Source: Candidatus Latescibacterota bacterium
GTDB taxonomy: Bacteria; Latescibacterota; UBA2968
Direction of reading: 5' to 3'
Length of the DNA stretch: 64,000 nucleotides
NCBI GenBank assembly: GCA_022823725.1
Contig: JAJEHL010000007.1
Location: forward strand, 1-64,000
This document shows positions 1-64,000 of the stretch, one piece after another. The notes beneath the pieces were generated by a model. It did not search any database and was not told the DNA's origin. It was given only the letters and a program-made list of their open reading frames with translations. The first letter of the stretch is position 1. Each line of letters opens with the position of its first letter. A program made the position numbers and the translations under genes.

Positions 1-453
1 TCCTGCAAGGGGCCTGTGCTGGACAATCCGAAGACAGCCTATTTTGCCCAATCGCAAGCCCTTATTGTCCAGTCGGCAACCGTTGGAAAACTGCGGATAC
101 GTGATAGAATCATAGCGATTTTGACCTTTGTATCTGGGAAAACCTGCTTTCTCGCCGGTCTTTGCTTTCTCTTTGAGACGGCGGAAGAACGCTTTGAATG
201 CCAAATCAACACGTACCGCGACTTGTTGTAGGACTTGACTATAGACCTGGACAAAGCCATTGTGTTGGTGTTTCAGCACCGGCAACATCTTTTGCTGGTC
301 ATAGCAGGACAAGGACGCCTTGCTATTCTTATAGGCTTGTACTCGGGAGGCCACAAGTTGGTTGTATAGCAAGCGACATTCTTCAATATGCACGAGCAAG
401 ATTTTCTCTTGCTTTCCCGTTGGACGCAACCTATATTTTAATGACTTAACCAT
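1..453 (-). CDS. tnpB: TnpB (IS605 OrfB) RNA-guided nuclease/transposon protein, N-terminal 151 residues
   Basis: The frame is open from an ATG at 453 to the left edge with no stop, giving 151 residues. It begins MVKSLKYRLRPTGKQEK and contains the typical TnpB N-terminal pattern: an early CRLLYNQLV helix, a QQVAVRVDLAFKAFFRR helix, and a GFPRYKG...RYDSITYP segment, which are the wedge/REC-type N-terminal hallmarks of the family. Full TnpB proteins are about 370-420 residues, so the RuvC catalytic acids and zinc ribbon lie outside the window. TnpB proteins are RNA-guided DNA nucleases of IS200/IS605 elements. No Shine-Dalgarno precedes the ATG; the promoter abuts it, so the message may be leaderless. 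Whether the gene is intact cannot be judged here. Confidence 0.85.
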   Translation of the reverse strand, partial: MVKSLKYRLRPTGKQEKILLVHIEECRLLYNQLVASRVQAYKNSKASLSCYDQQKMLPVLKHQHNGFVQVYSQVLQQVAVRVDLAFKAFFRRLKEKAKTGEKAGFPRYKGQNRYDSITYPQFSNGCRLDNKGLRLGKIGCLRIVQHRPLAG

Positions 454-459
454 ATATAA

Positions 460-488
460 AATATACATTTATATAAACTTTTTGTCAA
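460..488 (-). promoter_or_regulatory. Sigma70-like promoter of tnpB
   Basis: Read on the - strand there is TTGACA (488-483), a 17-base spacer and TATATT (465-460), followed by six bases and the tnpB ATG. This is near consensus. The expected start of transcription falls at or within a few bases of the ATG, which explains the missing Shine-Dalgarno. Confidence 0.6.
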
Positions 489-550
489 GCGAAAGTAGTC
501 CGTTTTTGGCGACAAGGCAACGTCCATGAAATATCAAAAAAATCAACCGA

Positions 551-2098
551 TTATTTGTACACCGTCAACTCACCCGCCTTGTAACGTCCCCAGTATTCTT
601 TGAGCACTCCCTTGATCTGTGGGCTTAAGATAATGCCGCCGACAATATTCGGGAACGCCATGCCCAGGATCATCATGTCTGAAAAATTGAGAACATTCTT
701 TAACGCAGTGACCGATCCGATAAACACAAAACAAACAAAAATAATGCGATACGCCAGAATGGATTTCATACCAAAAAGATATTCCCATGCGCGCTCGCCG
801 TAATAAGACCAGGATATCATAGTCGAATATGCAAAAAGCATCACGGCAACCGCGAGCACATAACGCGCCCCGGGAATAAAGGAATCAAATGCCGCAGCCG
901 TCATTTTAGCACCAACTACCCAGTCTGACGTACCTTGAAACTCTGCAAGCTGATATGCACCTGTAATCATACAAACCAATGCCGTCATCAAACATATAAT
1001 AATGGTATCGATAAAAGGCCCGATCATCGCGACCATACCTTCACGCGCGGGTTCATCAGTTTTAGCCGCCGCGTGGGCAAACGCAGCAGAACCCAGCCCC
1101 GCCTCATTGGAAAAAGCCGCCCGCTTAACCCCGGTAACCAATACTCCAATAAATCCACCATACAGGGCTTCTGGTGTAAATGCCTGTGAAATGATATTTG
1201 CAATAAGAGATGGGACTTCTGTAATGTTCGTCAGAATAATCAAAATTGAGGTCAGAACATATAGTCCACACATAAAGGGCACAATGCGCGATGTCACATT
1301 GCCAATGCGCTTGATACCGCCAATAATGACGATGGCTACAAATGTCGCCATAATAATACCCATCAGCCAGTTATATGTTATAAAGCTCTCTGATACTGTG
1401 CTGAGTATCTCAAGGGTCTGATTGGCTTGAAACATATTGCCGCCCCCCAGAGAACCGCCAATCGTCAACAGGGCAAAAATCACAGCGAATGTGCGTCCTA
1501 ATGGTCTGAGACCTTTTTCTGCAAGACCGTGTTCCAGATAATACATCGGGCCACCTGACACGCGGCCATCGGGATGGATTTTTCTGTGCATAACCGCCAG
1601 CGTACAGGACGCTAACTTTGATGCCATGCCAAAAAACGCCATGCCAATCATCCAGAAAACAGCACCGGGTCCACCCAGACTTATCGCAATTGCAACCCCG
1701 GCAATATTTCCCAAACCGACCGTCGCAGACAAAGCACTGGTCAATGCCTTAAAATGCGAAATTTCACCGGGATGATCGGGATGATCGTACCGCCCGCGAA
1801 TCACATCAATCGAATGTTTGAAACCACGCAAAGAAATCCAACCAAAATAAAAAGAGTAATAAACGCCGCCACCAAACAAGACAACGACAATGAGAGGAAT
1901 ATCTGTACCGAAATCTTGAAATAAGATATTGTCCAAAAACCCAACAACAGTACCCAGGTGTTCATTCAACGCCGCGATAAACATCTGTATCGCACCATCC
2001 GATTCACCCGATGATGCTTCCTGTGCAAATGCATAACCGACTAAAAACAGACCCATAACCCAAGCAAACCAAAAAAACGTGCGATTCTTGAAAGACAT
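551..2098 (-). CDS. Alanine/glycine:cation symporter family protein (AGCS)
   Basis: A 515-residue polytopic membrane protein that should import alanine or glycine with Na+ or H+. Family signatures are clear: SLGGPGAVFWMIGMAFFGM, then the loop SGGPMYYLEHGL, and later NEAGLGSAAFAHAAAKTDEP. The start at 2098 is chosen because AAAGGAGTT lies six bases upstream; an 18-residue longer frame has no such site. The N-terminus is unusual for the family: a signal-peptide-like stretch (MSFKNRTFFWFAW...GYAFAQEA) precedes about 40 polar residues before the first usual transmembrane helix. It stands alone, downstream of the protease pair on the same strand. Confidence 0.92.
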   Translation of the reverse strand: MSFKNRTFFWFAWVMGLFLVGYAFAQEASSGESDGAIQMFIAALNEHLGTVVGFLDNILFQDFGTDIPLIVVVLFGGGVYYSFYFGWISLRGFKHSIDVIRGRYDHPDHPGEISHFKALTSALSATVGLGNIAGVAIAISLGGPGAVFWMIGMAFFGMASKLASCTLAVMHRKIHPDGRVSGGPMYYLEHGLAEKGLRPLGRTFAVIFALLTIGGSLGGGNMFQANQTLEILSTVSESFITYNWLMGIIMATFVAIVIIGGIKRIGNVTSRIVPFMCGLYVLTSILIILTNITEVPSLIANIISQAFTPEALYGGFIGVLVTGVKRAAFSNEAGLGSAAFAHAAAKTDEPAREGMVAMIGPFIDTIIICLMTALVCMITGAYQLAEFQGTSDWVVGAKMTAAAFDSFIPGARYVLAVAVMLFAYSTMISWSYYGERAWEYLFGMKSILAYRIIFVCFVFIGSVTALKNVLNFSDMMILGMAFPNIVGGIILSPQIKGVLKEYWGRYKAGELTVYK

Positions 2099-2188
2099 GC
2101 AAACTCCTTTGTTTGGTAAGGTACCCTTAAACCAACTTTCTCGCTTGAACAAAACATTAATAAAACAACACGACCTTGATCCTCCTAA

Positions 2189-2584
2189 CTATATACAGAA
2201 CGTGTACGTGCCGTTGAAGTTCATCGTGAAGACGCCTCGACACAGCACATCGCGCCCCAACAACATTTGATAGGGAGACTGTATAGCCAATTCCAGCATT
2301 TGCAGACTGGACAACACTATCGGAGGATTAAATGGCAGCAACAAATCTATGATATATTGATTGACCGGCTCTGCACCGGTAGCCGACACCATAGGTTGCT
2401 TGCCGACAGGATGTACACCTATCTCCTTGGCCGCCGAGGCTGCTATACACGTACAGGTTGCACCGGTATCCATCAAGGCGGCGAACCACTTAACCTGCCC
2501 CTGAGTAGCCGTACCAGGGAGGGCTATTCCCACATTTGCCATCGGCCCCAGTGCGGTTTTATATTCCCCGGTGAAACACGGCAT
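2189..2584 (-). CDS. Retropepsin-like aspartic protease (clan AA), 131 aa
   Basis: The protein has the two hallmarks of single-domain retropepsin-like proteases: the catalytic ALMDTGATCTCI loop and, near the C-terminus, a hydrophobic segment ending LLGRDVL. Such proteins dimerise to form the active site; bacterial substrates are mostly unknown. The start MPCFTGEYKTALG at 2584 is preferred over a longer frame from 2680, because the extra 32 residues overlap the upstream gene and look unlike the family. With this start it overlaps the upstream small gene by 26 bases, implying coupled translation. There is no signal peptide, so it is probably cytoplasmic. Confidence 0.72.
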   Translation of the reverse strand: MPCFTGEYKTALGPMANVGIALPGTATQGQVKWFAALMDTGATCTCIAASAAKEIGVHPVGKQPMVSATGAEPVNQYIIDLLLPFNPPIVLSSLQMLELAIQSPYQMLLGRDVLCRGVFTMNFNGTYTFCI

Positions 2585-2819
2585 GCGAATAGAATCCCAA
2601 TTCAATTGGTCCCTGTACAACTTCCTGAACAGAGAAGTAAGAATCCTGTTTATATAACTCCTGTCCAGCCACATAAGCATCGCGGGCAGTGTCGAAGAAC
2701 GCTACAATTTCACCATCGCGCATCAAGGCAAATTTGCCTCCGTGGCTCTGCATCAACTCGGGCAACTGCTTTACAAAAGCATTGTAATTGCGATCCACCT
2801 GCTCTTGTTGTTTGGACAT
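2559..2819 (-). CDS. Small DUF5678-like protein, 86 aa
   Basis: ATG at 2819 is preceded by AAGGAGG. The protein has the form of the DUF5678-type small proteins: an N-terminal helix, then GGKFALMRDGEIVAFF, a DARDAY-like helix and a C-terminal strand ending in a QGPIELGFYSHA segment. I cannot assign a biochemical function. It overlaps the downstream retropepsin-like gene and is divergent from the SulP gene; the two small genes look like one transcription unit. The protein could be a partner or substrate of the protease, but this is only inferred from adjacency. Confidence 0.6.
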   Translation of the reverse strand: MSKQQEQVDRNYNAFVKQLPELMQSHGGKFALMRDGEIVAFFDTARDAYVAGQELYKQDSYFSVQEVVQGPIELGFYSHAVFHRGI

Positions 2820-2967
2820 AATAGCCTCCTTCTTTTTTCAATAATACAAACAAATTGGGGGGATGTATAGCACTTTTACACCCTCCGTGACTTTCTCCTT
2901 GCACTTTCCCTTTGCGTTGAGCAGATTAAAGATCCGGAAAAAAACAACCATACAGTATGGAATACGC

Positions 2968-4740
2968 ATGTCAAATTCACCACACCATCGCTACCTGCCT
3001 TTTCTCAACTGGATTGGAGAACTCAAAGATCGGCACATCCTGCGCGCCGATATTATTGCGGGCATCACCCTATCGCTGGTCTTGATTCCACAGGCCATGG
3101 CCAATGCCCAACTGGCCGAGATGCCCCCCTACTACGGCTTCTATGCGTCATTTGTCCCCATCATCGTCAGCGCCCTATTCGGGTCTTCTCGCCAACTCTC
3201 CACAGGACCCGTCGCACTCGTCGCCTTGATGGTCGCCTCTGAATTGGGACAACTCGCGGTTGACGAACAGACGTATATCGCCTATGCGATCCTCCTGGCT
3301 CTCCTGGTCGGCCTGTTGCAGTTGGGTTTGGGCGTATTGCGCCTGGGCGTATTGGTGAACTTTCTCTCCCATCCGGTGGTACTCGGCTTTACCAATGCCG
3401 CGGCCATCATCATCGGCACATCGCAAATCGACAAATTATTCGGCGTCACCGTAGAACGCGGCGGGGCACATTACGAACGCATGATCCGCATGTGGGACGT
3501 GATATCAGTTGGCTCTCACACCCCCACCCTGATCATGGGCCTCTCTGCCATCGCGCTGTTATTTATTTTGCGCCGCATCAACCCGCAAATTCCGGGTGTG
3601 CTAATTGTCGCCATCACAACAACAGGCGTTTCCTATCTCATTGGATTTGAACAAAACTACGGCGGACAGGTCGTGGGCAACATCCCCGAGGGCATCCCCG
3701 CATTTGCACTGCCGATAATTGATTGGGGTATCGTACCACACATTATCAGCGCCACCATAACCATCGCACTCATTGGATATCTGGAAACCATTTCAATAGC
3801 CAAAGCCATTGCCACGCAAACACGTCAGCGCATTGACGCCAACCAGGAATTGCTCGCACAGGGCTTGAGCAATATCGCCGGCAGTTTTTTTCAGAGCTTT
3901 CCCGTCTCCGGCTCTTTTGTCCGTTCAACCGTCACATTGCGCGCTGGTGGCCAAACCGGCTTTGCATCCGTCATTGCGGGACTGGTCGTCATCTTGCTAC
4001 TCCTTTTCTTCACCCAGATCTTATATCACATGCCCCTATCCACCTTAGCGGCAATTGTCATCGTCTCTGTCACCGCGCTGATTCAACCCAAACCCATCTT
4101 CAGCGCGTGGAAAGTACACAAACACGACGGCATTGTCGCCATATCGTCATTTGCGCTCACCCTCATCTTCGCGCCACATCTCGATCAGGGCATTTTGATC
4201 GGCGCGAGCTTATCAATCGCCCTCTACCTCTATCGCACGATGAAACCGCGCGTGGCCTTCCTCGCCCGCCACCCCGATGGCGCGTTTCGAGACGCAGTAG
4301 AACACGATCTGGAACTGTGCGATGCAATTGCCACCATCCGATTTGATGGCTCATTGTATTTTGGCAGTTCAGGCGCTTTTGAAGACGCCGTATTGGAACG
4401 GATTCGCGATCCCAAATTGCGCTATGTAATTGTCGATGCCGAAGGGGTGAATGAGATTGATGCCACTGGAAAAGAAATGCTGGTCGGCGTGGTGCAGCGG
4501 CTACATGAGGCTGGCATTGAGGTACTCTTCACGCGCACAAAAAAACAGATCATGGACGCACTCAATCGCGCAGGCGTACTCGAAGAAATCGGTCCTGATC
4601 GATTTCACGCTACTCTTGATCGCGCAGTGGCTCATGTTTGGGAGGCACTGGAAGATCAGTATCCCTGTACCAGATCGTGTCCCGCCGAATGTCCACTCCA
4701 CCGCCCCAGACCAGATGGGGACGTGTTTTATCGCGTGTAG
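2968..4740 (+). CDS. SulP-family inorganic anion transporter with STAS domain
   Basis: A 590-residue SulP/SLC26 protein. The N-terminal signature LRADIIAGITLSLVLIPQAMA is followed by ten or more membrane helices (PPYYGFYASFVPIIVSALFG, STGPVALVALM) and a cytoplasmic STAS domain at about residues 440-560 (YVIVDAEGVNEIDATG). Family members carry sulfate, bicarbonate or other anions with H+ or Na+; the substrate cannot be read from the sequence. The start at 2968 matches the family N-terminus; a longer frame from 2863 adds 35 untypical residues. No strong Shine-Dalgarno is visible. The last 30 residues are odd: a tail with three cysteines (CTRSCPAEC) beyond the STAS domain. Confidence 0.92.
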   Translation: MSNSPHHRYLPFLNWIGELKDRHILRADIIAGITLSLVLIPQAMANAQLAEMPPYYGFYASFVPIIVSALFGSSRQLSTGPVALVALMVASELGQLAVDEQTYIAYAILLALLVGLLQLGLGVLRLGVLVNFLSHPVVLGFTNAAAIIIGTSQIDKLFGVTVERGGAHYERMIRMWDVISVGSHTPTLIMGLSAIALLFILRRINPQIPGVLIVAITTTGVSYLIGFEQNYGGQVVGNIPEGIPAFALPIIDWGIVPHIISATITIALIGYLETISIAKAIATQTRQRIDANQELLAQGLSNIAGSFFQSFPVSGSFVRSTVTLRAGGQTGFASVIAGLVVILLLLFFTQILYHMPLSTLAAIVIVSVTALIQPKPIFSAWKVHKHDGIVAISSFALTLIFAPHLDQGILIGASLSIALYLYRTMKPRVAFLARHPDGAFRDAVEHDLELCDAIATIRFDGSLYFGSSGAFEDAVLERIRDPKLRYVIVDAEGVNEIDATGKEMLVGVVQRLHEAGIEVLFTRTKKQIMDALNRAGVLEEIGPDRFHATLDRAVAHVWEALEDQYPCTRSCPAECPLHRPRPDGDVFYRV

Positions 4741-4857
4741 AAAATCTGATCCTTTTGGGTGTACAAACCATAAAAATTTTAACACTTGTCAAAAATATTG
4801 TAGTTGTAAATGAGGCTAACTGCTGTTCGCTGGTCGATAAATAATAATTGTCATAAA

Positions 4858-4885
4858 TTGTATTGATTTTTAAAAAAAATATGAT
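4858..4885 (+). promoter_or_regulatory. Candidate promoter upstream of the TonB receptor gene
   Basis: TTGTAT (4858-4863), a 16-base A/T-rich spacer and TATGAT (4880-4885) would give a leader of roughly 110 bases before the receptor ATG. The rest of the 263-base gap after the SulP gene is A/T-rich and shows no gene or clear terminator. Confidence 0.4.
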
Positions 4886-5003
4886 AACTTACGATAGTCT
4901 GATTTTTGCATCATAAAAGATTGTCTCCCTTCAATTTCAGGCAATCTAATTCAGTTCTAATGCGAAACAGCACAACTGTCCCTTTCACCACAGGAGGAAG
5001 TCT

Positions 5004-8000
5004 ATGAGACGGACGAGTCTGTTTTTCTTTTTTTTCATAGCTCTGGCATTCTCAGCCAGTGCTGTTTTTGCCGGATCTACCGGTAAAATTTCGGGCAAGG
5101 TCGTGGAGAAATCCACGGGCGAGACCCTGCCCGGTGCCAATATCGTCATTGAAGGCACCACATTGGGTGCAGTCACAGATTCCGATGGCAATTATTTCAT
5201 CATCAATGTGCCGCCGGGTTCTTATACCGTCAGTGCGAGTATGGTCGGCTATCACAAAACAACACAGATCAATGTGCGGGTCTTTATCGACCTGACCACG
5301 ACGATGAATTTCTCCGGCGATTTTGGCCTTGTCGAAGAGACCATTGAACTGGCAGAGATCACGGTGGTTGCCGAACTCCCGGTGGTGCAACCCGATATTT
5401 CCGCCAACGTCGCCAATATCTCCGCGCAGGATGTCGAAAGCCTGCCTGTAACCAGCGTGAATGAAGTCGTGCAATTAGAGGCAGGGGTTCTCGCCTCTGC
5501 CAATGGCGAACTCTCGATTCGAGGCAGTGCTTTTAATGAGATCGCCTTTTCGGTCGATGGCCTGTCCATGCGCGATGGACGCAACAACGAACCGTATTCA
5601 ACGGTGAGTTATACCTCAATCAAAGAAATGAGCGTGCAGTCGGGTGGGTTCAACGCCGAATACGGCAACGTGCGCTCGGGCCTGGTCAATATTGTAACCA
5701 AAGAAGGCGATAAGCGACGCTACAACGGCGATGTGTTGTTGCGACACAGCGGCGCACAGCGCGATTATTTTGGTCCGTTGCCAAACCATCCCAATGGCTT
5801 TTTTTGGCGGCCATTTACAGATCCCGCTGTGAAGAACGTAGGCACCCATTCGCCCGAAAGCCCCTGGGATGTGTACACGCGGCGTCAATATCGAGTCTGG
5901 ACCGGGTGGAATACCATTGTACAGAGGTGGGCTGCCACCCCTACTGATCCGTATCACGGTGTTGGGGTGAAAGACACGGGCGCAGATGAATCGACTTTAC
6001 CAGTCGATGAACTGCAAGTTGATGATGCGGTCATCACAGAGTTGTTCGAGTGGTATCGCCGCAAAGATCTGGAAGTTCGCAATGCGGATTTCGATATCGA
6101 CCTGGGTTTTGGCGGTCCCTTGATTCCGGGATTGAGCGAAAAACTGGGCGGTCTGAGGTTCTTTGCTTCGGGCAAGCGCGAACGCAGAGCCTATATGATG
6201 CCACGCAATATCGATGAATACGAAAACGACTGGGGCCGCGTAAAGGTCACGTCGGATATTCGCAATAACATGAAATTGAGTGTCGAAGCGATGTCGGGCG
6301 AAGAATTTGGGTTGAATCCGAACAAGAGTGGTTTTCCCAACATGTGGCGCGGCAATCAGGAAATGAATCTTAATGATGCTGACCTGATTTGGGCAAATCA
6401 CCACGAGAATACACTTCAGATCAAGCGCAATAATATCGGCCTCAGCTTTTCACACGTGTTGAGCCCCAGAACATTTTACGAATTTCGCGTTCAGAGGATG
6501 CAATCGGACTTTTTGACCGAAAAGTATCCAGACCGCGATTTGACGGCTGTTGAAAAGACCATTCCCCGCAATCCGGACTTCGCGCCTCCCAGTCCGTCTT
6601 TACAAGTTTCAGAGGTCACGCAGAACCACATCGGGTTGACATCTGCACCTGATGATTATTTTATGAAAAATGAAGTCTTTGTTGACGGCCTGTATTTTGG
6701 GGGGCACTGGGCCAATGGACGCGACGACTCTGAAGTCGTAGCCTATACAACGCGTTTTGACATCACAAGCCAGCGCAATCAGGTCGCGCAATTTAAGGCG
6801 GGTTTAGAATGGATCGCCAGTGATTACGATGTCAATCACGAAATTGCACAACCTTTCTTCAAAAACAATGCGGCCCCCAAATACATCTGGCAACGCACCC
6901 CAAACCAATTTGCCGGATACGTGCAGACCAAGCTCGAATTCAATGCGATGATCGCAAACCTGGGGGTGCGTTGGGATCGCTGGAATGGGAGTGGCGAATG
7001 GTGGGTTTATGAGGATTTCTCCGGTGCGTTTGGGCCTAAAATTGGCAAAGACAATCTCGAGGAAGCACTCGAACAGGCGCCTGTTAAGACCCTGTCTTAT
7101 TTAAGCCCGCGCCTGGGTATTTCGTTCCCGGTAACAGCAGATAGCAAATTGTTTTTTAACTATGGGCACTTCCGCCAGATGCTGAACCCACACAATCTCT
7201 TTCTCGTCGATGAAATAAATACGGGCGCAGTCTCTCGGATTGGCAATCCCAATCACCCAATGCCGCGCACGATCAATTACGAACTCGGCTTTGAGCAGAA
7301 TTTGTTTGACCGGTATTTGCTGCGCCTGACCGGATATTACAAAGCCAACAACGACCAGACAATTGGTGTGCGCTACACCAATCTGGACCAAACCGTATCT
7401 TACAACCTTTTTGAACCCCTCAACTACGACGATATCCGGGGCTTTGAAATAACCATTAGAAAGCACAGGGGCAAGTGGTTTGGCGGATCAGTCAACTATA
7501 CGTATCTGCAAACTAAGGACGGCAACTTTGGTCGGCGCCAGATATTTGAAAATCGCTTAGAGCAATCCACTTTTGATGCGACCTCAACACAGCACTATCA
7601 AAGCCGACCCGCCAGCCGGCCCTTCGCCAGATTGTCGCTGGAATTTTACACGCCGCGCGACTTTGGTCCCCAGGTCTCTAAGTTTTATCCCTTGGGCAAG
7701 TGGGATATGTCTTTCGTGGGCAACTGGCGAGCGGGTCAGTACAGCAACTGGTATGGGCCAGAAGGTGGCGATATCCCCGGTTTGATCAGAAATGTCCAGT
7801 ACAAGAGTATCAGGAATATGGATCTGCGCCTGACGAAGCAGTTTGCGATGATGGGCGTCAGAGCCATGTTCTTTTTAGACGTCGATAATGTGTTTAATCT
7901 CAAGCGACTCAATAGCAGTTCTGCCAACCCTGGGCTCGAAGACTGGGAATTCTATATGGTATCCCTGCATTTGCCAGAAGACACATTTGGCGAGTTCGAA

Positions 8001-8360
8001 CCGCCCTATCAGTTCATTCCCGGCAATGACTCGCCCGGCAGTTTCAGAGATTACGGCACGGAGTTTGTGCCCATTGAAATTGTCAATACAGCCAGCGATT
8101 TGCCCGCCAATGGATTGCCCGGCGACGCGGAAATCACAGCTGTGCTGCCCACGGGTCTCGAGCCTGACCGCCGCGTGTTGTGGTATGTTCAGGAATCCGG
8201 TCAGTATCACGAATATCAAAATGGTACCTGGGCGCAGGCAAATCAGGACTTTGTAAATGAAGTCCTGGATAATAAGCTGTATATCGACATGCCCAACAAC
8301 GACACTATCCGGTTCTTGAACCCGCGGCGCGTGCGTTTGGGCTTGCGGTTCTCGTTCTAA
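5004..8360 (+). CDS. TonB-dependent outer-membrane receptor with N-terminal carboxypeptidase-regulatory-like domain
   Basis: An 1118-residue outer-membrane protein. Residues 1-23 are a signal peptide with a poly-Phe core (RTSLFFFFFIALAFSASAVFA). Residues about 28-110 form a carboxypeptidase-regulatory-like beta-sandwich (GKISGKVVEKSTGE..LPGANI), as in SusC-type receptors. A plug domain follows (LPVTSVNEVVQLEAGV, IRGSAFNEIAFSVDGL, GGFNAEYGNVRSG). The rest is a large beta-barrel ending VRLGLRFSF, with the usual terminal aromatic. AGGAGG precedes the ATG. It heads a gene set with a secreted type IX-like cargo protein and a PorV-like protein. It should import a ligand through the outer membrane using TonB-ExbBD energy. 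The ligand is unknown; the nearby symporter and lyase suggest a sugar or glycoside. Confidence 0.93.
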   Translation: MRRTSLFFFFFIALAFSASAVFAGSTGKISGKVVEKSTGETLPGANIVIEGTTLGAVTDSDGNYFIINVPPGSYTVSASMVGYHKTTQINVRVFIDLTTTMNFSGDFGLVEETIELAEITVVAELPVVQPDISANVANISAQDVESLPVTSVNEVVQLEAGVLASANGELSIRGSAFNEIAFSVDGLSMRDGRNNEPYSTVSYTSIKEMSVQSGGFNAEYGNVRSGLVNIVTKEGDKRRYNGDVLLRHSGAQRDYFGPLPNHPNGFFWRPFTDPAVKNVGTHSPESPWDVYTRRQYRVWTGWNTIVQRWAATPTDPYHGVGVKDTGADESTLPVDELQVDDAVITELFEWYRRKDLEVRNADFDIDLGFGGPLIPGLSEKLGGLRFFASGKRERRAYMMPRNIDEYENDWGRVKVTSDIRNNMKLSVEAMSGEEFGLNPNKSGFPNMWRGNQEMNLNDADLIWANHHENTLQIKRNNIGLSFSHVLSPRTFYEFRVQRMQSDFLTEKYPDRDLTAVEKTIPRNPDFAPPSPSLQVSEVTQNHIGLTSAPDDYFMKNEVFVDGLYFGGHWANGRDDSEVVAYTTRFDITSQRNQVAQFKAGLEWIASDYDVNHEIAQPFFKNNAAPKYIWQRTPNQFAGYVQTKLEFNAMIANLGVRWDRWNGSGEWWVYEDFSGAFGPKIGKDNLEEALEQAPVKTLSYLSPRLGISFPVTADSKLFFNYGHFRQMLNPHNLFLVDEINTGAVSRIGNPNHPMPRTINYELGFEQNLFDRYLLRLTGYYKANNDQTIGVRYTNLDQTVSYNLFEPLNYDDIRGFEITIRKHRGKWFGGSVNYTYLQTKDGNFGRRQIFENRLEQSTFDATSTQHYQSRPASRPFARLSLEFYTPRDFGPQVSKFYPLGKWDMSFVGNWRAGQYSNWYGPEGGDIPGLIRNVQYKSIRNMDLRLTKQFAMMGVRAMFFLDVDNVFNLKRLNSSSANPGLEDWEFYMVSLHLPEDTFGEFEPPYQFIPGNDSPGSFRDYGTEFVPIEIVNTASDLPANGLPGDAEITAVLPTGLEPDRRVLWYVQESGQYHEYQNGTWAQANQDFVNEVLDNKLYIDMPNNDTIRFLNPRRVRLGLRFSF

Positions 8361-8398
8361 GAAGATTTTTGAATTGCGACTTATCAGGAGAATTTGTA

Positions 8399-10573
8399 AT
8401 GAACAGATTGTTAAAACCGCTGGTCGGAACCGCTTTTGCACTTGTAGCTCTGGTCTTTTTTGGTCAGCCAACCGAAGTGCAGGCGCAGGCAGAACTAATG
8501 TGGCTGGATGTGGGTGATTATCACTATCGATACGCATCGACAGGCACAGAGCCTTCAATCACAAGCCCCCCATTTCGGGCACGTGTGAAATACTGGCCCG
8601 GTATTTATGCTCGAGAAGGTGGCACGCATGTGCGCAGCCGCCATTATATCGGAGTAAAAGATTTTATCGATGAAAATGGACAAGCCTGGCCGTTCAAAGT
8701 CGCCCGTGCGGGACCTCGCGTATTTGACCTGGGCGAACACTTTGCATTGCCCATGGAACTGATTGGCAAGTTTGATAAACCCGACGTGTTTGTCGATGGG
8801 TTTCAATCTTTTTCCCGGCCCACAGTATTGACCCGCGTCGATCCTTCTATTCCATCAGATCGCATGATCATTCGCGGTGCCCATAGCAATGTGGGCATTA
8901 CCTGGGAAGAGAAGATATACGCATTCTCAACCCCGTATCACGACGACTATCACATCCGAGAAATGACCTGGACCAATACGGGCAATGTCGATGCCGATGA
9001 AGAGATCGAATTGCCCGATCAAACCGCGAACGAGATGATGTTGTCCTTTGCCGCTAAAGAGCATCTCTGGGGCCCTCGCGGGGTTACGGGTGCGGGTGTC
9101 TCCGGTACAATGTGGGATTATGTGGGCGACGGCAAAGAAGATGTGGGCAAATGGGAAGGCATACGCGCCACGCTCGGCTGGATCGGCAATGGTACGAATG
9201 TGTCCTTCCTGAACCGCATTGGAGGTCCTATCTGGCGAGGTGGGCGCGGAAATGCGAATTATCGGATTACAGAAGGCGATTCCATCGGTCGGCTCGGTGG
9301 TGCTTATATGCTGACCCGCGCGATCTTGCACGCAGATACAAGCCCAACAGATCCGACGAATGATCAGGGCCAGCCCCGAACTACGGGCTTCACCCGAGGC
9401 GGCGACTCGATTACCAACCCGTCGTTTGGCGATGCCGAACAGATGGCAGACACCTACCATTTTATGCATCCGGACCTGAGCTATGCCGAGTATGGCAACC
9501 CGGGCACCGATGGGCACTTTTTCCCGCACGAAGCCGACCGTTCAGCGCCGCCGGAGCCTGCGGGTCCTTTCGATTCGGAATCGTGGTACGAACGCATGGG
9601 GGCGCAAACTGATGTCTCTCGCATGAGGAGTGGAGGTATGGTGCCAGCGTTTGCTTTTGGTCCCTACACACTACCTCCGGGCGAAAGTGTCAGTATCGTC
9701 TGGCTTGAAGGCATGTATGGGCTGGACCGGGATGTGGCTGTTGCAGTGGGCACGGCTTACAAAAATTCGGGTTATGACGATACACTGCCCATTACCTATG
9801 AGGGCCAGACCCACACGAAAAATCGCTGGGTGCTGGGCACCCGGGATTCGATCTATCACATGATCCGCAGAGCCACGGCAAACTGGCAATCGGGCTATAA
9901 TATTCCGCATCCCCCACTGCCACCCAGAGTTTTTAATGTGCAGTCTGGTTCTGATCAAATTGTGCTTTCCTGGGAGACCTTTGCCAATGCCAATCACACG
10001 GGTTTTGAGATCTGGCGTACGCGCAATTTTTATGAAGGCAATGTGGATGACCGGTGGGAATACCAATTGATCGCCACCCTGGGGGCAGAGGCACGCGAAT
10101 ACGCAGACACGGACGTGGTGCGCGGCATCAGTTATTTCTACTATATCCAATCCGTAGGACAGGTGAACAGCGATGGAACTGGACTCACGCCCACCGGCAT
10201 GGTGATGAAAAGCAGCCGGTATTATACGCAGACCTATGATCCCGCGTTCTTGAAACGCCCGGCTGGCACCTCGCTGATGGAAGTGCGCGTTGTACCAAAT
10301 CCATACGTACTGGAAGCCGACCAGAATATTCGATTCCCAGACCAGCAGGACAAGCTGGCATTCTTCGAAATACCCGGGGAATGCACCATCCAGATTTTCA
10401 GCGAACTGGGAGAATCGATCTTCACCATTGAGCACACAGACGGCACAGGGGATGAATTTTGGAACCTGACCACAGAATCGAATCAGGTGATTACAAGTGG
10501 CATTTATTTTGCCGTGATCACAGACCTTCAGACCGGCGATAAGATAATCAAAAAATTCGTCGTTATTCGTTAA
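8399..10573 (+). CDS. Secreted protein with fibronectin III-like and type IX-like C-terminal sorting domains
   Basis: 724 residues from the ATG at 8399, which has CAGGAG upstream; an in-frame ATG 30 bases earlier lacks one. Residues 1-31 are a signal peptide ending QAQA. The central part (about 32-500) is not recognised. At about 505-590 a fibronectin III-like domain is visible (VLSWETFANANHTGFEIWR). The last 95 residues (from EVRVVPNPYVLE to IIKKFVVIR) match the Por/FlgD-type C-terminal domain, with the usual SGIYFAVI strand. Such proteins are typically exported by the type IX system or anchored at the surface. It lies between the TonB receptor and a PorV-like gene and may bind or process the receptor's ligand. 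Confidence 0.75.
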   Translation: MNRLLKPLVGTAFALVALVFFGQPTEVQAQAELMWLDVGDYHYRYASTGTEPSITSPPFRARVKYWPGIYAREGGTHVRSRHYIGVKDFIDENGQAWPFKVARAGPRVFDLGEHFALPMELIGKFDKPDVFVDGFQSFSRPTVLTRVDPSIPSDRMIIRGAHSNVGITWEEKIYAFSTPYHDDYHIREMTWTNTGNVDADEEIELPDQTANEMMLSFAAKEHLWGPRGVTGAGVSGTMWDYVGDGKEDVGKWEGIRATLGWIGNGTNVSFLNRIGGPIWRGGRGNANYRITEGDSIGRLGGAYMLTRAILHADTSPTDPTNDQGQPRTTGFTRGGDSITNPSFGDAEQMADTYHFMHPDLSYAEYGNPGTDGHFFPHEADRSAPPEPAGPFDSESWYERMGAQTDVSRMRSGGMVPAFAFGPYTLPPGESVSIVWLEGMYGLDRDVAVAVGTAYKNSGYDDTLPITYEGQTHTKNRWVLGTRDSIYHMIRRATANWQSGYNIPHPPLPPRVFNVQSGSDQIVLSWETFANANHTGFEIWRTRNFYEGNVDDRWEYQLIATLGAEAREYADTDVVRGISYFYYIQSVGQVNSDGTGLTPTGMVMKSSRYYTQTYDPAFLKRPAGTSLMEVRVVPNPYVLEADQNIRFPDQQDKLAFFEIPGECTIQIFSELGESIFTIEHTDGTGDEFWNLTTESNQVITSGIYFAVITDLQTGDKIIKKFVVIR

Positions 10574-10588
10574 GAATGGAGTATTTCA

Positions 10589-11644
10589 ATGACCAAAAAA
10601 TTTCTTACTTATGTCGCGCTGAGTCTGATTTGTCTGACGCCGCTCTATGCACAGGACCCGGTGGATACGACAGATCCAGACGATCTTCCCGTGCCCGAAC
10701 CGGGACAGGATCTTCCGCGCGAACGCCGCGCACAAGCGGGCTTTAAGTTTTTGAGTGTATCGCCCGATGCGCGTGCCGCCGCCATGGGCGATGCGTATTC
10801 CGCATTGAGAGTGGGGGCATCGGCGATGTTTTACAACCCCGCATCAATGGCGTATGCCACTCGCAAATTTCAACTCTCAGCCGGTCAGATCCAGTGGATT
10901 GCAGATGTGACCTACAACATGGGTAGTGTCGCATTGAATACAGATTGGGGCGTTTTCGGGTTGTCAATGGTTTCCGTCGATTACGGCGATTTTGAGCGCA
11001 CCATTCGCGCAGACAACGAAAAGGGATTCCTCGACGTGGGCACGTATAGCCCATCTGCCTGGGCAATCGGACTCGGTTATGCTCGCGCAATTACCGACCG
11101 CTTTTCTGTGGGCGGAAATATACGCATCGCCAAGCAATCCTTCGGCAATGTTCCCGTGGGGCTTGAAGGTGCAGAACCTGTAAATAAATCTTTTGACGAG
11201 CGCTCGACCATTGTCGATTTTGGCGTACTCTACTGGACGGGATATAAGAGCCTGACATTGGCGCTGAACACGCGAAATTTCTCTCAGGAAAACAAGTATA
11301 GCGAAGAGAGTTTCGAATTGCCGCTGACATTCCGCATGGGGTTGGCGATGGATCTGATCGATCTCACGGATATGGACAAGGATACCCATTCCATAATTCT
11401 ATCGGTAGATACCGAGCGCCCGCGCGACTTTTCCGAACAAATCAAGATCGGGGTGGATTATACGCTTATGAAAACCCTGTCTTTGCGCGCCGGATATGTG
11501 ACGCCAACCGATGAGCAGGGTATCTCGCTGGGCGTCGGTTTTGGCCGCGACCTGGGCAGCGTGGATCTGCGCGTGGATTATGCGTACACCGATTTTGGCG
11601 TATTTGACACTGTCAACCGCTTGACGCTTCAGGCGGGCTTTTAG
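10589..11644 (+). CDS. PorV/PorQ-family outer-membrane protein
   Basis: 351 residues with a signal peptide (residues 1-22, ending LYAQ). The diagnostic N-terminal segment is present: AGFKFLSVSPDARAAAMGDA followed by AMFYNPASMA. The rest is a FadL-like beta-barrel ending RLTLQAGF. In Bacteroidota, PorV shuttles type IX cargo to the attachment complex; other FCB lineages carry many such paralogues beside secreted proteins. The gene follows the sorting-domain protein by 15 bases and ends at a strong terminator, so the receptor, cargo and PorV-like genes form one operon. Specific pairing with the upstream protein is inferred. Confidence 0.85.
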   Translation: MTKKFLTYVALSLICLTPLYAQDPVDTTDPDDLPVPEPGQDLPRERRAQAGFKFLSVSPDARAAAMGDAYSALRVGASAMFYNPASMAYATRKFQLSAGQIQWIADVTYNMGSVALNTDWGVFGLSMVSVDYGDFERTIRADNEKGFLDVGTYSPSAWAIGLGYARAITDRFSVGGNIRIAKQSFGNVPVGLEGAEPVNKSFDERSTIVDFGVLYWTGYKSLTLALNTRNFSQENKYSEESFELPLTFRMGLAMDLIDLTDMDKDTHSIILSVDTERPRDFSEQIKIGVDYTLMKTLSLRAGYVTPTDEQGISLGVGFGRDLGSVDLRVDYAYTDFGVFDTVNRLTLQAGF

Positions 11645-11664
11645 TCTCTATCCCCGCCATTTTG

Positions 11665-11698
11665 AAAAGGGAGCCTGTTTTGACCGGCTCCCTTTTTT
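11665..11698 (+). terminator. Intrinsic terminator after the PorV-like gene
   Basis: The stem GGGAGCC/GGCTCCC (11669-11675 with 11686-11692) is extended by A-T pairs, has a ten-base loop and is followed by six T. It closes the receptor-cargo-PorV operon. Confidence 0.85.
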
Positions 11699-11733
11699 GC
11701 GTGAAGTCCACAGGCTAAACTCTATCCCCTACC

Positions 11734-13704
11734 ATGGCAGAATCCACACAAAATATTCAGACCCAAAAGCCGAGTCACAGGGGTTTGCGTACGTATCGAA
11801 CCGCTGTTGCGTCGGTCGCCATGATCCTGGTCAGTGTGCTGTGGAATGAATGGATGCCGTATTACACATCGGGATCCAATATCAGCCGGAGCCATTTTCC
11901 CGTAGCACTCTACTATCCCTTCTTGGTCTTGTGTATATACAACTTGCTGGCAAATCATCGGCGGTCTGCCTGGGCATTGACGCGGTCGGAATTGCTGGTG
12001 GTCATGGCGTCTGGGCTGGTCGGCATCTCGGTGTCTTACGACGGAATCAGCGGACACCTGATCGGCGTGGTAGCCGCGCCTTATTATTTTGCCTCAACGG
12101 AAAACGGCTGGACCACGTACTTGCTCGAACACATCCCGAACTGGCTGGTGCCGACCAATGCGGGCGAAGAGATGACGCGGTTTTACGAGGGCGGAAAGGG
12201 AACATTCCCCTGGCGCGTATGGGTCGCACCGATATTCTGGTGGACGTGTTTTTTGGGCGCGATGGGATTTGCGGTATTCAGCGTCGTGGTGATTTTGCGA
12301 AAGCAATGGGTGGATTACGAACGGTTGGCATATCCGCTTGTCGAGGTGGGAAGTCTGCTGACCGAGACCGAGCCGGGTGGCACGCTGGAAAAAATGCTTC
12401 GGTCCCCATTATTCTGGATCGCGTTTGGCCTTGTGATGGCGTTAAAGCTGTGGAATATCGGATCTTATTTTTCGCCTGCATTCCCACATATCTCCATTGA
12501 GGGAATGAACTGGCGGGCTTTTCCCGATTTTCCCGCATTGCCCTTTCGCCTCAGTTTTTACGCCATAGGTTTTGGCTATTTTGCGCGATTAGATGTGTTG
12601 TTCAGTGTGTGGTTTTTTATCGTCTTGACGGCATTTCAGATCTATGCCTCAAATATTTTTGGATATCCCCTCGGTTCATCCAGTCTGCACTGGGAAAATG
12701 AGCTATTAAACTGGCAGAGCATGGGCGCACTCATTTTTCTCGCGGTGTGGGGCTTGTGGATGGCGCGCGCACATTTGAAGGCCGTGTGGCGCAAAGCGTG
12801 GGACCCGAGTTGTGAAATAGATGACCGCGGAGAATTGTTATCATATCGCACGGCTGTATTTGGCCTTGTGCTCTCGCTCGTATTTGCAACGTGCTGGCTG
12901 GTCGCAACCGGCATGGCAGTGTGGGTTGCGATAGTATTTTTAATTCTGGCAATGTTGTTATTTTTGGGCCTGGCACGCGCTGTGTCCGAGTTGGGTCTGG
13001 TCTATGCCTATTATCGGTTGGAACCAAATGACGCGGTCGTGCAGGCATTCGGCTCGGCATCTATCATGGGGATTTCGAGCATTACCGCGCTGGCATTTAT
13101 GCGGGTATTCAATTTTTTTCCCGATATCGGCAAAGGCTTTTTGATGCCGTCGTTTTCCCAGGCGGTGAAAGCAGTGGATAAGACCGTAGCCCCCCGGCGA
13201 ATCACAGGCGTGATCTGGGCGTCGCTCGCCGTGGGCTTTGTGATTTCGATTGTCAACACGCTCTACTTGAGTTATGAATACGGGGCTTATAATCTGGGCA
13301 ATATGGGCCTCAAACACGTTGGCCCGAGGGCATTTGATTTTGCGATGAACGCAATCCGCAATCCCCTGGGTCTCGGCGGCGATGGCCGCGTGATGTGGGC
13401 GGGAGTTGGCGCCGGTACAATGGCGATTTTGACCGTCATTCGCTACTGGATCCCCGCCTGGCCCCTGCATCCAATTGGTCTGGCCATGCAAGGGAACTAC
13501 GGCGTGAGTAAAACCGTATTCTCGGTATTTATCGTGTGGGCAATCAAAGTTGTTGTGATGAAGATGGGCGGTGTGCAGCTATACGAAAAAGGAAAACCGT
13601 TTTTCATTGGCCTGCTGGCAGCGCAAGCGTTCAGCACGGGGCTGGTATTTGTCATAGATTGCATCTGGTTCCCCTTGCAGGGACATAATGTACACAATTT
13701 TTAG
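11734..13704 (+). CDS. DUF6785/DUF6784-type polytopic membrane protein (copy 1)
   Basis: 656 residues with about 12-14 hydrophobic helices, starting with a helix that contains VLWNEWMPYYTSGSNISRSH, which resembles the N-terminus of the DUF6785 family. Other marks are the KQWVDYERLAYPL loop and the conserved C-terminal GLAMQGNYGVSKTVFS segment. The function is unknown; the size and topology resemble a transporter of the oligopeptide-transporter type, but this is a guess. It is followed seven bases later by a phosphotriesterase-family gene. A second copy (16404-18362) has the same architecture and a nearly identical C-terminus. No Shine-Dalgarno is obvious. Confidence 0.75.
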   Translation: MAESTQNIQTQKPSHRGLRTYRTAVASVAMILVSVLWNEWMPYYTSGSNISRSHFPVALYYPFLVLCIYNLLANHRRSAWALTRSELLVVMASGLVGISVSYDGISGHLIGVVAAPYYFASTENGWTTYLLEHIPNWLVPTNAGEEMTRFYEGGKGTFPWRVWVAPIFWWTCFLGAMGFAVFSVVVILRKQWVDYERLAYPLVEVGSLLTETEPGGTLEKMLRSPLFWIAFGLVMALKLWNIGSYFSPAFPHISIEGMNWRAFPDFPALPFRLSFYAIGFGYFARLDVLFSVWFFIVLTAFQIYASNIFGYPLGSSSLHWENELLNWQSMGALIFLAVWGLWMARAHLKAVWRKAWDPSCEIDDRGELLSYRTAVFGLVLSLVFATCWLVATGMAVWVAIVFLILAMLLFLGLARAVSELGLVYAYYRLEPNDAVVQAFGSASIMGISSITALAFMRVFNFFPDIGKGFLMPSFSQAVKAVDKTVAPRRITGVIWASLAVGFVISIVNTLYLSYEYGAYNLGNMGLKHVGPRAFDFAMNAIRNPLGLGGDGRVMWAGVGAGTMAILTVIRYWIPAWPLHPIGLAMQGNYGVSKTVFSVFIVWAIKVVVMKMGGVQLYEKGKPFFIGLLAAQAFSTGLVFVIDCIWFPLQGHNVHNF

Positions 13705-13710
13705 AGTGCA

Positions 13711-14739
13711 ATGATTACTCGAAGAACATTTATACAACAAAGCCTCGCTACTGCGGGTGCATTGGCAATTGCACCGTCGGCTCTGGCGTCAAAACCACAG
13801 GTGATGACTGTGACGGGACCAATAACACCCGAGCAGATGGGGTTCACCCTCCCCCACGAACACATCATGTCCATTTTTGGTGGACAACCGGTCAAAGTGG
13901 CGCAATACGACAAAGAAAAATTATTCGCCAGGGTTATCCCCTATCTCAAAATGCTAAAAGTATTTGGCGTGCAAACGATTTGTGAATGCACGGGGGCTTA
14001 TTTTGGACGGCGCGTGGATTTGCTCCGGCGCATCTCACGAGAAACCGGGATGCAAATACTGACCAATACCGGATACTTTGGCGCAGCACACGATCGCTAT
14101 GTGCCTGCACACGCCTTTGAAGAAACGGCTGATCAAATTGCCCAACGCTGGATTGATGAGTGGGAAAACGGGATTGATGGGACGGATATTCGCCCGGGAT
14201 TTATCAAAATTGGCGTTGACCCCGGCATGCCATCCGACATAGACAAAAAACTCATTTTAGCAGCGGGCAAAACCCATCAAAAAACGGGTCTAACAATTGT
14301 CTCGCACACAAGTGGCAGCACAGATGCGGCCGTCGAGCAGGTGGCGATGCTCGAACAAATGGGTGTACCCCCAGAAGCCTGGGTCTGGGCACACGCACAA
14401 CGCGTCAAAGATCCCGCCGACCTGACCCCCATAGCGCAGGCAGGTGCGTGGATCGGACTGGATAGTATTCGCGACGAAACCCTCAATGAACATCTCGATG
14501 TGCTGCGCCACATGAGAAGATTTGGCGTGTTGCCCCGGGTTTTGCTTTCTCACGACGGCAATTCATTTGGATATGGCGACCGTCCTTTTAAGCCTTATAA
14601 TGCCATCTTTGACCAATTTATCCCATTAATGCGAAAAGCGAACTTTACCGATGAAGACATTCACCAGATCACAGTCAAAAATCCACAAGAAGCATTTGCC
14701 ATTCGGGTTCGCGAAGTACAGCAAGATGACTACGAATAA
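13711..14739 (+). CDS. Tat-exported phosphotriesterase-family metal-dependent hydrolase
   Basis: 342 residues. The N-terminus ITRRTFIQQSLATAGALA is a twin-arginine signal, so the folded enzyme should be exported. The amidohydrolase-fold metal ligands are all present: H49 and H51 (TLPHEHIMS), K166 as the likely carboxylated bridging lysine (GFIKIGVDPG), H199 (SHTSGST), H228 (WAHAQRV) and D282 (LSHDGNS). Family members include phosphotriesterases and lactonases; lactone or phosphodiester hydrolysis is plausible but not decided. It sits between two DUF6785-type genes and upstream of a GPH symporter, which favours a role in uptake and use of a sugar-derived compound. Confidence 0.85.
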   Translation: MITRRTFIQQSLATAGALAIAPSALASKPQVMTVTGPITPEQMGFTLPHEHIMSIFGGQPVKVAQYDKEKLFARVIPYLKMLKVFGVQTICECTGAYFGRRVDLLRRISRETGMQILTNTGYFGAAHDRYVPAHAFEETADQIAQRWIDEWENGIDGTDIRPGFIKIGVDPGMPSDIDKKLILAAGKTHQKTGLTIVSHTSGSTDAAVEQVAMLEQMGVPPEAWVWAHAQRVKDPADLTPIAQAGAWIGLDSIRDETLNEHLDVLRHMRRFGVLPRVLLSHDGNSFGYGDRPFKPYNAIFDQFIPLMRKANFTDEDIHQITVKNPQEAFAIRVREVQQDDYE

Positions 14740-14754
14740 CAACCGGAGAGACTC

Positions 14755-14841
14755 ATGAACCGACGCGAATTTATCAAACAAACTGCCGTGGCGACCGTTG
14801 CAATGCCATCGCTCCTTCGGGCACAATCAGATATCGCGTGA
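14755..14841 (+). pseudogene. Orphan Tat signal peptide, remnant of a deleted gene
   Basis: After a GGAGAG ribosome-binding site, ATG at 14755 opens a 28-residue reading frame that is a complete twin-arginine signal (MNRREFIKQTAVATVAMPSL) and stops at once after the cleavage region. It looks like the 5' end of a gene similar in type to its Tat-exported neighbour, whose body has been lost. A second short frame follows in another phase (14846-14941). Confidence 0.6.
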
Positions 14842-14845
14842 AGGC

Positions 14846-14941
14846 ATGCGCTTTGATGGGTGTTTTACCTCCACGTCAATTGCCCATGTAAATCCGGCAT
14901 CGGCAAAAAATAAGCTGTATCGAGAAGTTCAAGATAAATAA
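14846..14941 (+). pseudogene. Possible 3' fragment of the deleted Tat-signal gene
   Basis: A 31-residue frame, MRFDGCFTSTSIAHVN...LYREVQDK, has an ordinary amino-acid mix and lies +1 relative to the preceding Tat-signal fragment. It ends just before the ribosome-binding site of the symporter gene. I read it as the other end of a gene that suffered an internal deletion. It might instead be a chance frame; I do not recognise the family. Confidence 0.3.
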
Positions 14942-14957
14942 AAGACAGGAGAATTTT

Positions 14958-16394
14958 GTGTCCACAAGTAAAACAGATCAAAAATCAGCACCCTGGGGCG
15001 AGGGCGAACCCATTGGACGTGAGTATCCGTCGATACCACTGCTCGAAAAAATCGCTTATGGCGTCGGTGTCTTGCCGATGAATACAAGTGTCAATTCGAT
15101 CAAAAAGCTCTCAGGTCCCATTTTTAATATTACGCTGGGCATGCATCCATCTAACGTTGGCACTGTCCTGTTGCTCTCCCGGGGCTGGGATGCGATTACC
15201 GATCCCTTTATGGGATGGCTTTCGGACAACACAAAATCTCGTTGGGGGCGGCGCAGACCCTATCTCTTGTTGGGCGCTATTTTGACAGCCATTGGCTACG
15301 CAATCATTTTGAATGTGCCCCAGGGACTGAGTCAAGACGCACTGTTTGCGTATTTTCTAATTGGCAGCCTGGCGCTCTATACCTGTGTCACCATTTTACA
15401 GGTATCCTACAACAGCCTGGGCTTTGAACTGAGCCACAACTATCACGAGCGAACAAATATCTTTGCGTACCGCTCGTTTTTCCAGCAGATCAGCACCATT
15501 CTCGTGGGCTATCTCTTCTATTTTTGTACACTCGATATTTTTGGCGACACCATGACGGGAGCCAAATATGTCGGCATTGGCGTTGGACTGGTCATTTTTT
15601 TATTTTTGTTGCCCACTGTTTTTCTCGTGCGCGAAGGCCACTCAGAACAGGCGGCCAAACAGGAAAAAGTACCCGTCTGGTGGGCTATTAAAACAACCCT
15701 GAAGACCAAACCATTTCTGGTTCTCAGCGGCTTGACAGTCGTAACCATTTTTGGTGGTAATTTCACACTGGCATTAGGGCCTTATGTCAATATCTATCAC
15801 GTTGCTCAAGGCGATGTAAAATTTGGAGCCGAGATACAGGGACACGCAATTCTCATCGGAACCATCGTGTCCTTCGCCGCCATTCCCTTATTGGCCTATT
15901 TGTCCCCTCGGATCGGAAAGATCAAAACCCTTGGTATTTCAATCTCCTCCCTTCTGCTGGGTTCTATTTTGAAGTGGTTTTGCTATACGCCAGCAATGCC
16001 CTATTTGCAACTCATCGTACAGCCTTTTATCCGCATCGGCGAAATGGGCTTCTGGCTCATTATTACGTCGATGAAAGCCGATATCTGCGATTGGGACGAG
16101 TGGAAAACCGGCTTTCGACGCGAAGGCATGTACGGTGCGGCAACGGGCTGGTTTCAAAAAGTGACACAAGCGACCACATTCGCGCTCGGGCAGGGATATA
16201 TTCTGGCAATCATCGGATTTGACGCTACAAAAGGTGTGGCACAAGATCCTGGCGTAATGTTCTGGATGCGCTTTCTCTTTGCCGTATTGCCCGCGATCCT
16301 GGCCATAGCGGGATTGATCTTGTTGAAATTTTATGAAATCGACGACGAAAAAGCCAAAGAGATCAAGGCAGATCTGGATAAACGAAATAACTAA
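14958..16394 (+). CDS. GPH-family (MFS) sugar:cation symporter
   Basis: 478 residues, GTG start with ACAGGAG eight bases upstream. The glycoside-pentoside-hexuronide:cation symporter signature is clear: SRGWDAITDPFMGWLSD followed by RWGRRRPYLLLGA, then about twelve helices and FMKADICDWDE-like residues in the second half (SMKADICDWDEWKTGFRREG). Members such as MelB and UidP bring in glycosides, pentosides or hexuronides with Na+ or H+. Placed between the Tat hydrolase and the second DUF6785-type gene, it probably carries the product of periplasmic hydrolysis across the inner membrane. Confidence 0.9.
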   Translation: MSTSKTDQKSAPWGEGEPIGREYPSIPLLEKIAYGVGVLPMNTSVNSIKKLSGPIFNITLGMHPSNVGTVLLLSRGWDAITDPFMGWLSDNTKSRWGRRRPYLLLGAILTAIGYAIILNVPQGLSQDALFAYFLIGSLALYTCVTILQVSYNSLGFELSHNYHERTNIFAYRSFFQQISTILVGYLFYFCTLDIFGDTMTGAKYVGIGVGLVIFLFLLPTVFLVREGHSEQAAKQEKVPVWWAIKTTLKTKPFLVLSGLTVVTIFGGNFTLALGPYVNIYHVAQGDVKFGAEIQGHAILIGTIVSFAAIPLLAYLSPRIGKIKTLGISISSLLLGSILKWFCYTPAMPYLQLIVQPFIRIGEMGFWLIITSMKADICDWDEWKTGFRREGMYGAATGWFQKVTQATTFALGQGYILAIIGFDATKGVAQDPGVMFWMRFLFAVLPAILAIAGLILLKFYEIDDEKAKEIKADLDKRNN

Positions 16395-16403
16395 GAGAAA
16401 ATC

Positions 16404-18362
16404 ATGGCAGAGCGATTCGAACAACTTTCAGAAAAAACACCCGTGCGGGCGGTGACAACGCGGTCGGTAATTGCGTCAATAGTGGTCATTACTGTAAGCG
16501 TACTGTGGAATGAGTGGATGCCGTACTATACGTCGGGATCGAACATCAGCCGCAGCCATTTCCCGATGGCGTTTTTCTTTCCGTTTTTGATCGCGTGTAC
16601 ACTCAACCTGGCATTGAATCACTTGCGAGATGGTTGGGGGCTTTCGCGATCGGAATTGCTGGTGGTTCTGGGATCGGGCTTTGTGGGGATCGCGCTGGCT
16701 TACGACGGGTTGACCGGCCACTTCTTCGGCGTTCTGGCAGCCCCTTATTATTTTTCATCTGTGGAAAATGGATGGGGCTTTATACACGACACCATCCCCA
16801 CATGGCTCGCCCCGTCGAATGCCACCGGTGAAATGACGCGGTTTTTTGAAGGCGGAGGCGGGTCCCCCCCGTGGCGCGTGTGGGCAGTACCTGTTTTCTG
16901 GTGGATGTGTTTTTTTGGCGCAATGGGCTTTGGGGTATTTTGCCTGGTCGTAATTTTGCGAAAGCAATGGGTGGATTACGAGAGATTATCGTACCCACTT
17001 GTCGAAGTCGCACAATCTCTGGCAGAGACAGAAAAGGGCGGCGGACTGGAAAAAACTTTTCGCTCTCCCCTATTCTGGATCGCATTTTCTCTGGTCATGC
17101 TTTTGAAATTGTGGAATATCGCGTCTTATTTCACCCCTGCATTTCCGCATATAGATATAGAAGAAACGCTGTGGCAACCGATCCCAGATTTTCCCTGGAT
17201 GGTAAATCGCCTGAGTTTCTACGCCATTGGGTTCGGGTATTTTGCGCGCCTGGATGTACTCTTCAGCGTGTGGTTCTTCATTATTTTGACGGCGTTTCAA
17301 GTATATGTATTCAATATCTTTGGATATCAAATCGGCGCTGCAACCCGGCACTGGACGAGCGATGCCCTGGGCTGGCAAAGCATTGGCGCATTGATCTTTT
17401 TATCCGCCTGGGGATTGTGGATGGCGCGCGCGCATTTGAAGGCCGTGGTGCGAAAAGCCCTGTATCCCAATTGCGAGGTGGATGATAGCGGCGAGTTGCT
17501 GTCCTATCGCATGGCGGTGTTCGGCTTACTGGGCGCATTCGCATTTGTCTCAGCGTGGCTATATACGGCGGGCATGCCCTTGTGGGTGGTACTCTCCTTT
17601 CTCATTTTGGCGATGTTGCTATTTCTGGGCCTTGCCCGCGCCATTGCAGAATTGGGCCTGGTCTATGTGTATTATCGGATTCAGCCTCACGATGCCGTAG
17701 TGCAGGCATTTGGTTCGAGTATGGTCGGGCTTTCCGGCGTGGTAGTGCTCGGGTTTATGCATGTGTTTAATCAGTGGCCCGATATTGGCAAGGGATTTTT
17801 GATGCCGCCGTTCACACAAGCGGTAAAAGCGGTAGATAAGGTCGTCAGTCCGCGGCGAATTACAGCGGTGCTGTGGCTGGCACTGGCACTGGGTTTCACC
17901 ATCTCAATAGTAGATACGCTGTACCTGAGTTATGAATACGGAGCCTATAATCTGGGCAACATGGGGATGAAGAAGACGGGACCTGTGGCGTTTGATTTTG
18001 TGATCACAGAAATCCGGAATCCCCTGGCGCCCGGCGGCAATGGCAGGGTCATGTGGGCATTCATCGGCATGGGACTGATGGCGATTTTGACAACCGTTCG
18101 CTACTGGGTGCCGTGGTGGCCTCTGCACCCAATTGGCCTGGCTATGCAGGGGAACTACGGCGTGAGCAAGACGGTCTTTTCAATTTTTATTGTCTGGTCA
18201 ATCAAAGCGGTTGTCATGAAAATGGGCGGCGTACAATTGTACGAAAAGGGAAAGCCGTTTTTCATCGGCTTGCTGGCAGCACAGGCGGTGAGCACGGGCC
18301 TGGTATTTATCATAGATTGGTTCTGGTTCCCCCTGCAAGGACATAATGTACACAATTTTTAG
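16404..18362 (+). CDS. DUF6785/DUF6784-type polytopic membrane protein (copy 2)
   Basis: 652 residues, collinear with copy 1 at 11734-13704. Shared landmarks are VLWNEWMPYYTSGSNISRSH, VVILRKQWVDYERLSYPL, MARAHLKAV and the identical end FPLQGHNVHNF. Differences are spread along the length but are fewest in the last third. It begins nine bases after the symporter gene. Two copies flanking a hydrolase and a symporter suggest a duplicated transport module; the substrate and mechanism are unknown. Its 3' end is convergent with the lyase gene with only 22 bases between them. Confidence 0.75.
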   Translation: MAERFEQLSEKTPVRAVTTRSVIASIVVITVSVLWNEWMPYYTSGSNISRSHFPMAFFFPFLIACTLNLALNHLRDGWGLSRSELLVVLGSGFVGIALAYDGLTGHFFGVLAAPYYFSSVENGWGFIHDTIPTWLAPSNATGEMTRFFEGGGGSPPWRVWAVPVFWWMCFFGAMGFGVFCLVVILRKQWVDYERLSYPLVEVAQSLAETEKGGGLEKTFRSPLFWIAFSLVMLLKLWNIASYFTPAFPHIDIEETLWQPIPDFPWMVNRLSFYAIGFGYFARLDVLFSVWFFIILTAFQVYVFNIFGYQIGAATRHWTSDALGWQSIGALIFLSAWGLWMARAHLKAVVRKALYPNCEVDDSGELLSYRMAVFGLLGAFAFVSAWLYTAGMPLWVVLSFLILAMLLFLGLARAIAELGLVYVYYRIQPHDAVVQAFGSSMVGLSGVVVLGFMHVFNQWPDIGKGFLMPPFTQAVKAVDKVVSPRRITAVLWLALALGFTISIVDTLYLSYEYGAYNLGNMGMKKTGPVAFDFVITEIRNPLAPGGNGRVMWAFIGMGLMAILTTVRYWVPWWPLHPIGLAMQGNYGVSKTVFSIFIVWSIKAVVMKMGGVQLYEKGKPFFIGLLAAQAVSTGLVFIIDWFWFPLQGHNVHNF

Positions 18363-18384
18363 AGAATACCCGCACCGATGCGCC

Positions 18385-20907
18385 CTATAGCCCCTCGTCC
18401 ATTCCCGCGTCTTGCAGAGCACCCAACAAATGGGGCACGCCGAAAAACAGCAGGCTCAAGTACATGGGGCTCATTCCCACTGCGCCGCGCCTTTTGGGAT
18501 CGTCGCTCCAATCCTGCGATTCGGCCAGGCGGCGCAGCAGGTGCTGGCCCACCGCCAAATAGCCCCGCTCGCCTGTCAGCCTATACGCATAGCTCAGGTG
18601 GCGACACAGCACCCCGCCGTAGCGCTGCTTCCATGCCATTTCGGGATCGAAAACGCCAGGCCCACCGCAAAACCAATCCACAGCTCGCAGATAGCATTTT
18701 GCCACATCGGTCCGACCGGTCAGTCGGTGCAGCAATTCGAGACCGATCATTAAGTAGTGGGTCTGGTAGCCCTTTTGGTCGGCGTAGGGCAGCACGTGTT
18801 TGCCCGCGGCAGATGCCCCGCCAAGAGCCTTGTGCTCAGCCGGGGTAAAAGGTGTTGCAGTGCCCATTTCCACGGCCAGGGTCGTGCCTTCGGTGGCCAT
18901 GCCGTAGGGTGCTTGGTCGGGCAGCCGGTCGGGAGTGGAAATCTGAAAACGCTTGTGCCAACTGCCGTCGTCGTTCTGACCTCGGGCGATAACCTGAAAA
19001 ATTTCTTCGGCGCGCTGTTTGAAACGCGCTTGACCCGTTAGTTCCCACAAGTACAGCAGGCCGCGCAAGGTGTTGGCAATGCTGCGCAAACTAAAGGAAA
19101 AACGGGGATCTTCGCTCCAGCGATAGCGCAGGAAAAATTCGCCAGCTTCCCCGAGCACCTCCAATGTCCGGTGGTCGCCCGTCAAGTAGTAATAGTCGAT
19201 CCAGTTGTCGATAAAGGTGTGCGAAGCGCAAGGCTCGTCGCCAAAATGGTCAATACTGTGCCGAAAACAACCGCCGACCCAATACGGCCTGAGCGGGTGG
19301 TAGTGGCAGGTATCGACATCCATCGAGTGCCGAGTCATGGCCTCACCGAGACGGAACCAACGCCTTGCCCCGCTGCGCAAATACTGGATCCACACCCCGT
19401 GGCGCGGGTCCCACTCGCTGTTGCACCAGCCCCACCGGCCCCGGAAGCGCCAGTCGCCGGTCGATTCCTCCCAGGCCACGAGTACATCGCCCCAGTCAAA
19501 AAAACCGCGCCAGCGGTTGACTTCAATGCTGCGCGCCATCCACTCGAGAAAGCCGTCGAGCATGCGCTCGGAGTGCGGGAAGGCATCTGCCGCGCGGGCT
19601 GCAAAGCCGCCAGCGACCTCGCAGTGGGCCATCCAGCCGGGATCAACCGCGACGTGTGGCCAATCGAGCAACGCCTTCAGCCGCTGGGGGGCTTCTTCGC
19701 TGGTATTGCGTTGGAAATAATCGATGAAAAATTCCGAGGTTTTGGCCGTACCCAGGCCATCGCTGTACACGCCTTCTCCCTCGTGCCAGGCCACTTCCTC
19801 GGCATAGCGCCTGAAATCCAGTCGCCCACCGTCCGGATCTTTCCACAAAAACACGTCGATTCCCCCTCGATCCACGCCCAGGGCTTTGGGGTATTCCTCA
19901 GCCATATAGCGCAACGCCACCCCAACCCCGGCTTCCTCGCCCTCCAACACAGCCCACCCGCCGGCCCGTTCGCCTTCTGCTATCCTCTCTGTGCGTCCGC
20001 CGCGCCGCCGCTCCAGACGGAAGTGGCGATCCTGGCGCTGGGCCAAAAGCAAGCCTTCGTCCTCACCCAGAACACCTTCCATCCATCGATTTCCACCCAG
20101 CCGGTAGCGCCGTTTTCCCTCCCCCACCACGGGGATCCGCACAGCCAGTTCCCGCAATTCGGTCTGATTTGGATCGCAGGCCACCACTACGGTGTGCAGG
20201 ACTCGCAAAAAGGCGTGGCCAGCAAAGGCGTATATCCGCGTCACAAAACGAAAGGGTTGGTAGCCGACGTAGTGGTGCATGGGCGCCTCGGATTCCAGGG
20301 CGCCTTCGCAGCGGATCACCGCCCGCAGAGGCCCGGATTCTTCCACCTGGACCCGGTACGCGCTTTCTCCCAGCGATGCCCGGCACATCCCGCCCATGCC
20401 GTAGATCTGCCGCTGGGTCTCCCCGATTTCAAAAGCCTCGCAAATATTGGCCCAACTGTCGCCGCCTTGCGAACTCACAGCGACTTCTTCGACAAAGCCA
20501 TCGGCCTCCTGCCTCCCCAATGATACCGCGTGTACCAGGCCATAACGCCGCCGACTCACTGCAAAGCGCAGGGGGCCGGTACACACGACAATGCGCTCGT
20601 CGCTCTCGCTTATTTGCAGTCGATTTGCCTGAATGGTGCGAGGGGCTTCGCCGGCATAACACAAGTGGTAAACCGCCGATCCGACCACGTCGGCTTGAAA
20701 ATCGACCAGGACCCACTTGATACTGCCGTCGAGCCAATGGCTCAATGGACGACTTTGCAGGGGTACAGCCTGTCCCCGAGCATCTTCCAACCACAAATCG
20801 GCGCATTTGGCTACAGCCCCTTGTGGCAGGGGCACGCCTCTGGTCACAGGCCACGCACGGCGTTCGATCCCGCTCTCTTCCTGGACAGTCAATGTTAGAC
20901 GTTGCAT
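18385..20907 (-). CDS. PL26-like exo-rhamnogalacturonan lyase / YetA-like RIFT-barrel protein
   Basis: 840 residues from ATG 20907, with GGAGG five bases upstream. The N-terminal part (about 1-200) resembles the RIFT-barrel domain of PcRGLX/YetA proteins (RRAWPVTRGVPLPQGAV, SIKWVLVDFQADV). A middle beta-sandwich follows, and the C-terminal half is an alpha/alpha-toroid of repeated helix pairs (DNWIDYYYLTGDHRTLE, HLSYAYRLTGERGYLAVGQHLL). PcRGLX-type enzymes remove disaccharides from rhamnogalacturonan. No signal peptide is seen, so it may act inside the cell on imported oligosaccharides. The gene is visibly richer in G+C than its neighbours, hinting at transfer. Confidence 0.72.
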   Translation of the reverse strand: MQRLTLTVQEESGIERRAWPVTRGVPLPQGAVAKCADLWLEDARGQAVPLQSRPLSHWLDGSIKWVLVDFQADVVGSAVYHLCYAGEAPRTIQANRLQISESDERIVVCTGPLRFAVSRRRYGLVHAVSLGRQEADGFVEEVAVSSQGGDSWANICEAFEIGETQRQIYGMGGMCRASLGESAYRVQVEESGPLRAVIRCEGALESEAPMHHYVGYQPFRFVTRIYAFAGHAFLRVLHTVVVACDPNQTELRELAVRIPVVGEGKRRYRLGGNRWMEGVLGEDEGLLLAQRQDRHFRLERRRGGRTERIAEGERAGGWAVLEGEEAGVGVALRYMAEEYPKALGVDRGGIDVFLWKDPDGGRLDFRRYAEEVAWHEGEGVYSDGLGTAKTSEFFIDYFQRNTSEEAPQRLKALLDWPHVAVDPGWMAHCEVAGGFAARAADAFPHSERMLDGFLEWMARSIEVNRWRGFFDWGDVLVAWEESTGDWRFRGRWGWCNSEWDPRHGVWIQYLRSGARRWFRLGEAMTRHSMDVDTCHYHPLRPYWVGGCFRHSIDHFGDEPCASHTFIDNWIDYYYLTGDHRTLEVLGEAGEFFLRYRWSEDPRFSFSLRSIANTLRGLLYLWELTGQARFKQRAEEIFQVIARGQNDDGSWHKRFQISTPDRLPDQAPYGMATEGTTLAVEMGTATPFTPAEHKALGGASAAGKHVLPYADQKGYQTHYLMIGLELLHRLTGRTDVAKCYLRAVDWFCGGPGVFDPEMAWKQRYGGVLCRHLSYAYRLTGERGYLAVGQHLLRRLAESQDWSDDPKRRGAVGMSPMYLSLLFFGVPHLLGALQDAGMDEGL

Positions 20908-21024
20908 ATATTCCTCCGCTTGTGAACACACCGGGTATTTTAAAACAGCTTTTAAAAAAAGGCCAACATTTTACACACTGCATTTGGACAAATGGCAGTA
21001 CACAAACGCAAACCTTTCTTGTAC

Positions 21025-21053
21025 TTGACTCGCAGCCCAAAAGCTGGTATTGT
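21025..21053 (+). promoter_or_regulatory. Candidate promoter of the heme o synthase gene
   Basis: TTGACT (21025-21030), a 17-base spacer and TATTGT (21048-21053) lie about 60 bases before the ATG. The gap between the divergent lyase gene and this one shows no other feature. Confidence 0.5.
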
Positions 21054-21112
21054 TATGACTTCAAAAAATAAGTGGTGCTTTTGATCAAATCCTTTTTTTA
21101 CGAATCTCCTTT

Positions 21113-21994
21113 ATGAACGCCGAACTGGTACATGCAAAAACATTTGTGAATGACTTATTTGTTTTAATCAAATTTCGGATTGGACTAATGGTCGTGTTCA
21201 GCACTTCTGTGGGATATGTGCTGGGCATGGGATATGTCCCGGATCCAATTCACATCTTCCATGTGCTATTCGCCACTTTTTTGACCACTTCTGGCACAGG
21301 TGTTTTGAACCAGTTTATGGAGCGCGAGCGCGATGCGAGAATGGGACGCACGGCTGACCGACCACTGCCTGCGGGACGCATTGCGCCAGAACTGGCCTGT
21401 TGGTTCGGGCTAATTTTAAGTGGTATGGGCATTGTCTATCTGGGAGTACTCGTCAATGTTTTGACCGCGCTGATGGGCTTATTAACCGTAGTGGTATATT
21501 TGCTTCTCTATACGCCCTTAAAGCCAAAAACACCGCACAATACAGCTATTGGAGCCATTGCAGGCGCACTGCCGCCAGTGGGTGGATGGACCGCGGCAAC
21601 GGGCGTTTTGAGTGGCGAAGCACTGGCATTGTTTGGCATTTTGTTTTTGTGGCAATTCCCCCATTTTTTGTCTATTGCCTGGCTTCATCGCGAAGATTAC
21701 GCACGAGGTGGTTTCCGCATGCTGCCCATAGAAGACCCACAAGGCCATAGAACCGCTCATCAAGTGGTGCTTTATACTCTGGTTTTGTTATCGTGTAGCC
21801 TCATGCCAGCGCTATTGGGTATGGCTGGTGTGGCGTATTTTGGGGTTGCCGTATTACTCGGCCTTGGCCTGTTGTACGCCAGTTTGACCTTCGCGCAATC
21901 GCGCACAGATATGCAAGCACGCCGCCTGATGCGGGCAACGCTCATATATCTGCCGGTATTGTGGACAGTAATGATGTTAGACAAAATTGCGTAA
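21113..21994 (+). CDS. ctaB: Protoheme IX farnesyltransferase (heme o synthase)
   Basis: 293 residues with about eight to nine membrane helices. The UbiA-superfamily prenyl-diphosphate site is present as NQFMERERDARMGRT followed by RPLP, and the second polar loop as WQFPHFLSIAWLHREDYARGG. The enzyme adds a farnesyl group to heme b, giving heme o for the terminal oxidase, and implies aerobic or microaerobic respiration. The ATG at 21113 has only a weak ribosome-binding site. A hairpin after the stop separates it from the ABC exporter genes. No oxidase subunit genes are nearby. Confidence 0.93.
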   Translation: MNAELVHAKTFVNDLFVLIKFRIGLMVVFSTSVGYVLGMGYVPDPIHIFHVLFATFLTTSGTGVLNQFMERERDARMGRTADRPLPAGRIAPELACWFGLILSGMGIVYLGVLVNVLTALMGLLTVVVYLLLYTPLKPKTPHNTAIGAIAGALPPVGGWTAATGVLSGEALALFGILFLWQFPHFLSIAWLHREDYARGGFRMLPIEDPQGHRTAHQVVLYTLVLLSCSLMPALLGMAGVAYFGVAVLLGLGLLYASLTFAQSRTDMQARRLMRATLIYLPVLWTVMMLDKIA

Positions 21995-22025
21995 CAGAAA
22001 AATGAGCATCCGACCTGGAGAAACA

Positions 22026-22057
22026 GGAGGTGATAGGCTGACCTATCACCTCTCTTT
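22026..22057 (+). terminator. Hairpin after ctaB, probable terminator
   Basis: AGGTGATAGG (22028-22037) pairs perfectly with CCTATCACCT (22042-22051) around a four-base loop, then TCTCTTT. The T-run is broken, so termination may be partial and allow read-through into the exporter genes. Confidence 0.6.
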
Positions 22058-22077
22058 GTATGTGCAGGAGCGGTCAA

Positions 22078-23001
22078 GTGGAAGCAGCAATATATGTCGA
22101 AAATGTAAGCCACAAATTTGGCGGTCGCATTGCCTTAGATAGCATCACATTACAGGTAATGCCCGGGGAAATGTACGGCCTTTTAGGCCCAAATGGCAGT
22201 GGAAAAACCACCTTATTCCGCATGTTGTGTACGATGCTGCCCCCCGATCATGGCAGGATTCGCCTGATGGATAAAAACGCCAGTGCCAGTGCTGTACGCG
22301 CAAACATAGGGGTGGTTTTTCAGCATCCCAGCTTAGACGCGCGTTTGACCGTATTGGAAAATCTGCGCCATCAAGGTCATCTCTACGGTCTGAAAGGCCG
22401 CCCGCTCTCGCAACGCATCGAAGAATTACTGGACATGATGACTCTCACAGACCGCGCAAAAGACCGGGTGGAAGTACTATCTGGCGGATTACAGCGGCGC
22501 GTTGAACTGTGCAAAAGTTTGTTGCACCACCCAGAAGTATTGATCTTTGATGAACCCTGCACCGGACTTGATCCCGGCGCACGACGAAGATTTTGGGATG
22601 ATCTGGATATTTTGCGGCGAACCTACGGCACGACACTCGTGCTCACAACCCATTTTATAGAAGAGGCCGAGCGCTGTGACCGCATTGGCATTTTAGACCG
22701 CGGACGGCTAATTGCCGAAGGCTCGCCCGAAGAATTGAAGCGCACGGTGGGACGCGAGGTGATCACCCTCGAGACGCGTGATCCCAAAGGCTTGCAATTG
22801 CAAATCGAAAAAATTGTACGCCGCGATAGCCAGATAATTGACGGACAGGTGCGTATTGCCTGCGATAAAGGACAGCAGTTGTTAGCGCAGCTATATCCTC
22901 TTCTGCAAGAGAAAGTTCAAGCCATGACTTTAAGTGTCCCCACACTTGAGGATGTTTTTGTGCAGCGAACAGGACACGGATTTCAAGTGGAGGATCTATA
23001 G
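22078..23001 (+). CDS. ABC-2 exporter ATP-binding protein (DrrA-like)
   Basis: 307 residues starting at GTG 22078, with CAGGAG upstream; the in-frame ATG at 22060 precedes that site and is not used. Walker A (LLGPNGSGKTTLFR), Q-loop (GVVFQHPSLD), signature (EVLSGGLQRRVELCK), Walker B (VLIFDEPCTGLD) and H-loop (LTTHFIEEAERCD) are all intact. The C-terminal extension resembles that of drug or polysaccharide exporters of the DrrA/NodI type. Its stop overlaps the permease start by one base (TAGTG), so the two are translated together. The exported compound is unknown. Confidence 0.92.
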   Translation: MEAAIYVENVSHKFGGRIALDSITLQVMPGEMYGLLGPNGSGKTTLFRMLCTMLPPDHGRIRLMDKNASASAVRANIGVVFQHPSLDARLTVLENLRHQGHLYGLKGRPLSQRIEELLDMMTLTDRAKDRVEVLSGGLQRRVELCKSLLHHPEVLIFDEPCTGLDPGARRRFWDDLDILRRTYGTTLVLTTHFIEEAERCDRIGILDRGRLIAEGSPEELKRTVGREVITLETRDPKGLQLQIEKIVRRDSQIIDGQVRIACDKGQQLLAQLYPLLQEKVQAMTLSVPTLEDVFVQRTGHGFQVEDL

Positions 23002-23771
23002 TGCGAATGGCTTTCTGGTTGCCTGTCGTGTCGCTGTGGCGGCGCGAGTTGGTGCGCTTTGCCCGAGACCGCAATCGATTATTCGGTGCAATAGGCCAGC
23101 CTCTCGTGTTCTGGTTGCTATTGGGCGCTGGTTTTGAAAAGTCTTTCGCGCCCCAGGGGATTGCCAGTGGATATCTGGAATATATTTATCCGGGAATATT
23201 GTTGCTGATTCTATTATTTACAGCGATCTTTTCGACCATTTCTGTAATTGAAGACCGGCGCGAAGGATTTATGCAATCGGTGCTGGTCGCACCTGTATCG
23301 CGGATCGGATTGGTTCTCGGCAAGGTCCTGGGCGGAGGAACCCTGGCATTTTTGGAAAGCCTGATATTTCTGGTATTTTTGATATTTTTAGATATTCCCA
23401 TTAGCATTGCGTCTTTGGGCCTGACCCTCATTTTTTTAGCTGTAATGGGCATTGCCCTCACAGCTTTGGGATTTGCGATAGCCTGGCAGGCTTCATCCAC
23501 TGCGGGATTTCACGCGGTAATGAACTTGCTTTTATTCCCTATGTGGGTACTGTCCGGCGCGTTTTTTCCCGCAGAAGGCGCATCGCGCTGGCTGGCATAT
23601 CTGATGGCAATAAATCCATTGACTTATGGTATGGATGGTTTGCGCCAATCTCTTTATCTCACAACATCCGGTGCCAATACCCATTTGTGGTTTTGTGCTA
23701 TAATAAGTGTGGCATTTGCAGCCCTGACCCTCAGTGCAGCCGTATGGCAGGTATATCGAATTAAAAATTAA
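23001..23771 (+). CDS. ABC-2 type transporter permease
   Basis: 256 residues, GTG start overlapping the ATPase stop, with GGAGG seven bases upstream. Six membrane helices are predicted by eye. Family features are a cytoplasmic N-terminal RRELVRFARDRN, GAIGQPLVFWLLLG, the VIEDRREGFMQSVLVAPVSR loop and the ABC-2 signature near LLFPMWVLSGAFFPAEGA. It forms the membrane part of the exporter with the upstream ATPase. No terminator is obvious in the following 189 bases. Confidence 0.92.
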   Translation: MRMAFWLPVVSLWRRELVRFARDRNRLFGAIGQPLVFWLLLGAGFEKSFAPQGIASGYLEYIYPGILLLILLFTAIFSTISVIEDRREGFMQSVLVAPVSRIGLVLGKVLGGGTLAFLESLIFLVFLIFLDIPISIASLGLTLIFLAVMGIALTALGFAIAWQASSTAGFHAVMNLLLFPMWVLSGAFFPAEGASRWLAYLMAINPLTYGMDGLRQSLYLTTSGANTHLWFCAIISVAFAALTLSAAVWQVYRIKN

Positions 23772-23926
23772 AAATTGAGAATTAATTGAGAAACACCCAC
23801 AGATGAACACGGCACTATACATATGAACATAGATAGAGGTTGGGGACTGAGAGGTTAGGGGCGTCTCACGTCTCACATCTTACTTTTTTCGGGAACAGAT
23901 ATCTTATTTAATTGTTGGATATTGTA

Positions 23927-23954
23927 TTGACAAAATGAATCCTTTGCGTATGGT
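23927..23954 (+). promoter_or_regulatory. Promoter of the PKD-like lipoprotein gene, probably leaderless
   Basis: TTGACA (23927-23932), a 16-base spacer and TATGGT (23949-23954). The transcription start expected about seven bases later coincides with the ATG at 23961, and no Shine-Dalgarno is present. Confidence 0.5.
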
Positions 23955-23960
23955 CTTGCC

Positions 23961-24695
23961 ATGCAGAAACTAACGCATCTATTATTTTTTACCTGTGTCT
24001 GTATGTCCTGCCTTGGTGGCTGTAGCTTGCTCGACCGTCAACAAGGTCCCAAATTGCTGGATTTGCGTACAGATCGCGGACCTGACCCATCGGTAGGGCG
24101 CGGGCAGGAAGTAAAAATTACCATCTTTACAGATGATCCGGACAATGACGAGTTGGATTTTCGCTGGATTGCGAGTGGGGGCGAATTTGCGGCCAGCCGT
24201 GCGGATACGCTGATTGATCTGTTTCAAGATTCGGTTACAGTTGTATGGAAAGCACCTATCGAACCCGGCGTTTATGAGTTATTTTTAGAATTGGGTGACG
24301 GCCAATCTGAGATACTGGTGACCTCGGGGATGCGCATTGCCGTAACACAAGCCCCCCCTATTGCTATTGTCGGTCCAGACCGGGAATTGGATTTTTACGA
24401 CGCGCTGCGCGTGGTCTTAGATGGCACTGGTAGTTCGGACCCAGACCAAGACGCGCTGACGTATTTTTGGAAGCAGATCGCAGGACCGCGTGTGGGATTG
24501 CAAAATAGCAGTGGCCCATCTCCCGAGTTTCCGGTGCTTGCACCGGCGGATTACATTTTTGAATTGCGCGTGGCGGACTTGATACAAGGTGTGGGCGATA
24601 CGAGCAATGTGGCAGTCACACGGGTTCGCGTAACAGACCGCGGTGGGCGCGTGACCGAAACTGGCCTGACTCAGTTATTGGAGCGCGAGCAGTAA
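23961..24695 (+). CDS. Lipoprotein with PKD/REJ-like domain
   Basis: 244 residues. The N-terminus has a lipoprotein signal with lipobox LGGC (residues 18-21). Two Ig-like segments follow; the second (about 130-230) has the PKD/K319-like pattern LDGTGSSDPDQDALTYFWKQ...GP. These folds mediate protein or carbohydrate contacts at the surface. It is a single-gene unit with its own promoter and terminator. The specific role is unknown. Confidence 0.75.
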   Translation: MQKLTHLLFFTCVCMSCLGGCSLLDRQQGPKLLDLRTDRGPDPSVGRGQEVKITIFTDDPDNDELDFRWIASGGEFAASRADTLIDLFQDSVTVVWKAPIEPGVYELFLELGDGQSEILVTSGMRIAVTQAPPIAIVGPDRELDFYDALRVVLDGTGSSDPDQDALTYFWKQIAGPRVGLQNSSGPSPEFPVLAPADYIFELRVADLIQGVGDTSNVAVTRVRVTDRGGRVTETGLTQLLEREQ

Positions 24696-24730
24696 AAAAA
24701 AGCGTGAGCCTCTATCTACATAGGATTAAA

Positions 24731-24759
24731 GAGCAGGTAATTACCTGCTCTTTTTTTTT
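24731..24759 (+). terminator. Strong intrinsic terminator between convergent genes
   Basis: A perfect 20-base palindrome, GAGCAGGTAATTACCTGCTC (24731-24750), is followed by nine T. It ends the lipoprotein gene and overlaps the stop codon region of the convergent DNA polymerase gene. Confidence 0.9.
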
Positions 24760-26884
24760 AAAACAGACGGAGTTGGTCGCGTGGGATGGGTTGGATCAAG
24801 GGAAACAGGCGGCGAAATTCGCCATCGGGAAATAGAACGCGAAAACGCTCGGCCATATCGTGCAATCGGCGCAGTAAATAGCCCCGATCTTCGTCGTGAG
24901 TAAAAAATTCCGCGCGGGAAAGGGAGCCATCCTGACACTGATAAACCGCGATTCGCTCGCCAATACGACAGCCTTTGGCAGCCGTTGCAAGCCGGCTCAG
25001 GTTCGGGTTTGAAAAGGTTTTTTTAGTAATGCGCTCAAACCGGCAAAAATCTTCGGGATCAATCTTGCCGTCTTGCAACTTGCGTCCAAGGGATAGATAT
25101 GCGCGAGAAACGGCTTCTGTATCGCCATCGACGAGCAAGGGTGCGATCTGTGCAATAAATTGGCGAAAAATGCGTTCATCGCGCCGGCTTCGCAGGCTAC
25201 TGCCCACAAGCGATACACCGCCGTTGTAATCGACGAGAATATAATTTTTTGCCTTGAGACTGATCATCCCTTTAAAGCGACCATCATGCGAAAGATGAAT
25301 GCCTCGGGGCAAAGTAGCCGAAATCTCCTCAATGAGCTGTTTCTCATCAGTCTCTGTTTTGACATGCAGTGGCGCGACAAAGTAAGCCCCATCGGTATCC
25401 ACTTCTATAATTTCCCCACCGGCATCGCGCAACTCAGATACGAGTTGGCGGGCGATTTGCTGCCCAATTAAAGTAATTTTTTCCGCGGCGTGATAGTCAT
25501 TAAAACACGCGCGTCCGTATCCCAGATATCCGTAAAAAGAATTGATGAGAATTTTGTAGCTGCCCTGCAACCCATTCCAATATGCGCGATCGGTTTCGTC
25601 ACCCGCGCTTTGAAAATTGTTTTTTGCCTCAAGGCGTCGCTGCGTGAGATGTTCGAGCATGGGCAAAAAAGCATTTTCAGTGTCAGTCGCCGGGCGGATC
25701 TCCTGGGTTAACATAATCGATGGATAAAGACTTTCCACATCGGCTTTGACCACGCGCTTAAAAATGCCCGAAGCCACGAGTCGCGTATAGCCTCCACTAA
25801 AGCCCTTTGAGGGACGCGGTTTGGGAATGGCGAGATTGCGCCGCAGATAAAGCCCAACCATCAGGGCGTTGATTTTCTCTCCTGGCCCGCTGAGTGCGGC
25901 GTCTTGAAAGTTGTATGGCAAAATCTGTGTCTGATAAAATTCGGTAGGAACGACCACCTCGCTTAGTGCTTTGACATCGCGTACATCGTCGAGCGCGTAG
26001 TTGATGAGACGTTGCGGATTGGTGCGCCAGGTGCGGGCAATATCTTCCCCATCGACAAACGTGCGCCCCGCCCGTTCAAGCCCAAGTGCGTGGATGACCT
26101 GCTTGAGGCCATAGCGCTCCAGCTTGCCCCCGGTATCATAACGCTGCACTTGCTGTAGCGTATCGATAATATGTCGCCCGTAGATATAAGCCGGGCGAAA
26201 ACCCGGGATTCGTGCGCCAACTTTGAAGACGCGTTGCCCGTTTCCCTCGCGCAATGCCGACCCGTCTCTCCCCCATGTGAGGGCAATACCATAGTGCTGG
26301 GCGCGCGCGACGAGATAGGGCAAGTCAAACTCAAAAATATTGTGGCCTTCAATCGTATCGGGGTTGCGCGTTTCGATTACTTTGTTGAGGTTGCGAAGCA
26401 GGTCTGCCTCGCTCATATCCGTAGCACTCAGCACGGTTTCAAAGCCACGCGAATCGGAAATTGAGATGAGAATGATCTGTGCATCGGGTGCCGAGGGATT
26501 GAGCGTAAGGGTCTCGATATCGAGTTGCAATCGGTGGAGATCACCGTAGCGCATGCCGCGAAATAGAGTTTGGCCCGAAAGCGTCAGATGCTGCCGCACG
26601 GGATTGTTAAAATTAAAATGCGGTATGCCATCCTGGGCGAGGCGGTCGCGTGCGGCGAGAAAATGGGACCAATTGTGAAAGTGTACCCGCGCGCGAAATT
26701 CGCCGCCGCCTTTGAGACGCGCGCAATCCGAAACCCCGACCAGGCCAGACCGGGCGGACTCTTCGGGCGTCTCAACGAGCAACCACGGGGAAAAGGGTTG
26801 CAGGTCACAAGTATCGCGCGTGTACAACGCCATCTGGTTTCCGCCGACGAGTTCGGCAGCGAGAACACCGGGGAGATAAGCCAT
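24758..26884 (-). CDS. Family B DNA polymerase with 3'-5' exonuclease
   Basis: 708 residues from ATG 26884 (GGAG seven bases upstream); an in-frame TTG at 26932 is less likely. Exonuclease motifs: D122 and E124 (LDIETL), N182/D187 (GHNIFEFDLPY), Y296/D300 (YALDD). Polymerase motifs: A with D382 (DVESLYPS), B as KILINSFYG (444-452), and C as VDTDGAYF, where the usual DTDS is DTDG (D496, D498). The catalytic acids are all there, so activity is expected, unlike inactivated PolB2 proteins. At about 700 residues it is compact. Bacterial members are thought to act in repair or translesion synthesis; this one's role is unknown. It is monocistronic. Confidence 0.88.
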   Translation of the reverse strand: MAYLPGVLAAELVGGNQMALYTRDTCDLQPFSPWLLVETPEESARSGLVGVSDCARLKGGGEFRARVHFHNWSHFLAARDRLAQDGIPHFNFNNPVRQHLTLSGQTLFRGMRYGDLHRLQLDIETLTLNPSAPDAQIILISISDSRGFETVLSATDMSEADLLRNLNKVIETRNPDTIEGHNIFEFDLPYLVARAQHYGIALTWGRDGSALREGNGQRVFKVGARIPGFRPAYIYGRHIIDTLQQVQRYDTGGKLERYGLKQVIHALGLERAGRTFVDGEDIARTWRTNPQRLINYALDDVRDVKALSEVVVPTEFYQTQILPYNFQDAALSGPGEKINALMVGLYLRRNLAIPKPRPSKGFSGGYTRLVASGIFKRVVKADVESLYPSIMLTQEIRPATDTENAFLPMLEHLTQRRLEAKNNFQSAGDETDRAYWNGLQGSYKILINSFYGYLGYGRACFNDYHAAEKITLIGQQIARQLVSELRDAGGEIIEVDTDGAYFVAPLHVKTETDEKQLIEEISATLPRGIHLSHDGRFKGMISLKAKNYILVDYNGGVSLVGSSLRSRRDERIFRQFIAQIAPLLVDGDTEAVSRAYLSLGRKLQDGKIDPEDFCRFERITKKTFSNPNLSRLATAAKGCRIGERIAVYQCQDGSLSRAEFFTHDEDRGYLLRRLHDMAERFRVLFPDGEFRRLFPLIQPIPRDQLRLF

Positions 26885-26931
26885 TGTATTGCTCCAATTT
26901 GTTGCGGGAGAAGGGGGAAGCAACTTGTTCA

Positions 26932-26960
26932 AATATAGCCAATTTTTACCTGCCTTGCAA
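26932..26960 (-). promoter_or_regulatory. Promoter of the family B DNA polymerase gene
   Basis: On the - strand, TTGCAA (26960-26955), a 17-base spacer and TATATT (26937-26932) precede the ATG at 26884 by about 48 bases. No LexA-like box was recognised. Confidence 0.5.
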
Positions 26961-27018
26961 TGTGAGGAGTTCTAAACCACGCAATCGCATATTCTACCAG
27001 ACCTTTAATATGCGTTCT

Positions 27019-27048
27019 AACCGCCCGGTAACAACGGGCGGTTTTTTT
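27019..27048 (+). terminator. Intrinsic-type hairpin upstream of the first GWxTD gene
   Basis: AACCGCCCG and CGGGCGGTT flank a seven-base loop and are followed by a T-run. No gene on the + strand immediately precedes it. It is homologous in position and sequence to the hairpin at 29706-29742, so it looks like the tail of an older duplicated unit. Confidence 0.75.
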
Positions 27049-27075
27049 ATACCTGCAGAGCACTCAAAAATTATT

Positions 27076-27089
27076 GCTAATTATTTCGC
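27076..27089 (+). promoter_or_regulatory. Upstream operator copy for the first GWxTD gene (probable BlaI-type site)
   Basis: GCTAATTATTTCGC is an imperfect dyad (10 of 14 positions symmetric; half-sites GC[T/G]AA). The same 14 bases occur at 27137, 29760 and 29827, always around a -35/-10 pair. Confidence 0.65.
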
Positions 27090-27098
27090 TATTTGGAC

Positions 27099-27127
27099 TT
27101 GACAACAAATTTTTAATAGGATATTTT
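27099..27127 (+). promoter_or_regulatory. Promoter of the first GWxTD gene
   Basis: TTGACA (27099-27104), 17 bases, TATTTT (27122-27127). It is framed by operator copies at 27076-27089 and 27137-27150, so a repressor bound at both could block or loop out polymerase. Confidence 0.7.
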
Positions 27128-27136
27128 TCTTTTTGT

Positions 27137-27150
27137 GCTAATTATTTCGC
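27137..27150 (+). promoter_or_regulatory. Downstream operator copy for the first GWxTD gene
   Basis: A second exact copy of GCTAATTATTTCGC, 61 bases from the first and just past the expected transcription start. Here it is extended to TGC...GCA, making the dyad longer. Confidence 0.65.
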
Positions 27151-27202
27151 ACAATATCACTCAGATTGATAAAAAGACTACTCTCTTTTGAAGGGAATAA
27201 CA

Positions 27203-29668
27203 ATGCGATTTACAACTCATATCGGATTGATCGCACTGACATGCCTCTTAAGTTTCGGCTCGTCCAAAGGGGAAACAGCAATAGATTCGCTATTTCACAT
27301 GGCAGAGCAACAAGTCGGTCATGTGAGTCGTGCGAAAAGCATTGTGGCCTTCAAGGAGATTATTTCCAAAGATAGAGATTACGCACCTGCATACAACGAA
27401 TTGGCCAAACTGCACCTGTTGGACTACAGCGTAAATGGCCGACAGCGCGCAACGCGGATGATACAGCAGGCAATCGCAAGTGCCCCCGACAATATTGAGT
27501 ATCGGCTGACACGCGGAAAGATTTGGTGGCATCAAGGCTTTCGATTTCGGGCATTGAACCAATTCAAGAACGTGATCAAAAAGCATCCGAAAAATACGGA
27601 TGTCCTCAATAGTCTGGGTATGTTCTTGGTGTATGATTTTCTATCACAGAAAGATAGAAGAGCGACATTAAGAGAGATGGACATGAGGTCCAGTGTATTC
27701 ATAGATTTCAAGAGAATGGCAATGCGATCCAGGATAAAAGATTTCAAAATCTTTGCCGATGAAGCCAAACAAGAAGCAATTCAGGTCCTGCGAAAAAGCA
27801 TCCAATTGGATGGGACCAATCAGCAACCTTATTATTTATTGGGCATACTCTACTTTGAAGACAAATATTGGGATGCCTTCCATGCCTTGATGCAAGCCCT
27901 GCGCGCGCAACATCCAGATGACAAAAATGCGCTCTTGTTCTGTGGCCTTGCCGCCTATCAAATTGGCGAGTTCAATGACTCACATGGCTATTATCAACGT
28001 GCCCTTGACTTGATGAGTATCGAAGAGCGCGAGTTGCTCGAATCTATCGACTTGCTTGCATCCGAAGAAGATCATGCATCCCGCGATACGACGCAGACGA
28101 TAGATGCGCTATTGGAACGCGAGATGTTTTGGAAGCGCCAGGATCCGCTCTATTTGTCTGATTTTAACGAAAGAAAGATGGCGCACTTTGGTCGTATGGC
28201 ATACTCAAATTTGCGGTTCAGGCGATTTTCAGATGATGTCGAGGGCTGGCAGACAGACATGGGGAAGACCTATATCAAATTTGGAAGATATAGACTGCGC
28301 GTAACAACCTATAAAGGGACATGGGATTCTAAAGAGGCCTTGAATGCTGCAATGATGGAGTTCTGGTATTACGAAGATTTTCAGTTCCAATTTTGTGGCA
28401 CGACGGATGATATCTGGAATTTTTGCGGCGGTGCTGTAGGCTACCTCCCAAGCGCGGTCCCTCCAGTAGAAATGAGTGCCTTTACGTTTGAGGGGTTAGT
28501 ATCAAAAGCTGATACTGCGGGAGTACGACCGTATTTTATGAGGAGAAAACCACTGGCTTCCTTTGCACCACGTACATTGGGAGAGGCCTCGCATCATACC
28601 TTCCGAAAAACAGCCCAACGCTTTATCGATCCGTATTTACAGCGAAAATACACCCTCCCCTATCAGATCGCCACCTTTGAAGAACAGAACAGGATACGCG
28701 TCGAACTAAGCTATATGATTCCAAAAAACCGATTAACAGAAAATCCAGAAACGGGCAAGGTGCGTTTTTGGGATGGTGTCTTCTTCTTTGATCAGCAGTG
28801 GAATGATATGTATAACCACCGCAAATCCAGATCCCTCACTTTGCCACCACAGAAGCCAGCCTCCAATGCTGCTGCACGGCATCGCAACGATCACCTGTTG
28901 ATCTCGCGCGCGGTATCTGTACGCCAGGACAGCTATCACTTTTCTGTGGAATTACTGGATCAAACATCTGGTCTTATTGGTGTGGCACGCGATAAGAAAC
29001 CCTTCGTATATAACCAGGATTTTCGCCTGAGTGATTTGTTGGTCGGCAGCGATATTCAAGCGAAGAAAGCATTGCCAGAAAGCCGTGACGATCTGCACAT
29101 CACCCCCAATCCCGTCCGTACATTTTCACAGTCTGAACCGGTCTTTATCTATCTGGAACTGTATGATCTCCAACGCAACGATTTTGGCAGCACGCAGTAT
29201 GAGATCTCCTACACCATCGGCAAGCCAGAAGTGGATACCCTGTCTCCGACCTTGTTCGCCTCTCAAAGTCTGATTGAGACCCTGGGCAAAATAGAGATTG
29301 ATCTGCGCAGTGAACAAGCAAACCAAATTGCTGCCGAGGATTTGCAGACCGGACAATCACAGGATGATGATGTGCTCGATAGCGTATTTCCCGATAGCGA
29401 TATATGGGGAGAGACAAAGGTTTATACGAGTGGTGGACAGGTCCATCACATCGCCGCTGAGGGCTTGAAGGTCAAGCGATCACGACAGGGCGATTTGACG
29501 CGAACTGTGACAGCGAATTACGAAGGTAATCGAGAAGATGATTTCACGTATTTGCAGATCGATGTGAACCAGGTGCCTGCGGGGATTTATCAATTGACCG
29601 TATTGGCAAGGGACAAGCGGACGGATCAGACGGATAGGAAGTACGTTTATTTTCGTATTGTAAAGTAA
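27203..29668 (+). CDS. Secreted TPR / GWxTD-domain protein (paralogue A)
   Basis: 821 residues from ATG 27203 (GAAGGGA upstream; a TTG 15 bases earlier is not used). Residues 1-22 are a signal peptide. TPR-like helices follow at about 30-130 and 200-270 (APAYNELAKLHL, PYYLLGILYFED, EFNDSHGYYQRALDL). The GWxTD domain has its motif at residues 348-352 (GWQTD), followed by GKTYIKFG and a cysteine pair C398-x9-C408. The C-terminal 200 residues are beta-rich. The function is unknown; GWxTD proteins are envelope or secreted proteins of FCB and related phyla. It has its own promoter with the same operators as the blaI-like gene. Paralogue B lies at 34320-36791. Confidence 0.8.
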   Translation: MRFTTHIGLIALTCLLSFGSSKGETAIDSLFHMAEQQVGHVSRAKSIVAFKEIISKDRDYAPAYNELAKLHLLDYSVNGRQRATRMIQQAIASAPDNIEYRLTRGKIWWHQGFRFRALNQFKNVIKKHPKNTDVLNSLGMFLVYDFLSQKDRRATLREMDMRSSVFIDFKRMAMRSRIKDFKIFADEAKQEAIQVLRKSIQLDGTNQQPYYLLGILYFEDKYWDAFHALMQALRAQHPDDKNALLFCGLAAYQIGEFNDSHGYYQRALDLMSIEERELLESIDLLASEEDHASRDTTQTIDALLEREMFWKRQDPLYLSDFNERKMAHFGRMAYSNLRFRRFSDDVEGWQTDMGKTYIKFGRYRLRVTTYKGTWDSKEALNAAMMEFWYYEDFQFQFCGTTDDIWNFCGGAVGYLPSAVPPVEMSAFTFEGLVSKADTAGVRPYFMRRKPLASFAPRTLGEASHHTFRKTAQRFIDPYLQRKYTLPYQIATFEEQNRIRVELSYMIPKNRLTENPETGKVRFWDGVFFFDQQWNDMYNHRKSRSLTLPPQKPASNAAARHRNDHLLISRAVSVRQDSYHFSVELLDQTSGLIGVARDKKPFVYNQDFRLSDLLVGSDIQAKKALPESRDDLHITPNPVRTFSQSEPVFIYLELYDLQRNDFGSTQYEISYTIGKPEVDTLSPTLFASQSLIETLGKIEIDLRSEQANQIAAEDLQTGQSQDDDVLDSVFPDSDIWGETKVYTSGGQVHHIAAEGLKVKRSRQGDLTRTVTANYEGNREDDFTYLQIDVNQVPAGIYQLTVLARDKRTDQTDRKYVYFRIVK

Positions 29669-29705
29669 AGAACGGATACCAATTCATCGGTTGAGCCTTG
29701 ATATT

Positions 29706-29742
29706 CATCCTAACCGCCCAGCAACAACGGGCGGTTAGGATG
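29706..29742 (+). terminator. 14-bp hairpin after the first GWxTD gene
   Basis: CATCCTAACCGCCC (29706-29719) pairs perfectly with GGGCGGTTAGGATG (29729-29742). No T-run follows, so termination may be incomplete. The core and loop match the hairpin at 27019-27048. Confidence 0.6.
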
Positions 29743-29759
29743 GACATTTAAAAATCATT

Positions 29760-29773
29760 GCTAATTATTTCGC
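29760..29773 (+). promoter_or_regulatory. Upstream operator copy of the blaI-like operon
   Basis: An exact copy of GCTAATTATTTCGC, ten bases before the -35 box. Its position relative to the promoter is the same as in the first GWxTD gene. Confidence 0.65.
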
Positions 29774-29782
29774 TATTTGGAC

Positions 29783-29811
29783 TTGACAACGAGTTTTTAA
29801 TAGGATATTTT
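29783..29811 (+). promoter_or_regulatory. Promoter of the blaI-like operon
   Basis: TTGACA (29783-29788), 17 bases, TATTTT (29806-29811). Sequence and spacing equal those of the promoter at 27099-27127, and the surrounding bases are largely conserved, showing that the two control regions are copies. Confidence 0.7.
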
Positions 29812-29826
29812 TCTGGAAACGGATAT

Positions 29827-29840
29827 GCTAATTATTTCGC
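29827..29840 (+). promoter_or_regulatory. Downstream operator copy of the blaI-like operon
   Basis: An exact copy of GCTAATTATTTCGC, 67 bases from the upstream copy and inside the 5' leader, 25 bases before the repressor ATG. Autoregulation by the encoded repressor is the natural reading. Confidence 0.65.
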
Positions 29841-29865
29841 ATGGCTAAATAAAAAGGAGCTAAAA

Positions 29866-30249
29866 ATGGCAAGACTGCGACAAGAGGGATTGACGACCCG
29901 TGAAATAGAACTCATACAGGTACTCTGGCAACAGAAAGAAGCAACCGTCGAAATGATCCAGGCAAAATTACCCAACCGATTAGAAGGATCAACCATTCGC
30001 ACGCTCCTGCAAATCATGGAAGACAAAGGCTATGTGACGCATGAAAAGCAAGGACGCGCCAATGTGTACCGCCCCGTAATCGAACAGCAAAGCGTCCAAT
30101 CCTCTGCAATGAAACACATCATTCAAAAACTATTTGGCGGATCAACCGAACTCTTACTGGCACGACTGGTTGAAGACGAAGATATAGACATGGACGATGT
30201 GGCGCGATTGCGCGAAAAACTCAAGCAACGCAAAGGAGGCACATCATGA
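29866..30249 (+). CDS. BlaI/MecI/CopY-family transcriptional repressor
   Basis: 127 residues from ATG 29866 with AAGGAG seven bases upstream; a longer frame from 29758 runs through the promoter and is not real. It has the penicillinase-repressor winged helix: LTTREIELIQVLWQQKEATVE, then STIRTLLQIMEDKGYV and a wing with QGRANVYRP. The C-terminal third should dimerise and contain the site cut on induction. Members repress until cleaved by a partner M56 membrane peptidase, which here starts in the overlapping ATGA. The paired dyads upstream of this gene and of the first GWxTD gene are the probable binding sites. Confidence 0.9.
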   Translation: MARLRQEGLTTREIELIQVLWQQKEATVEMIQAKLPNRLEGSTIRTLLQIMEDKGYVTHEKQGRANVYRPVIEQQSVQSSAMKHIIQKLFGGSTELLLARLVEDEDIDMDDVARLREKLKQRKGGTS

Positions 30250-33200
30250 TCGATACACCTGCACTGGAACCCATTGCCATCTTCCTCCTCAATGCGACTA
30301 TCAAGACCACCCTATTTATGGGGATTGTTCTACTTGCCGTGTGGCTTCTGGGTACGCGACAAGCTTCCAAACGCAGTTTGCTTTTGAACTGGTGTCTTAT
30401 TGGCGTACTGGTGATTCCCATCGCGTCTTTGTGTATGCCTTCACTGCGATTTCAATTTGATGCGCCATCATTCCCTTCAGAGCCAGTATTACCGCCCGCC
30501 GAACGTATTGTTGCACCCGATACACCTCTGGCAAAACCCATACCCGCATTGAAGCAACAAAGGGTATCTAATAGGGCGTTTTCAGAAAACCCAGAACCAT
30601 CTCAAAATTTCGTATCTCCCCCACCTGCGCAAATTGTTTTCGCCAAAAATGCCGAGACAAAATCAATTGATTGGACGACCTACATACTGAATAAAATCAC
30701 TTCAGCGCATGCTTTGTATGGTGTGATGGCGGTCTATGCTATTGGCGTATTGGTTTTACTGATTCGGGTAATCTATTGCCTTATAATGGTTTATAAATTT
30801 CGCCGATCTCTATTACTCTGTGAAGACGAACAGCTTCGCAATGATCTACAGGTCTTAAAGAATCAATTGGGTATTCGGCGCTCTGTCGCACTCGCTGTCA
30901 GTGATAAAATCGGCAGCCCAACTCAGGTCGGACTCTTGAATCCAGTAGTCGTATTGCCCGCGCCTATGGTCGAATCGCGTGGCCAGTTCGAATCGATTTT
31001 GACTCACGAACTCATTCATGTGAAGCGATGGGATTGCCTCTATCGTCTGTTGGCAATGGTCGGCATGGCATTTTACTGGTTCAATCCCCTATTCCACCGC
31101 GTCAAACACCTGCTTTTTGAAGTTCAAGAACAAACATGCGATGATTGGACCGTGACGACAACCGGCAATTCTGAAAGCTATGCAGATACGCTCCTGAATG
31201 TGGCGACCCTACTACGTCCTCGTCCTGCGATGGCCCTGGGCATGGACATGGCGCGACCAACTCAGGTCATGGAGCGGGTCAATCGCATTATCACCCTGGG
31301 CGGCCATGTGTCTCCGCGCGTTGGTCGCGTATCGGCACTGGTGTTGGCAGTGATATTTATCGGCGGGGCAACAACTATTGGCAGCCTGACCACTTCAAAA
31401 GTCGATCTCAATGATCAAAAGGTTGTGTTTGAAGATGGTATTGCCGTAACCGATACCAGCGACGTATCGCAGCGACTACTTCCGTTCAAAATGCGCGATG
31501 GTCGCATGTGGTGGCGCGGCGAGAATGGTCTCTATTTACAGGATGGAGATGTGTGGCAAAAGTTCACATTGCCGGAAGGTGGTTCTTTCGAACAGGTACA
31601 TGCCTTTATGCAAGCGCGCAATGGCTCAATATGGTTTGCTGGCATATATAAAAATGGGCCAATTGTCGTGCGCTTTAGTGAAAAGACATGGCAGATATGG
31701 GATTCAAAAACAACGGGCCTGGGAAAAATTACCGCTGGATATGACTTTGCCGAAGATGAGGCTGGCGGTATCTGGATTTCCCACCACGGTATGGGAAATA
31801 TCAGAGCATACGGAGGCCCTGATCGCTTCAAAGGCGGAAACGGCGTCTTACACTTTGATGGCAAAGCGTGGCACAACTATACCGTGGAAGATGGATTGAT
31901 TCACAATCGGGTTTACAATGTGGAAGCCGATTCCAAAGGCGGCGTGTGGATCGCAACCCTTCGCGGATTGAGCCACTACAAAGATGGAAAATGGGCCTCT
32001 CATATTGTCGATAGCGTGCCTGTAGAGGGCGTGCGTAATGGCAATAGATACGATGGCCGCAAGGTATATAAACTATTTTCTGATCGAAAAGGTACGCTTT
32101 GGGCTGTGCATGGATCGGTTATTGGGCGTACCATAACGCGGCGCAGAGGCGGAATTTCCAGCTTTGACGGCACAGCCTGGACACACTACGATGCACATGA
32201 TGGACTGCCTATCCATGCGTCTCGAAATATCTGGCAAACAGAAAATGGCGATCTGTGGTTTGGTACGCATTCAGGTGATCAACGGGATGTAGAGGCAAAA
32301 GGTCTGGTGCGATATAAAGACGGGATGTGGTTGCGATTTACGCGCAAACACGGTATTCCCAGAGATTCTGTATGGGGCCTGGTTGAAAAAGGCGATGGGT
32401 CTTTTTATCTGGGTGTTTCTGGTATTGTATCTTATGAGCCACCTATCGGTCACCTATCAACAATATCTGGGAAAGTGATCGATCAGCGCGATGGCCAACC
32501 CGTAGCAAATATGGGAATATGGGTTGAATACGACGATGGCGAGGTGCATGCCGGAACTATGACAGATGAAGATGGACGCTATCGCGTTGAAGTCACGCCA
32601 GGATCATACCGCGTGCGAATCGCGTCCAAGAATGCAGCCGACCCTGTGACCGTTGAGGCAAAGCGCGAGAGTAAAATTGAAGACATTGACCTGCTCTTGC
32701 TCAACTCGCGCCGCATCTCTGGTCGCGTAATCGATACATCCAATAATCCGATTGCCAATGCTGTCGTGGTGATTTCCGATGATACTTCAGAAGACCTGCG
32801 CCTATCCCCCCAGATCGTGACCACAGATGCCAATGGAAAATTTGAAGGCTGGCAGGTATCGGGACCGAAGGCTACTTTTGAAGTCGCAGCAAAAGGATAC
32901 ACACAAATCGCGCGAGAAGTTGAAAATGCCATTGAAGAGCAAGTAGTGATTAGTCTCAAAAAAGGCAAGACGTTTCGCGGTCGCGTTGTGGATGAGTTGG
33001 GCAAACCCATTGCCTGGGCGCGTGTTGGGCCTGGACCTCCGCCGGATCCAAAAAAGAAAGGATATACATTGCCCGCATTGCCCTTCCAGCGCAATACTTA
33101 TACGGATGCGTCGGGTTTGTTCACTATAAATGACGTAGCGGGTGGTCACATCTGGGTGAATCATCCCAAGACCGGAATGGTGAATCAAGAGGTTATGCCT

Positions 33201-34280
33201 GCCGATGATGTGATAGATATCCGCATAGAGCGTTTGCGTTTGTACTCTGTTTCAGGCGTGGTATCGCTAACTGGTGTGCCCGTAGAAAGGCTAATGGTCA
33301 GAACCATTGCCCTTAATGGAGCAGAATCCAGACCCCAAGTAGGCTACCCAGACGCTAATGGTGCATATCGTCAGGAGGGTCTGGAGCCGGGGAAATATCA
33401 TATTGCCGTACACGCACCCGAAAAAGAGGAAAGGGATGGACGCACAATCGCAATACATCGCAGTGTTCAATCTCAGGTGCTGGTAATCAAAGACCGCGAT
33501 GTAATATTGAACTTTGAGCCTCTGGGTGATGCGCGAATTACAGGTGTGGCAACTTACAAGGGACAGCCCGTTTCAGATGTTGCCGTAAGCATCCATACTA
33601 CAGGCGATGATCCTGAGAATTTTATCTCACTAAACGGCAAAAAAACAGACAAAGAGGGCCGGTTTGAATTGCGCGGTCTGCCGTCTGCACAGATTACCAT
33701 TTCTTTTCGTAAAATGGAACGCCTCGGTTCAGGTGGAAAACGCTGGAGCAAAGTCGATAAAATTGATCTGACAGAAAAAAAAGAATTGAGTTATATAGCA
33801 GAATTGAAAATGGAGGAACGTCCGACCTTGAGCCTGGGAGATATGGCACCTGAATTTGAAGCCAAACAGTTGGATGGTTCAACATTCCGGCTCGCAGATT
33901 ACCGGGGCAAAAAAGCCGTGTTGATCGACTTTTGGGCAACGTGGTGTCCACCGTGCGTCGATGAAATTCCAACAATCAAAAAAATTGCTGAAACCTATCG
34001 CAATCAGGGATTGGAAGTCGTGGGCGTGAGTTTGGATCGCGAAGAAAAGGCACTGCGAGATTTTGTAAAACGAGAAAATTTGAGCTATGTGCAGGTATTT
34101 GAGAAAGAAAAGACGCGGACAATTACAAAATCCTACGGTGTATGGGGCATCCCATCGGTATTTCTGATAGATAAAAATGGCGTCATCAACGCAATGAAGC
34201 TACGCGGAACTCGTACGGAAGCGGCTGTAAAAGCGTTATTAGACACTGGCCTACAGACGGCTGATGGAAATTCGCGATAA
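30246..34280 (+). CDS. M56 (BlaR1-like) membrane metallopeptidase fused to propeller, CarboxypepD-reg-like and thioredoxin domains
   Basis: 1344 residues, overlapping the repressor gene by four bases. Residues 1-380 are the M56 part: helices near 10-35, 40-60 and 155-185, zinc motif HELIH at 254-258, a further acidic ligand near 295 (EQTCDDW), and a last helix near 358-378. No penicillin-binding domain follows. Instead come a region of two-component-regulator-propeller-like repeats (about 415-730; GSIWFAG, GGVWIATLRGLSHY, GDLWFGTHSG), about five carboxypeptidase-regulatory-like beta-sandwiches (740-1165; ISGKVIDQRDGQPVA, ISGRVIDTSNNPIA) and a TlpA-like thioredoxin (about 1195-1344) with W-C1234-P-P-C1237. 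By BlaR1 topology the extra domains would be periplasmic. It probably cleaves, or triggers cleavage of, the BlaI-like repressor in response to an envelope or redox cue. Confidence 0.88.
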   Translation: MIDTPALEPIAIFLLNATIKTTLFMGIVLLAVWLLGTRQASKRSLLLNWCLIGVLVIPIASLCMPSLRFQFDAPSFPSEPVLPPAERIVAPDTPLAKPIPALKQQRVSNRAFSENPEPSQNFVSPPPAQIVFAKNAETKSIDWTTYILNKITSAHALYGVMAVYAIGVLVLLIRVIYCLIMVYKFRRSLLLCEDEQLRNDLQVLKNQLGIRRSVALAVSDKIGSPTQVGLLNPVVVLPAPMVESRGQFESILTHELIHVKRWDCLYRLLAMVGMAFYWFNPLFHRVKHLLFEVQEQTCDDWTVTTTGNSESYADTLLNVATLLRPRPAMALGMDMARPTQVMERVNRIITLGGHVSPRVGRVSALVLAVIFIGGATTIGSLTTSKVDLNDQKVVFEDGIAVTDTSDVSQRLLPFKMRDGRMWWRGENGLYLQDGDVWQKFTLPEGGSFEQVHAFMQARNGSIWFAGIYKNGPIVVRFSEKTWQIWDSKTTGLGKITAGYDFAEDEAGGIWISHHGMGNIRAYGGPDRFKGGNGVLHFDGKAWHNYTVEDGLIHNRVYNVEADSKGGVWIATLRGLSHYKDGKWASHIVDSVPVEGVRNGNRYDGRKVYKLFSDRKGTLWAVHGSVIGRTITRRRGGISSFDGTAWTHYDAHDGLPIHASRNIWQTENGDLWFGTHSGDQRDVEAKGLVRYKDGMWLRFTRKHGIPRDSVWGLVEKGDGSFYLGVSGIVSYEPPIGHLSTISGKVIDQRDGQPVANMGIWVEYDDGEVHAGTMTDEDGRYRVEVTPGSYRVRIASKNAADPVTVEAKRESKIEDIDLLLLNSRRISGRVIDTSNNPIANAVVVISDDTSEDLRLSPQIVTTDANGKFEGWQVSGPKATFEVAAKGYTQIAREVENAIEEQVVISLKKGKTFRGRVVDELGKPIAWARVGPGPPPDPKKKGYTLPALPFQRNTYTDASGLFTINDVAGGHIWVNHPKTGMVNQEVMPADDVIDIRIERLRLYSVSGVVSLTGVPVERLMVRTIALNGAESRPQVGYPDANGAYRQEGLEPGKYHIAVHAPEKEERDGRTIAIHRSVQSQVLVIKDRDVILNFEPLGDARITGVATYKGQPVSDVAVSIHTTGDDPENFISLNGKKTDKEGRFELRGLPSAQITISFRKMERLGSGGKRWSKVDKIDLTEKKELSYIAELKMEERPTLSLGDMAPEFEAKQLDGSTFRLADYRGKKAVLIDFWATWCPPCVDEIPTIKKIAETYRNQGLEVVGVSLDREEKALRDFVKRENLSYVQVFEKEKTRTITKSYGVWGIPSVFLIDKNGVINAMKLRGTRTEAAVKALLDTGLQTADGNSR

Positions 34281-34319
34281 ACTTTTTATGTCGTTGATGA
34301 TCTTTTGAAGGGGACGACA

Positions 34320-36791
34320 ATGCGATTCACAATTCATATCGGACTGATTGCGTTGGCCTGCATTTTGGGTCCTGGCTCGTCCAAAGGCGAAACAACAATA
34401 GACTCGTTATTTCAGGCCGCAGAACAGCAAGTCGGTCATGTGAGTCAGAAGGAAAGCATCAAAGCTTTCGAGGAGATTATTTCCAAAGACAAAAATTATG
34501 CGCCTGCATACAACGCATTGGCTAACCTGTATTTACAAGCCAATACCGTGAATGATCGACAGCGTGCTGCCCAAATGATTCTCAAAGCGATTATGATTGA
34601 TCCAAACAATGCGGAGTATCGTCTAACACGCGGGAAAATTTGGTGGCATCAAGACTTTCGATTTCGGGCATTGAACCAATTCAAGAACGTGATCAAAAAG
34701 CATCCGGAAAATACGGATGTCCTCAATAATCTGGGTATGTTCTTGGTGTATGATTTTCTATCACAGAAAGATAGAAGAGCACCATTTAAAGAGATGGACA
34801 TGGGGTCCAGGGTAAAATATTACAGGCTAATGGCAATGAGGCCCAAAATAAAAGATTTCAAAATCTTTGCCGATGAAGCCAAACAAGAAGCAATTCAGGT
34901 CCTGCGAAAAAGCATCCAATTGGATGGGACCAATCAGCAACCTTATTATTTTTTGGGCATCCTCTACTTTGAAGATGAGAACTGGTATGCGTTTCAAACC
35001 CTGATGCAAGACTTGTACGCGCAATATCCAGATGACAAAAATGCGCTGCTATTTTGCGGTTTTGCCGCCTATCAGATTGGCGAATTCGATGAATCGCATG
35101 AATACTATCAACGCGCCCTTGACTTGATGAGTATCGAAGAGCGCGAGTTGCTCGAATCTATTGATCTGCTTGTGACTGAAGAAGATCATGCATCCCGCGA
35201 TACGACACAGACGATTGATGAATTATTGGAACGCGAAATGTTTTGGAAGCGCCAGGATCCGCTCTATTTGTCTGATTTTAATGAAAGAAAAATGGCGCAC
35301 TTTGGTCGCATAGCGTATTCGAATTTGCGGTTCAGGCGATTTTCTGATGATGTCGAGGGCTGGCAGACGGATATGGGGAAGACCTATATCAAATTTGGAA
35401 GATATAGACGTCGCGTGACAACCAATAAAGGGACATGGGATTCTAAAGAGGCCTTGAATGCTACAATGATGGAGTTCTGGTATTACGAAGATTTTCAGTT
35501 CCAATTTTGTGGCACTACGAATGATATCTGGTATTTTTGCGGCGGTTCCTGGTATGGTGTCAGCGACCGCCTGCCTATAGGAGCAAGTGTTTTCCGTGAA
35601 TACTACTTCGGGGATAAGCTTCCGCTATTGGCGATGATCAGGGAAAAGTATCCTAAAGAAGGGATGAGACAAGCCTTTGCTCCTGTGCCTCGTACACTTC
35701 GGGAAGCCTCACATCATATATTCAAAAAAACAGAGCAACGGTTTGTCGATCCATATTTGTATCGAAAATATTCCCTCCCCTATCAGGTTGCAGCTTTTGA
35801 AGAACGAGACAGCGTGCGCGTCGAACTCAGCTATATGATTCCAAAAGACCGATTAGCAGAAAATCTCAAGACTGGCAAGGTGCGTTTTTGGGACGGCGTC
35901 TTCTTCTTTAATGAACAGTGGAATGATATGTATAATGATCGCCAATCCAGAACCTTCACATTACCGCCGCAGAAACCGGCACAAAACGCCGCTGCACAAC
36001 ATCGCAGCGATCACCTGTTGGTATCGCGCGAGGTGTCTGTACCTCAAGGACGCTATCATTTTTCAGTAGAATTTATGGATCAAACATCTGGTCTCATTGG
36101 TATAGCACGCGATGAGAAGCAGTATGTCTATGACGATGAGACCTTTCATCTGAGTGATCTGCTCGTCGGCAGCGATATTCAAGCGCGGAATGCGTTGATA
36201 GAAAGCCGTGATGATCTGCACATCACCCCCAACCCAGTCCGTACATTTTCACCATCTGAACCGGTCTTTATCTATCTGGAACTGTATGATCTCCAACGCA
36301 ACGATTTTGGCAATACCCAGTATGAGATCTCCTACACTATCGGCAAGCCAGAGGTAGATACGCTATCGCCCACATTATTCGCGTCTCAAGAGCTGATTGA
36401 GACAATGGGTAAAACAGAGATAGATCTGGAGACCGGACAAACAGACCAAATTGCTGCCGAGGATTTGCAGACCGGACAACCACAGGATGGTGATGAAATC
36501 AGTAGCGTATTTCCCGATAGCGATATATGGGGGGAGACAAGGGTTTATACGAGTGGAGGGCAAGTCCATCACATCGCCGCCGAAGGCTTGAAGATCAAGC
36601 GATCAAAAGATGGCGATTTGACGCGCACAGTAACAGCGAATTACGAAGGCAACCGAGAAGATGACTTCACCTACTTGCAGATTGATGTGAATCAGGTGCC
36701 CGAAGGGATTTATCAATTGACTGTGCTGGCGAAGGACAAGCGAACGGATCAGACGGATAGGAAATATGTCTATTTTCGCATTGTCGAGTAA
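34320..36791 (+). CDS. Secreted TPR / GWxTD-domain protein (paralogue B)
   Basis: 823 residues from ATG 34320, with GAAGGGG upstream. It starts 39 bases after the M56 gene with no promoter between, so it belongs to the blaI-like operon. The architecture is that of paralogue A: signal peptide, TPR-like helices, GWQTD at 347-351, the C397-x9-C407 pair and a beta-rich end. Long stretches are identical to A at the DNA level, for example around 34653-34716 and 34855-34950, while residues about 408-455 are unrelated in sequence. The role is unknown; it is likely to be the main product induced by the system together with paralogue A. Confidence 0.8.
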   Translation: MRFTIHIGLIALACILGPGSSKGETTIDSLFQAAEQQVGHVSQKESIKAFEEIISKDKNYAPAYNALANLYLQANTVNDRQRAAQMILKAIMIDPNNAEYRLTRGKIWWHQDFRFRALNQFKNVIKKHPENTDVLNNLGMFLVYDFLSQKDRRAPFKEMDMGSRVKYYRLMAMRPKIKDFKIFADEAKQEAIQVLRKSIQLDGTNQQPYYFLGILYFEDENWYAFQTLMQDLYAQYPDDKNALLFCGFAAYQIGEFDESHEYYQRALDLMSIEERELLESIDLLVTEEDHASRDTTQTIDELLEREMFWKRQDPLYLSDFNERKMAHFGRIAYSNLRFRRFSDDVEGWQTDMGKTYIKFGRYRRRVTTNKGTWDSKEALNATMMEFWYYEDFQFQFCGTTNDIWYFCGGSWYGVSDRLPIGASVFREYYFGDKLPLLAMIREKYPKEGMRQAFAPVPRTLREASHHIFKKTEQRFVDPYLYRKYSLPYQVAAFEERDSVRVELSYMIPKDRLAENLKTGKVRFWDGVFFFNEQWNDMYNDRQSRTFTLPPQKPAQNAAAQHRSDHLLVSREVSVPQGRYHFSVEFMDQTSGLIGIARDEKQYVYDDETFHLSDLLVGSDIQARNALIESRDDLHITPNPVRTFSPSEPVFIYLELYDLQRNDFGNTQYEISYTIGKPEVDTLSPTLFASQELIETMGKTEIDLETGQTDQIAAEDLQTGQPQDGDEISSVFPDSDIWGETRVYTSGGQVHHIAAEGLKIKRSKDGDLTRTVTANYEGNREDDFTYLQIDVNQVPEGIYQLTVLAKDKRTDQTDRKYVYFRIVE

Positions 36792-36825
36792 ATATTGGAT
36801 CGTACCCGGTATTCCTCCTGGTCAA

Positions 36826-36933
36826 TCAATATCCCGCTCTAAGAAACTCTAAACTTTGAATATGCTGAAAATGCCTTTCATTTTTACTAACAAGCGTCAG
36901 ATCATGCTCAATGGCAGTAGCAATTGTACTCAT
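36826..36933 (-). pseudogene. Truncated VapC (PIN-domain) toxin, C-terminal 35 residues
   Basis: The frame opens with an ATG that overlaps the antitoxin stop (ATGA) and encodes MSTIATAIEHDLTLVSKNERHF...FLRAGY. This matches the last helix and strand of VapC PIN domains (IAATAxxHxLTLVTRNxxxF). Whole VapC toxins are about 130 residues with three or four catalytic acids; all of the N-terminal part is missing. An in-frame deletion removed the toxin body but left the coupled start, so no active toxin is expected. Confidence 0.72.
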
Positions 36934-37154
36934 TTCTCATACCTGTGCTGATCGCGAAGGTTACGAACATAAGAGATACCATCAGAAATGTCTTCTCGAT
37001 CTTTCCAGAGACCAAAAAATGAAGATGATTTCATCGCTTCCACTTTGTCCGCTTCTTGAATATGAACCTCTCCTGTGACCCCTTCATCAATTTCCCGCAG
37101 TGTTTCAAGCGGTATGAAGACGCCGTTTTCATATTTTACAGGAATTGATCGCAT
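36930..37154 (-). CDS. DUF104/AF2212-like antitoxin
   Basis: 74 residues, ATG 37154 with AAGGAG upstream. The N-terminus MRSIPVKYENGVFIPLE is the typical DUF104 beta-strand DNA-binding start, followed by a V...VHIQEADKVE segment and an acidic C-terminal arm that would bind the toxin. Such antitoxins are paired with VapC. Here the downstream toxin is only a 35-residue stump, so the antitoxin is orphaned. It could still repress its own promoter or counter related toxins elsewhere. Confidence 0.8.
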   Translation of the reverse strand: MRSIPVKYENGVFIPLETLREIDEGVTGEVHIQEADKVEAMKSSSFFGLWKDREDISDGISYVRNLRDQHRYEK

Positions 37155-37213
37155 AATGAACGCTCCTTTTTTTGACTCCCCACGGCTATCTAATTCACGC
37201 CATCCTTGTGATA

Positions 37214-37242
37214 AATTTACTCAGCTTTGAGAAATAGGTCAA
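37214..37242 (-). promoter_or_regulatory. Candidate promoter of the antitoxin gene
   Basis: On the - strand, TTGACC (37242-37237), a 17-base spacer and TAAATT (37219-37214) lie about 60 bases before the ATG. It is immediately downstream of galK. Confidence 0.4.
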
Positions 37243-37252
37243 GGGATCGCCT

Positions 37253-38419
37253 TCATTCCACTAACTCTGCGCCATTGACTGCTGAACAAACGTAAATCTC
37301 AGGCGTCAAACCCGTTGTCCTGGGATATTGCTCATTTATCGCATCTGTCAGGGCTGGTACAGCATCTCGTTCGACGATATTCACAGTACACCCTCCAAAA
37401 CCCGCGCCAGTCATCCGCGCGCCGAACACCCCTGGCACATTTAGAGCGATTTCTACCAGCAAATCGAGTTCTTTGCCACTCACCTCGTAATCATCTCGCA
37501 AACTCTCGTGGGATGCAACCATCAACTGTCCAAATCCCGACAAATCCCCATCCTTGAGCAATGCGACCGCCCGTTGCGTGCGTTCATTCTCTGTTATCAC
37601 ATGGCGGCACCGCTTCAGCACTGTCTCTGACAACGCACCACCGTAAACATCCAGAATTTCCATCGACACATCGCGCAGTGCCTTTATATCTTCCCCCATT
37701 GCTCGCGTGAGAAGTGAAACCCCGTTTTCACACGCAGACCGCCGATCATTATATGCCGAATCCGTCAGCCCGCGCGTCACGCCCGAGTTGCAAATCACAA
37801 TCTGCACATCATCCCCAAAAAGAGGGACAAGCTCAAACGAGAGACCGCGACAATCGAGAAACAGCGCGTGACCAGCCCGGCCATTTGCCGAGATAAACTG
37901 ATCCATAATCCCGCAATTAACACCCACAAAATGATTTTCTGCGCGCTGTCCCAAAAGTGCCAGATCAGGCCCGCTTATTTCAATGCGGTTTAACATAACC
38001 ATTCCCTTCCCCACCGCCATCTCCACAGCAGCCGAACTGCTCAACCCCGCCCCCATAGGCACATTGCCCACAATCGCCGCATCAAAACCACACAGCGAAT
38101 GCCCGAGCTTTTGAAACTCGCGCACCACGCCCTTTGGATAATCTGCCCAACTGCCCTGTGCCTCCAACACATCATCGGTCCGGAACTCAGCCACCTCTTC
38201 GTGCATCGCCGAGTAAATTCGCACCCGCGAATCAACTCTCGACCGCGCAGCAACAATCGCCCAGCGGTCAATTGCCGCGGGAAACACAAAGCCCTCATTG
38301 TAATCCGTGTGTTCCCCAATCAAATTGACGCGCCCCGGTGCCTGCAAGGTGACATCCGCCTGCCCCTCAAAAACCGATTCAAAAGCGTCTCGCGCCTGTG
38401 TGATAATAGGATGCAACAT
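37253..38419 (-). CDS. galK: Galactokinase
   Basis: 388 residues from ATG 38419 (CAGGAG upstream; a longer frame from 38461 is rejected). GHMP-kinase marks: the galactokinase signature GRVNLIGEHTDYN near residue 30, the phosphate loop PMGAGLSSSAAVE near 120, a catalytic aspartate in NCGIMDQFIS, and the third motif TGAGFGGC near the C-terminus. It phosphorylates alpha-D-galactose with ATP. It lies 68 bases after the galE-galT fusion on the same strand, so the two genes cover the Leloir pathway from galactose to UDP-sugars; a mutarotase is not seen here. Confidence 0.96.
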   Translation of the reverse strand: MLHPIITQARDAFESVFEGQADVTLQAPGRVNLIGEHTDYNEGFVFPAAIDRWAIVAARSRVDSRVRIYSAMHEEVAEFRTDDVLEAQGSWADYPKGVVREFQKLGHSLCGFDAAIVGNVPMGAGLSSSAAVEMAVGKGMVMLNRIEISGPDLALLGQRAENHFVGVNCGIMDQFISANGRAGHALFLDCRGLSFELVPLFGDDVQIVICNSGVTRGLTDSAYNDRRSACENGVSLLTRAMGEDIKALRDVSMEILDVYGGALSETVLKRCRHVITENERTQRAVALLKDGDLSGFGQLMVASHESLRDDYEVSGKELDLLVEIALNVPGVFGARMTGAGFGGCTVNIVERDAVPALTDAINEQYPRTTGLTPEIYVCSAVNGAELVE

Positions 38420-38487
38420 CGAACTACTCCTGTGATAGCTTTTAGATATCAGCCTGCCCACCTACTCCTAAATTTACCCTTCGCCTT

Positions 38488-40689
38488 TCATCTGCGTAAA
38501 ACGCTCAAATTATTCGCGTTTTTTCTGCGTTTATCTGCGGATCGTGCCTTTCGCATCGCCCACCGGATCTCCTCTGCCGTCATATCCGGATCTGAGGGAT
38601 TGATGAGATTGCCAAAAATATCTGCCCCCACCACATGCTTTCGCAAACCAGGTCCCCGCAAAAGCGACGTAATGTGAATTTGCATGTGATAGCCGCGATC
38701 TACGCCATCTGTTGGTGCTTGCATCAATGCCAGACTGTAGTGATACGGCGCACCAAACAACTCGTCTAACCCGCTGAGAACATCGCGCAACCCCACTGCC
38801 AGATCGCGACGATCTTCCCCACCCAAATCCAGCAAACTCGCAGCATGTGCCTTTGGCACAATAATTACATCATAGGGAAATTGCGCGGCAAACGGAACAT
38901 AAGCCAGCACATGAGGGCGATCAACGATCACTCGTCGCCTATCCCCGGCTTCCATGCAATTGGCATCGCACACAAAACAGCGCCCCGTTTTCTCGCGATG
39001 AGATTCAAACACAGCCAATTGCGGTTTTACCATCAAATCCGGAATCTCGCAATACGCATAAACCTGTCCGTGCGGATGCGGTTGAGAATTGCCCATCACC
39101 GTGCCCCGGTTCTCAAAAATCAGCGGATACACAACATCAGGCTCCTTCCCCAACCGATCGTAAATCTCTGCCCATGCGTCAATCACCTGAACGTACGCCT
39201 TCAAAGATAGCGTTGACAAACGCTGTGCGTGATTCGGTGTATAGACCACCACCTCGCACACACCCCGAGATGTACGCGAGAGATATGGACCCAATTGCGC
39301 CTGCGTTTGATAGGCATCCAATACCAGCGTGGGAAAATCGTTCTCGAATGTCCACACGCCTTTGTAATTGGGATTTACAGCGCCCGTCGCGCGCGTATTC
39401 CCGGGGCAGAGATAGCATTCGGGGTCATAAGCCTTATCATCTCCTCCCTCCATAAGCTGCGTTTCTCCGCGCCAGGGTCTGTCTGCGCGATGGGCGGCGA
39501 TATTGACCCACCGATTCCAAAAAGGATTAAATCGCTCTTCCTGCACAACCCGATACCCCTGAGGATGCAGGCGATGCCAGTGCCAGGCGGACGCCAGTGT
39601 CTCGTGTAGCGTTTCCCTCACAACCCATCCCATATCGCGCTGAATGCGACTCGCATCGGCAATAAGCGTTGCGGGATCGCCACTTCGCGGCGGTCCAATC
39701 GTTTCGGGAATCGCCTGGCCCGTCACCTCGCGCGCGACTTCCAAAATCTCACGCACGCTCACGCCCTGTCCTCTGCCGAGATTGTACGTCGCAGACCGCC
39801 CCCCTGCCAACAACATATCCAAGCTCTTAATATGTGCATCGGCTAATTCCACCACAGAAATATAATCTCGTACAGCCGTGCCATCGGGGGTTGCATAATC
39901 ATCCCCAAATACTGTCATCTGTTCGCGCTGCCCCAAAGCCACTTGCAACACAATGGGGATCAAATGCGTCTCGGGATCGTGATCTTCACCAATCAACCGC
40001 GAAGGATCGGCACCTGCGGCATTAAAATATCGGAGAACAACATATCGCCCACCTGTCTGCTGCTCCGCATAGAGCAACATGCGTTCATCCATCATTTTTG
40101 TAATGCCATAGACATTCGTGGGAATTTTTAGTAGCGCAATATCTTCTTCGGAGAGTTTGAAAGCGATGTGTTTTTTATACCACCTCAAAAGTGTCTCAAA
40201 ATCCACCGCAGCGGGCATTAACTGACTTTTCTCAAAGCCGCCATCAGCGATCCATTTCCGCTGATAATTTTCCTTCAGGGGAATGTGTTCTGCGCAGGGT
40301 TCACCATACGTCGCCGCCGTAGATGATTTCACAATGGGCAATCCTTTGCCCATATCCAACAAATTCTGAAAAGCAATCACATTATTCTCAAAATATTTGT
40401 ACGGCATATCTTGAGATTCTCCTACCAGTGTCCGAGCGGCAAAATCGATAATGCCACAAAAATCGTGACTATCAAAAACAGAAGCCAGAGCACTGCGATC
40501 GAGCAAATTGACCCGCTCGAAACAAAATTGCTCTGGCCCATACACCCGTTCAAACAGAGTAACAACTTCCCGGTGTCCCTTTGACAGGTCATCGAGCACC
40601 ACAACCCGGCGGTGATCTTCCAACAAACGCCGCACCACGTGACTGCCAACATAGCCTGCCCCACCTGTCACCAAAACAGCATCTACCAT
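38488..40689 (-). CDS. galE-galT: Fused UDP-glucose 4-epimerase / galactose-1-phosphate uridylyltransferase
   Basis: A 733-residue single chain, ATG 40689 with GAGGAG upstream. Residues 1-378 are GalE: NAD-binding TGGAGYVGSH, active-site S-T-A near 123-125, and Y194-x3-K198 (VYGITK). Residues about 382-733 are GalT: FNPFWNRWVNIAAHRADRP, a CYLC zinc site and the catalytic H538-P-H540-G-Q. GalE and GalT are usually separate; here one message yields both, allowing UDP-glucose and UDP-galactose to be exchanged between the two active sites. The GalE half also has about 45 extra residues (roughly 143-190) between the ATYGEP strand and the YxxxK helix, a place where ordinary GalE has a short loop. 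Confidence 0.93.
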   Translation of the reverse strand: MVDAVLVTGGAGYVGSHVVRRLLEDHRRVVVLDDLSKGHREVVTLFERVYGPEQFCFERVNLLDRSALASVFDSHDFCGIIDFAARTLVGESQDMPYKYFENNVIAFQNLLDMGKGLPIVKSSTAATYGEPCAEHIPLKENYQRKWIADGGFEKSQLMPAAVDFETLLRWYKKHIAFKLSEEDIALLKIPTNVYGITKMMDERMLLYAEQQTGGRYVVLRYFNAAGADPSRLIGEDHDPETHLIPIVLQVALGQREQMTVFGDDYATPDGTAVRDYISVVELADAHIKSLDMLLAGGRSATYNLGRGQGVSVREILEVAREVTGQAIPETIGPPRSGDPATLIADASRIQRDMGWVVRETLHETLASAWHWHRLHPQGYRVVQEERFNPFWNRWVNIAAHRADRPWRGETQLMEGGDDKAYDPECYLCPGNTRATGAVNPNYKGVWTFENDFPTLVLDAYQTQAQLGPYLSRTSRGVCEVVVYTPNHAQRLSTLSLKAYVQVIDAWAEIYDRLGKEPDVVYPLIFENRGTVMGNSQPHPHGQVYAYCEIPDLMVKPQLAVFESHREKTGRCFVCDANCMEAGDRRRVIVDRPHVLAYVPFAAQFPYDVIIVPKAHAASLLDLGGEDRRDLAVGLRDVLSGLDELFGAPYHYSLALMQAPTDGVDRGYHMQIHITSLLRGPGLRKHVVGADIFGNLINPSDPDMTAEEIRWAMRKARSADKRRKNANNLSVLRR

Positions 40690-40817
40690 ATCTGCTCCTC
40701 TACAGAATGGTGTACAACGGAGAAAAAATTATCACTTTGCACACAAATATACACATTGAACAAGAAGAGACTGAACTATTTTCACAACGCGATATATCCC
40801 TCGCATTTGTTTTGAAC

Positions 40818-40846
40818 TTGACATCTTGTCATAAAGGCCTTATTTT
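40818..40846 (+). promoter_or_regulatory. greA promoter with overlapping dyad
   Basis: TTGACA (40818-40823), 17 bases, TATTTT (40841-40846), near consensus. The -35 box is part of a perfect short dyad, TGACA-TCT-TGTCA (40819-40831), which could bind a regulator. The leader to the greA ATG is about 105 bases. Confidence 0.65.
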
Positions 40847-40895
40847 TTGCATATATAGACGACACATTGCCCTTTTCTGTCATGCTGTGTGTAAA

Positions 40896-40941
40896 AAAAG
40901 TCTATCTCGAAACCCAGTATCGGCTTCCGAGATAGACTTTT
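40896..40941. promoter_or_regulatory. 14-bp hairpin in the greA leader
   Basis: AAAAGTCTATCTCG (40896-40909) pairs perfectly with CGAGATAGACTTTT (40928-40941). It lies between the greA promoter and the ATG at 40961. On the + strand only TTTT-C-ATTT follows; on the - strand seven T follow, so it may terminate antisense transcription. In the greA leader it could act as an attenuator or stabilise the mRNA. Confidence 0.6.
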
Positions 40942-40960
40942 CATTTCATGGGATATTATT

Positions 40961-41434
40961 ATGGACCGCGTTTACTTAACCAAAAACGGATATGAGAAAA
41001 TTCGAACTGAGTTGATCCGTCTGCAAACCAAAGAACGACCAACTGTCATAGCGGCGATCAAAAAGGCACGCGAGTTTGGCGATCTGAGCGAAAACGCCGA
41101 ATACCACGCAGCCAAAGAACGGCAGGCATTTCTGGAAAAGAAAATTGTCGAATTGCAAGAAAAACTCACGAACTCGGAAATTATCGACGAAAGCCAAATC
41201 CCCAAAGACAAAGCCTATTTGGGTGCAACAGTTAAATTACAGGATAAAAAAAATGGCAGAGAAATGCAGTACACGCTGGTCACTGTAGATGAAGCCGATT
41301 TTGATCAAAATAAAATATCGACGGCATCTCCCATTGGCAAAGCTCTGTTGGGAAAACGCGTTGGCGAGGTCGTCGATGTACAGGTGCCCGTTGGCATACT
41401 CACTTATGAGATTCTCGATATATCGAGAGACTGA
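40961..41434 (+). CDS. greA: Transcription elongation factor GreA
   Basis: 157 residues, the usual length. The N-terminal coiled coil has the acidic tip DLSENAEYHAAKERQ that enters the RNA polymerase secondary channel to stimulate cleavage of backtracked RNA. The C-terminal FKBP-like domain includes SPIGKALLGKRVGEVVDV. The ribosome-binding site is weak (GGGAT). It is transcribed from its own promoter, toward the ribosomal array, and stops at a shared terminator. Confidence 0.97.
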   Translation: MDRVYLTKNGYEKIRTELIRLQTKERPTVIAAIKKAREFGDLSENAEYHAAKERQAFLEKKIVELQEKLTNSEIIDESQIPKDKAYLGATVKLQDKKNGREMQYTLVTVDEADFDQNKISTASPIGKALLGKRVGEVVDVQVPVGILTYEILDISRD

Positions 41435-41471
41435 GTTTTTTTACAAATTTTTTGTCTTTCAAATCACAAAC

Positions 41472-41507
41472 AAAAAGGGCAAACCGACAGATGTCGGTTT
41501 GCCCTTT
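41472..41507. terminator. Bidirectional terminator between greA and the ribosomal array
   Basis: AAAAGGGCAAACCGACA (41472-41488) and TGTCGGTTTGCCCTTTT (41491-41507) form a perfect 17-bp stem with a two-base gap, flanked by A and T runs on both sides. It ends greA on the + strand and rplQ, the last gene of the ribosomal array, on the - strand. Confidence 0.93.
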
Positions 41508-41523
41508 TAAAATGCATAGATGG

Positions 41524-41970
41524 TCAAGCTTCTTTCTTCTTTTCTTCTCCAGCTTCCTCTTCTTCAGCAGAAGTATCAGACTCCGTTTCCACATCATCAG
41601 TTTCGGATATTGCGTCATCGCCGACCAGCTCAATCAAACACAATTCGCTGCTGTCACCTCGTCTGGGACCGAGCTTGAGAATGCGCGTATATCCGCCACT
41701 TCGATCAGCAAATGAAGGGCCAATTTCTTCAAATAACTTTGTGAGCACCACCTTATTCTGAATGCGTCGCAAGACTTGACGCCGCGCATGCAAGTCGCCA
41801 CGCTTGGCAAAAGAGATCAATCGTTCAGCGACACCGCGCAATTCTTTCGCCTTCGGCAGTGTAGTACGCACCTTGCCTTTGTCAAACAGAGATGTGGCCA
41901 TATTGTTGAGCATGGCTTTTTTATGGCTCGCCGTGCGACCCAGCTTTCTGCCCCTTTTCCCGTGCCTCAT
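41524..41970 (-). CDS. rplQ: Ribosomal protein L17
   Basis: 148 residues beginning MRHGKRGRKLGRTASHKKAM, the L17 signature. The usual bacterial length is about 115-130; here a glutamate- and lysine-rich tail of roughly 25 residues (AEEEEAGEEKKKEA) is added. L17 sits near the exit tunnel of the 50S subunit. It is the last gene of the array, directly after rpoA, before a strong terminator. Confidence 0.97.
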   Translation of the reverse strand: MRHGKRGRKLGRTASHKKAMLNNMATSLFDKGKVRTTLPKAKELRGVAERLISFAKRGDLHARRQVLRRIQNKVVLTKLFEEIGPSFADRSGGYTRILKLGPRRGDSSELCLIELVGDDAISETDDVETESDTSAEEEEAGEEKKKEA

Positions 41971-41981
41971 TGGTTTCCTCG

Positions 41982-42998
41982 TTAAAATTCGTCGTCCAAA
42001 ATCGAGATGTGATCAGATTCGGCAGCGACATCTTGATATTTGCTTACATCAATGCCAAATGCAATGCCTAAATCTTCGAGAATAGCTGTCAATTCATTGA
42101 GCGATTTACGGCCAAAATTGCGGAATTTGAGCATTTCGTTTTCCGTTTTTTGAACGAGATCTTCAAGTGTTATAATATTGGCAGCTTTTAAGCAATTGGC
42201 CGACCGCACCGACAATTCCAACTCATCTACAGGCCTCTTGAGCAGTGTTGCAATGCGGCGCGTTTCCTCATCGACAACTTCTTCCAATTCTTCTTCTGGC
42301 TCTTCTTCAAAGTTGATAAACAACTCGAGATGGTCTTTCAATATGCTCGCGGCATGCGCCACTGCATCATCGGGGCGCACAACGCTGTTTGTCCAAACAG
42401 CCAATGAAAGTTTATCGTAGTCAGTCTGCTGTCCCACTCGCGCATTATCGACTTCATAATGCACTTTGCGGATTGGGGAAAAAGCAGCATCCAGCACAAT
42501 AGTCCCCATGGGCTGCTCTATCTGCTTGTTCGCCTCTGCCAGCACATAGCCCCGGCCTTTTCCAACAGTGACTTCCATGTCGAGCACACCGTCTTTGTCG
42601 AGTGTTGCAATATGCAAATCGGGATTCATCACTTCGACATCAGCATCGACTTGCAGATCGCCAGCCACGAGTTTTCCCGGTCCTTCTTTTTTTACATATA
42701 GCAGTTTGTCTGCATCTGTATGCACGCGCAAACAAATTTCCTTGAGATTTAGAACGATTTCCGTCACATCTTCCTCGACGCCCTCAACCACGGTAAACTC
42801 GTGCTGAATCCCTTCAATTTTCACAGCTTTAACAGCTGCCCCCTCAATAGAGGAGAGCAAAACGCGGCGCAGTGCATTCCCAATCGTAGCACCAAACCCG
42901 CGCTCAAGAGGTTGAACACTAAACAGACCGTAATTGTCACTCAGGCTTTCTTCATCGATCTGTACAAATCGAGGCATTTGAAAATTTTTCACGTCCAT
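41982..42998 (-). CDS. rpoA: RNA polymerase alpha subunit
   Basis: 338 residues from ATG 42998, with AGGAG nine bases upstream. An in-frame ATG at 43025 overlaps the rpsD stop (TAATG) and would add nine residues; the shorter form aligns better with the family. The assembly domain has PLERGFGATIGNALRRVLLSS; the C-terminal domain (about 245-320) has LELSVRSANCLKAANI and LRNFG-type (KFRNFGRKSLNE) helix-hairpin-helix residues for UP-element and regulator contacts. Confidence 0.96.
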   Translation of the reverse strand: MDVKNFQMPRFVQIDEESLSDNYGLFSVQPLERGFGATIGNALRRVLLSSIEGAAVKAVKIEGIQHEFTVVEGVEEDVTEIVLNLKEICLRVHTDADKLLYVKKEGPGKLVAGDLQVDADVEVMNPDLHIATLDKDGVLDMEVTVGKGRGYVLAEANKQIEQPMGTIVLDAAFSPIRKVHYEVDNARVGQQTDYDKLSLAVWTNSVVRPDDAVAHAASILKDHLELFINFEEEPEEELEEVVDEETRRIATLLKRPVDELELSVRSANCLKAANIITLEDLVQKTENEMLKFRNFGRKSLNELTAILEDLGIAFGIDVSKYQDVAAESDHISILDDEF

Positions 42999-43024
42999 AA
43001 ACAAAAGCTCCTGGTGCGCGTCCA

Positions 43025-43654
43025 TTACTTGGAGTAAAGCTCAACAATGAGCTGCTCTTCAACAGGCGTCGGTATATCATCTCGCTTTGGATATTCTACA
43101 AGCGTACCACTCAAATTCACTTTATCTACCGAAAGCCAGGACGACTGACCTCCATCACCTGTGCGCTTGAGTGCATCGTGAATAAGTTGCAATTGGCGAC
43201 TTCTTTCTCGCACCTGCACAGTATCTCCCGGCGAAACCTGGAATGAGGGAATATCCACGGTTCGTCCATTGACAGCAATGTGGCGATGTCTCACGAGTTG
43301 CCGCGCTGATTTTCGAGATGGCGCAAAACCCAAACGATATATCATGTTGTCCAGGCGACATTCGAGCATCTGCAAAAGCAACTCACCCGTCACACCCTTT
43401 CTGCGAGCGGCTTTTGAATAATACGTGCGAAACTGGTTTTCCAGCACGCCGTAGATACGCTTTGTTTTTTGTTTTTCTCGGAGTTGAAGTGCGTATTCCG
43501 ATGGCTTTCGACGCATGTTTTGTCCATGCATGCCGGGCGCATAACTTCGTCGGTCAAATGAACATTTGTCCATTTGACATCGCGCACCTTTGAGAAACAA
43601 TTTCATACCTTCTCGTCGGCACAATTTACAACTTGAGCCAGTGTATCTCGCCAT
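43025..43654 (-). CDS. rpsD: Ribosomal protein S4 (zinc-binding form)
   Basis: 209 residues. The N-terminal zinc cysteines C9, C12, C26 and C31 are all present, so this is the C+ form. The S4 RNA-binding domain follows (RLDNMIYRLGFAPSRKSARQLV). S4 nucleates 30S assembly and in some bacteria represses its own operon. Its stop overlaps a possible rpoA start by one base. Confidence 0.97.
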   Translation of the reverse strand: MARYTGSSCKLCRREGMKLFLKGARCQMDKCSFDRRSYAPGMHGQNMRRKPSEYALQLREKQKTKRIYGVLENQFRTYYSKAARRKGVTGELLLQMLECRLDNMIYRLGFAPSRKSARQLVRHRHIAVNGRTVDIPSFQVSPGDTVQVRERSRQLQLIHDALKRTGDGGQSSWLSVDKVNLSGTLVEYPKRDDIPTPVEEQLIVELYSK

Positions 43655-43677
43655 TCAATATCTCCCTGTTTTCTGTG

Positions 43678-44061
43678 TTAAACGCGCCGCCGCTTAGGAG
43701 GACGGCACCCATTGTGTGGAATTGGCGTAACATCTTTGATCGCTGAAATTTCCAATCCGGCCCCCTGTAGCGATCGCACGGCGGCTTCTCGTCCAACGCC
43801 AGGTCCTTTGACCCAGACTTCCACCCGACGCAAACCCATTGCCATCGCCTCTCGCGCCGCATCCGTAGCAGCCAGCTGAGCAGCATAGGGTGTGCTTTTT
43901 CTCGATCCCTTAAACCCCACTTTTCCCGTTGATGACCAGGAAATAACTCTGCCTTCACGATCACTCAGGGTGACAATAGTATTGTTAAAACTGGCATTGA
44001 CGTGTGCGACGCCATGGGCTTCAACGCGTCTATTTCGTCGTCTCCCTCTTCTGACTGCCAA
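43678..44061 (-). CDS. rpsK: Ribosomal protein S11
   Basis: 127 residues when started at TTG 44061, which has GGAGG six bases upstream and gives the standard length; an ATG-led frame from 44151 would run into rpsM. Typical segments are [36 protein letters not shown] and the C-terminal [15 protein letters not shown]. It forms the 30S platform near the mRNA exit. Confidence 0.96.
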
Positions 44062-44092
44062 ACGACTCCTCCTTTGATTGTCCTGCGTTTTG

Positions 44093-44467
44093 TTATACAG
44101 TTCGTCTTCGACTGCCAATACTGGGTTTCTTTCCCTTGCGCGTCCTGGCATTGGTGCGCGTTCGCTGGCCTCTCACCGGCAATCCCCGACGCCACCGCAA
44201 ACCGCGATAGCATCCAATATCCATCAATCGCTTGATGTTCATTGCAACTTCGCTTCGCAGGTTTCCTTCAACCTTGTATTCGCCTTCAACAACTGAGCGC
44301 AATTTAGCGACTTCCTCATCAGTCAAAGTATCTACGCGCGTATCAGGCGAAATCTGTGTCTGTGTCAAAATTTTTTGTGACGTACTCAAACCTATGCCCA
44401 AAATATATGTCAACGCAACTTCCACGCGCTTTTCTCTGGGAATATCTACACCTGCAATTCGGGCCAT
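44093..44467 (-). CDS. rpsM: Ribosomal protein S13
   Basis: 124 residues, ATG 44467 with AGGAG upstream. It begins [20 protein letters not shown] and ends in the basic [15 protein letters not shown] tail that touches the P-site tRNA. It lies in the 30S head. Confidence 0.97.
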
Positions 44468-44488
44468 GTTATTGCGTCTCCTATGAGG

Positions 44489-44605
44489 TTATCCCTGTCG
44501 CTGTTTATGTCGCGGGTTGACTTTGCAAATCACGCGCACAACACCGCGACGGCGAATAATTTTGCAGTGATTGCAACGACGGCGAACAGATGATTGGACT
44601 TTCAT
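44489..44605 (-). CDS. rpmJ: Ribosomal protein L36
   Basis: A 38-residue protein, [20 protein letters not shown] then [19 protein letters not shown]. The zinc ligands C11, C14, C27 and H33 are present (C+ form). It is directly downstream of secY; the infA, map and adk genes that often sit here are absent. Confidence 0.95.
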
Positions 44606-44632
44606 AAATAAATCTCCAGCATGTAAAATAAA

Positions 44633-45973
44633 TCAGGCTCGGCGCCCTCGAATACGACCTTTTTTCATAAACCCATCGTAGTGGCGCATCAACAAATGCG
44701 ATTCAACCTGCTGTAAAGTATCGAGTGCCACACCGACCATAATCAACAAACCCGTGCCGCCAAACACTTGTTCGAGGCCTGGATGAACCCCCATAGAATT
44801 AATAATAAAGTATGGGCCAACGGCTATTGCAGCTAAGAAAATCGCACCTGGCATGTTGATTCGCGTAAGCACCCGGTCAATAAAGTCTGAGGTGCGTTTG
44901 CCCGGTCTGACGCCGGGAATAAATCCGCCTTGCCGTTTCATATTATCAGCCAAATCAATCGGATTAAACACAATGGCAGTATAGAAGTAGGCAAAGAAAA
45001 TGACCAGCAATGAGTAAATCGACCAGTAGGGCAATGACACCCAGGACATACTCGGCGTAAAAGCGGCCGCGAAATTTTGCATAAATTCATTATTAGGAGC
45101 AAATCCGGCCATTGTTGCAGGTAAAAACATAATGGCCTGAGCAAAAATAATAGGCATCACGCCAGAAGTATTGACTTTAAGCGGTATATGTGTGCTTTGC
45201 CCACCATATACCCGCCGCCCAACGACGCGTTTTGCGTATTGTACCGGAATTCTACGCGTACCCTGTGTAATGAGCACCACCAGGGCAGTCAATGCAACAA
45301 CGATAACTAAAACAGCTATTTCGATCAAAATTGGTTTGTCATTGGTCACAAAATCCCGATATTCCTGCCGCACGACAAAGGGCAATGCCGCAATAATGCC
45401 AATAAAAATGAGTAGCGACATCCCATTGCCGATGCCGTGTGCATCAATCTGTTCGCCCAACCACATAATAAACACGGTTCCGGCAGTAATTGTCAATACA
45501 GTCAACAGACGGAAGCCCCACCCGGGATAGAGTACGACCGAAAGGCCAGTTTCTGGCGACTGAAGGCTTTCCAGAAAAAAGCTCACGCCCAGAGACTGCG
45601 CTGCTGCCAGTGCAACTGTGCCATACCGCGTATATTGAATAATTTTTTTGCGCCCTGCTTCACCTTCTTTTTGCAACTTTTGGAGGGATGGCACCACAGC
45701 ACCCATCAATTGAAAAATAATGGACGCACTAATATAAGGCATAATACCCAGAGCAAATACCGTTGCACGGGTAAACGCCCCACCTACAAACATGTCGTAG
45801 AGGCCAAAGATCGTCTGGCTGGTGCCTGCAAAAAATTCACCCAGAGCAACCCGATCTATCCCGGGTATGGGAATCTGCCCACCCAGGCGATAAATCGCCA
45901 GAATACCCAGGGTAAATAATACCTTATTTCGCAGTTCCGGAATCTTAAAAACGCTCTTGACGCTCTCGAGCAA
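44633..45973 (-). CDS. secY: Protein translocase subunit SecY
   Basis: 446 residues with ten membrane helices, the channel of the Sec translocon. Signatures: LGGQIPIPGID near helix 1, GIMPYISASIIFQL (helix 2, plug region) and the PGKRTSDFIDRVLTRI loop near the C-terminus. AGGAGG ends five bases before the TTG at 45973 and only two before a GTG at 45976; TTG is therefore preferred. It follows rplO as in the spc operon. Confidence 0.95.
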   Translation of the reverse strand: MLESVKSVFKIPELRNKVLFTLGILAIYRLGGQIPIPGIDRVALGEFFAGTSQTIFGLYDMFVGGAFTRATVFALGIMPYISASIIFQLMGAVVPSLQKLQKEGEAGRKKIIQYTRYGTVALAAAQSLGVSFFLESLQSPETGLSVVLYPGWGFRLLTVLTITAGTVFIMWLGEQIDAHGIGNGMSLLIFIGIIAALPFVVRQEYRDFVTNDKPILIEIAVLVIVVALTALVVLITQGTRRIPVQYAKRVVGRRVYGGQSTHIPLKVNTSGVMPIIFAQAIMFLPATMAGFAPNNEFMQNFAAAFTPSMSWVSLPYWSIYSLLVIFFAYFYTAIVFNPIDLADNMKRQGGFIPGVRPGKRTSDFIDRVLTRINMPGAIFLAAIAVGPYFIINSMGVHPGLEQVFGGTGLLIMVGVALDTLQQVESHLLMRHYDGFMKKGRIRGRRA

Positions 45974-45995
45974 CACCGCCTCCTCTCAGCCGTGC

Positions 45996-46460
45996 TCAGT
46001 CGGTTTTGGCCGCGCCACCGATGTTGGCCTCAACTTGTCCCCCAGCTGCAAGAATTTTTTTTGCTGCTGCAGCTGATATCGCCTGAACCCGAATCTGTAA
46101 TGGTGCAGAAATTTCGCCTCGCCCCAAAATTTTCACAGGGCGTTTTGTAGAGGCAATTAAATCTGCGTTTTTGAGCACTTCAGGGGTAATCTCACCCGAA
46201 AGTTCTCTTTCCGCCAGGTCGTCGAGATTTACGATCTGATAGGTCACCCGAAAAGGATTGTTAAACCCAACTTTCGGCAAGCGCTGCTGCAGGGGCATTT
46301 GTCCCCCTTCAAACCAAACTTTGCGCTTGGATCCCGAGCGCGCCCGCTGTCCTTTGTGCCCTTTACCCGCAGTTTTACCTGTTCCAGAGCCAGGACCAAT
46401 GCCCAAACGTTTCTTCTTAAAAGTTGCCCCTTTGGGCGGAGAGAGATTCCCAAGTTTCAT
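45996..46460 (-). CDS. rplO: Ribosomal protein L15
   Basis: 154 residues starting MKLGNLSPPKGATFKKKRLG at 46460; ten extra codons from 46490 overlap rpmD and are rejected. The glycine- and basic-rich N-terminal arm (GSGTGKTAGKGHKGQRARSG) threads into 23S rRNA. A late assembly protein of the 50S subunit. Confidence 0.96.
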   Translation of the reverse strand: MKLGNLSPPKGATFKKKRLGIGPGSGTGKTAGKGHKGQRARSGSKRKVWFEGGQMPLQQRLPKVGFNNPFRVTYQIVNLDDLAERELSGEITPEVLKNADLIASTKRPVKILGRGEISAPLQIRVQAISAAAAKKILAAGGQVEANIGGAAKTD

Positions 46461-46476
46461 TCTCACATCCCGCGTT

Positions 46477-46665
46477 TTATGTTTCTTCAACTATGACCAG
46501 ATGTGCAACGGTCGCCAACATACCGCGCAATTGAGGAGAGTCAGCGTGTTCCACAGTATGCCGAATGCGGCGAATTCCCAACGCATCCAGAGTTTGTTGT
46601 TGTTGTTTTTGTCGCTTAATTGCACTGCGAATTTGTGTAATCCGCAGTATTTTTTGTTCGCCCAT
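46477..46665 (-). CDS. rpmD: Ribosomal protein L30
   Basis: 62 residues. Start ATG 46665 overlaps the rpsE stop (TGATG), so it is translationally coupled. The protein begins [18 protein letters not shown] and has LDALGIRRIRHTVEH, the family pattern. Confidence 0.95.
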   Translation of the reverse strand: MGEQKILRITQIRSAIKRQKQQQQTLDALGIRRIRHTVEHADSPQLRGMLATVAHLVIVEET

Positions 46666-47183
46666 CACTGCCCCCGTACAGAAACCAATTCGGATTCATC
46701 TACACCGCGCAATAATGCAAACATTCTCGCATCTTTCAACCGCGTCAATCCCTCCATCGCAGCTTTAACGGCATTCTGGGGGTTTTGCGACCCCAATGAC
46801 TTTGTCAACACATTGTGAACGCCAGCCAGTTCCAAAACCGCACGCACACCACCTCCTGCAATAATACCCGTGCCGGGTGCGGCGGGTTTGAGCAAAACGC
46901 GAGAAGCACCAAACTTTCCAATAATCTCGTGCGGCAATGTACCATCAACGACTGGCACGCGCACCAGATTCTTTTTTGCCTCATCAGCAGCTTTGCGAAT
47001 GGCTTCAGAGACTTCGCCCGCTTTCCCCATCCCAATGCCTACAATACCTTTTTTATCACCAATTACACAAAGCGCGTTAAAAGCAAAACGCCGTCCACCT
47101 TTGCGAACGTGAGAGACCCGCTTAATGCTGTTGTTGATGACGATTTCCGTCAGGTCTAAACCCGTGGCTTCAATTCTGCCCAA
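46665..47183 (-). CDS. rpsE: Ribosomal protein S5
   Basis: 172 residues from a TTG start at 47183, with AAGGAG six bases upstream and no in-frame ATG nearby. The double-stranded RNA-binding domain has the [22 protein letters not shown] segment, and the second domain [19 protein letters not shown]5 lines the mRNA entry channel and contributes to decoding accuracy. Confidence 0.96.
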
Positions 47184-47199
47184 AATCGACTCCTTAACA

Positions 47200-47574
47200 T
47201 TAAAATTTCAATCCGCCTTCGCGTGCACCTTCTGCCAATGCTTTGATACGGCCGTGATAGAGATAACCGGCACGGTCAAAAACAACCTGCGAAATTCCAG
47301 CTTCCTGCGCTCTTACAGCCAAAGCTTTGCCCACCTCGCGACTCATATTGCATTTGCCTTCAACAGTTTTTAACTGATCTTTGAGTTGCGGAGTATTTGA
47401 GGATATCCCCATTAGAGAACGTCCATTCACATCATCAATCAATTGCGCCTGAATATGTTTCAGGCTCCTAAAAATCGTCAGACGCGGGCGATCAGCCGTT
47501 CCCATAAGTCTCTTTCTAATACGCATTTGACGGCGCTTGTGCATCTTTGTCTTTTTAATTTGCTTGTTTGCCAT
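47200..47574 (-). CDS. rplR: Ribosomal protein L18
   Basis: 124 residues. Typical parts are the basic N-terminus, [20 protein letters not shown] and the end [20 protein letters not shown]. It binds 5S rRNA together with L5 in the central protuberance. Confidence 0.97.
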
Positions 47575-47588
47575 TACAACCTCAAAGT

Positions 47589-48155
47589 TTAAGCTACTGC
47601 GGCCTTGCCAGCCTTGCGCCTCACATATTCGCCGTTATAGCGGATACCTTTTCCCTTATAGGGTTCGGGAGGCCGAATACTTCGGATGTTCGCCGCTGTG
47701 CGTCCCACGAGTTCTTTGTCGGCCCCACTGACCTTAACCAGCGCCTGAGAATTTTCTATCTCAGCGGGAGGGGCATCGATACTAAATTCAATTCCCTGAG
47801 GAGCTTCAACCGTCACTGTATGGCTGAACCCCACGTTGATGTCCAAATTCTTCCCTTTCATATCTGCGCGATATCCCACCCCAACAACTACCAGTTGCTT
47901 CTCAAAACCAGCCGAAACGCCCTGAACTGCATTTGCCAATAAGGCACGCGTGAGACCCCAAATAGATTTGTGATGCCGATCTTCGGGATCTTGTACCGTA
48001 ACGGAAAGGGATTCGCCCTCTTGATTGACTTGAGTGAGCGGATGTAAAGGCACCTGTAAAGTCCCTTTGGGCCCTTTTATTTCCGCCTGTGTGTCCCCTA
48101 ATTGCACATTGACGCCACCTGGAACGTCAATCGGCTGTTGACCTATTCTCGACAC
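47589..48155 (-). CDS. rplF: Ribosomal protein L6
   Basis: 188 residues from GTG 48155, with AAGGAG just upstream; the upstream extension to 48191 is not used. It begins with SRIGQQPIDVPGGV and ends with RPPEPYKGKGIRYNGEYVRRKAGK, the two L6 hallmarks. It lies at the base of the 50S stalk. Confidence 0.96.
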   Translation of the reverse strand: MSRIGQQPIDVPGGVNVQLGDTQAEIKGPKGTLQVPLHPLTQVNQEGESLSVTVQDPEDRHHKSIWGLTRALLANAVQGVSAGFEKQLVVVGVGYRADMKGKNLDINVGFSHTVTVEAPQGIEFSIDAPPAEIENSQALVKVSGADKELVGRTAANIRSIRPPEPYKGKGIRYNGEYVRRKAGKAAVA

Positions 48156-48175
48156 GATGCACTCCTTCCAGACCT

Positions 48176-48571
48176 CTACCAAACGCTGCAAATAACTTCA
48201 CCACCAACACCTTCTCGACGCGCAGTACGATCAGTCAAAACACCTCGTGATGTCGATAAAATAGCGACACCTAATCCATTGAGTATTCGAGGAATTTCGT
48301 CTTTGCTCACATATTTTCGCAAACCGGGGCGACTTTCGCGCTTCACCCCTTGAATCGCGCTTTCCTCGTCGGAACTGTATTTGAGATAAAGGCGTAAATA
48401 ACCCTGTCGGTTGTCATCAATATACGCATAATTGTGAACAAAGCCGCTTTCTTTTAAAATCCGGGCAATTTCGCGCTTCATCCTGGAACTCGGAATATCC
48501 ACTTTGCGATGTCCAGCGCGACATGCATTGCGCACACGCGTCAACATATCGGCTATTGGATCCGTCATCAT
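48176..48571 (-). CDS. rpsH: Ribosomal protein S8
   Basis: 131 residues from the first of two adjacent ATG codons (48571), with GAGGGGG upstream. The N-terminus MMTDPIADMLTRVRNA and the C-terminal STSRGVLTDRTARREGVGGE are diagnostic. A central-domain 30S assembly protein and, in enteric bacteria, the spc translational repressor. Confidence 0.96.
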   Translation of the reverse strand: MMTDPIADMLTRVRNACRAGHRKVDIPSSRMKREIARILKESGFVHNYAYIDDNRQGYLRLYLKYSSDEESAIQGVKRESRPGLRKYVSKDEIPRILNGLGVAILSTSRGVLTDRTARREGVGGEVICSVW

Positions 48572-48588
48572 GTGTGCTTCCCCCTCAA

Positions 48589-48774
48589 TTACCAACTTGC
48601 TTTTGTCACGCCGGGAATCTCACCAGCGAGAGCCAACTCGCGAAAACATATACGACAAATCCCAAATTTGCGCAAATAACCACGTGGCCTGCCGCATCTG
48701 TGACATCGGTTATAGCGTCGGACCGCAAATTTCTGTTTGCGCTTTGCTTTGGCAATCATAGACTTTTTAGCCAT
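48589..48774 (-). CDS. rpsN: Ribosomal protein S14, zinc-binding type Z
   Basis: 61 residues, the short zinc form. C24, C27, C40 and C43 form the zinc site ([19 protein letters not shown]). It ends IPGVTKASW. It follows rplE in spc order. Confidence 0.97.
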
Positions 48775-48805
48775 ATTAGACCTGACCTCGTGTTAATTCT
48801 TTTAT

Positions 48806-49354
48806 TTAATCTTGATTTTGAAACGGCATGCCCATTCCGTTGAGCAGTTCAAAAGCCTCTTCATCGGTAGAGGCCGTGGTGACCAGGGTCACATCAAGGC
48901 CGCGAATTTTATCGATCTGATCGTAGTCAATTTCGGGAAAAATAATCTGTTCTTGAATGCCGACCGTATAGTTGCCTCGCCCATCAAATGAGCGTATTGA
49001 AAGGCCGCGAAAGTCGCGAATACGCGGCACAGAAAAATTAAAAAATCGATCGATAAATTCGTACATACGAGATCTGCGAAGGGTGACAGCACAACCAATG
49101 GGTACACCCTGTCGCAGCTTAAAATTTGAAACGGCTTTTCTCGCCCTGCGAATGGAGGGACGCTGTCCTGCAATGCGGGTCAAATCTTCAACAGCATTTT
49201 CGATGACCCTGGCATTGAGGACGGCTTCACCAACGCCCATGTTTAAAACAACCTTTTCTAATTTGGGCACCTGCATGCGATTTTTATACCCAAACCGCTG
49301 GACGAGCGCAGGTACAACTTCATTTTCGTAGTATTCTTGTAATCGGGTTGCCAT
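48806..49354 (-). CDS. rplE: Ribosomal protein L5
   Basis: 182 residues from ATG 49354, which has GAGGA upstream; 35 further codons upstream overlap rplX and are rejected. Marks: [37 protein letters not shown] and the end [16 protein letters not shown]. It binds 5S rRNA and the P-site tRNA. Confidence 0.96.
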
Positions 49355-49364
49355 GTCGTCCTCG

Positions 49365-49685
49365 TTATTCAGCTTCGGGAATTTGCTCACCACTTTTTTG
49401 AGCAATTCGCACACGCACTCCGTCTTCAAGGCGTTGAATGCGAATCCTGGTCCGCTCATCGGTTTGCGGATCGACGATCATGAGATTGGACACATGCAAG
49501 GGCGCTTCCTTTTCCACAATGCCACCTTGCTGATTATTGGGATTGGGTCGCGTATGGCGCTTGACATTGTTAATCCCTTCCACCAGCACGCGTTTTTTCT
49601 TTGGCCATACATTCAAAACGCGCCCGCGTTGACCAGTATAAACACCGCTTATCACTTCAACTTGATCACCCTTGCGTATCTTCAT
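49365..49685 (-). CDS. rplX: Ribosomal protein L24
   Basis: 106 residues beginning [21 protein letters not shown], a KOW motif, then [14 protein letters not shown]. It starts 50S assembly and sits near the exit tunnel. Confidence 0.97.
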
Positions 49686-49708
49686 CTCAACACACTTACC
49701 TTTCTTTC

Positions 49709-50077
49709 TTATATCACTTCAGGTGCCAAAGATACAATGCGCATAAATCGCCTCTCGCGCAACTCGCGGGCGACAGGTCCAAATATGCGCGTCCCTCGAA
49801 GTTCGCCTTCTTCGCTGATCAAAACAGCAGCGTTGTCATCAAATCGAATATAGGACCCATCTGCCCTTCGCGTCTCTTTCTTTGTACGGACGATCACGGC
49901 ACGAGTAACATCACCGCGCTTTACACCGCTGTTTGGCTGTGCATCTTTAACTGAAACCACAACGGTATCACCGAGTTTGGCATACTTGCGTTTGGTGCCT
50001 CCTAAAATGCGAAAGCACATCACCTTTCGGGCTCCTGTATTATCCGCGCAATTTAATACCGAATATTCCTGGACCAT
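49709..50077 (-). CDS. rplN: Ribosomal protein L14
   Basis: 122 residues with [38 protein letters not shown] and the end [15 protein letters not shown]-type sequence ([16 protein letters not shown]). It forms an intersubunit bridge and binds the ribosome-silencing factor RsfS in other bacteria. Confidence 0.97.
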
Positions 50078-50088
50078 GTTTTCTCCGC

Positions 50089-50349
50089 CTAATGCGCCTT
50101 TTTGATAATTTCTACCAACCGCCAGCGTTTGGTCTTACTCAAAGGCCGCGTTTCAACAACCATCACTTCATCACCAGTTCTGGCTTCATTGCTCTCGTCA
50201 TGTGCTGCCAATTTTGAACGTCTTTGCATAACTTTTCCATAAAGGGGGTGTGGCACCTGCCGCCGTACCTCAACGACAATTGTTTTATTAGATTTGTCGC
50301 TGACTACCAGCCCTACACGTGTTTTGCGATGTCTGCGAGTTTCCACCAT
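50089..50349 (-). CDS. rpsQ: Ribosomal protein S17
   Basis: 86 residues, ATG 50349 with AAGGAG upstream. An OB-fold protein with [20 protein letters not shown] and [20 protein letters not shown]. An early 30S assembly protein. Confidence 0.97.
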
Positions 50350-50369
50350 ACAGCAATTCTCCTTAAAAA

Positions 50370-50582
50370 TTACGCATTGGGAAGTTCGCGAATACCCAAC
50401 TCGTGTTCGCGCAACACGGTTTTTAGCCGAGCGAGATCCTTACAAGCATCTCGAAACGCAATTGGATTATCGAGCTGACGCGTAGCCAACTGAATGCGAA
50501 GATTCACAAGTTCATCTTCCTGTTCAGCAATTCTTTCCCTTACATCGCTTGCGGTTAGATCTCGAATTTCATTTGGTTTCAT
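50370..50582 (-). CDS. rpmC: Ribosomal protein L29
   Basis: 70 residues, a two-helix protein ([34 protein letters not shown]). Its ATG overlaps the rplP stop by four bases (ATGA). It sits at the exit tunnel next to L23. Confidence 0.96.
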
Positions 50583-50998
50583 TCGTCGTGCCCCCCGCGT
50601 TCTACAAAGCGGACTTTAATGGGCAATTTCTGGCCGGCCAATTTAATTGCGCGTCGCGCGCTTTCGCGCGGCACGCCCTCAATTTCAAACATGATCCGCC
50701 CGGGTTTGATGACTGCTACCCAGTATTCGGGATTGCCTTTGCCTTTTCCCATACGGGTCTCTGCTGGCTTAACTGTAAGGGGTTTATCTGGAAAAACGCG
50801 AATCCAAATTTTCCCACCGCGTTTCAATGATTTGGAAATCGCCACTCGGGCAGCTTCGATCTGTCTGTTGGTAATCCATCCCGGTTCAAGGGCCTGCAAA
50901 CCGTATTCGCCAAAAGAAATATTAGCCCCTCGAGAGGCCATACCTTTGCGACGGCCCCTTTGCTGCTTTCTCCATTTAACCCGTTTTGGCATTAACAT
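50579..50998 (-). CDS. rplP: Ribosomal protein L16
   Basis: 139 residues with [21 protein letters not shown] at the start and [19 protein letters not shown] later. The conserved arginine region reaching the peptidyl-transferase centre is present. ATG 50998 has GGAG seven bases upstream. Confidence 0.97.
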
Positions 50999-51020
50999 AA
51001 TAGCGCTCCTGTCCCTACGC

Positions 51021-51671
51021 TTAAGTTGCCAGAAGGACGTCCTGGCCCATTTTTTCCCCGTGACAGATCCAAACTTTTACCCCTACAGTACCCGAGGTTG
51101 TATAAGCAGTAGATCTGGCATAGTCTATGTCAGCGCGAAGTGTATGGAGTGGAACACGCCCTGCAGGCTCTGATTTTTCAACGCGAGACATTTCCGCTCC
51201 ACCAAGACGGCCTCCACACACAACTTTAATCCCTTCAGCCCCCATGCGCACCGCCGAAGCAACGGCTTTTTTCATTGCACGGCGAAATGAGACCCGTTGC
51301 TCGAGTTGTCGGGAGATATTATCAGCGACGAGTTGGGCGTTGAGTTCCGGTCGCTTAATTTCGTTAATGTTGATATAAATTTCTTTACCTGTCAGATGCT
51401 TTAACTCATCTCGCAATTTATCGACCTCTGCGCCTTTGCGCCCAATTACAATCCCAGGACGAGCAGTGTGAATCGAAATTGTCACCCGCTTAGGCGCACG
51501 ATCAATGTCTATTTGTGCGACGCTTGCTCGCTGCAGACGGCTGGTAATATATCGTCTGAGCATGAGGTCTTCTTGAAGCAGACTGGCAAAATCGCGATTG
51601 GCAAACCAGCGCGAGCGCCAATCTTTGACAATCCCTAACCTCACTCCGATTGGATGCGTTTTCTGGCCCAA
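51021..51671 (-). CDS. rpsC: Ribosomal protein S3
   Basis: 216 residues from a TTG start at 51671, with GGAG six bases upstream. The N-terminus [21 protein letters not shown], the KH domain [17 protein letters not shown] and the C-terminal [20 protein letters not shown] are standard. It lies at the mRNA entry with S4 and S5. Confidence 0.97.
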
Positions 51672-51680
51672 AGTGATCTC

Positions 51681-52022
51681 CTATTCCTCGTCTGAAACAA
51701 CCAGCGTTATGTGGCTATATCGCTTGCGAATCATACCAGCAGCACCACGTGGCTGAGGACGCAACCGCTTTAACGCGATACCTCCATCAACAAATGCTTC
51801 TTTCACAAAGAGTGCTTCTTCAGCCGCGGATTCTTCTTCGCGGTTGATCGCATTTGCAACCGCGGATTGCAAGGTGCGCTCTACTACACGCGCGGCCTTC
51901 TTAGGTGTAAATTGAAGGATGTGGAACGCTTCTTCCACATCTTTACCCCGCACGAGATCAACCACCTGTCGTACCTTGCGCGGTGAAATTCTTGAATAGC
52001 GCAATATCGCCCGAGCTTCCAT
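51681..52022 (-). CDS. rplV: Ribosomal protein L22
   Basis: 113 residues: MEARAILRYSRISPRKVRQV, and a C-terminal hairpin LKRLRPQPRGAAGMIRKRYS that reaches into the exit tunnel at the macrolide-sensitive constriction. Confidence 0.97.
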   Translation of the reverse strand: MEARAILRYSRISPRKVRQVVDLVRGKDVEEAFHILQFTPKKAARVVERTLQSAVANAINREEESAAEEALFVKEAFVDGGIALKRLRPQPRGAAGMIRKRYSHITLVVSDEE

Positions 52023-52044
52023 TTAAAATTCCCGTCTCAAAATA

Positions 52045-52335
52045 TCATTGCAAAGAAGTGGCGCGTTCAGTAGATCGTCCTGCACGCGCGCCCCGATGCG
52101 TACGCGTGGGGGCAAATTCACCGAGTTTGTGTCCCACCATGTTTTCTGTAATATAAACGGGGATAAATTTATTTCCATTGTGTACAGCCAGTGTATGGCC
52201 AACAAATTCTGGCGCGATTGTCGATCGTCTCGCCCATGTCTGAATAACCCGCTTATTACCAGCTTTATTCATCTGCTCGATCTTTTTTATGAGACTCGGC
52301 TCAATAAAAGGCCCTTTTTTAATTGACCGTGCCAT
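52045..52335 (-). CDS. rpsS: Ribosomal protein S19
   Basis: 96 residues: [37 protein letters not shown] and [19 protein letters not shown]. It is in the 30S head next to S13. ATG with AGGAG upstream. Confidence 0.97.
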
Positions 52336-52351
52336 AAAATAATACTCCTGA

Positions 52352-53176
52352 TTACTTGCGTCGCTGAATGATCATTTGGTCAGATTTATTTTTCTTTTTT
52401 CGCGTTTTATATCCTTTTGTGGGTTGCCCCCAGGGCGTCACTGGATGCCTGCCGCCTGTTGCCCGACCTTCTCCACCACCGTGAGGATGATCAATTGGGT
52501 TCATAGCAACACCACGCACTTTTGGACGTTTGCCCAACCAGCGAGTCCGTCCCGCTTTTCCGACAACGACATTTTCATGCTCTAAATTGCCGACCTGCCC
52601 AATGGTCGCATAACACGATACCAAGACCTGCCGACGCTCGCCAGAAGGCAGACGAAGAGTTGCAAAATTGCCTTCTTTAGCCATCACCTGAATTTCAGCA
52701 CCCGCCGAGCGACCAATTTGTCCGCCTTTTCCTGGCTTGAGTTCTACATTGTGCACATTGCTACCCAAAGGAATATTCGCCAGAGGAAGCGCGTTGCCAG
52801 GGCGAATCTCTGCATCTGCACCAGAGGCGACCTCATCGCCAACACTTAAGCCAATTGGTGCCAAAATATAGCGTTTTTCACCATCGACATAATGCAAGAG
52901 TGCAATGCGTGCCGATCGATTTGGATCGTACTCAATGCTATGCACAATTGCAGACACACCGACTTTATCGCGCTTGAAATCAATTCGACGATACTGGCGC
53001 CGATGCCCGCCACCGCGACGACGGCTCGTGATACGCCCCCGATTATTGCGTCCCCCAGATTTTTTATTGGGTTCAACAAGTGATTTCTCAGGTGTATTTT
53101 TGGTAATCTCTTCAAAAGAAGAGACTGTCTTAAATCGCAACGAAGGCGTTAATGGGCGAAACTTCTTGACCGGCAT
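52352..53176 (-). CDS. rplB: Ribosomal protein L2
   Basis: 274 residues with the end [20 protein letters not shown], which includes the conserved histidine near the peptidyl-transferase centre, and an N-terminal region [20 protein letters not shown]. Needed for subunit joining. Confidence 0.97.
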
Positions 53177-53181
53177 GAGAT

Positions 53182-53469
53182 TTATCCTTCAAAGAAGTCG
53201 ATGCTGTGTCCATCGGCAAGGGTGACAACGGCCTTTTTCCAGTTGGAACGACGGCCCTGAAATCGTCCAAGTCGTTTGATCTTACCGTGCACTGTGCTCG
53301 TATTGACTTTTACGACCTCGACCTCAAACATAGCTTCAACCGCACGCTGGATATCGACTTTGTTTGCACCGCGGAGAACTTCAAATACATATTTATTCTG
53401 ACTTTCTTGCAAATTAGAAGCCCGCTCTGTAATAATGGGACGCCGAATAATCTGCATAGAATTTTTCAC
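53182..53469 (-). CDS. rplW: Ribosomal protein L23
   Basis: 95 residues from GTG 53469, whose GTGA overlaps the rplD stop; an ATG four codons later (53457) is the alternative. The protein has [12 protein letters not shown], then [21 protein letters not shown] and [16 protein letters not shown]. It docks trigger factor and SRP at the exit tunnel. Confidence 0.95.
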
Positions 53470-54098
53470 GAGGCCCCCCACAGAGCTTGAATGCGAGAAA
53501 CTGCGCCGCATGTGAGAACAAGAACATCGGCATTGACCACATCATAAGTGGAAACTTGCGAAACGGGTAATACGGAAAGTCTGGGGATATTCCGACAAGA
53601 TTTGACGGTATTTTCAGCAACACCATCTGTCAAGAGCAATATCTTTTGTCCCTGAATTTCAAACATTTGTGTCATCTGTGCCATTCGCTTTGTTTTCGGC
53701 TCCTCAAGCTCAAAATCTTCCAGGACAGATATGGATCCGCCGAGTGCTTTTTGCGAAAATGCCGAGCGTATAGCCAGTTTTTTGACCTTCCTGGGCACCC
53801 GTTCCTGAAAATGCCTCGGTCTGGGACCATGGGCTATCCCACCGCCGATCAAAATAGGCGACCCAGCAGTGCCCTTACGAGCGCGACCTGTACCTTTTTG
53901 TCGGTACATTTTCCGTTTTGTCCGATTGACTTCTGAGCGAGTTTTTGTCGAGGCATTGCCCTGCCGCTGATTGGTCAAATACGCTTTAACAACATAATAG
54001 ATTGCGTCAGCCGATGGTTCAATTCCAAAAACTGTTTCGGGCAACTCCATCGAGCCAACTTCTTCACCTTCAAGATTGCAAACATCAACAGATGCCAT
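53466..54098 (-). CDS. rplD: Ribosomal protein L4
   Basis: 210 residues with the tunnel loop KMYRQKGTGRARKGTAGSPI and GGGIAHGPRPR. L4 lines the exit tunnel opposite L22 and, in enteric bacteria, regulates the S10 operon. Coupled to rplW by a four-base overlap. Confidence 0.97.
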   Translation of the reverse strand: MASVDVCNLEGEEVGSMELPETVFGIEPSADAIYYVVKAYLTNQRQGNASTKTRSEVNRTKRKMYRQKGTGRARKGTAGSPILIGGGIAHGPRPRHFQERVPRKVKKLAIRSAFSQKALGGSISVLEDFELEEPKTKRMAQMTQMFEIQGQKILLLTDGVAENTVKSCRNIPRLSVLPVSQVSTYDVVNADVLVLTCGAVSRIQALWGAS

Positions 54099-54115
54099 AA
54101 TAGCCTTACCTCAAA

Positions 54116-54739
54116 TCAGTTGCGCTTCTCAATAACAACCGTAGCTCCCTTACCGCCTGGCACGGCACCTTTTAAGAGGAGCAAGTTTTGATCGGTATCT
54201 ACACTCACGACCTTTAAGCCCCGAACAGTTACCTGCTCGTCACCCATATGGCCTGCCATGCGCATCCCCTTAAACACCCGTGAAGGATTCGAGCTTTGAC
54301 CTATTGAACCAGGCGCGCGATGCCGGTCTGATTGTCCATGGGTTTTGGGGCCACCTCTGAATCCGTGACGCTTGACACCGCCCTGAAATCCACGACCTTT
54401 TGATCGGGCAGTGATATCGACTACCTCGCCTGCCTCAAACATACTGACATTGAGCGTCTCGCCTATAGCATATTCGGAGACATCATCAACGCGAAATTCT
54501 GCAAGACCTCGATGGGGATTAACACCTGCCTTCTTGAAAACCCCCTGATCCGCGCGGTTTAGCCGATTGGACCGAATCTCATCATATCCAATTCTCAAAG
54601 CCAAATACCCATCCGAATCCCTATTTTTAATCTGGACAATAGGACACGGAACAACTTCGAGAACTGTGACAGGCACCAGCATTTCTGCGTCATCAAATGC
54701 CTGAGTCATACCGATTTTTTTTCCAATCAATCCCAGCAC
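54116..54739 (-). CDS. rplC: Ribosomal protein L3
   Basis: 207 residues from a GTG start at 54739: LGLIGKKIGMTQAFDD at the start, and KGRGFQGGVKRHGFRGGPKTHG then HRAPGSIGQSSNPSRVFKG, the loop that reaches the peptidyl-transferase centre. Confidence 0.97.
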   Translation of the reverse strand: MLGLIGKKIGMTQAFDDAEMLVPVTVLEVVPCPIVQIKNRDSDGYLALRIGYDEIRSNRLNRADQGVFKKAGVNPHRGLAEFRVDDVSEYAIGETLNVSMFEAGEVVDITARSKGRGFQGGVKRHGFRGGPKTHGQSDRHRAPGSIGQSSNPSRVFKGMRMAGHMGDEQVTVRGLKVVSVDTDQNLLLLKGAVPGGKGATVVIEKRN

Positions 54740-54741
54740 GA

Positions 54742-55050
54742 TTACACCTTGATTTCAATATCGATACCCGCAGGTAGATCCAGTTTCATCAGAGCATCTA
54801 CCGTTTGGGGTGTTGAGTTGTGAATGTCGATAAGGCGCTTGTGTACGCGCATTTCAAACTGCTCACGCGCTTTTTTATCGACATGTGGAGATCGCAATAC
54901 CGTATAGAGCGAACGCCGCGTCGGCAGAGGAATGGGACCTGATATGAGCGCCCCAGTCCGTTTTGCTGTCCGAACAATTTCTTCAGCGGAACGATCCAGT
55001 GCATTGTGGTTGTATGCTTTTAGTCTAATTCTAATTTTTTGTGCAGGCAC
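54742..55050 (-). CDS. rpsJ: Ribosomal protein S10
   Basis: 102 residues from a GTG start at 55050 (AAGGGAAG upstream): [20 protein letters not shown], and [23 protein letters not shown]. It is also NusE in antitermination. It follows tuf by 20 bases. Confidence 0.97.
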
Positions 55051-55070
55051 AAGGCTTCCCTTTGCGGTTC

Positions 55071-56264
55071 TTATTCAACAATTTCAGTAATCACACCCGA
55101 GCCAATGGTTCGACCGCCTTCCCGCACGGCAAATCGCAGTTCGGTTTCCATAGCGATTGGCGTAAACAGTTCCACAGACATGGTCACATTATCGCCGGGC
55201 ATCACCATTTCTACACCTTCGGGCAACTCTACCTTGCCAGTCACATCCGTTGTACGAAAATAGAACTGGGGTTGATAGCCGGTAAAGAAGGGCTTGCTCC
55301 GTCCACCTTCTTTATCTGTCAGCACATAAACTTCGCCTTTAAACTTTTTGTGGGGGGTCACGGAACCTGGTTTGGCAACCACCATGCCGCGTTCAAGATC
55401 CTCTTTGTCAACACCGCGAAGCAACAAACCGACATTGTCACCAGCCCTGCCCTCATCGAGCAGTTTGCGGAACATTTCCACGCCCGTAACTGTTGTCTTG
55501 CGACTTTCGCGAATGCCCACAATCTCAACTTCCTCACTGACATTGACCACACCGCGTTCAATGCGCCCAGTACCTACGGTGCCTCGCCCGGTAATCGTAA
55601 ACACATCCTCAACTGGCATCAAAAAATCTTTGTCAATCTCGCGCACAGGCTCTGGAATATTTTCATCTACGGCTTCCATCAACTCCCAGATACAGGCACA
55701 ATCTTCGGAATCGGGATCGTCAGACTCTAAAGCCTTGAGAGCAGATCCCTGAATCACTGGCACATCATCACCGGGAAAGTCGTATTGATCCAACAACTCG
55801 CGGACTTCCAGATCGACCAGTTCGAGCAATTCTTCATCATCGACCATATCGACTTTATTCATAAATACTACGATAGAAGGCACATTAACCTGGCGTGAAA
55901 GCAGAATATGCTCGCGGGTCTGAATCATGGGACCATCTGCGGCACTAACGACCAGAATCGCGCCATCCATCTGCGCGGCGCCCGTGATCATGTTCTTCAC
56001 ATAGTCAGCATGTCCGGGACAATCTACGTGGGCATAGTGCCGATTTTCTGTCTGGTACTCCACATGGGCCGTATTAATGGTGATTCCACGCTCTTTTTCT
56101 TCGGGTGCTTTGTCAATGTCATCAAAGGGCATAAAATCGGCAAGTCCCTTGGCTGCCAGCGTCTTGGTAATAGCGGCAGTCAGCGTGGTTTTACCGTGAT
56201 CGACATGCCCAATTGTGCCGATGTTGACATGAGGTTTGTCCCGTTCAAATTTTTCCTTCGCCAT
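55071..56264 (-). CDS. tuf: Elongation factor Tu
   Basis: 397 residues, ATG 56264 with AGGAGG upstream. G-domain motifs: [28 protein letters not shown] and the GSALKALE region. A slightly acidic insertion ([15 protein letters not shown]) follows GSALKAL. It delivers aminoacyl-tRNA to the ribosome. Only this tuf copy is visible in the window. Confidence 0.98.
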
Positions 56265-56309
56265 ATTTTCCTCCTAAAAAGATCGAACGAAAGTAATAAA
56301 TGCGTTCGC

Positions 56310-58403
56310 TTAAGTTGCAAATACATTGACTGAAGAGAGAATGTCTTCAGCGATGCTCTGCGGCATTTCCTCAAATTTGGAAAATTCCATTGAATAAATC
56401 GCGCGGCCCTGTGTGATAGACCGCAACTTTGTTGCATAACCAAACATTTCACTCAGCGGCACAGTAGCCGAAATGACCTGTGCATCGGGGCGGTTGACAA
56501 TGCCTACAATATGCCCTCGACGCGCATTCAAGTCACCCATAACATCGCCCATATAATCTTCGGGCACAACGACTTCCACATCAAAAACAGGTTCCATAAG
56601 ATAAGTTTTAGCCCTTCTGGCAGCCTCTTGAAAAGCCATTGAACCTGCAATCTTGAAGGCTATTTCAGAAGAATCAACATCGTGATAGGAACCGTCAAAC
56701 AATTCGACTTTAACATCATCTATTGGATATCCCGCTAAGACTCCCCCCGTCATCGCTTCCTGAATTCCCGCACGCACGGCAGAGATATATTCAGACGGAA
56801 TTGCACCGCCCGTAATTTTGTTTTCAAAAACAAGTCCCTTACCAGACTCACCGGGTTCCATATTGATAACAACATGACCGTATTGACCACGACCACCACT
56901 TTGGCGGACAAAGCGCCCGTGAATATTTTGAACAGCGTTGCGGATGGCCTCTTTGTAAGTGACCTGTGGTTTGCCAACATTGGCCTCAACCCTGAATTCG
57001 CGTTTGAGGCGATCTACAATGATCTCCAGATGCAATTCACCCATTCCCGAAATAATGGTCTGTCCAGTGTCGGGATCAACAGCTACGTGAAAAGTCGGGT
57101 CTTCTTCGGTCAACTTGCTCAATGCGACGCCAAGCTGATCCTGATCAGCCTTGGTTTTTGGCTCAATTGCCACAGAAATTACGGGCTTGGCAAACTCCAT
57201 TGCTTCCAGTATCACAGGCTCTTTTTCATCGCACAGCGTCTCTCCTGTTGCCGTGTCTTTTAGCCCAACAACAGCTGCGATATCACCCGCGAACACCGCA
57301 TCAATCTCTTCCCTCTTATCTGCGTGCATTTGCAACATACGTCCGATGCGCTCGCGTTTGCCCTTGTTGGCATTGAGAACATAAGAACCTTTATTTAGCT
57401 GACCTGAATATACGCGGAAGTAAGTCAACCGCCCGACATAAGGATCTGTCATCACTTTAAAAGCCAAAGCCGCAAAAGGTACTTCGTCGGAAACCGGACG
57501 AGAAACCCCAATGTCGAAATTTTTGAGATCGTGTCCCACAATTTCCGGCACATCAGGAGGCGAGGGCAAATATGCGACAATAGCATCTAGCAAACGCTGC
57601 ACACCTTTATTCTTAAAAGCCGACCCACATAGCACAGGCACCGCAGCACTGTTGATTACAGCCTGACGCAAAGCAGATCTAATCTCATCTTCGCTGATAT
57701 CTTCACCTTCGAGAAATTTTTCCATCAAGGTATCGTCAAAATCTGACACAGCTTCCAGCAATTGCTCGCGGCCTTCATAGGCGCGTTCTGCCAGATCGTT
57801 TGGAATACTATCTTCCGTAAACCTGGTGCCTAAAGAATCATCCTCGTATGTCACGAGTTTCATCTTGATCAAATCAATCAAGCCCGTAAACATCTCCCCA
57901 GCCCCCACGGGCAACTGAACGGGAACAAAATTGGACACCAACCTTTCACGCATCATTTCTACTACGCGGTCAAAATCGGCACCCGTGCGATCCATTTTGT
58001 TGATAAATGCAATCCGGGGGACGGAATATTTATCGGCCTGACGCCAGACAGTCTCCGATTGGGGTTCAACACCTCCAACCGCGCAAAACAGCCCTACAGC
58101 ACCATCTAAAACGCGCAATGACCGCTCGACTTCGGCAGTAAAATCAACATGCCCGGGCGTATCGATAATATTGATGCGATGGTCATCCCAAAAACACGTT
58201 GTAGCCGCCGACGTAATGGTAATGCCACGCTCGCGCTCTTGAGCCATCCAGTCCATGGTGGCCGCACCATCGTGCACCTCTCCCATCCTGCGCAAAATAC
58301 CCGTATAATAGAGAATTCGCTCGGTTGTGGTGGTTTTGCCTGCGTCGATGTGCGCCATAATTCCGATATTTCGGGTGCGCTCTAAGTCGTATTTTTTGGC
58401 CAT
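56310..58403 (-). CDS. fusA: Elongation factor G
   Basis: 697 residues from ATG 58403; a GTG three codons earlier is less likely. G1 motif [15 protein letters not shown], switch [33 protein letters not shown]. Domains III-V follow with [18 protein letters not shown]. It drives translocation with GTP. It lies between rpsG and tuf as in the str operon. Confidence 0.98.
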
Positions 58404-58412
58404 CTTATTCAC

Positions 58413-58880
58413 TTACCAGCGATAATGCGCAAATGCGCGATTAGCTTCTGCCATGCGATGCGTTTCTTCTCGTCGCTGCATTGCACGTCCTTGTCCGTTT
58501 GCTGCATCCATAAATTCACCGGCCAAACGCTGAGCCATCGTTTTTTCGCTCCGTTCTCTGGCAAATAAAATCAACCAGCGAATAGACAGCGCAAGACGTT
58601 CATCGGGACGGACTTCTTCTGGCACCTGGTAAGTCGCACCACCGACGCGGCGCGACCTCACCTTGACGACAGGTTTGACATTGTCAAGTGCTTTTTCAAA
58701 AGTCTCTAAACCGGAATTTTCACTTCGCGCTTCAACCAGATCAAGCGCTTCGTAAAAAATTTGCTCCCCAACACTCTTTTTGCCCTTGCGAAACAAGCAG
58801 TTGACAAAACGCGTCACCAACAGACTGCTGTATTTGGGATCTGGAGCCAGATGTCGTTTTTCCGCTCGCCGTTTTCGCAT
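58413..58880 (-). CDS. rpsG: Ribosomal protein S7
   Basis: 155 residues: [60 protein letters not shown] and the C-terminal [13 protein letters not shown]. It organises the 30S head; in E. coli it represses the str operon by binding between rpsL and rpsG, where a hairpin is found here too. Confidence 0.97.
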
Positions 58881-58906
58881 ATCGGGATATACCTTTTTTA
58901 CAATAA

Positions 58907-58936
58907 GGGGGATACACCACCAAGGTGGTATCCCCC
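58907..58936 (-). promoter_or_regulatory. Stem-loop between rpsL and rpsG
   Basis: GGGGGATACCACC and GGTGG-T-GTATCCCCC form a 13-bp stem with one bulged base and a two-base gap in the 84-base space between rpsL and rpsG. No T-run follows. The position is where S7 binds to regulate the str operon in E. coli; it may instead be an mRNA-processing or attenuation site. Confidence 0.5.
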
Positions 58937-58964
58937 ATGTTTATCGAATAATAGGCACTTGGGA

Positions 58965-59336
58965 TTAACCCGCTTTTTTTGTGCCGTATTTGGAACGACC
59001 CTGCTTGCGGTCTTCCACGCCAGTTGTGTCGAGTACGCCCCGCAGAATGTGATACCGAACCGAAGGAAGATCCTTGACGCGACCACCTCGGATGAGTACC
59101 ACGGAGTGCTCCATGAGATTGTGTCCTTCACCTGGAATATAGGCTGTTACTTCAAGACCATTTGTCAACCTGACACGCGCTACTTTGCGCAGAGCAGAAT
59201 TGGGCTTTTTGGGCGTTGTAGTATAGACACGTGTACAAACACCGCGTTTTTGAGGACAGGCTCTCAAAGCAGGTGCGGAAGAACGCTTGCGCTTGGTTTT
59301 CCGCCCCTTCCGAACCAGTTGATTAATTGTGGGCAA
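58965..59336 (-). CDS. rpsL: Ribosomal protein S12
   Basis: 123 residues from a TTG start at 59336, with AGGAGG five bases upstream; this gives the standard [12 protein letters not shown] start. The decoding loop [13 protein letters not shown] is intact. In the second loop KDLPSVRYH, the residue after proline is serine, where E. coli has glycine 91; neighbouring positions are known for streptomycin phenotypes. The aspartate that is methylthiolated in many bacteria is kept. Confidence 0.96.
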
Positions 59337-59390
59337 CTCAACCTCCTTAAATATGGGAGACTTGTAATATACCTGGTACAATAGTAGCTG

Positions 59391-62300
59391 TCAAGCATTA
59401 ATTGGAGGTAAGCCAACGCTTTCAGTGCTCTCTTCTGCGAGGGCTTCAAAGACCTGCGATTCTTCCACCACATCTGTATCCAAATCGCGATATTTCAAAG
59501 CACCTGTACCCGCGGGAATGAGGTGTCCGATGATCACATTTTCCTTTAATCCCAACAGCGCGTCAACTTTACCCTGTACTGCTGCTTCGGTAAGCACGCG
59601 GGTAGTTTCCTGGAAAGACGCTGCCGAAATGAAACTCTCGGTCAAAAGAGAGGCTCGGGTAATCCCCAACAAGACGGGATTGTTAGTTGCGGGATCGCCC
59701 CCTTCAGCGATGACCTTTTCATTTTCCTCGAGGAAGCGGAACCGGTCAACGAGTTCGTCTTCGAGAAAATTGGTATCTCCAGGATCTGTCACCTGCACTT
59801 TCTGCAACATCTGCCGGACTATGGTTTCAATATGCTTGTCATTGATTTTCACACCCTGGAGCCGATAAACCTGCTGAATTTCGTCAAGGAGATATTCCTG
59901 GACTTTCCGGTCTCCCAGAATAGCCAGAATATCGTGTGGATTTACCGACCCCTCAGAGAGACGATCACCGGCGGTCACATGATCTCCTTCTTGTACGCGC
60001 AGATGTCGTCCGTAGGGAATGGTGTATTTTTTTTCTTCGCCCTCATCAGCCGTGACCAGGACAACACGCGAGCCTCTCACCATACCACCAAAACGCACCG
60101 AGCCGTTGATTTCTGTTACCACAGAAGCCTCTTTGGGGCGGCGCGCCTCAAAAAGTTCAGCAACACGCGGCAAACCACCTGTAATATCTCGTGTTTTGCT
60201 GCGTTCTCGCGAAATTTTAGCCAGCGTATCGCCAGCTTCTACTCGATCGCCATCGCGCACCACCAGACGCGCTCCCAGGGGAATGATATAATGGCCCAGT
60301 TCTTCGCCATCTTCATCAACAACCAGAATGTGCGGAGATAGGGTGCGATCTCGGTGCTCAATCACGACCAGTCCAGCAATGCTGGTGGTTTCATCAATCT
60401 CTTCGCGATATGTCATCCCTTCTACGAGATCCACAAACTGAACCCTACCAGCTTTGGGCGATACAATTACATTATTATAGGGGTCCCATTCGTAGAGTGC
60501 CTGGTCCTCTTCCACATCTTGTCCCTCCCGCACGCGCAACACAGCTCCATGCGGTACATGGTAGTGCCCCCCCCTTACACGCCCCTGATCATCCTGCACT
60601 TCGATCTCACCATTCCGACCAACCACAACCCACGAATTTTCATCGCGCTGGACAGACTCGAGATGCGTAAAGATGACTTTTCCCGCACGCTTTGCACCAA
60701 TCTCAGCCTGCTCGGCAATGCGGTTGGTAGTACCACCAATATGAAAAGTGCGCAATGTCAGTTGCGTTCCCGGTTCACCCACACTCTGGGCAGCGATAAC
60801 ACCCACAGCCTCTCCAATATCAACAGGTAGCCCGGTGGCGGGATTGCGACCATAACAGGCCATACAGACCCCTCGCCGAGTTTCACACGTCAGTACGGAT
60901 CGCACAAAGACGCCTTCAATGCCTGCATCGGCAATTTTATCGGCCAATTCTTCATCCAATAAAACGCCTGAGTCAACAATGCGATCACCTGTAATGGGGT
61001 CTTCCACATCCTCTCGCACTGTGCGTCCTACAATGCGGTCAGACAGCGATTCAACAACCTCTTCTCCTTCTTTCAAGGCTTCCATTTCAATGCCTAATAT
61101 CGTTCCGCAATTGGCTTCAGAAATAACCACATCTTGCGACACATCCACCATGCGACGCGTCAAGTATCCCGCTTCAGCGGTCTTCAGGGCCGTATCGGCC
61201 AGACCCTTGCGGCTACCGTGCGTCGAAATAAAATACTCGAGCACGGTCAGACCTTCTTTAAGCGACGAAATAATAGGTGTTTCAATAATTTCGCCAATCG
61301 CTCCCGTCAATTTCTTTTGCGGTTTATTCATCAGCCCGCGCATACCACCGAGTTGCTTGATCTGGTCGTCGTTGCCTCGCGCGCCTGAATCCTTCATAAT
61401 CCAGATCGAATTGAAGCCATTTTCGGCTTTTTCAAATGCACCAATCATGGCCTGGGCAATGTGATTAGTCGTATGCTGCCACACATCAATCACTTTGTTG
61501 TAGCGTTCGCCCTCAGTAATAGCTCCAATCGCGTGTTGTTCAATAATTTTTTCTACTTCTTCCATAGCACCGGTAATCAACTCTTCCTTTTCGGGAGGCA
61601 CGACCACATCGCTCACCGCAATCGAAATACCCGACCGCGTCGCATAATCGTATCCCAATTTCTTCAATCCATCGAGAAAATCTGTCGTAATGCGGTTGCC
61701 ATACCGACTGTGGACTTCAGAAGAAACTTTGCGGATGCCTTTGTCATCGATCAACTCATTGACAAAGGGCATCGTTTCTGGGATAATTTCATTAAAAATA
61801 ACGCGCCCAACTGTAGTTATCAAAAGTTTGCCATCAATGCGAACGCGAACGGCTTCGTGCAAGCCAATGCGTTCAAAATCATACGCCATGCGAGCTTCAC
61901 CGGTACTGCTAAAGGTTTTGAGGTCCTCTTCCTTACCGTGAACAATTTTTGTCAGATAATACAGGCCCAATGCTATTTCCTGGGGTTTATCGACCACAAC
62001 AGGAGACCCATCGGCGGGTTTGAGCAAATTGTTTGAAGACAGCATCAATACCCGCGCTTCTATCTGGGCCTCAAAAGAAAGTGGCAGATGCACGGCCATT
62101 TGATCACCGTCAAAATCGGCATTAAATGCCGCACAGACCAGAGGATGAATGCGAATGGCTTTGCCTTCCACGAGCACGGGTAAAAACGCCTGAATCCCCA
62201 GGCGGTGCAATGTCGGGGCGCGATTGAGTAAAACGCAGTGATCCTGAATAATTTCTTCGAGGATATCCCATACTTCGACGCGTTCGCGTTCGACCAATTT

Positions 62301-63482
62301 CTTTGCACTTTTAACGGTTTGCACAAGCCCCTTTTCTTCGAGTCGCCGAATAATAAATGGCTTGAATAACTCCAGAGCCATATGTTTGGGTAGGCCGCAT
62401 TGATAAAGCCTCAAATGAGGATCGACCACAATCACAGAACGGCCCGAATAATCGACGCGTTTACCCAAAAGATTCTGTCGGAATCGGCCTTGTTTACCCT
62501 TGAGCAGATCGGAAAGCGACTTGAGGGAACGGTTCCCATCACCGCGAACAGCACGGGACCGACGTCCATTGTCAAACAGAGCATCTACAGCCTCTTGAAG
62601 CATGCGTTTTTCATTGCGTAAAATGACTTCGGGCGCTTTGATTTCAATCAGTTTTTTTAGCCGATTATTTCTATTGATCACGCGGCGGTATAAATCATTG
62701 AGGTCCGAGGTTGCAAATCGCCCTCCCTCTAAGGGTACAAGAGGACGCAAGTCGGGCGGGATGACGGGAATCACATCTAGAATCATCCAATCGGGCTGAT
62801 TGTCCGATTGACGGAAAGCCTCAACGACCTTGAGGCGTTTGAGCGCCTCCTGTTTGCGTTGCACTGAAGTCTCGAAACGAGCTTGCGTTCGCAGTTCTGC
62901 AGACAAATCTTCAATATCGATATCAGACAGCAGTTTTTTGATCGCACCAGCCCCCATATCCACATCAAACGAATACCCCTCGTCTTCTAGTTCTATCACT
63001 TCATCTTCTGTCAGCAAATCTTTGGATTTGAGATCGGGCGCGTCGCCAGGATCAAGCACCACATACGATTCGTAGTAAATGATCCGCTCGAGATTGCGAA
63101 CGGAAAGATTGAGCAAATATCCCATTCGAGATGGCAGAGACTTAAAAAACCAGATATGTGTCACCGGAACCGCCAATTCGATATGCCCCAGCCGTTCTCG
63201 TCTGACTTTCGATTGGGTCACTTCTACCCCACACCGATCACACACCACCCCCCGATATCGAATGCGCTTGTATTTACCACAATGGCACTCCCAGTCTTTA
63301 ACAGGTCCAAAAATGCATTCGCAAAATAGACCATCGCGCTCGGGCTTAAAAGACCGATAATTGATGGTTTCCGGTTTGGTGACCTCGCCCCGGGACCACC
63401 CTCGGATGGTCTCTGGCGAAGCCAGTTGAATGCGAATCGAATTAAAATCTAAGGGTTGATTGGCAAAATTGGCGTCGGCCAC
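59391..63482 (-). CDS. rpoC: RNA polymerase beta' subunit
   Basis: 1363 residues from a GTG start at 63482 (GGGGG upstream). The N-terminal zinc site ([28 protein letters not shown]), the catalytic [12 protein letters not shown] motif with three aspartates, and the second zinc site near [13 protein letters not shown] are present. It sits 30 bases after rpoB and 54 before rpsL, joining the rpoBC and str operons. Confidence 0.98.
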
Positions 63483-63512
63483 GAGAGAACCCCCTTTTCA
63501 AATCTTATGTCG

Positions 63513-64000
<488 letters not shown>

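Follow-up and report, generated by a model that had tools for sequence, protein, structure and literature searches.

DUF6785 membrane proteins of Latescibacterota: a predicted OPT/YS1 fold and a probable role in nutrient uptake

The PULs of Bacteroidota are SusC/SusD-like uptake loci, in which a TonB-dependent receptor lies beside a surface protein, degradative enzymes and inner-membrane transporters. Metal chelates, too, are often taken up by TonB receptors. The Latescibacteria described in 2015 resemble the bacterium considered here in their sulfatases, their many secondary transporters and their degradation of pectin/rhamnogalacturonan and algal glycans; the parts of that description on which we draw name symporters, ABC, PTS and TRAP systems, and differ from the present account in that DUF6785 goes unmentioned in them (PMC4454575). 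Searches of the literature by name found nothing on DUF6785 or DUF6784, nor was an assay of any DUF6785 protein found.

A second point of comparison is barley Yellow Stripe 1 (HvYS1; PDB 7wsr, 7wst), a transporter of the OPT/YSL family. According to the sections of its structural description used here, HvYS1 is built from core and scaffold domains with inverted repeats, works by an elevator-like, proton-coupled mechanism and carries Fe(III)-phytosiderophore; a DALI comparison that its authors made in 2022 gave no significant structural homologue for its domains (PMC9691689). A further paper, as far as its consulted text goes, deals with POT rather than OPT proteins (PMC7340319).

The window analysed is a stretch of 64,000 nucleotides from Candidatus Latescibacterota bacterium (assembly GCA_022823725.1, contig JAJEHL010000007.1, positions 1-64,000, forward strand). 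The locus of interest comprises the following features:

5004..8360, + strand: TonB-dependent receptor with a CarboxypepD_reg-like domain (PF13715, 69.6 bits) and a Plug domain (PF07715, 38.7 bits)
8369..10573, + strand: large exported protein with a T9SS-like C-terminal domain (PF13585 CHU_C), adjoining the PorV gene
10589..11644, + strand: PorV/PorQ-family outer-membrane protein (NF033709, 192.6 bits, above the cut-off of 90)
11734..13704, + strand: DUF_A, a DUF6785+DUF6784 membrane protein with a predicted OPT/YS1 fold (Pfam; AlphaFold2; Foldseek; VIA)
13711..14739, + strand: PTE, a phosphotriesterase-family metalloenzyme with a twin-arginine leader, MITRRTFIQ... (PF02126, 164.9 bits)
about 14755..14938, + strand: remnant of a Tat-signal sulfatase gene (tblastn pieces of an intact orthologue)
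14958..16394, + strand: GPH-like MFS_2 symporter with a GTG start (PF13347, 234 bits)
16404..18362, + strand: DUF_B, a second DUF6785+DUF6784 protein, separated by 9 nt from the GPH gene (Pfam; 70% identity to DUF_A)
18385..20931, - strand: PcRGLX-like (rhamnogalacturonan-exolyase-like) protein (PF21346, PF21345 and PF19501, all above their cut-offs)

As in a Bacteroidota PUL, a TonB receptor thus stands beside a candidate surface protein, enzymes and transporters. Judged by its sequence the receptor is SusC-like, yet it scores 55.2 bits on the SusC/RagA model TIGR04056, far under the cut-off of 368, and the place of SusD is occupied by the T9SS-type and PorV-family proteins, no SusD having been noticed there. 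The T9SS-type protein reaches 23.1 bits on CHU_C, slightly under the cut-off of 27, and its predicted model (mean pLDDT 38.7) is confident in the C-terminal part only; in many DUF6785 loci a member of its family follows the TonB receptor.

The preliminary description of this DNA had recognised two DUF6785-type proteins bracketing a Tat hydrolase and a GPH symporter, and both the coordinates and the Pfam matches bear this out. DUF_A and DUF_B score 361 and 359 bits on PF20581 (DUF6785; cut-off 25) and 72.2 and 72.3 bits on PF20580 (DUF6784; cut-off 26.4), so that the architecture it described as common to them is indeed shared, with 70% amino-acid identity over 656 residues. The AlphaFold2 model of DUF_A has a pLDDT of 87.6 and a pTM of 0.89. 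Its two best Foldseek matches are both HvYS1 (E 3.3e-9 and 1.5e-8, TM 0.62/0.67), followed by a match at E 0.022 with a probability of 0.12. VIA aligns it with HvYS1, to which it is 12-15% identical in sequence, at Z 22.4 over 536 residues (rmsd 4.0), the match covering residues 16-652 and hence both DUFs, so that a YS1-type fold extends over the full length of the predicted model. DUF6785 and DUF6784 are accordingly predicted, on the strength of this model, to make up together a single polytopic membrane protein of the OPT/YSL fold. It might be objected that a common helical arrangement is being matched and that the true fold is unrelated, given the weak direct sequence similarity to OPT and the warning attached to VIA that middling Z values are common for helical proteins; with Z 22.4 over 536 of 656 residues and the next row at only 4.2, we regard this as very improbable.

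A direct sequence link between DUF6785 and OPT was sought in three ways, each negative: none of 30 paralogues matched OPT when searched against Pfam at E 10, the cut-off of PF03169 not being reached; a profile of these 30 searched against PDB sequences returned two designed proteins only (E 0.16-0.17); and hhalign of the DUF6785 profile against true OPT proteins gave nothing. Against true OPT (phylum members L120-L125), the C-terminal and N-half regions scored at chance, being equalled or exceeded by 13 and 35 of 100 shuffles. An indirect link is offered by an OPT-like bridge family (A6; L126/L127), against which the DUF6785 profile of residues 81-260 scores 25.0, a value that none of 100 column shuffles attained, while the C-terminal region is at chance there also (11/100). 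The genome scan places the bridge family above the cut-off of PF03169 (E 6.8e-9 and 5.2e-13), although hmmscan of the bridge protein L127 at E 0.1, at odds with that scan, returned no Pfam family. Genome scans with PF03169 also gave sub-cut-off matches on DUF6785 members (E 9.7e-5 to 8.8e-4), and all four of those checked were DUF6785. Membership of the same fold class as OPT would fit these results.

The family is large. The window's genome holds 36 DUF6785 genes and seven relatives hold 30-57; of 60 genomes sampled across the phylum, 55 carry the family. Within the same genome it outnumbers each of five other transporter families counted (1 MFS_2, 27 MFS_1 rows, 19 ABC permease rows, 8 SSF rows and 3 DctM).

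The cassette of TonB receptor, T9SS-like protein and PorV recurs in association with this family. Of 14 PorV genes, 6 are followed within 10 kb by a DUF6785 gene on the same strand, where 0.47 would be expected (P 3.5e-6), and 3 are so followed within 2 kb (P 1e-4); both P values assume random gene placement. The other eight PorV genes had no DUF6785 gene in the 10 kb downstream. The same 10-kb test gave 0/14 for ABC, 0/14 for TRAP, 1/14 for SSF and 1/14 for MFS_1. On a tree of 69 sequences kept from 133, one per 85% identity cluster and each cluster scored as having the module if any member did, the cassette stands upstream of DUF6785 in several separate clades. The set entered for the tree included 34 of the 36 genes of the window's genome; one gene each on L019 and L034 had not been recognised as an open frame, and an incomplete copy at the end of L023 was excluded. 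Most DUF6785 genes are without the cassette.

The enzymatic neighbours are less regular. PTE and the GPH symporter, proposed in the preliminary description as partners that should recur beside DUF6785 in other genomes, were found at 8 and 6 of 108 DUF6785 loci, respectively, all within the orthologous group of the window; being confined to that one group, they fail, by that description's own test, as partners for the family at large. Each has a single copy in the genome, so that 34 of the 36 paralogues are without both. No other enzyme family emerged as a general partner. Among 122 of the 147 genes within 2.5 kb of DUF6785 (25 longer than 700 aa were left out), compared with a random choice of 122 more distant genes (from 156 of 174), Pfam tallies showed no clear difference for Sulfatase (6 vs 4), PhyH (6 vs 6), AP_endonuc_2 (5 vs 6) or GFO_IDH_MocA (4 vs 4). 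When all 147 and 174 genes were compared as BLAST clusters, none of the 14 clusters listed reached p < 0.05; the PorV cluster counted 3 vs 0 (p 0.095). Two operons, that of the window and one at L028 (SSF, GFO_IDH_MocA, sulfatase and RraA-like genes beside DUF6785), combine sugar-type enzymes with a second, sugar-type symporter. Of the role in one transport or degradation pathway first suggested for the two paralogues, the setting therefore survives, as both sit in a transport and degradation neighbourhood, and the family-wide partnership with PTE and GPH does not.

A fold does not show function. Taking fold and neighbourhood together, the DUF6785 family probably serves nutrient uptake, its members being most likely inner-membrane, probably proton-coupled importers of degradation products. 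For the locus as a whole, the explanation that we favour, and consider rather likely, makes DUF_A and DUF_B the inner-membrane OPT-fold importers of a TonB-T9SS-PorV uptake route. The receptor, the T9SS-type surface protein and PorV would pass substrate into the periplasm, where the Tat-exported PTE-family protein, and the sulfatase where intact, would trim it, after which the products would enter the cell through DUF_A, DUF_B and the GPH symporter. From the fold, DUF_A and DUF_B are predicted to be elevator-type transporters with core and scaffold domains like those of HvYS1, and by analogy import may be coupled to protons. HvYS1 has a triad of protonatable, proton-linked Asp; the conserved acidic residues seen here include Glu123, Glu196 and Glu367. 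The neighbours lead us to guess at glycan-derived or esterified/lactone compounds as the substrate class. A bolder version, in which DUF6785 forms a large branch of the OPT superfamily in bacteria and is the main importer of glycan fragments in Latescibacterota, within a new TonB-T9SS-PorV uptake locus replacing SusC/SusD, is possible but doubtful. The family might instead import metal chelates or peptides as classical YSL/OPT proteins do, its enzyme neighbours being incidental: its sole solved fold relative carries Fe(III)-phytosiderophore, TonB receptors often serve chelates, and no enzyme family is enriched beside DUF6785 over farther genes. Thirty-six copies are many for chelates, however, and the sugar-type enzymes and symporters of the window and L028 operons point elsewhere, which makes this reading unlikely in our estimation. 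If the favoured explanation holds, a family without assigned function turns into one of predicted transporters whose mechanism can be tested, the YS1 fold gains a bacterial branch, and models of nutrient uptake in these uncultured bacteria must include DUF6785.

The arrangement of the locus had been read as a duplication around a functional cassette, followed by gene conversion at the 3' ends. PTE and GPH do lie between the two paralogues in no fewer than 6 of the 8 orthologous loci, in the order A-PTE-(sulfatase)-GPH-B, and a seventh locus, broken by contig ends, fits. In the eighth (L045, on a chromosome that is a single contig), 1.9 Mb separate DUF_A-PTE from GPH-DUF_B, the latter pair being kept together at L162, away from DUF_A; they are thus two separable units, which contradicts the cassette duplication unless that genome arose by a split. 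The 3' DNA, thought to be nearly identical, is so over roughly the last 20 codons (pS 0.17) and not over codons 571-630 (pS 0.71), and the shared C-terminal residues number 12 instead of eleven. Identity is 83% in the final 287 nt, compared with about 70-74% in the rest, and synonymous sites are near saturation along most of the gene's length. Across the final 63 nt, A and B agree at only 76-86% at the four further loci where both copies were measurable; the window's A agrees with the A copies of those loci at 92-94%, and its B with their B copies at 84-98%. The 3' ends are therefore closer to their own orthologues than A is to B in 4 of 5 loci holding both. The window is the fifth: there the last 63 nt fail to separate A from B (92%, against 73-94% for its A and seven A copies), and the two are identical over their final 26 nt, a stretch that runs to three bases beyond the stop. 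As this A-B value is no lower than most A-A values, a conversion tract of about 26 nt may exist in the window's genome; otherwise gene conversion is judged unlikely. Duplication around the cassette with subsequent conversion consequently appears improbable.

We prefer to see A and B as products of an old duplication, and the A-PTE and GPH-B units as having been joined, or later split, by rearrangement. That the joined order is ancestral and was split in the genome of L045, a matter of locus history compatible with the uptake route favoured above, is a serious prospect that falls a little short of probable: seven of the eight loci show or fit the joined order, but the comparison is confined to these eight loci themselves, and L045 is the most divergent of them (90%).

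The genes between the paralogues deserve a closer description. PTE is probably periplasmic; in alignment with E. coli PHP (4lef/1bf6) its metal-ligand positions are conserved or conservatively replaced, HEH, two His and Asp aligning with what we take to be the ligands of the binuclear centre and Lys replacing the Glu of PHP. The GPH symporter, whose best solved relative is MelB, meets Pfam MFS_2 and scores 175.5 bits on TIGR00792, below the cut-off of 231.35. Besides these two genes, the 2.7 kb between DUF_A and DUF_B contains a sulfatase pseudogene that the preliminary description had missed: tblastn pieces correspond to residues 1-26 (96%) and 460-480 (81%), with a middle stretch at 42%, partly out of frame, and the gene is intact (480-483 aa, matching PF00884) in three orthologous loci.

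Two genes for DUF6785+DUF6784 proteins, DUF_A and DUF_B, lie where the preliminary description had placed them, and both score far above the Pfam cut-offs. Their products are 70% identical in amino-acid sequence, and they stand in the following setting:

5004-8360, + strand, upstream of DUF_A: TonB-dependent receptor
8369-10573, + strand, upstream of DUF_A: large protein (T9) whose C-terminus carries a weak T9SS-type domain
10589-11644, + strand, upstream of DUF_A: PorV-family protein
11734-13704, + strand: DUF_A
13711-14739, between DUF_A and DUF_B: phosphotriesterase-family gene (PTE) with a twin-arginine leader (PF02126, 165 bits)
14958-16394, between DUF_A and DUF_B: MFS_2 symporter gene (GPH; PF13347, 234 bits)
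16404-18362, + strand: DUF_B
downstream of DUF_B, − strand: PcRGLX-like protein

Seven orthologous loci (L041-L047) have been found, all in MAGs labelled Latescibacterota or Latescibacteria apart from one whose label is Gemmatimonadota. The most economical reading of the locus is import: the TonB/T9/PorV cassette would pass a substrate through the outer membrane, Tat-exported enzymes would trim it, and the DUF6785 proteins, with their predicted OPT fold, would together with the second symporter carry it across the inner membrane. Proton coupling and the nature of the substrate are suggested by analogy with barley Yellow Stripe 1 (YS1), as described in PMC9691689, and by the neighbouring genes.

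AlphaFold2, given an alignment of 47 sequences from the window and the named MAG loci, produced a model of the DUF6785+DUF6784 protein with mean pLDDT 87.6 and pTM 0.89. A Foldseek search of the PDB with this model returned two confident matches, both YS1. VIA-align superposed 536 residues on YS1 (Z 22.4, rmsd 4.0, model residues 16-652; next row Z 4.2), and because this match spans both annotated domains, DUF6785 and DUF6784 appear to belong to a single OPT-type transporter. As a prediction, the OPT/YS1-type fold is near certain, and common descent with OPT is likely. The sequences support this link indirectly. Compared directly with OPT proteins, the DUF6785 profile scored at chance. A possible bridge at the sequence level is an OPT-like family of 683-685 residues (L126 and L127, the latter at C7, ~130000-132300, in the window's own genome), with which the profile (residues 81-260) aligned co-linearly at a score reached by 0 of 100 shuffles. 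When the genomes were scanned with PF03169 this family exceeded the cut-off, whereas hmmscan of L127 gave no OPT match. The OPT model also picked up OPT-like proteins in open frames of 1078-1186 residues (L128-L131); the L128 frame combines PDZ domains with the OPT match, and the other three were likened to it solely because their OPT matches sit at the same positions and their frames are of similar length.

DUF6785 genes are abundant: the own genome has 36 copies, and seven relatives gave 44, 40, 49, 30, 35, 57 and 37 matches, fragments counted. They are present in 55 of 60 genomes sampled across Latescibacterota, in a survey that counted up to 21 copies per genome, and in none of 14 control genomes. 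Of the 562 relatives in the named-genome scan, the best 80 were kept. The window's genome has 27 rows for MFS_1, 19 for ABC permeases, 8 for SSF, 3 for DctM and 1 for MFS_2 among its other transporters. A search of open-access full text yielded no paper naming DUF6785 or DUF6784.

Among 133 DUF6785 genes surveyed for partners, in 108 loci, 13 have a PorV-like gene immediately upstream and 4 more have one gene between; where the contig is long enough, the order upstream is TonB receptor, T9-type protein, PorV. In the own genome, DUF6785 follows on the same strand within 2 kb of 3 of 14 PorV genes (P 1e-4) and within 10 kb of 6 (P 3.5e-6), both values assuming random placement; four other transporter families in the same 10-kb test gave 0, 0, 1 and 1, and 8 of the 14 PorV genes lack a DUF6785 neighbour within 10 kb downstream. 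When the cassette label was mapped on a tree of 69 representatives, its 8 labelled rows required 7 changes, against 7.7 in shuffles, and the pairing has therefore been gained or lost many times. Close to the window in layout is the cassette locus L028, where downstream of cassette and DUF6785 come SSF symporter, zinc dehydrogenase, PhyH, aldo/keto reductase, RraA-like, GFO_IDH_MocA and sulfatase genes. Other cassettes in the own genome occur without DUF6785 in the stretch fetched (e.g. L151, L152, L154, L156), and the cassette therefore has uses apart from DUF6785. PorV-family proteins are numerous in this genome; 14 loci were used.

PTE-like genes occur at 8 and GPH-like genes at 6 of the 108 loci, all within the window's orthologous group; the own genome holds one PTE and one MFS_2. 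Since these partners are confined to one group, the partnership proposed in the preliminary description does not extend to the family, but within the group it is stable. TPR proteins of 491-1134 residues lie beside or near several own-genome DUF6785 genes (L009, L014, L022, L034, L039), with no significant enrichment of that family near DUF6785 genes (6 near, 2 far; p 0.149). When gene order was compared across the eight orthologous loci, window included, DUF_A-PTE-GPH-DUF_B was contiguous in six (the window, L041, L042, L043, L047 and L044, whose contig stops within DUF_B), and L046 is consistent with it, though interrupted by contig ends. At L045, on a single-contig chromosome, DUF_A has PTE after it but not GPH; GPH and DUF_B (88 and 91% identical) form a pair beside a PhyH gene at a distance of 1.9 Mb. 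DUF_A-PTE and GPH-DUF_B are two units rather than one bracket.

The duplication around a functional cassette that had been proposed is made unlikely by this separation and by synonymous differences between DUF_A and DUF_B, which are near saturation along most of the gene (pS 0.71 at codons 571-630) and drop in the last 20 codons only (pS 0.17). Each copy is 90-98% identical to its own orthologues and ~71% to the other; the sequences thus place the duplication before these species. Over the last 63 nt, in the five genomes with both copies measured, DUF_A and DUF_B agree at 92% in the window and at 76-86% in the other four; window DUF_A is 87-94% identical to six other A copies (exception L045, 73%) and window DUF_B 84-98% to four other B copies. 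By these values and the pS profile, the 3′ likeness is mostly protein conservation. Conversion tracts, also raised earlier, are not borne out in general, but one of ~26 nt may exist in the window genome, where over this short stretch DUF_A matches DUF_B as closely as its own orthologues. Four proximal DUF6785 pairs, each within 12 kb, occur in the own genome, where such pairs are common, and several relatives have DUF6785 genes in tandem, two or three together (L071, L099, L102, L106, L108, L118).

Between PTE and GPH, three loci (L042, L043, L047) carry an intact Tat-type sulfatase of 480-483 residues, the L042 copy matching PF00884. In four others it is reduced to pieces (window 14755-14938, L041 ~13130-13550, L044 ~3023-3750, L046 ~2794-3078). 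Because the internal deletions differ in each, the remnants suggest separate losses, although the broken copies may instead be MAG assembly errors. A direct repeat of ~12 nt apparently flanks one of the window deletions.

Follow-up and report, generated by a model that had tools for sequence, protein, structure and literature searches.

The antibiotic-sensing BlaR1/BlaI switch appears to be rebuilt with a thioredoxin-type sensor in sponge-type Latescibacterota

In sponge-type Latescibacterota, the antibiotic-sensing BlaR1/BlaI switch appears to have been rebuilt with a thioredoxin-type sensor, and its on/off promoter appears to have been copied to positions before secreted thioredoxins as well as adhesin-like and GWxTD proteins; a beta-lactamase is not among them. 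We read the system, with a probability of roughly 0.7, as a BlaR1-like proteolytic switch for extracytoplasmic proteins that probably senses thiol redox. BlaI-M56 pairs are widespread outside antibiotic-resistance settings, but to our knowledge their signals and targets there have mostly not been identified. In the present case the operator pair, by virtue of its length, its specificity and its link to a single promoter architecture, reveals the outputs at the level of the DNA, which provides a concrete regulon and a testable redox-sensor hypothesis for the receptor.

The window, i.e. the whole stretch of 64,000 nucleotides that was analysed, is part of contig C23 of a 5.34-Mb assembly (G000); same-genus records are titled Candidatus Latescibacterota or uncultured Latescibacteria (candidate phylum Latescibacterota). 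The gene order on the plus strand is GWxTD-A, blaI, the M56 gene and GWxTD-B, with the M56 ATG overlapping the blaI stop as ATGA. The analysis thus recovered the elements named in the original prediction: a BlaI-type repressor with an ATGA-coupled M56 peptidase, two flanking secreted GWxTD/TPR proteins (both above the TIGR04514 cut-off of 28 bits and 79% identical over 825 columns) and operator-like dyads at both promoters. GWxTD-B starts 39 bp 3' of the M56 stop and presumably belongs to the blaI-M56 operon.

27019..27043, plus strand: terminator-like hairpin 5' of promoter A, 9 pairs and a T tail (sequence, alignment)
27075..27090, plus strand: putative operator Op1 of promoter A, TGCTAATTATTTCGCT (dyad search)
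27099..27127, plus strand: promoter A, TTGACA, 17 bp, TATTTT (sigma-70-like match)
27136..27151, plus strand: putative operator Op2 of promoter A, TGCTAATTATTTCGCA (dyad search)
27203..29668, plus strand: GWxTD-A, secreted TPR/GWxTD protein, 821 aa (TIGR04514, 49.3 bits)
29710-29739, plus strand: counterpart hairpin 5' of promoter B, without T tail (sequence, alignment)
29759..29774, plus strand: putative operator Op1 of promoter B (dyad search)
29783..29811, plus strand: promoter B, TTGACA, 17 bp, TATTTT (sigma-70-like match)
29826..29841, plus strand: putative operator Op2 of promoter B (dyad search)
29866..30249, plus strand: BlaI/MecI-family repressor, 127 aa (PF03965, MecI match)
30246-34280, plus strand: M56 gene, 1344-aa product (PF05569, 114.9 bits)
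30246..31400, plus strand: M56 protease part of the sensor, four predicted TM segments (hydropathy, residue comparison)
31398..33785, plus strand: sensor ectodomain (Pfam, PDB sequence match, fold search)
about 31443-32450, plus strand: two-component-regulator-type propeller, Reg_prop (4a2l match, fold search)
about 32460-33785, plus strand: carboxypeptidase-regulatory-like repeats, CarboxypepD_reg (Pfam)
33837..34193, plus strand: TlpA/ResA thioredoxin domain, WCPPC at residues 1233-1237 (PF00578, 97.4 bits)
34320..36791, plus strand: GWxTD-B, paralogue of GWxTD-A (TIGR04514, 53.5 bits)

The repressor is of the BlaI/MecI winged-helix type, with 102.6 bits for PF03965 (cut-off 22.6) and a match of residues 9-120 to MecI (1okr, E=1.4e-11). 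CopY/TcrY copper repressors belong to the same superfamily but carry a C-terminal cysteine metal-binding motif, whereas the BlaI found here contains no cysteine and reaches only 64.6 bits against the CopY/TcrY model (cut-off 121.95); a copper repressor of this type was rejected because the cysteines are missing. In the M56 protein, hydropathy segments lie at residues 9-41, 42-70, 151-186 and 355-384, with HELIH (residues 254-258) between the third and the fourth. The catalytic residues H254ExxH258, D263 and E295xxxD299 are invariant in 10 aligned sequences, including that of a distant class member, and are the equivalents of the BlaR1 protease residues H201ExxH, D210 and E242xxxD246 (PMC9834060). 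Judged by this alignment, the BlaR1-type catalytic residues of M56 are intact. Like the bla/mec receptors, the protein combines M56 gluzincin residues with four transmembrane segments and a C-terminal ectodomain, and BlaR1-like proteolysis is predicted with good confidence. In the contigs of G009 and G010 the M56 gene is split into two frames, which may reflect sequence errors or decay.

The 960 residues C-terminal to the fourth transmembrane segment comprise the propeller, the carboxypeptidase-regulatory-like repeats and the TlpA thioredoxin, and the only two cysteines of this ectodomain both lie within WCPPC. The TlpA domain has the AhpC-TSA/Redoxin fold together with a CXXC motif, for which a redox role is predicted; against the ResA family model it scores 109.8 bits, below the cut-off of 170. 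In sequence, the Reg_prop part matches PDB 4a2l, a heparin-sensing HTCS ectodomain, and a fold search with the predicted ectodomain model returned BT4663/BT4673 on top, although this model is of moderate confidence (pLDDT 60, pTM 0.47) and backs the propeller only, the TlpA part being modelled poorly. No Pfam match to a penicillin-binding or class-D beta-lactamase-like sensor domain was found in the receptor, and its score against blaR1_generic (76 bits) is far under the cut-off of 400.

The same two imperfect 16-bp dyads (TGCTAATTATTTCGCA) flank promoter A and promoter B alike. The four window dyads read TGCTAATTATTTCGC(A/T), the promoter block is common to A and B, and within the 10.4-kb region only these two promoters reach a 10-of-12 sigma-70 match, the strongest there. 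With up to two mismatches allowed, the whole 5.34-Mb G000 genome contains only the four window sites, a pair on C1 (61835/61901) unlinked to the window locus and one site on C32 before a second blaI copy; matches with three mismatches were dropped as background because their counts equal the reversed control. The genomes compared are all MAGs, some of them fragmented. Across the genus the pair was found in 11/11 genomes (23 matches; 0 in the reversed-pattern control), in all cases with the geometry Op1, 8 bp (once 7), TTGACA, 17 bp, -10 box (TATTTT, or TATCTT/TTTTTT), 7-14 bp and Op2, which places Op2 across the expected transcription start. Counted singly, sites with no more than one mismatch occur 46 times versus 3 in controls, and the dyad symmetry was matched by 55 of 20000 column shuffles. 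The strict pair form has 0 matches in 35 genomes outside the genus, and no operator within two mismatches was found at the non-Latescibacterota BlaI-M56 loci compared. Wherever a contig covers the spot 5' of blaI (G000-G008), the pair is present there. Position, autoregulation and co-occurrence point to BlaI as the protein that recognizes these putative operators, and the regulon that they define is very probably real. In G021 of the same class (L124), the region 5' of the gene for a 40%-identical BlaI contains a TTGACA box with a copy of a GCGAATTTTTTCGC dyad on either side; because of these dyads, the operator type may predate the genus.

Unlinked to the blaI locus, the operator pair heads an operon in six genomes (G000, G001, G003, G006, G007 and G009) that encodes a secreted dockerin-TlpA thioredoxin and, 3' of it, dockerin-LRR proteins. 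In G000 this operon is split over C1 and C27, and in G006 it is located at C91 with a weaker Op1. A second GWxTD family, represented by a 1042-aa TPR protein of distinct architecture (53.3 bits, TIGR04514), has an operator promoter at unlinked loci of G001, G003, G006 and G010 and lies within an operator-headed FtsX/MacB operon in G007; its orthologues in G004 and G005 have no operator. Single-case targets are a dockerin-LRR operon (G004) and a WD40/HELGH protein (G007). Among the inspected operator-linked genes we recognized no beta-lactamase or PBP gene: instead of a beta-lactamase or PBP2a, the switch would control GWxTD, dockerin-TlpA, dockerin-LRR, FtsX/MacB and WD40 proteins. Two GWxTD proteins as the outputs of the circuit, as originally predicted, were therefore too narrow a description. 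Among about 10 targets of G007 outside the blaI locus, two are redoxin genes (P about 0.0009; GWxTD alone, P about 0.05), values that are only indicative because gene counts were hand-entered and paralogues included. Everything beyond BlaI, M56 and TlpA is confined to one genus of MAGs.

Both GWxTD proteins of the window have a signal-peptide-like N-terminal stretch, TPR repeats and a GWQTD motif (28244-28258 and 35358-35372). Pfam PF20094 matches GWxTD-B weakly (21.0, cut-off 26.9), and the AlphaFold model of this protein is unusable (mean pLDDT 38.6). GWxTD-A-type genes with their own operator pair were found in G000, G005, G006 and G007, and GWxTD-B-type genes 3' of M56 in the same four genomes and G009. 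GWxTD thus adjoins blaI-M56 in 5/8 resolvable genus genomes (G001, G003 and G010, where contig ends cut the blaI locus, were left out), and we regard it for this reason as facultative cargo; G002, G004 and G008 have other genes 3' of M56 and no GWxTD neighbour. In G008, the most divergent genus member, an alpha-type carbonic anhydrase gene (PF00194, 155 bits; C1, L114:3478-4263, minus strand) directly follows blaI-M56. The G000 genome contains 24 GWxTD genes over the cut-off, most of them without operator. At the fetched blaI loci outside the genus there was no GWxTD-A/B-type neighbour, so that phylum-wide conservation of GWxTD with blaI-M56 was rejected; a weak 27% match lies near blaI in G014, and GWxTD motif matches occur in Firmicutes M56 loci. 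Of the circuit first proposed, the non-beta-lactam ectodomain, the bracketed promoters and the recurrence of blaI-M56 in relatives hold, but GWxTD is not its defining output. The expected co-occurrence of the extra M56 domains with GWxTD genes failed, since M56-TlpA is found without GWxTD and the TlpA link is wider. The word GWxTD is absent from the open-access full text searched, and within this literature the locus provides the first regulatory context for GWxTD proteins.

All complete M56 proteins of the genus have a WCxxC TlpA at their C-terminal end. G002 has an otherwise exchanged ectodomain without the propeller, yet a different TlpA (39% identical) closes the protein. More distant relatives have a separate TlpA gene beside blaI/M56: the order is blaI-M56-TlpA in G016 and G017, and in G040 and G042 TlpA precedes M56 genes or lies between them. 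Of 64 M56 loci taken from a scan that covered 84,980 species genomes, the five from Latescibacterota and one from Clostridia, the latter with WCNPC, have WCxxC in the M56 frame. As far as these gene arrangements tell, TlpA is the constant feature of the switch across the genus and GWxTD is facultative. The idea of envelope or redox sensing is strengthened by this fusion throughout the genus, its retention in G002 and the neighbouring genes elsewhere. Both the sensor TlpA and a target TlpA are ResA-like. AhpC/TSA-family frames with a single in-frame TGA occur in G000 (C35:264254, C40:96713, C25:35025 and C35:111622) and, as counterparts, in G007, which suggests selenocysteine-containing redoxins.

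The dispersed promoters carry traces of their origin. In G001 (C19, L222:1517-1580), a 48-bp remnant of the blaI start (ribosome-binding site and initial codons), with an in-frame stop, lies behind Op2, between an operator promoter and a 1042-aa-type GWxTD gene (match score 50; best of 500 shuffles, 28). This fossil argues for a promoter copied from blaI, and the regulon probably grew via blaI promoter copies in front of new genes; it would be a visible case of regulon growth through promoter copying with the donor-gene fossil remaining. Several dispersed promoters are similar by descent and therefore do not count as independent events. At the locus itself, tandem duplicates and remnants are abundant (G007, G006, G005): the home locus of G007 reads blaI-M56-GWxTD-M56-GWxTD with a 37-residue blaI remnant (86% identical), and M56 ectodomain remnants lie 5' of GWxTD-A promoters in G006 and G007. 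We infer that tandem duplication and subsequent erosion led to the two-GWxTD layout of the window. In G000 (C32:49682-52794, L051), a 120-aa blaI copy (81%) comes after a third GWxTD paralogue (76%); this copy has a single degenerate operator, lacks both a TTGACA box and a subsequent M56 gene, and may be a lone repressor or a remnant. Open M56-less ectodomain frames (TlpA alone, CarbReg-TlpA, propeller-CarbReg-TlpA) were seen 5' of GWxTD or blaI promoters in L108, L112 and L136, and some of these pieces could be expressed as soluble proteins.

The mechanism that we infer, from BlaI binding and cleavage to the kind of signal, is as follows. BlaI dimers would occupy both dyads, of which one lies immediately 5' of the -35 box and the other covers the expected start, and thereby silence a strong sigma-70 promoter. 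The M56 protein would cross the membrane with four segments, its zinc-protease site facing the cytoplasm and the large ectodomain the outside. The latter would sense a signal, for which the thiol/disulfide state or a cue related to misfolding is the likeliest candidate, with the TlpA CXXC as the presumed trigger; the activated protease would cleave BlaI and open the regulon, i.e. blaI-M56, both window GWxTD genes and the unlinked secreted dockerin-TlpA and dockerin-LRR operons. For thiol redox as the signal we see slightly less than an even chance. The wider claim that M56-TlpA is the first thiol-redox-sensing receptor of the BlaR1 class, relaying the extracytoplasmic CXXC state to BlaI proteolysis and a genus-wide secreted thioredoxin/LRR/GWxTD regulon, is put forward more tentatively.

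The same circuit might answer to another signal, with the propeller and the transthyretin-like repeats binding a ligand (a host or matrix glycan, a peptide or a cell-wall fragment) and TlpA as a passenger reductase; the regulon would then be a surface-display programme for sponge-associated life. As the propeller resembles the ligand sensors BT4663/BT4673 and 4a2l, a glycan or peptide might serve as the signal, and the dockerin-LRR and WD40 proteins among the targets belong to classes that have been called eukaryotic-like in Latescibacterota associated with sponges (PMC12993501). TlpA domains are common, with about 20 AhpC-TSA matches in the G000 genome, and those of the sensor could be reductases carried along. 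However, it is the propeller that G002 lost and the TlpA domain that it kept, TlpA genes adjoin M56 in distant relatives, and a TlpA protein is also among the recurring unlinked targets, so that we consider a ligand signal somewhat unlikely.

That the GWxTD linkage is mere hitchhiking, with promoter and GWxTD co-duplicated at a repeat-prone locus and no functional tie, agrees with the duplicates and remnants described above, with the missing GWxTD neighbours in three genomes and with the many GWxTD genes lacking an operator. Yet an operator promoter of its own precedes the second GWxTD family, whose architecture differs, at unlinked loci of four genomes; in G007, duplication affected M56 and GWxTD jointly; and the operators 5' of GWxTD-A are intact. 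These points make hitchhiking distinctly unlikely. A response to beta-lactams or cell-wall antibiotics through an unusual receptor is most improbable: the MecI match of BlaI and the 76 bits of M56 against blaR1_generic are in its favour, but this score falls far short of the cut-off, and the sensor domain and the inspected targets speak against a beta-lactam response, which was rejected for these reasons.

The proteolytic switch proposed here resembles the staphylococcal and Bacillus BlaR1-BlaI and MecR1-MecI systems in its winged-helix repressor, its M56 protein with four transmembrane segments, HExxH and ExxxD, its extracytoplasmic C-terminal sensor, its co-transcription and its autoregulation with operator dyads, the last features being predicted from sequence. 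It differs in its operator sequence, in its propeller, repeats and TlpA in place of a penicillin-binding sensor, in its secreted TlpA/LRR/GWxTD targets and in the dispersal of promoter copies over the genome. It is predicted to work like BlaR1-BlaI, yet it is not a bla/mec system, its sensor domain and inspected targets being others. The hybrid two-component sensors BT4663 and BT4673 of Bacteroides share a propeller-type periplasmic sensor, but here there is no histidine kinase, and a membrane protease that targets a repressor is the predicted output. TlpA/ResA/StoA thiol-disulfide oxidoreductases share the AhpC-TSA/Redoxin fold with WCxxC; here this domain is fused to an M56 receptor and stays below the ResA family cut-off. 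BlaI beside M56 with non-PBP extracytoplasmic domains is also found in Planctomycetota (L160; CarboxypepD_reg ectodomain) and G039 (PD40 propeller; no strict operator pair), neither of them TlpA-fused. Since M56 proteins with other ectodomains exist, the kind is already known; the novelty lies in a receptor that bears TlpA, in a dispersed regulon defined by its operators and in GWxTD genes as its targets. In open-access full text, we found no paper tying BlaI/M56 to TlpA or GWxTD.

Of the surrounding genes, a Family B DNA polymerase-like protein with weak Pfam scores flanks the locus (window 24758-26884, minus strand), and several genus genomes have a 721-743-aa minus-strand neighbour in this position. 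On the other side, a 733-aa protein (window 38488-40689, minus strand) joins an NAD-dependent epimerase part to a galactose-1-phosphate uridylyltransferase part, with galactokinase adjoining.

Follow-up and report, generated by a model that had tools for sequence, protein, structure and literature searches.

A repressor of the BlaI/MecI/CopY family very probably regulates its own operon and a small regulon through promoters that lie between two operators. The regulatory units were found in a 64,000-nt stretch of a Candidatus Latescibacterota genome (the window), which carries two of them (Table 1), and recur across a genus within Candidatus Latescibacterota, 11 genomes of which yielded 26 operator-promoter-operator units.

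Table 1 Features of the repressor locus, numbered by position in the window.
Feature	Position	Strand	Remarks
Junction of CAGACCTTT and AATATGCG (deletion)	27006..27007		Relatives carry a promoter and BlaR-paralogue gene there
Hairpin 1 plus U-run, intrinsic terminator	27019..27048	+	Fold -17.7 kcal/mol, z -3.2; stem of 9
Promoter 1 operator 1, GCTAATTATTTCGC	27076..27089	+	From sequence and genus-wide recurrence
Promoter 1, sigma-70-type TTGACA-17-TATTTT	27099..27127	+	TTGACA 27099-27104, TATTTT 27122-27127
Promoter 1 operator 2	27137..27150	+	From sequence and genus-wide recurrence
GW1, secreted TPR/GWxTD-domain protein, 821 aa	27203..29668	+	Target of promoter 1; TIGR04514 5.7e-13; TPR
Hairpin 2, at the GW1 terminator position	29704..29744	+	Perfect 16-bp stem, no U-run here
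Promoter 2 operator 1	29760..29773	+	From sequence and genus-wide recurrence
Promoter 2, sigma-70-type TTGACA-17-TATTTT	29783..29811	+	TTGACA 29783-29788, TATTTT 29806-29811
Promoter 2 operator 2	29827..29840	+	From sequence and genus-wide recurrence
blaI-like repressor, 127 aa	29866..30249	+	PF03965; MecI 1okr E 1.4e-11
BlaR1-like receptor, M56 metalloprotease	30246..34280	+	HELIH, Reg_prop propeller, CarboxypepD_reg repeats, TlpA/ResA thioredoxin with WCPPC
GW2, second TPR/GWxTD protein	34320..36791	+	Comes third in the blaI operon; not preceded by an operator

A sequence-only reading of the window had described a duplicated cassette of hairpin, operator, promoter and operator, and both copies are present with operator spacings of 61 and 67 bases. 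Identity between the copies is 93% across 70 nt and 82% across the 44-nt hairpin region, and their operators and promoters are related by duplication as that reading had proposed. It had also held that four exact 14-mers cannot be chance. A first-order Markov model predicts 0.0008 copies in 64 kb versus the four found, and a pattern search of the whole 5.3-Mb host genome (51 contigs; closest named relatives mostly Candidatus Latescibacterota MAGs) gave five exact occurrences, the four in the window plus C1:61836. A chance origin was ruled out by both counts. The fifth copy has a one-mismatch partner 66 nt downstream, and the pair flanks TTGACA-17-TATTTT, forming a third unit that precedes a gene for a secreted protein with dockerin-like and thioredoxin-like parts. 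Thus the 14-mer is not common outside promoters, as its fifth exact copy also lies in a promoter of this kind. Three further one-mismatch sites were taken as background: C1:58220 lies inside the 4041-4760 ORF of locus L033, and no promoter unit surrounds C29:30099 or C40:30295. Contig C32 carries a second blaI, 80% identical, that is preceded by a decayed version of the operator (GCTAATTATCTCGT only).

The regulon was extended across the genus by a pattern search in 60 relatives and two rounds of retrieval. The layout of the 26 resulting units is GCTAATTATTTCGC, 9 nt, TTGACA, 17 nt, TATTTT, 8-15 nt and a second operator. The gap between operator 1 and TTGACA is 9 nt in 24 units and 8 nt in the other two, TATTTT was tallied in 21 of the 26, and the two operators share the same orientation in every unit. 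In G004 both sites of one promoter read GCGAATTATTTCGC (GCG..CGC arms), and in G008 both sites of one promoter read GCTAATTTTTTAGC (GCT..AGC arms). As the arms change symmetrically in these two genomes, the dyad seen in the sequence-only reading stands, but the consensus proposed for it, GC[TG]AATTATTTCGC, should rather read GCKAA-N4-TTMGC. The concerted change of both sites of a promoter is as expected for a dyad read by one protein.

A unit stands before blaI in each of the genomes G000-G008, with a 266-nt leader in between in G007. Besides blaI-blaR and GW1, units precede dockerin-thioredoxin genes, LRR/dockerin-like genes, genes for a secreted WD40 protein and a 1045-aa GWxTD protein, and a gene pair encoding an ADOP/MacB-type permease and then an LRR protein. 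At least five promoters of this design occur in one genome before genes for secreted or envelope proteins, and no beta-lactamase or PBP gene was found among the unit targets (GWxTD/TPR, dockerin-thioredoxin, LRR, WD40 and ADOP). On the complete chromosome of G007, 10 sites were found at one mismatch or fewer, all of them in five such promoters or at one solo site. The solo operator (G007:C1:1140442; position 11443 of locus L104) has a left flank resembling those of operator 1 and a right flank resembling those of operator 2. It looks from these flanks as if two operators, being direct repeats, had recombined with loss of the promoter in front of an LRR gene.

The resemblance of the two cassettes, including their common hairpin, might be attributed to recent duplication alone, with the paired sites having no selected function, and the locus does abound in tandem copies and fragments. 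However, the pair is found before unrelated genes on distant contigs in 11 genomes, where the flanks have diverged and the operators and hexamers have been retained. Moreover, in a tree of GWxTD proteins (some forks of which are weak) GW1 groups with the GW1 proteins of G005 and G006 and GW2 with the GW2 of G005, and thus the GW1/GW2 duplication is older than these species. Recent duplication as the sole explanation is most improbable.

The 127-residue neighbor that had been put forward as the repressor is indeed of the BlaI type, matching PF03965 with 102.6 bits (cut-off 22.6) over profile positions 1-115 of 115. Its best NCBIfam match, TIGR02698 (CopY_TcrY), is under the cut-off. The adjacent receptor matches PF05569 (M56) with 114.9 bits, with the HELIH motif at residue 254, and scores 76 bits against blaR1_generic (cut-off 400). 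No Pfam match to a penicillin-binding sensor domain was obtained for the receptor at E 0.001. Where BlaR1 has that domain, the receptor has propeller, CarboxypepD_reg (transthyretin-like) and AhpC-TSA/TlpA-thioredoxin domains. GW2 is 79% identical to GW1. The BlaR orthologue of G002 (L117 from 4874) retains the M56 part (82%) and the thioredoxin end with WATWCAPC and differs in the middle, which, at the level of sequence, reads as exchange of the sensor with repressor and operator unchanged. In locus L103 (G007:C1:3178000-3197500), copies of blaR/GWxTD form a tandem array in which one junction holds the C-terminal part of blaI (residues 93-127), and similar blaI fragments occur in G003 and G009.

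The canonical MecI/BlaI operator consensus, [AG]NATTACA[AT]NTGTA[AG][TG]NT (PMC5341023), has no match in the window, and operator specificity therefore rests on position and recurrence. The inverted repeats recur in the promoter of blaI itself, which implies only putative binding of BlaI there. Given the absence of the consensus and a link between the 14-mer and BlaI that is drawn from sequence, the sites could belong to another regulator of winged-helix or HTH type, with blaI merely a member of its regulon. This is distinctly unlikely, as the unit precedes blaI throughout G000-G008 and the 5-4-5 half-site geometry matches that of other dyads upstream of PF03965 genes in the phylum.

The sequence-only reading had offered looping or two-site occlusion as the mode of action of the paired operators. 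Looping, in which two BlaI dimers would be joined over sites about 61-67 bp apart, accords with the presence of identical sites in pairs at each promoter and with the predominance of 65-67 bp spacings. However, the operator-operator distance ranges from 60 to 67 bp in the genus (about 0.7 helical turn), the spacings of 61 and 67 in the window put the sites on different faces, and relatives show distances of 43 to 62 bp with the operator 1 offset unchanged. The position of operator 1 is tied to the -35 element (8-9 nt) rather than to operator 2, which starts 8-15 nt past the -10 element. Since operator 1 is nearly fixed relative to -35 and operator 2 floats, occlusion fits better, and we consider looping very unlikely. 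Helical phasing between operators (43-45, 54 and 65-67 bp) is not claimed, because distances of 52, 56-57 and 59-62 bp also occur.

If transcription is assumed to start 7 nt after the -10 element, operator 1 spans roughly -59 to -46, and the first base of operator 2 falls between about +2 and +9. In the mechanism we infer, each cassette would be a junction in which the terminator of the preceding gene is followed by a sigma-70-type promoter bracketed by two BlaI sites. BlaI dimers would bind both GCKAA-N4-TTMGC dyads and, in the simplest case, the two bound dimers would exclude RNA polymerase, operator 2 covering the transcript start. Besides blaI-blaR-GW2 and GW1, the repressed set would take in a few remote operons that encode secreted proteins. 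The propeller, transthyretin-like and thioredoxin domains of the M56 receptor would detect a signal from outside the cytoplasm, whereupon the zinc-protease domain of the receptor would inactivate BlaI and the whole set would be induced. Our guess is that the signal is envelope thiol/redox state or secreted-protein stress. The proposed induction by M56 proteolysis is modelled on Staphylococcus aureus BlaR1, which cuts BlaI directly between Asn101 and Phe102 (PMC9834060). In the window BlaI, alignment shows no Asn-Phe pair at the matching position, where the residues seem to be Ala-Arg. Cleavage at the equivalent place is therefore doubtful, and the site or mode of cleavage may differ.

Two hairpins with the same loop had been noted and both are present, but they differ as terminators. 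Hairpin 1 proper (27019-27043) is a GC-rich stem followed by a T-run with no gene before it, whereas the U-run is lacking from hairpin 2 in the window and is found on its counterparts after GW1 in G005 and G007 (a similar hairpin follows GW1 in G006). The shared-loop hairpin matches the host genome only at these two places, which excluded a common genome-wide terminator or repeat as its source, and no known RNA family was detected at gathering thresholds at the hairpins or within 26400-37000. In G002, G006, G007 and G010, hairpin 1 comes immediately after a BlaR-paralogue gene, which matches the sensor part of BlaR and is located between polB and the hairpin. When the polB-to-operator regions of G000, G002, G004, G005, G006 and G007 were compared, the polB side (CAGACCTTT) in the window and in G005 was found to pass directly into the upstream flank of hairpin 1 (AATATGCGTTC), which reads as deletion of the BlaR-paralogue gene and its promoter in both. 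On this comparison hairpin 1 is the terminator left from the deleted upstream gene, a BlaR paralogue in relatives. The sequence-only reading, which had supposed loss of an older tandem copy, was right that a gene had been lost, although the four relatives identify it as a BlaR paralogue and not another GWxTD copy. In G004 and in G001/G003 gene and hairpin are both absent, in other ways. The BlaR-paralogue genes of loci L107, L131 and L117 lack the M56 part, have their own non-operator promoter and lie beside polB; they apparently encode a version of the sensor that is membrane-anchored or a lipoprotein.

Relative to G005 (locus L125), hairpin 2 of the window has AGGATGG in place of TTTTTTATACCCGCTGA, the U-run, a swap that completes the stem to 16 bp. 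The change resembles a templated quasi-palindrome event in its sequence, and an error of MAG assembly is also possible. Terminator function of hairpin 2 is probably weakened in the window, and the change may permit read-through from GW1 into blaI.

Before other PF03965 genes in the phylum, those of the host genome included, TTGACA is in some cases flanked by paired 5-4-5 dyads with different half-sites: ATTAA-N4-TTAAT on contig C43 of the host genome itself and in order-level relatives (family f2), ACTAA-N4-TTAGT in family f4, and also GAGAA-N4-TTCTC. Among 40 further upstream regions picked unseen and judged by the same criterion, which had been shaped on the first set, nine passed versus 0.89 expected from mononucleotide shuffles. 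Five of the nine were judged convincing (L181, L187, L193, L197 and L199) and about four weak. In another family of the phylum, operator pairs are missing from many PF03965 genes, many homologues have instead a single dyad within the core promoter, and the operator of the genus is absent upstream of the nearest blaI relatives outside it (G012 and G014, 58-59%). Genomes G048 and G052 each carry 15-16 PF03965 genes with varied upstream dyads.

In 37 non-redundant TTGACA contexts, dyads starting 13 nt before the first base of the -35 element numbered five perfect and eight with at least four of five arm pairs, and those starting 23 nt before it two and seven, respectively, against a background mean of 0.3 perfect dyads per position; these sets are small and phylogenetically clustered. 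As a lead, this suggests a positional rule by which the upstream 14-mer begins at one of two places separated by roughly a helical turn, 23 or 13 nt before -35, even among BlaI homologues whose half-sites are quite different. It is a testable statement on the action of BlaI-family repressors. A speculative reading, which we consider unlikely, is that the rule reflects a repressor in contact with RNA polymerase, or retaining it, at a set geometry, and that the receptor responds by proteolysis to the thiol state of the envelope or to stress on secreted proteins. If true, polymerase contact would depart from the usual picture of the family as mostly pure occluders.

For a BlaI/M56 pair with a non-penicillin-binding sensor in an uncultured phylum, the locus provides an operator code that can be read and a regulon of several defined operons. 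It also gives an initial lead on how GWxTD-domain proteins are controlled, a subject on which our literature search returned nothing. The system resembles the BlaI/BlaR1 and MecI/MecR1 systems known from Staphylococcus and Bacillus licheniformis in having repressor and M56 receptor in one operon (here putatively autoregulated), an HEXXH metalloprotease and inverted-repeat operators, of which the B. licheniformis divergon has three (PMC3305447). It differs in its operator sequence and in lacking a penicillin-binding sensor, a beta-lactamase or PBP target and a divergon. In Clostridium thermocellum, DAP-seq defined motifs for BlaI-BlaR1 operons with hypothetical partners, and the small, well-defined regulons were read as beta-lactam responses (PMC8457756). 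Operons of this kind and a defined putative binding motif are found here also, but with at least five promoters in one genome before genes for secreted or envelope proteins.

CopY promoters have two operators, for which a two-layer block of -35 and polymerase has been proposed (PMC7253601). CopR/CopY and the present repressor share the PF03965 family and two operators per promoter (here at 26 promoters, by sequence). In contrast to CopY, the dyad is GCKAA-N4-TTMGC rather than RNYKACANNYGTMRNY, and the window operators, GCTAATTATTTCGC, lack the KACANNTGTA core of the cop box. Moreover, both operators sit beyond the -35/-10 core, control would extend to several operons, and an M56 receptor partner takes the place of direct copper sensing. 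The repressor family and the two-operator idea are therefore already known, with CopY as precedent. As far as the open literature searched shows, four features are new: the sequence of the operator, the strict placement of the upstream site beyond the core promoter, the regulon of secreted proteins and the sensor domains of the receptor.

Follow-up and report, generated by a model that had tools for sequence, protein, structure and literature searches.

A gene at 30246-34280 of the window (the whole 64,000-nucleotide stretch analysed, from a Candidatus Latescibacterota bacterium) encodes a single protein in which a BlaR1-like M56 membrane peptidase is followed by a propeller, five CarboxypepD_reg repeats and a ResA/TlpA-like thioredoxin, next to the gene of a BlaI/MecI-type repressor whose predicted operators also precede an unlinked gene for a secreted thioredoxin. 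Membrane proteases of the BlaR1 kind are the penicillin sensors of staphylococci; here, with a probability of roughly 0.55, regulated proteolysis of the BlaI-BlaR1 type would take a periplasmic thioredoxin ectodomain as its input and give envelope proteins, including a thioredoxin, as its output, and the system probably monitors and adjusts thiol chemistry or the folding of proteins in the envelope. The first-pass annotation of this DNA had described the fusion protein; BlaI partner, operators and regulon are added here.

Domain architecture of the fusion protein

The gene and its parts, all on the forward strand, are:
30246-34280, M56 - propeller - CarboxypepD_reg x5 - thioredoxin protein (1344 aa, ATG start, no internal stops)
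30294-31391, four transmembrane (TM) helices and cytoplasmic gluzincin (hydropathy; alignment to BlaR1 cryo-EM chains 8exp/8exs)
31431-32450, propeller region, residues 396-735, predicted periplasmic (Reg_prop 3.6e-10; W-motif blades)
32460-33800, CarboxypepD_reg (transthyretin-like) repeats, residues 739-1185 (PF13620, 5 stretches, 5.6e-41)
33837-34193, ResA/TlpA-like thioredoxin, residues 1198-1316 (Pfam; ResA 4nmu 1.7e-22; C1234-C1237 of WCPPC at 33945-33956)

Pfam matches bear out the anatomy given by the first-pass annotation, with Peptidase_M56 (PF05569) at residues 143-346 (5e-33, 114.9 bits against a cut-off of 31), AhpC-TSA (PF00578)/Redoxin at residues 1198-1316 (7e-28, 97.4 bits) and, for the propeller, a single Reg_prop blade above cut-off (residues 550-571); the full propeller of residues 396-735 is suggested by repeated W-motif blades read off the sequence. 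An AlphaFold model from the single sequence was too poor for use (mean pLDDT 43.9). Hydropathy places the TM helices at residues 17-35, 45-63, 163-181 and 364-382, and in the alignment of the M56 part with solved BlaR1 (8exp/8exs) the residues named critical in the BlaR1 cryo-EM paper (H201ExxH, D210, E242xxxD246 and Y261; PMC9834060) correspond to H254-H258 (HELIH, residues 254-258), D263, E295xxxD299 and Y312, the motif set of a multi-helix membrane gluzincin of peptidase family M56.

The thioredoxin, whose top solved-structure match is ResA (4nmu, 1.7e-22), shares the AhpC-TSA/Redoxin fold and WCxPC motif of the periplasmic thiol-disulfide oxidoreductases ResA, TlpA and CcmG, and Pfam, the ResA structures and the lipoprotein paralogs described below mark it as an extracytoplasmic, TlpA/ResA-like domain with WCxxC. 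Unlike those free or singly anchored reductases, it forms the C-terminal end of a signalling protease, in which C1234 and C1237 of the WCPPC motif (residues 1233-1237) are the sole cysteines of the ectodomain and no other lies past residue 300. As had been claimed, no penicillin-binding domain follows the last helix: Pfam and the NCBIfam matches listed contain no PBP/transpeptidase or beta-lactamase domain for this protein, blaR1_generic (NCBIfam) covers only residues 138-397 (76 bits against a cut-off of 400), and the class-D-beta-lactamase-like penicillin-binding sensor of BlaR1/MecR1 was not found.

One gene, conserved among sister species

HELIH and W-C1234-P-P-C1237 lie, as first read, on one 1344-residue chain encoded by a single ORF, and one-ORF full-length orthologs occur in five sister species (G037, 1340 aa, 86%; G032, 1348 aa, 87%; G029, 1347 aa, 83%; G031, 1346 aa, 81%; G038, 1365 aa, 63%), with an additional 1459-aa copy in G037; in most sister species the locus is flanked by a polB-type polymerase gene and galK. 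A sequencing error or frameshift joining two genes, which had been named in advance as a way for the fusion to fail, has a negligible probability: the M56 part is broken into two frames in two sister MAGs (G036 and G030, where this may be true breakage or assembly error), but the full-length orthologs, those of G037 and G038 from single-contig genomes, rule it out, and dN/dS is well below 1 over most of the chain. Relative to the window, dN/dS is minimal in the M56 part (0.13-0.19) and the thioredoxin (0.08-0.20) and higher in the stalk repeats of residues 1001-1185 (0.39-0.64). WCxPC is conserved in 31/31 aligned thioredoxin domains and invariant within the genus; judged from these alignments, the thioredoxin active site is under strong purifying selection.

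Membrane topology

BlaR1 has an N-out/C-out topology (PMC9834060), with which both the hydropathy of the M56 part and its K/R-rich TM1-TM2 loop (3 K/R, no D/E) agree. Paralogs in G036 and G029 carry a lipoprotein signal, MNNILFNIAVMFIAGTVAIGC-S, at the position of TM4, ahead of a propeller-CarboxypepD_reg-thioredoxin body; this MNNILFNIAVMFIAGTVAIGC replaces TM4 of the window protein (GRVSALVLAVIFIGGATTIGS) and resembles it as a homologous segment, and in a 182-aa protein of G037 a thioredoxin comes straight after a signal that resembles TM4 and has a lipobox (GRVSALVIAVMFIAGTVAIGC-K) at its end. A lipoprotein signal in the place of TM4 argues that the ectodomain is exported, so that the thioredoxin of the M56 protein is, on this comparison of sequences, periplasmic; the cytoplasmic placement that the first-pass annotation had set as its other refuter does not hold.

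A BlaI partner and paired operators

The regulatory features, again all on the forward strand, are:
29866-30249, BlaI/MecI-type winged-helix repressor, 127 aa, ATG at 29866 (PF03965 4e-29; MecI structure 1okr 1.5e-11)
29759-29774 and 29826-29841, blaI operator pair, 67 bp apart, flanking a promoter (TTGACA 29783-29788, 17 bp, TATTTT 29806-29811)
27075-27090 and 27136-27151, operator pair before the first GWxTD gene (TGCTAATTATTTCGCW), 61 bp apart, flanking a TTGACA/TATTTT promoter
27203-29668, first GWxTD/TPR secreted protein (TIGR04514 49 bits, TPR matches), a neighbour conserved in several sister species
34320-36791, second GWxTD/TPR protein (TIGR04514 53.5 bits), directly downstream of the M56 gene

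The end of blaI runs 4 bp into the M56 gene, and PF03965 covers 1-115 of 115 (101.7 bits), that is, the Penicillinase_R winged helix with its dimerisation domain. None of the NCBIfam models named for BlaI, MecI or CopY reaches its cut-off with the repressor; CopY_TcrY was its top NCBIfam match (63.6 bits, cut-off 122), and CopY-type copper sensing was rejected because the repressor lacks cysteines. Each of the genome's three M56 genes above cut-off follows a BlaI gene, the ectodomains of the other two being DUF4837 and TonB_C.

Alignment of sister species revealed two copies of an operator dyad, TGCTAATTATTTCGCA, ahead of blaI. Such pairs are spaced by 61-67 bp with a TTGACA promoter between them, and the window holds four perfect sites and eight with at most two mismatches, against 0.77 expected (0/100 shuffles reached 8). 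The 5.3-Mb genome has only three operator pairs, ahead of blaI, of the upstream GWxTD gene and of a gene for a secreted dockerin-thioredoxin protein, and its other two BlaI genes have unlike upstream sequences. At another locus, L133, the blaI of an M56-TonB_C pair has a different palindrome, ATATTACTAAAAAATTAGTAATAT, at about 7356-7380, about 40 bases before its start. Together, the BlaI/MecI-type repressor and the autoregulation predicted from these operators indicate coupling of the BlaR1/MecR1 type.

A predicted regulon with a secreted thioredoxin

The first GWxTD ORF is listed from TTG 27188, with ATG 27203, after GAAGGG, as the likelier start; the second, listed from TTG 34305, 25 bases past the M56 stop, is probably co-transcribed with the M56 gene. 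An obligatory partnership with GWxTD proteins was rejected, because G031 has the blaI-M56 fusion pair alone; the literature search found no mention of GWxTD. The third operator pair (C1:61835/61901) lies upstream of the gene for a secreted protein that combines dockerin-like repeats with a thioredoxin (GTWCGPC); this gene crosses the end of contig C1 and continues on C27, the two sequences overlapping. AhpC-TSA matches number only 20 in the genome, so that chance is an unlikely reason for the one unlinked target being a thioredoxin. An in-frame TGA is present in five AhpC-TSA matches of the genome, which makes them candidate selenocysteine thioredoxin-like proteins (G000:C35:264254-264625, C40:96713-97087, C25:35025-35372, C35:111622-111912 and C25:65207-65413).

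In 11 scanned genomes of the genus (including this one, G000), whose orthologous cassettes in sister species do not count as independent events, the operators precede blaI in nine, and also GWxTD/TPR genes or a related 1045-aa TPR protein. They precede the dockerin-thioredoxin gene in G000, G029 (twice), G030, G034, G035 and G037, usually with genes for secreted LRR proteins next, and Pfam confirmed Dockerin_1/EF-hand and AhpC-TSA in these operator-linked proteins; in G032 and G033 no operator was found directly upstream of the dockerin-thioredoxin gene. An LRR gene takes its place behind the operator in G031, and in G037 WD40 and MacB-type permease genes are also among the targets. A DsbD_TM protein, a possible electron donor, was found in 11/11 genomes of the genus.

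Exchange of ectodomains and relatives in other taxa

In G033 an orthologous M56 part (86%) carries another ectodomain, in which similarity was found only in the C-terminal thioredoxin (39% identity); an unfused thioredoxin gene of G037, seemingly homologous to that end, adjoins the end of an M56-type TonB_C gene. Between the window and G032 (L120), identity is 96-100% from 29460 to about 31460, across blaI and the M56 part, and then 84-94% just past TM4, a drop that in these alignments bears the mark of recombinational exchange between M56 and ectodomain. Residues 1001-1090 are 44-50% identical to G029, G031, G032 and G038 as against 92% to G037; this pattern and the G032 drop are, as far as sequence comparison goes, mosaic exchange of ectodomain pieces. 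The polB-galK interval of sister species (L131 876-2534, L115, L118, L124) is made up of arrayed units, duplicated, truncated and reshuffled, among them a 377-aa M56 N-terminus-CarboxypepD_reg chimera, thioredoxin-only genes and M56-less lipoproteins.

The scan of genome contigs reached relatives through the thioredoxin motif alone. In six loci of the same class (L138, L139, L141, L142, L146 and L149), some chosen for matches to both genes, which biases the cluster frequency upward, BlaI, M56 and a secreted TlpA-like thioredoxin occur together as separate adjacent genes; unlike in the window, their thioredoxin has its own gene, which lacks both CarboxypepD_reg and propeller. At L139 (3167-4618, by Pfam) and at L138 (7679-9133, by position and length only) the gene right after the BlaI-thioredoxin-M56 cluster encodes a sulfatase. 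One Isosphaeraceae genome (Planctomycetota) encodes three M56-CarboxypepD_reg-AhpC/TSA proteins (1376, 1396 and 1377 aa), of which the third lacks WCxPC; a WD40 relative of 1488 aa in that genome matches thioredoxin weakly. The domain order at its loci L184, L185 and L186 is identical to that of the window protein, and BlaI lies directly upstream at L185 and L186; in contrast to the window, no Reg_prop propeller was found there and L186 has lost WCxPC. Coupling of M56 and thioredoxin, as the same-class clusters and planctomycete fusions imply, recurs across phyla, and since WCxPC is absent from 2/4 planctomycete fusion-like ORFs with HExxH, the general architecture can do without thiol chemistry. 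More widely, M56 ectodomains of the phylum include DUF4837, TonB_C, ExbD with FlgD_ig, TPR and a PD40 propeller (proteins with such varied ectodomains lie at L132 7422, L133 7784, L140 9390, L151 3998 and L152 5361).

Proposed mechanism and alternative readings

In BlaR1, ligand binding by the sensor, a transmembrane signal, direct cleavage of BlaI and derepression are established (PMC9834060; PMC7593790). Its systems (BlaR1/MecR1 with BlaI/MecI, in S. aureus and B. licheniformis) share with that of the window the BlaI-M56 pair, the four-helix M56 part with HExxH, D, ExxxD and Tyr, an extracytoplasmic C-terminal domain, operators and autoregulation, the last predicted here. We transfer their mechanism because the protease residues are conserved, BlaI is coupled, and topology and operators correspond; as read from the DNA, architecture, topology, intact protease motifs, BlaI coupling, operators and predicted regulon membership are all in place. 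BlaI on the paired operators would keep blaI-M56 and the GWxTD gene behind it repressed, along with the upstream GWxTD gene and the unlinked secreted dockerin-thioredoxin gene. With four crossings of the inner membrane, the M56 protein would have its zinc protease on the cytoplasmic side and its propeller, CarboxypepD_reg stalk and TlpA-like thioredoxin in the periplasm, where the ectodomain would meet its cue; the likeliest candidates are a client in oxidised or mixed-disulfide form and the redox state of its own Cys1234-Cys1237 pair. TM4 would pass on the change, the activated protease would cleave BlaI, and the thioredoxin and the rest of the envelope regulon would be produced.

We infer a cue of thiol state or thiol clients because the thioredoxin was kept in the ectodomain swap, the genus shows no variation in WCxPC and the repressor's unlinked target is itself a secreted thioredoxin; counting against a redox reading, the GWxTD, LRR, WD40 and MacB-type permease targets are not redox enzymes. 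The first-pass proposal that thiol-disulfide state is signal or output gains from the operator before the secreted thioredoxin gene, the unfused clusters and the G033 swap, its sensor half being kept here as a proposal. Only tentatively do we suggest the most specific form, a transmembrane redox receptor acting by regulated proteolysis, in which periplasmic thiol status would be sensed by a tethered relative of a repressor-controlled thiol enzyme.

Alternatively, and rather unlikely in our estimate, the thioredoxin could be the effector, an anchored periplasmic thiol reductase, while the protease answers another cue, such as a ligand bound by the propeller or the stalk repeats, with the fusion coordinating enzyme level and regulator. 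The strongly selected active site, the presence of DsbD, the thioredoxin-only lipoprotein of G037 and the M56-less lipoproteins of G029 and G036 favour such a role, which however leaves unexplained why the cognate repressor should control a separate secreted thioredoxin, and why in G033 propeller and stalk were replaced yet the thioredoxin end was kept. It is more doubtful still that the domain merely binds an envelope client or partner, as a decoy of secreted thioredoxins, so that occupancy and not redox state would signal: M56 ectodomains of the phylum often copy parts of envelope proteins (TonB_C, ExbD, DUF4837, PD40, TPR), planctomycete fusions with a degenerate thioredoxin (no WCxPC) retain M56 and BlaI, and the BlaR1 sensor itself resembles class D beta-lactamases (PMC9834060, PMC7593790), but within this genus WCxPC does not vary, and few parts of the chain are as conserved as the thioredoxin.

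Implications

Returning to regulated proteolysis with the thioredoxin ectodomain as input, the fusion belongs to the M56/BlaI-coupled signalling type with a new ectodomain variant, and lies outside the beta-lactam sensors: its ectodomain consists of propeller, CarboxypepD_reg and thioredoxin in place of a penicillin-binding domain, and the system is predicted to control GWxTD proteins and a secreted thioredoxin instead of a beta-lactamase or PBP2a. Unfused same-class clusters and planctomycete fusions indicate that the kind is already known and the variant new; no description of an M56-thioredoxin protein was found in the literature search. There is a parallel in that the BlaR1 sensor resembles class D beta-lactamases (PMC9834060, PMC7593790) and BlaR1 induces a beta-lactamase, a sensor domain resembling the enzyme class induced.

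The literature searched treats BlaR1/M56 proteins as beta-lactam sensors, whereas the searched genomes commonly carry M56 genes whose ectodomains are of other kinds; with a non-beta-lactam member for which signal class, operator and regulon are predicted, the question of what M56 receptors sense becomes testable. If the proposal is true, envelope thiol state would join the signals read by direct proteolysis of a repressor, and, with a redox receptor, the BlaR1 principle that a sensor is related to what it induces would reach envelope redox and, more broadly, M56 proteins whose ectodomains copy envelope parts.
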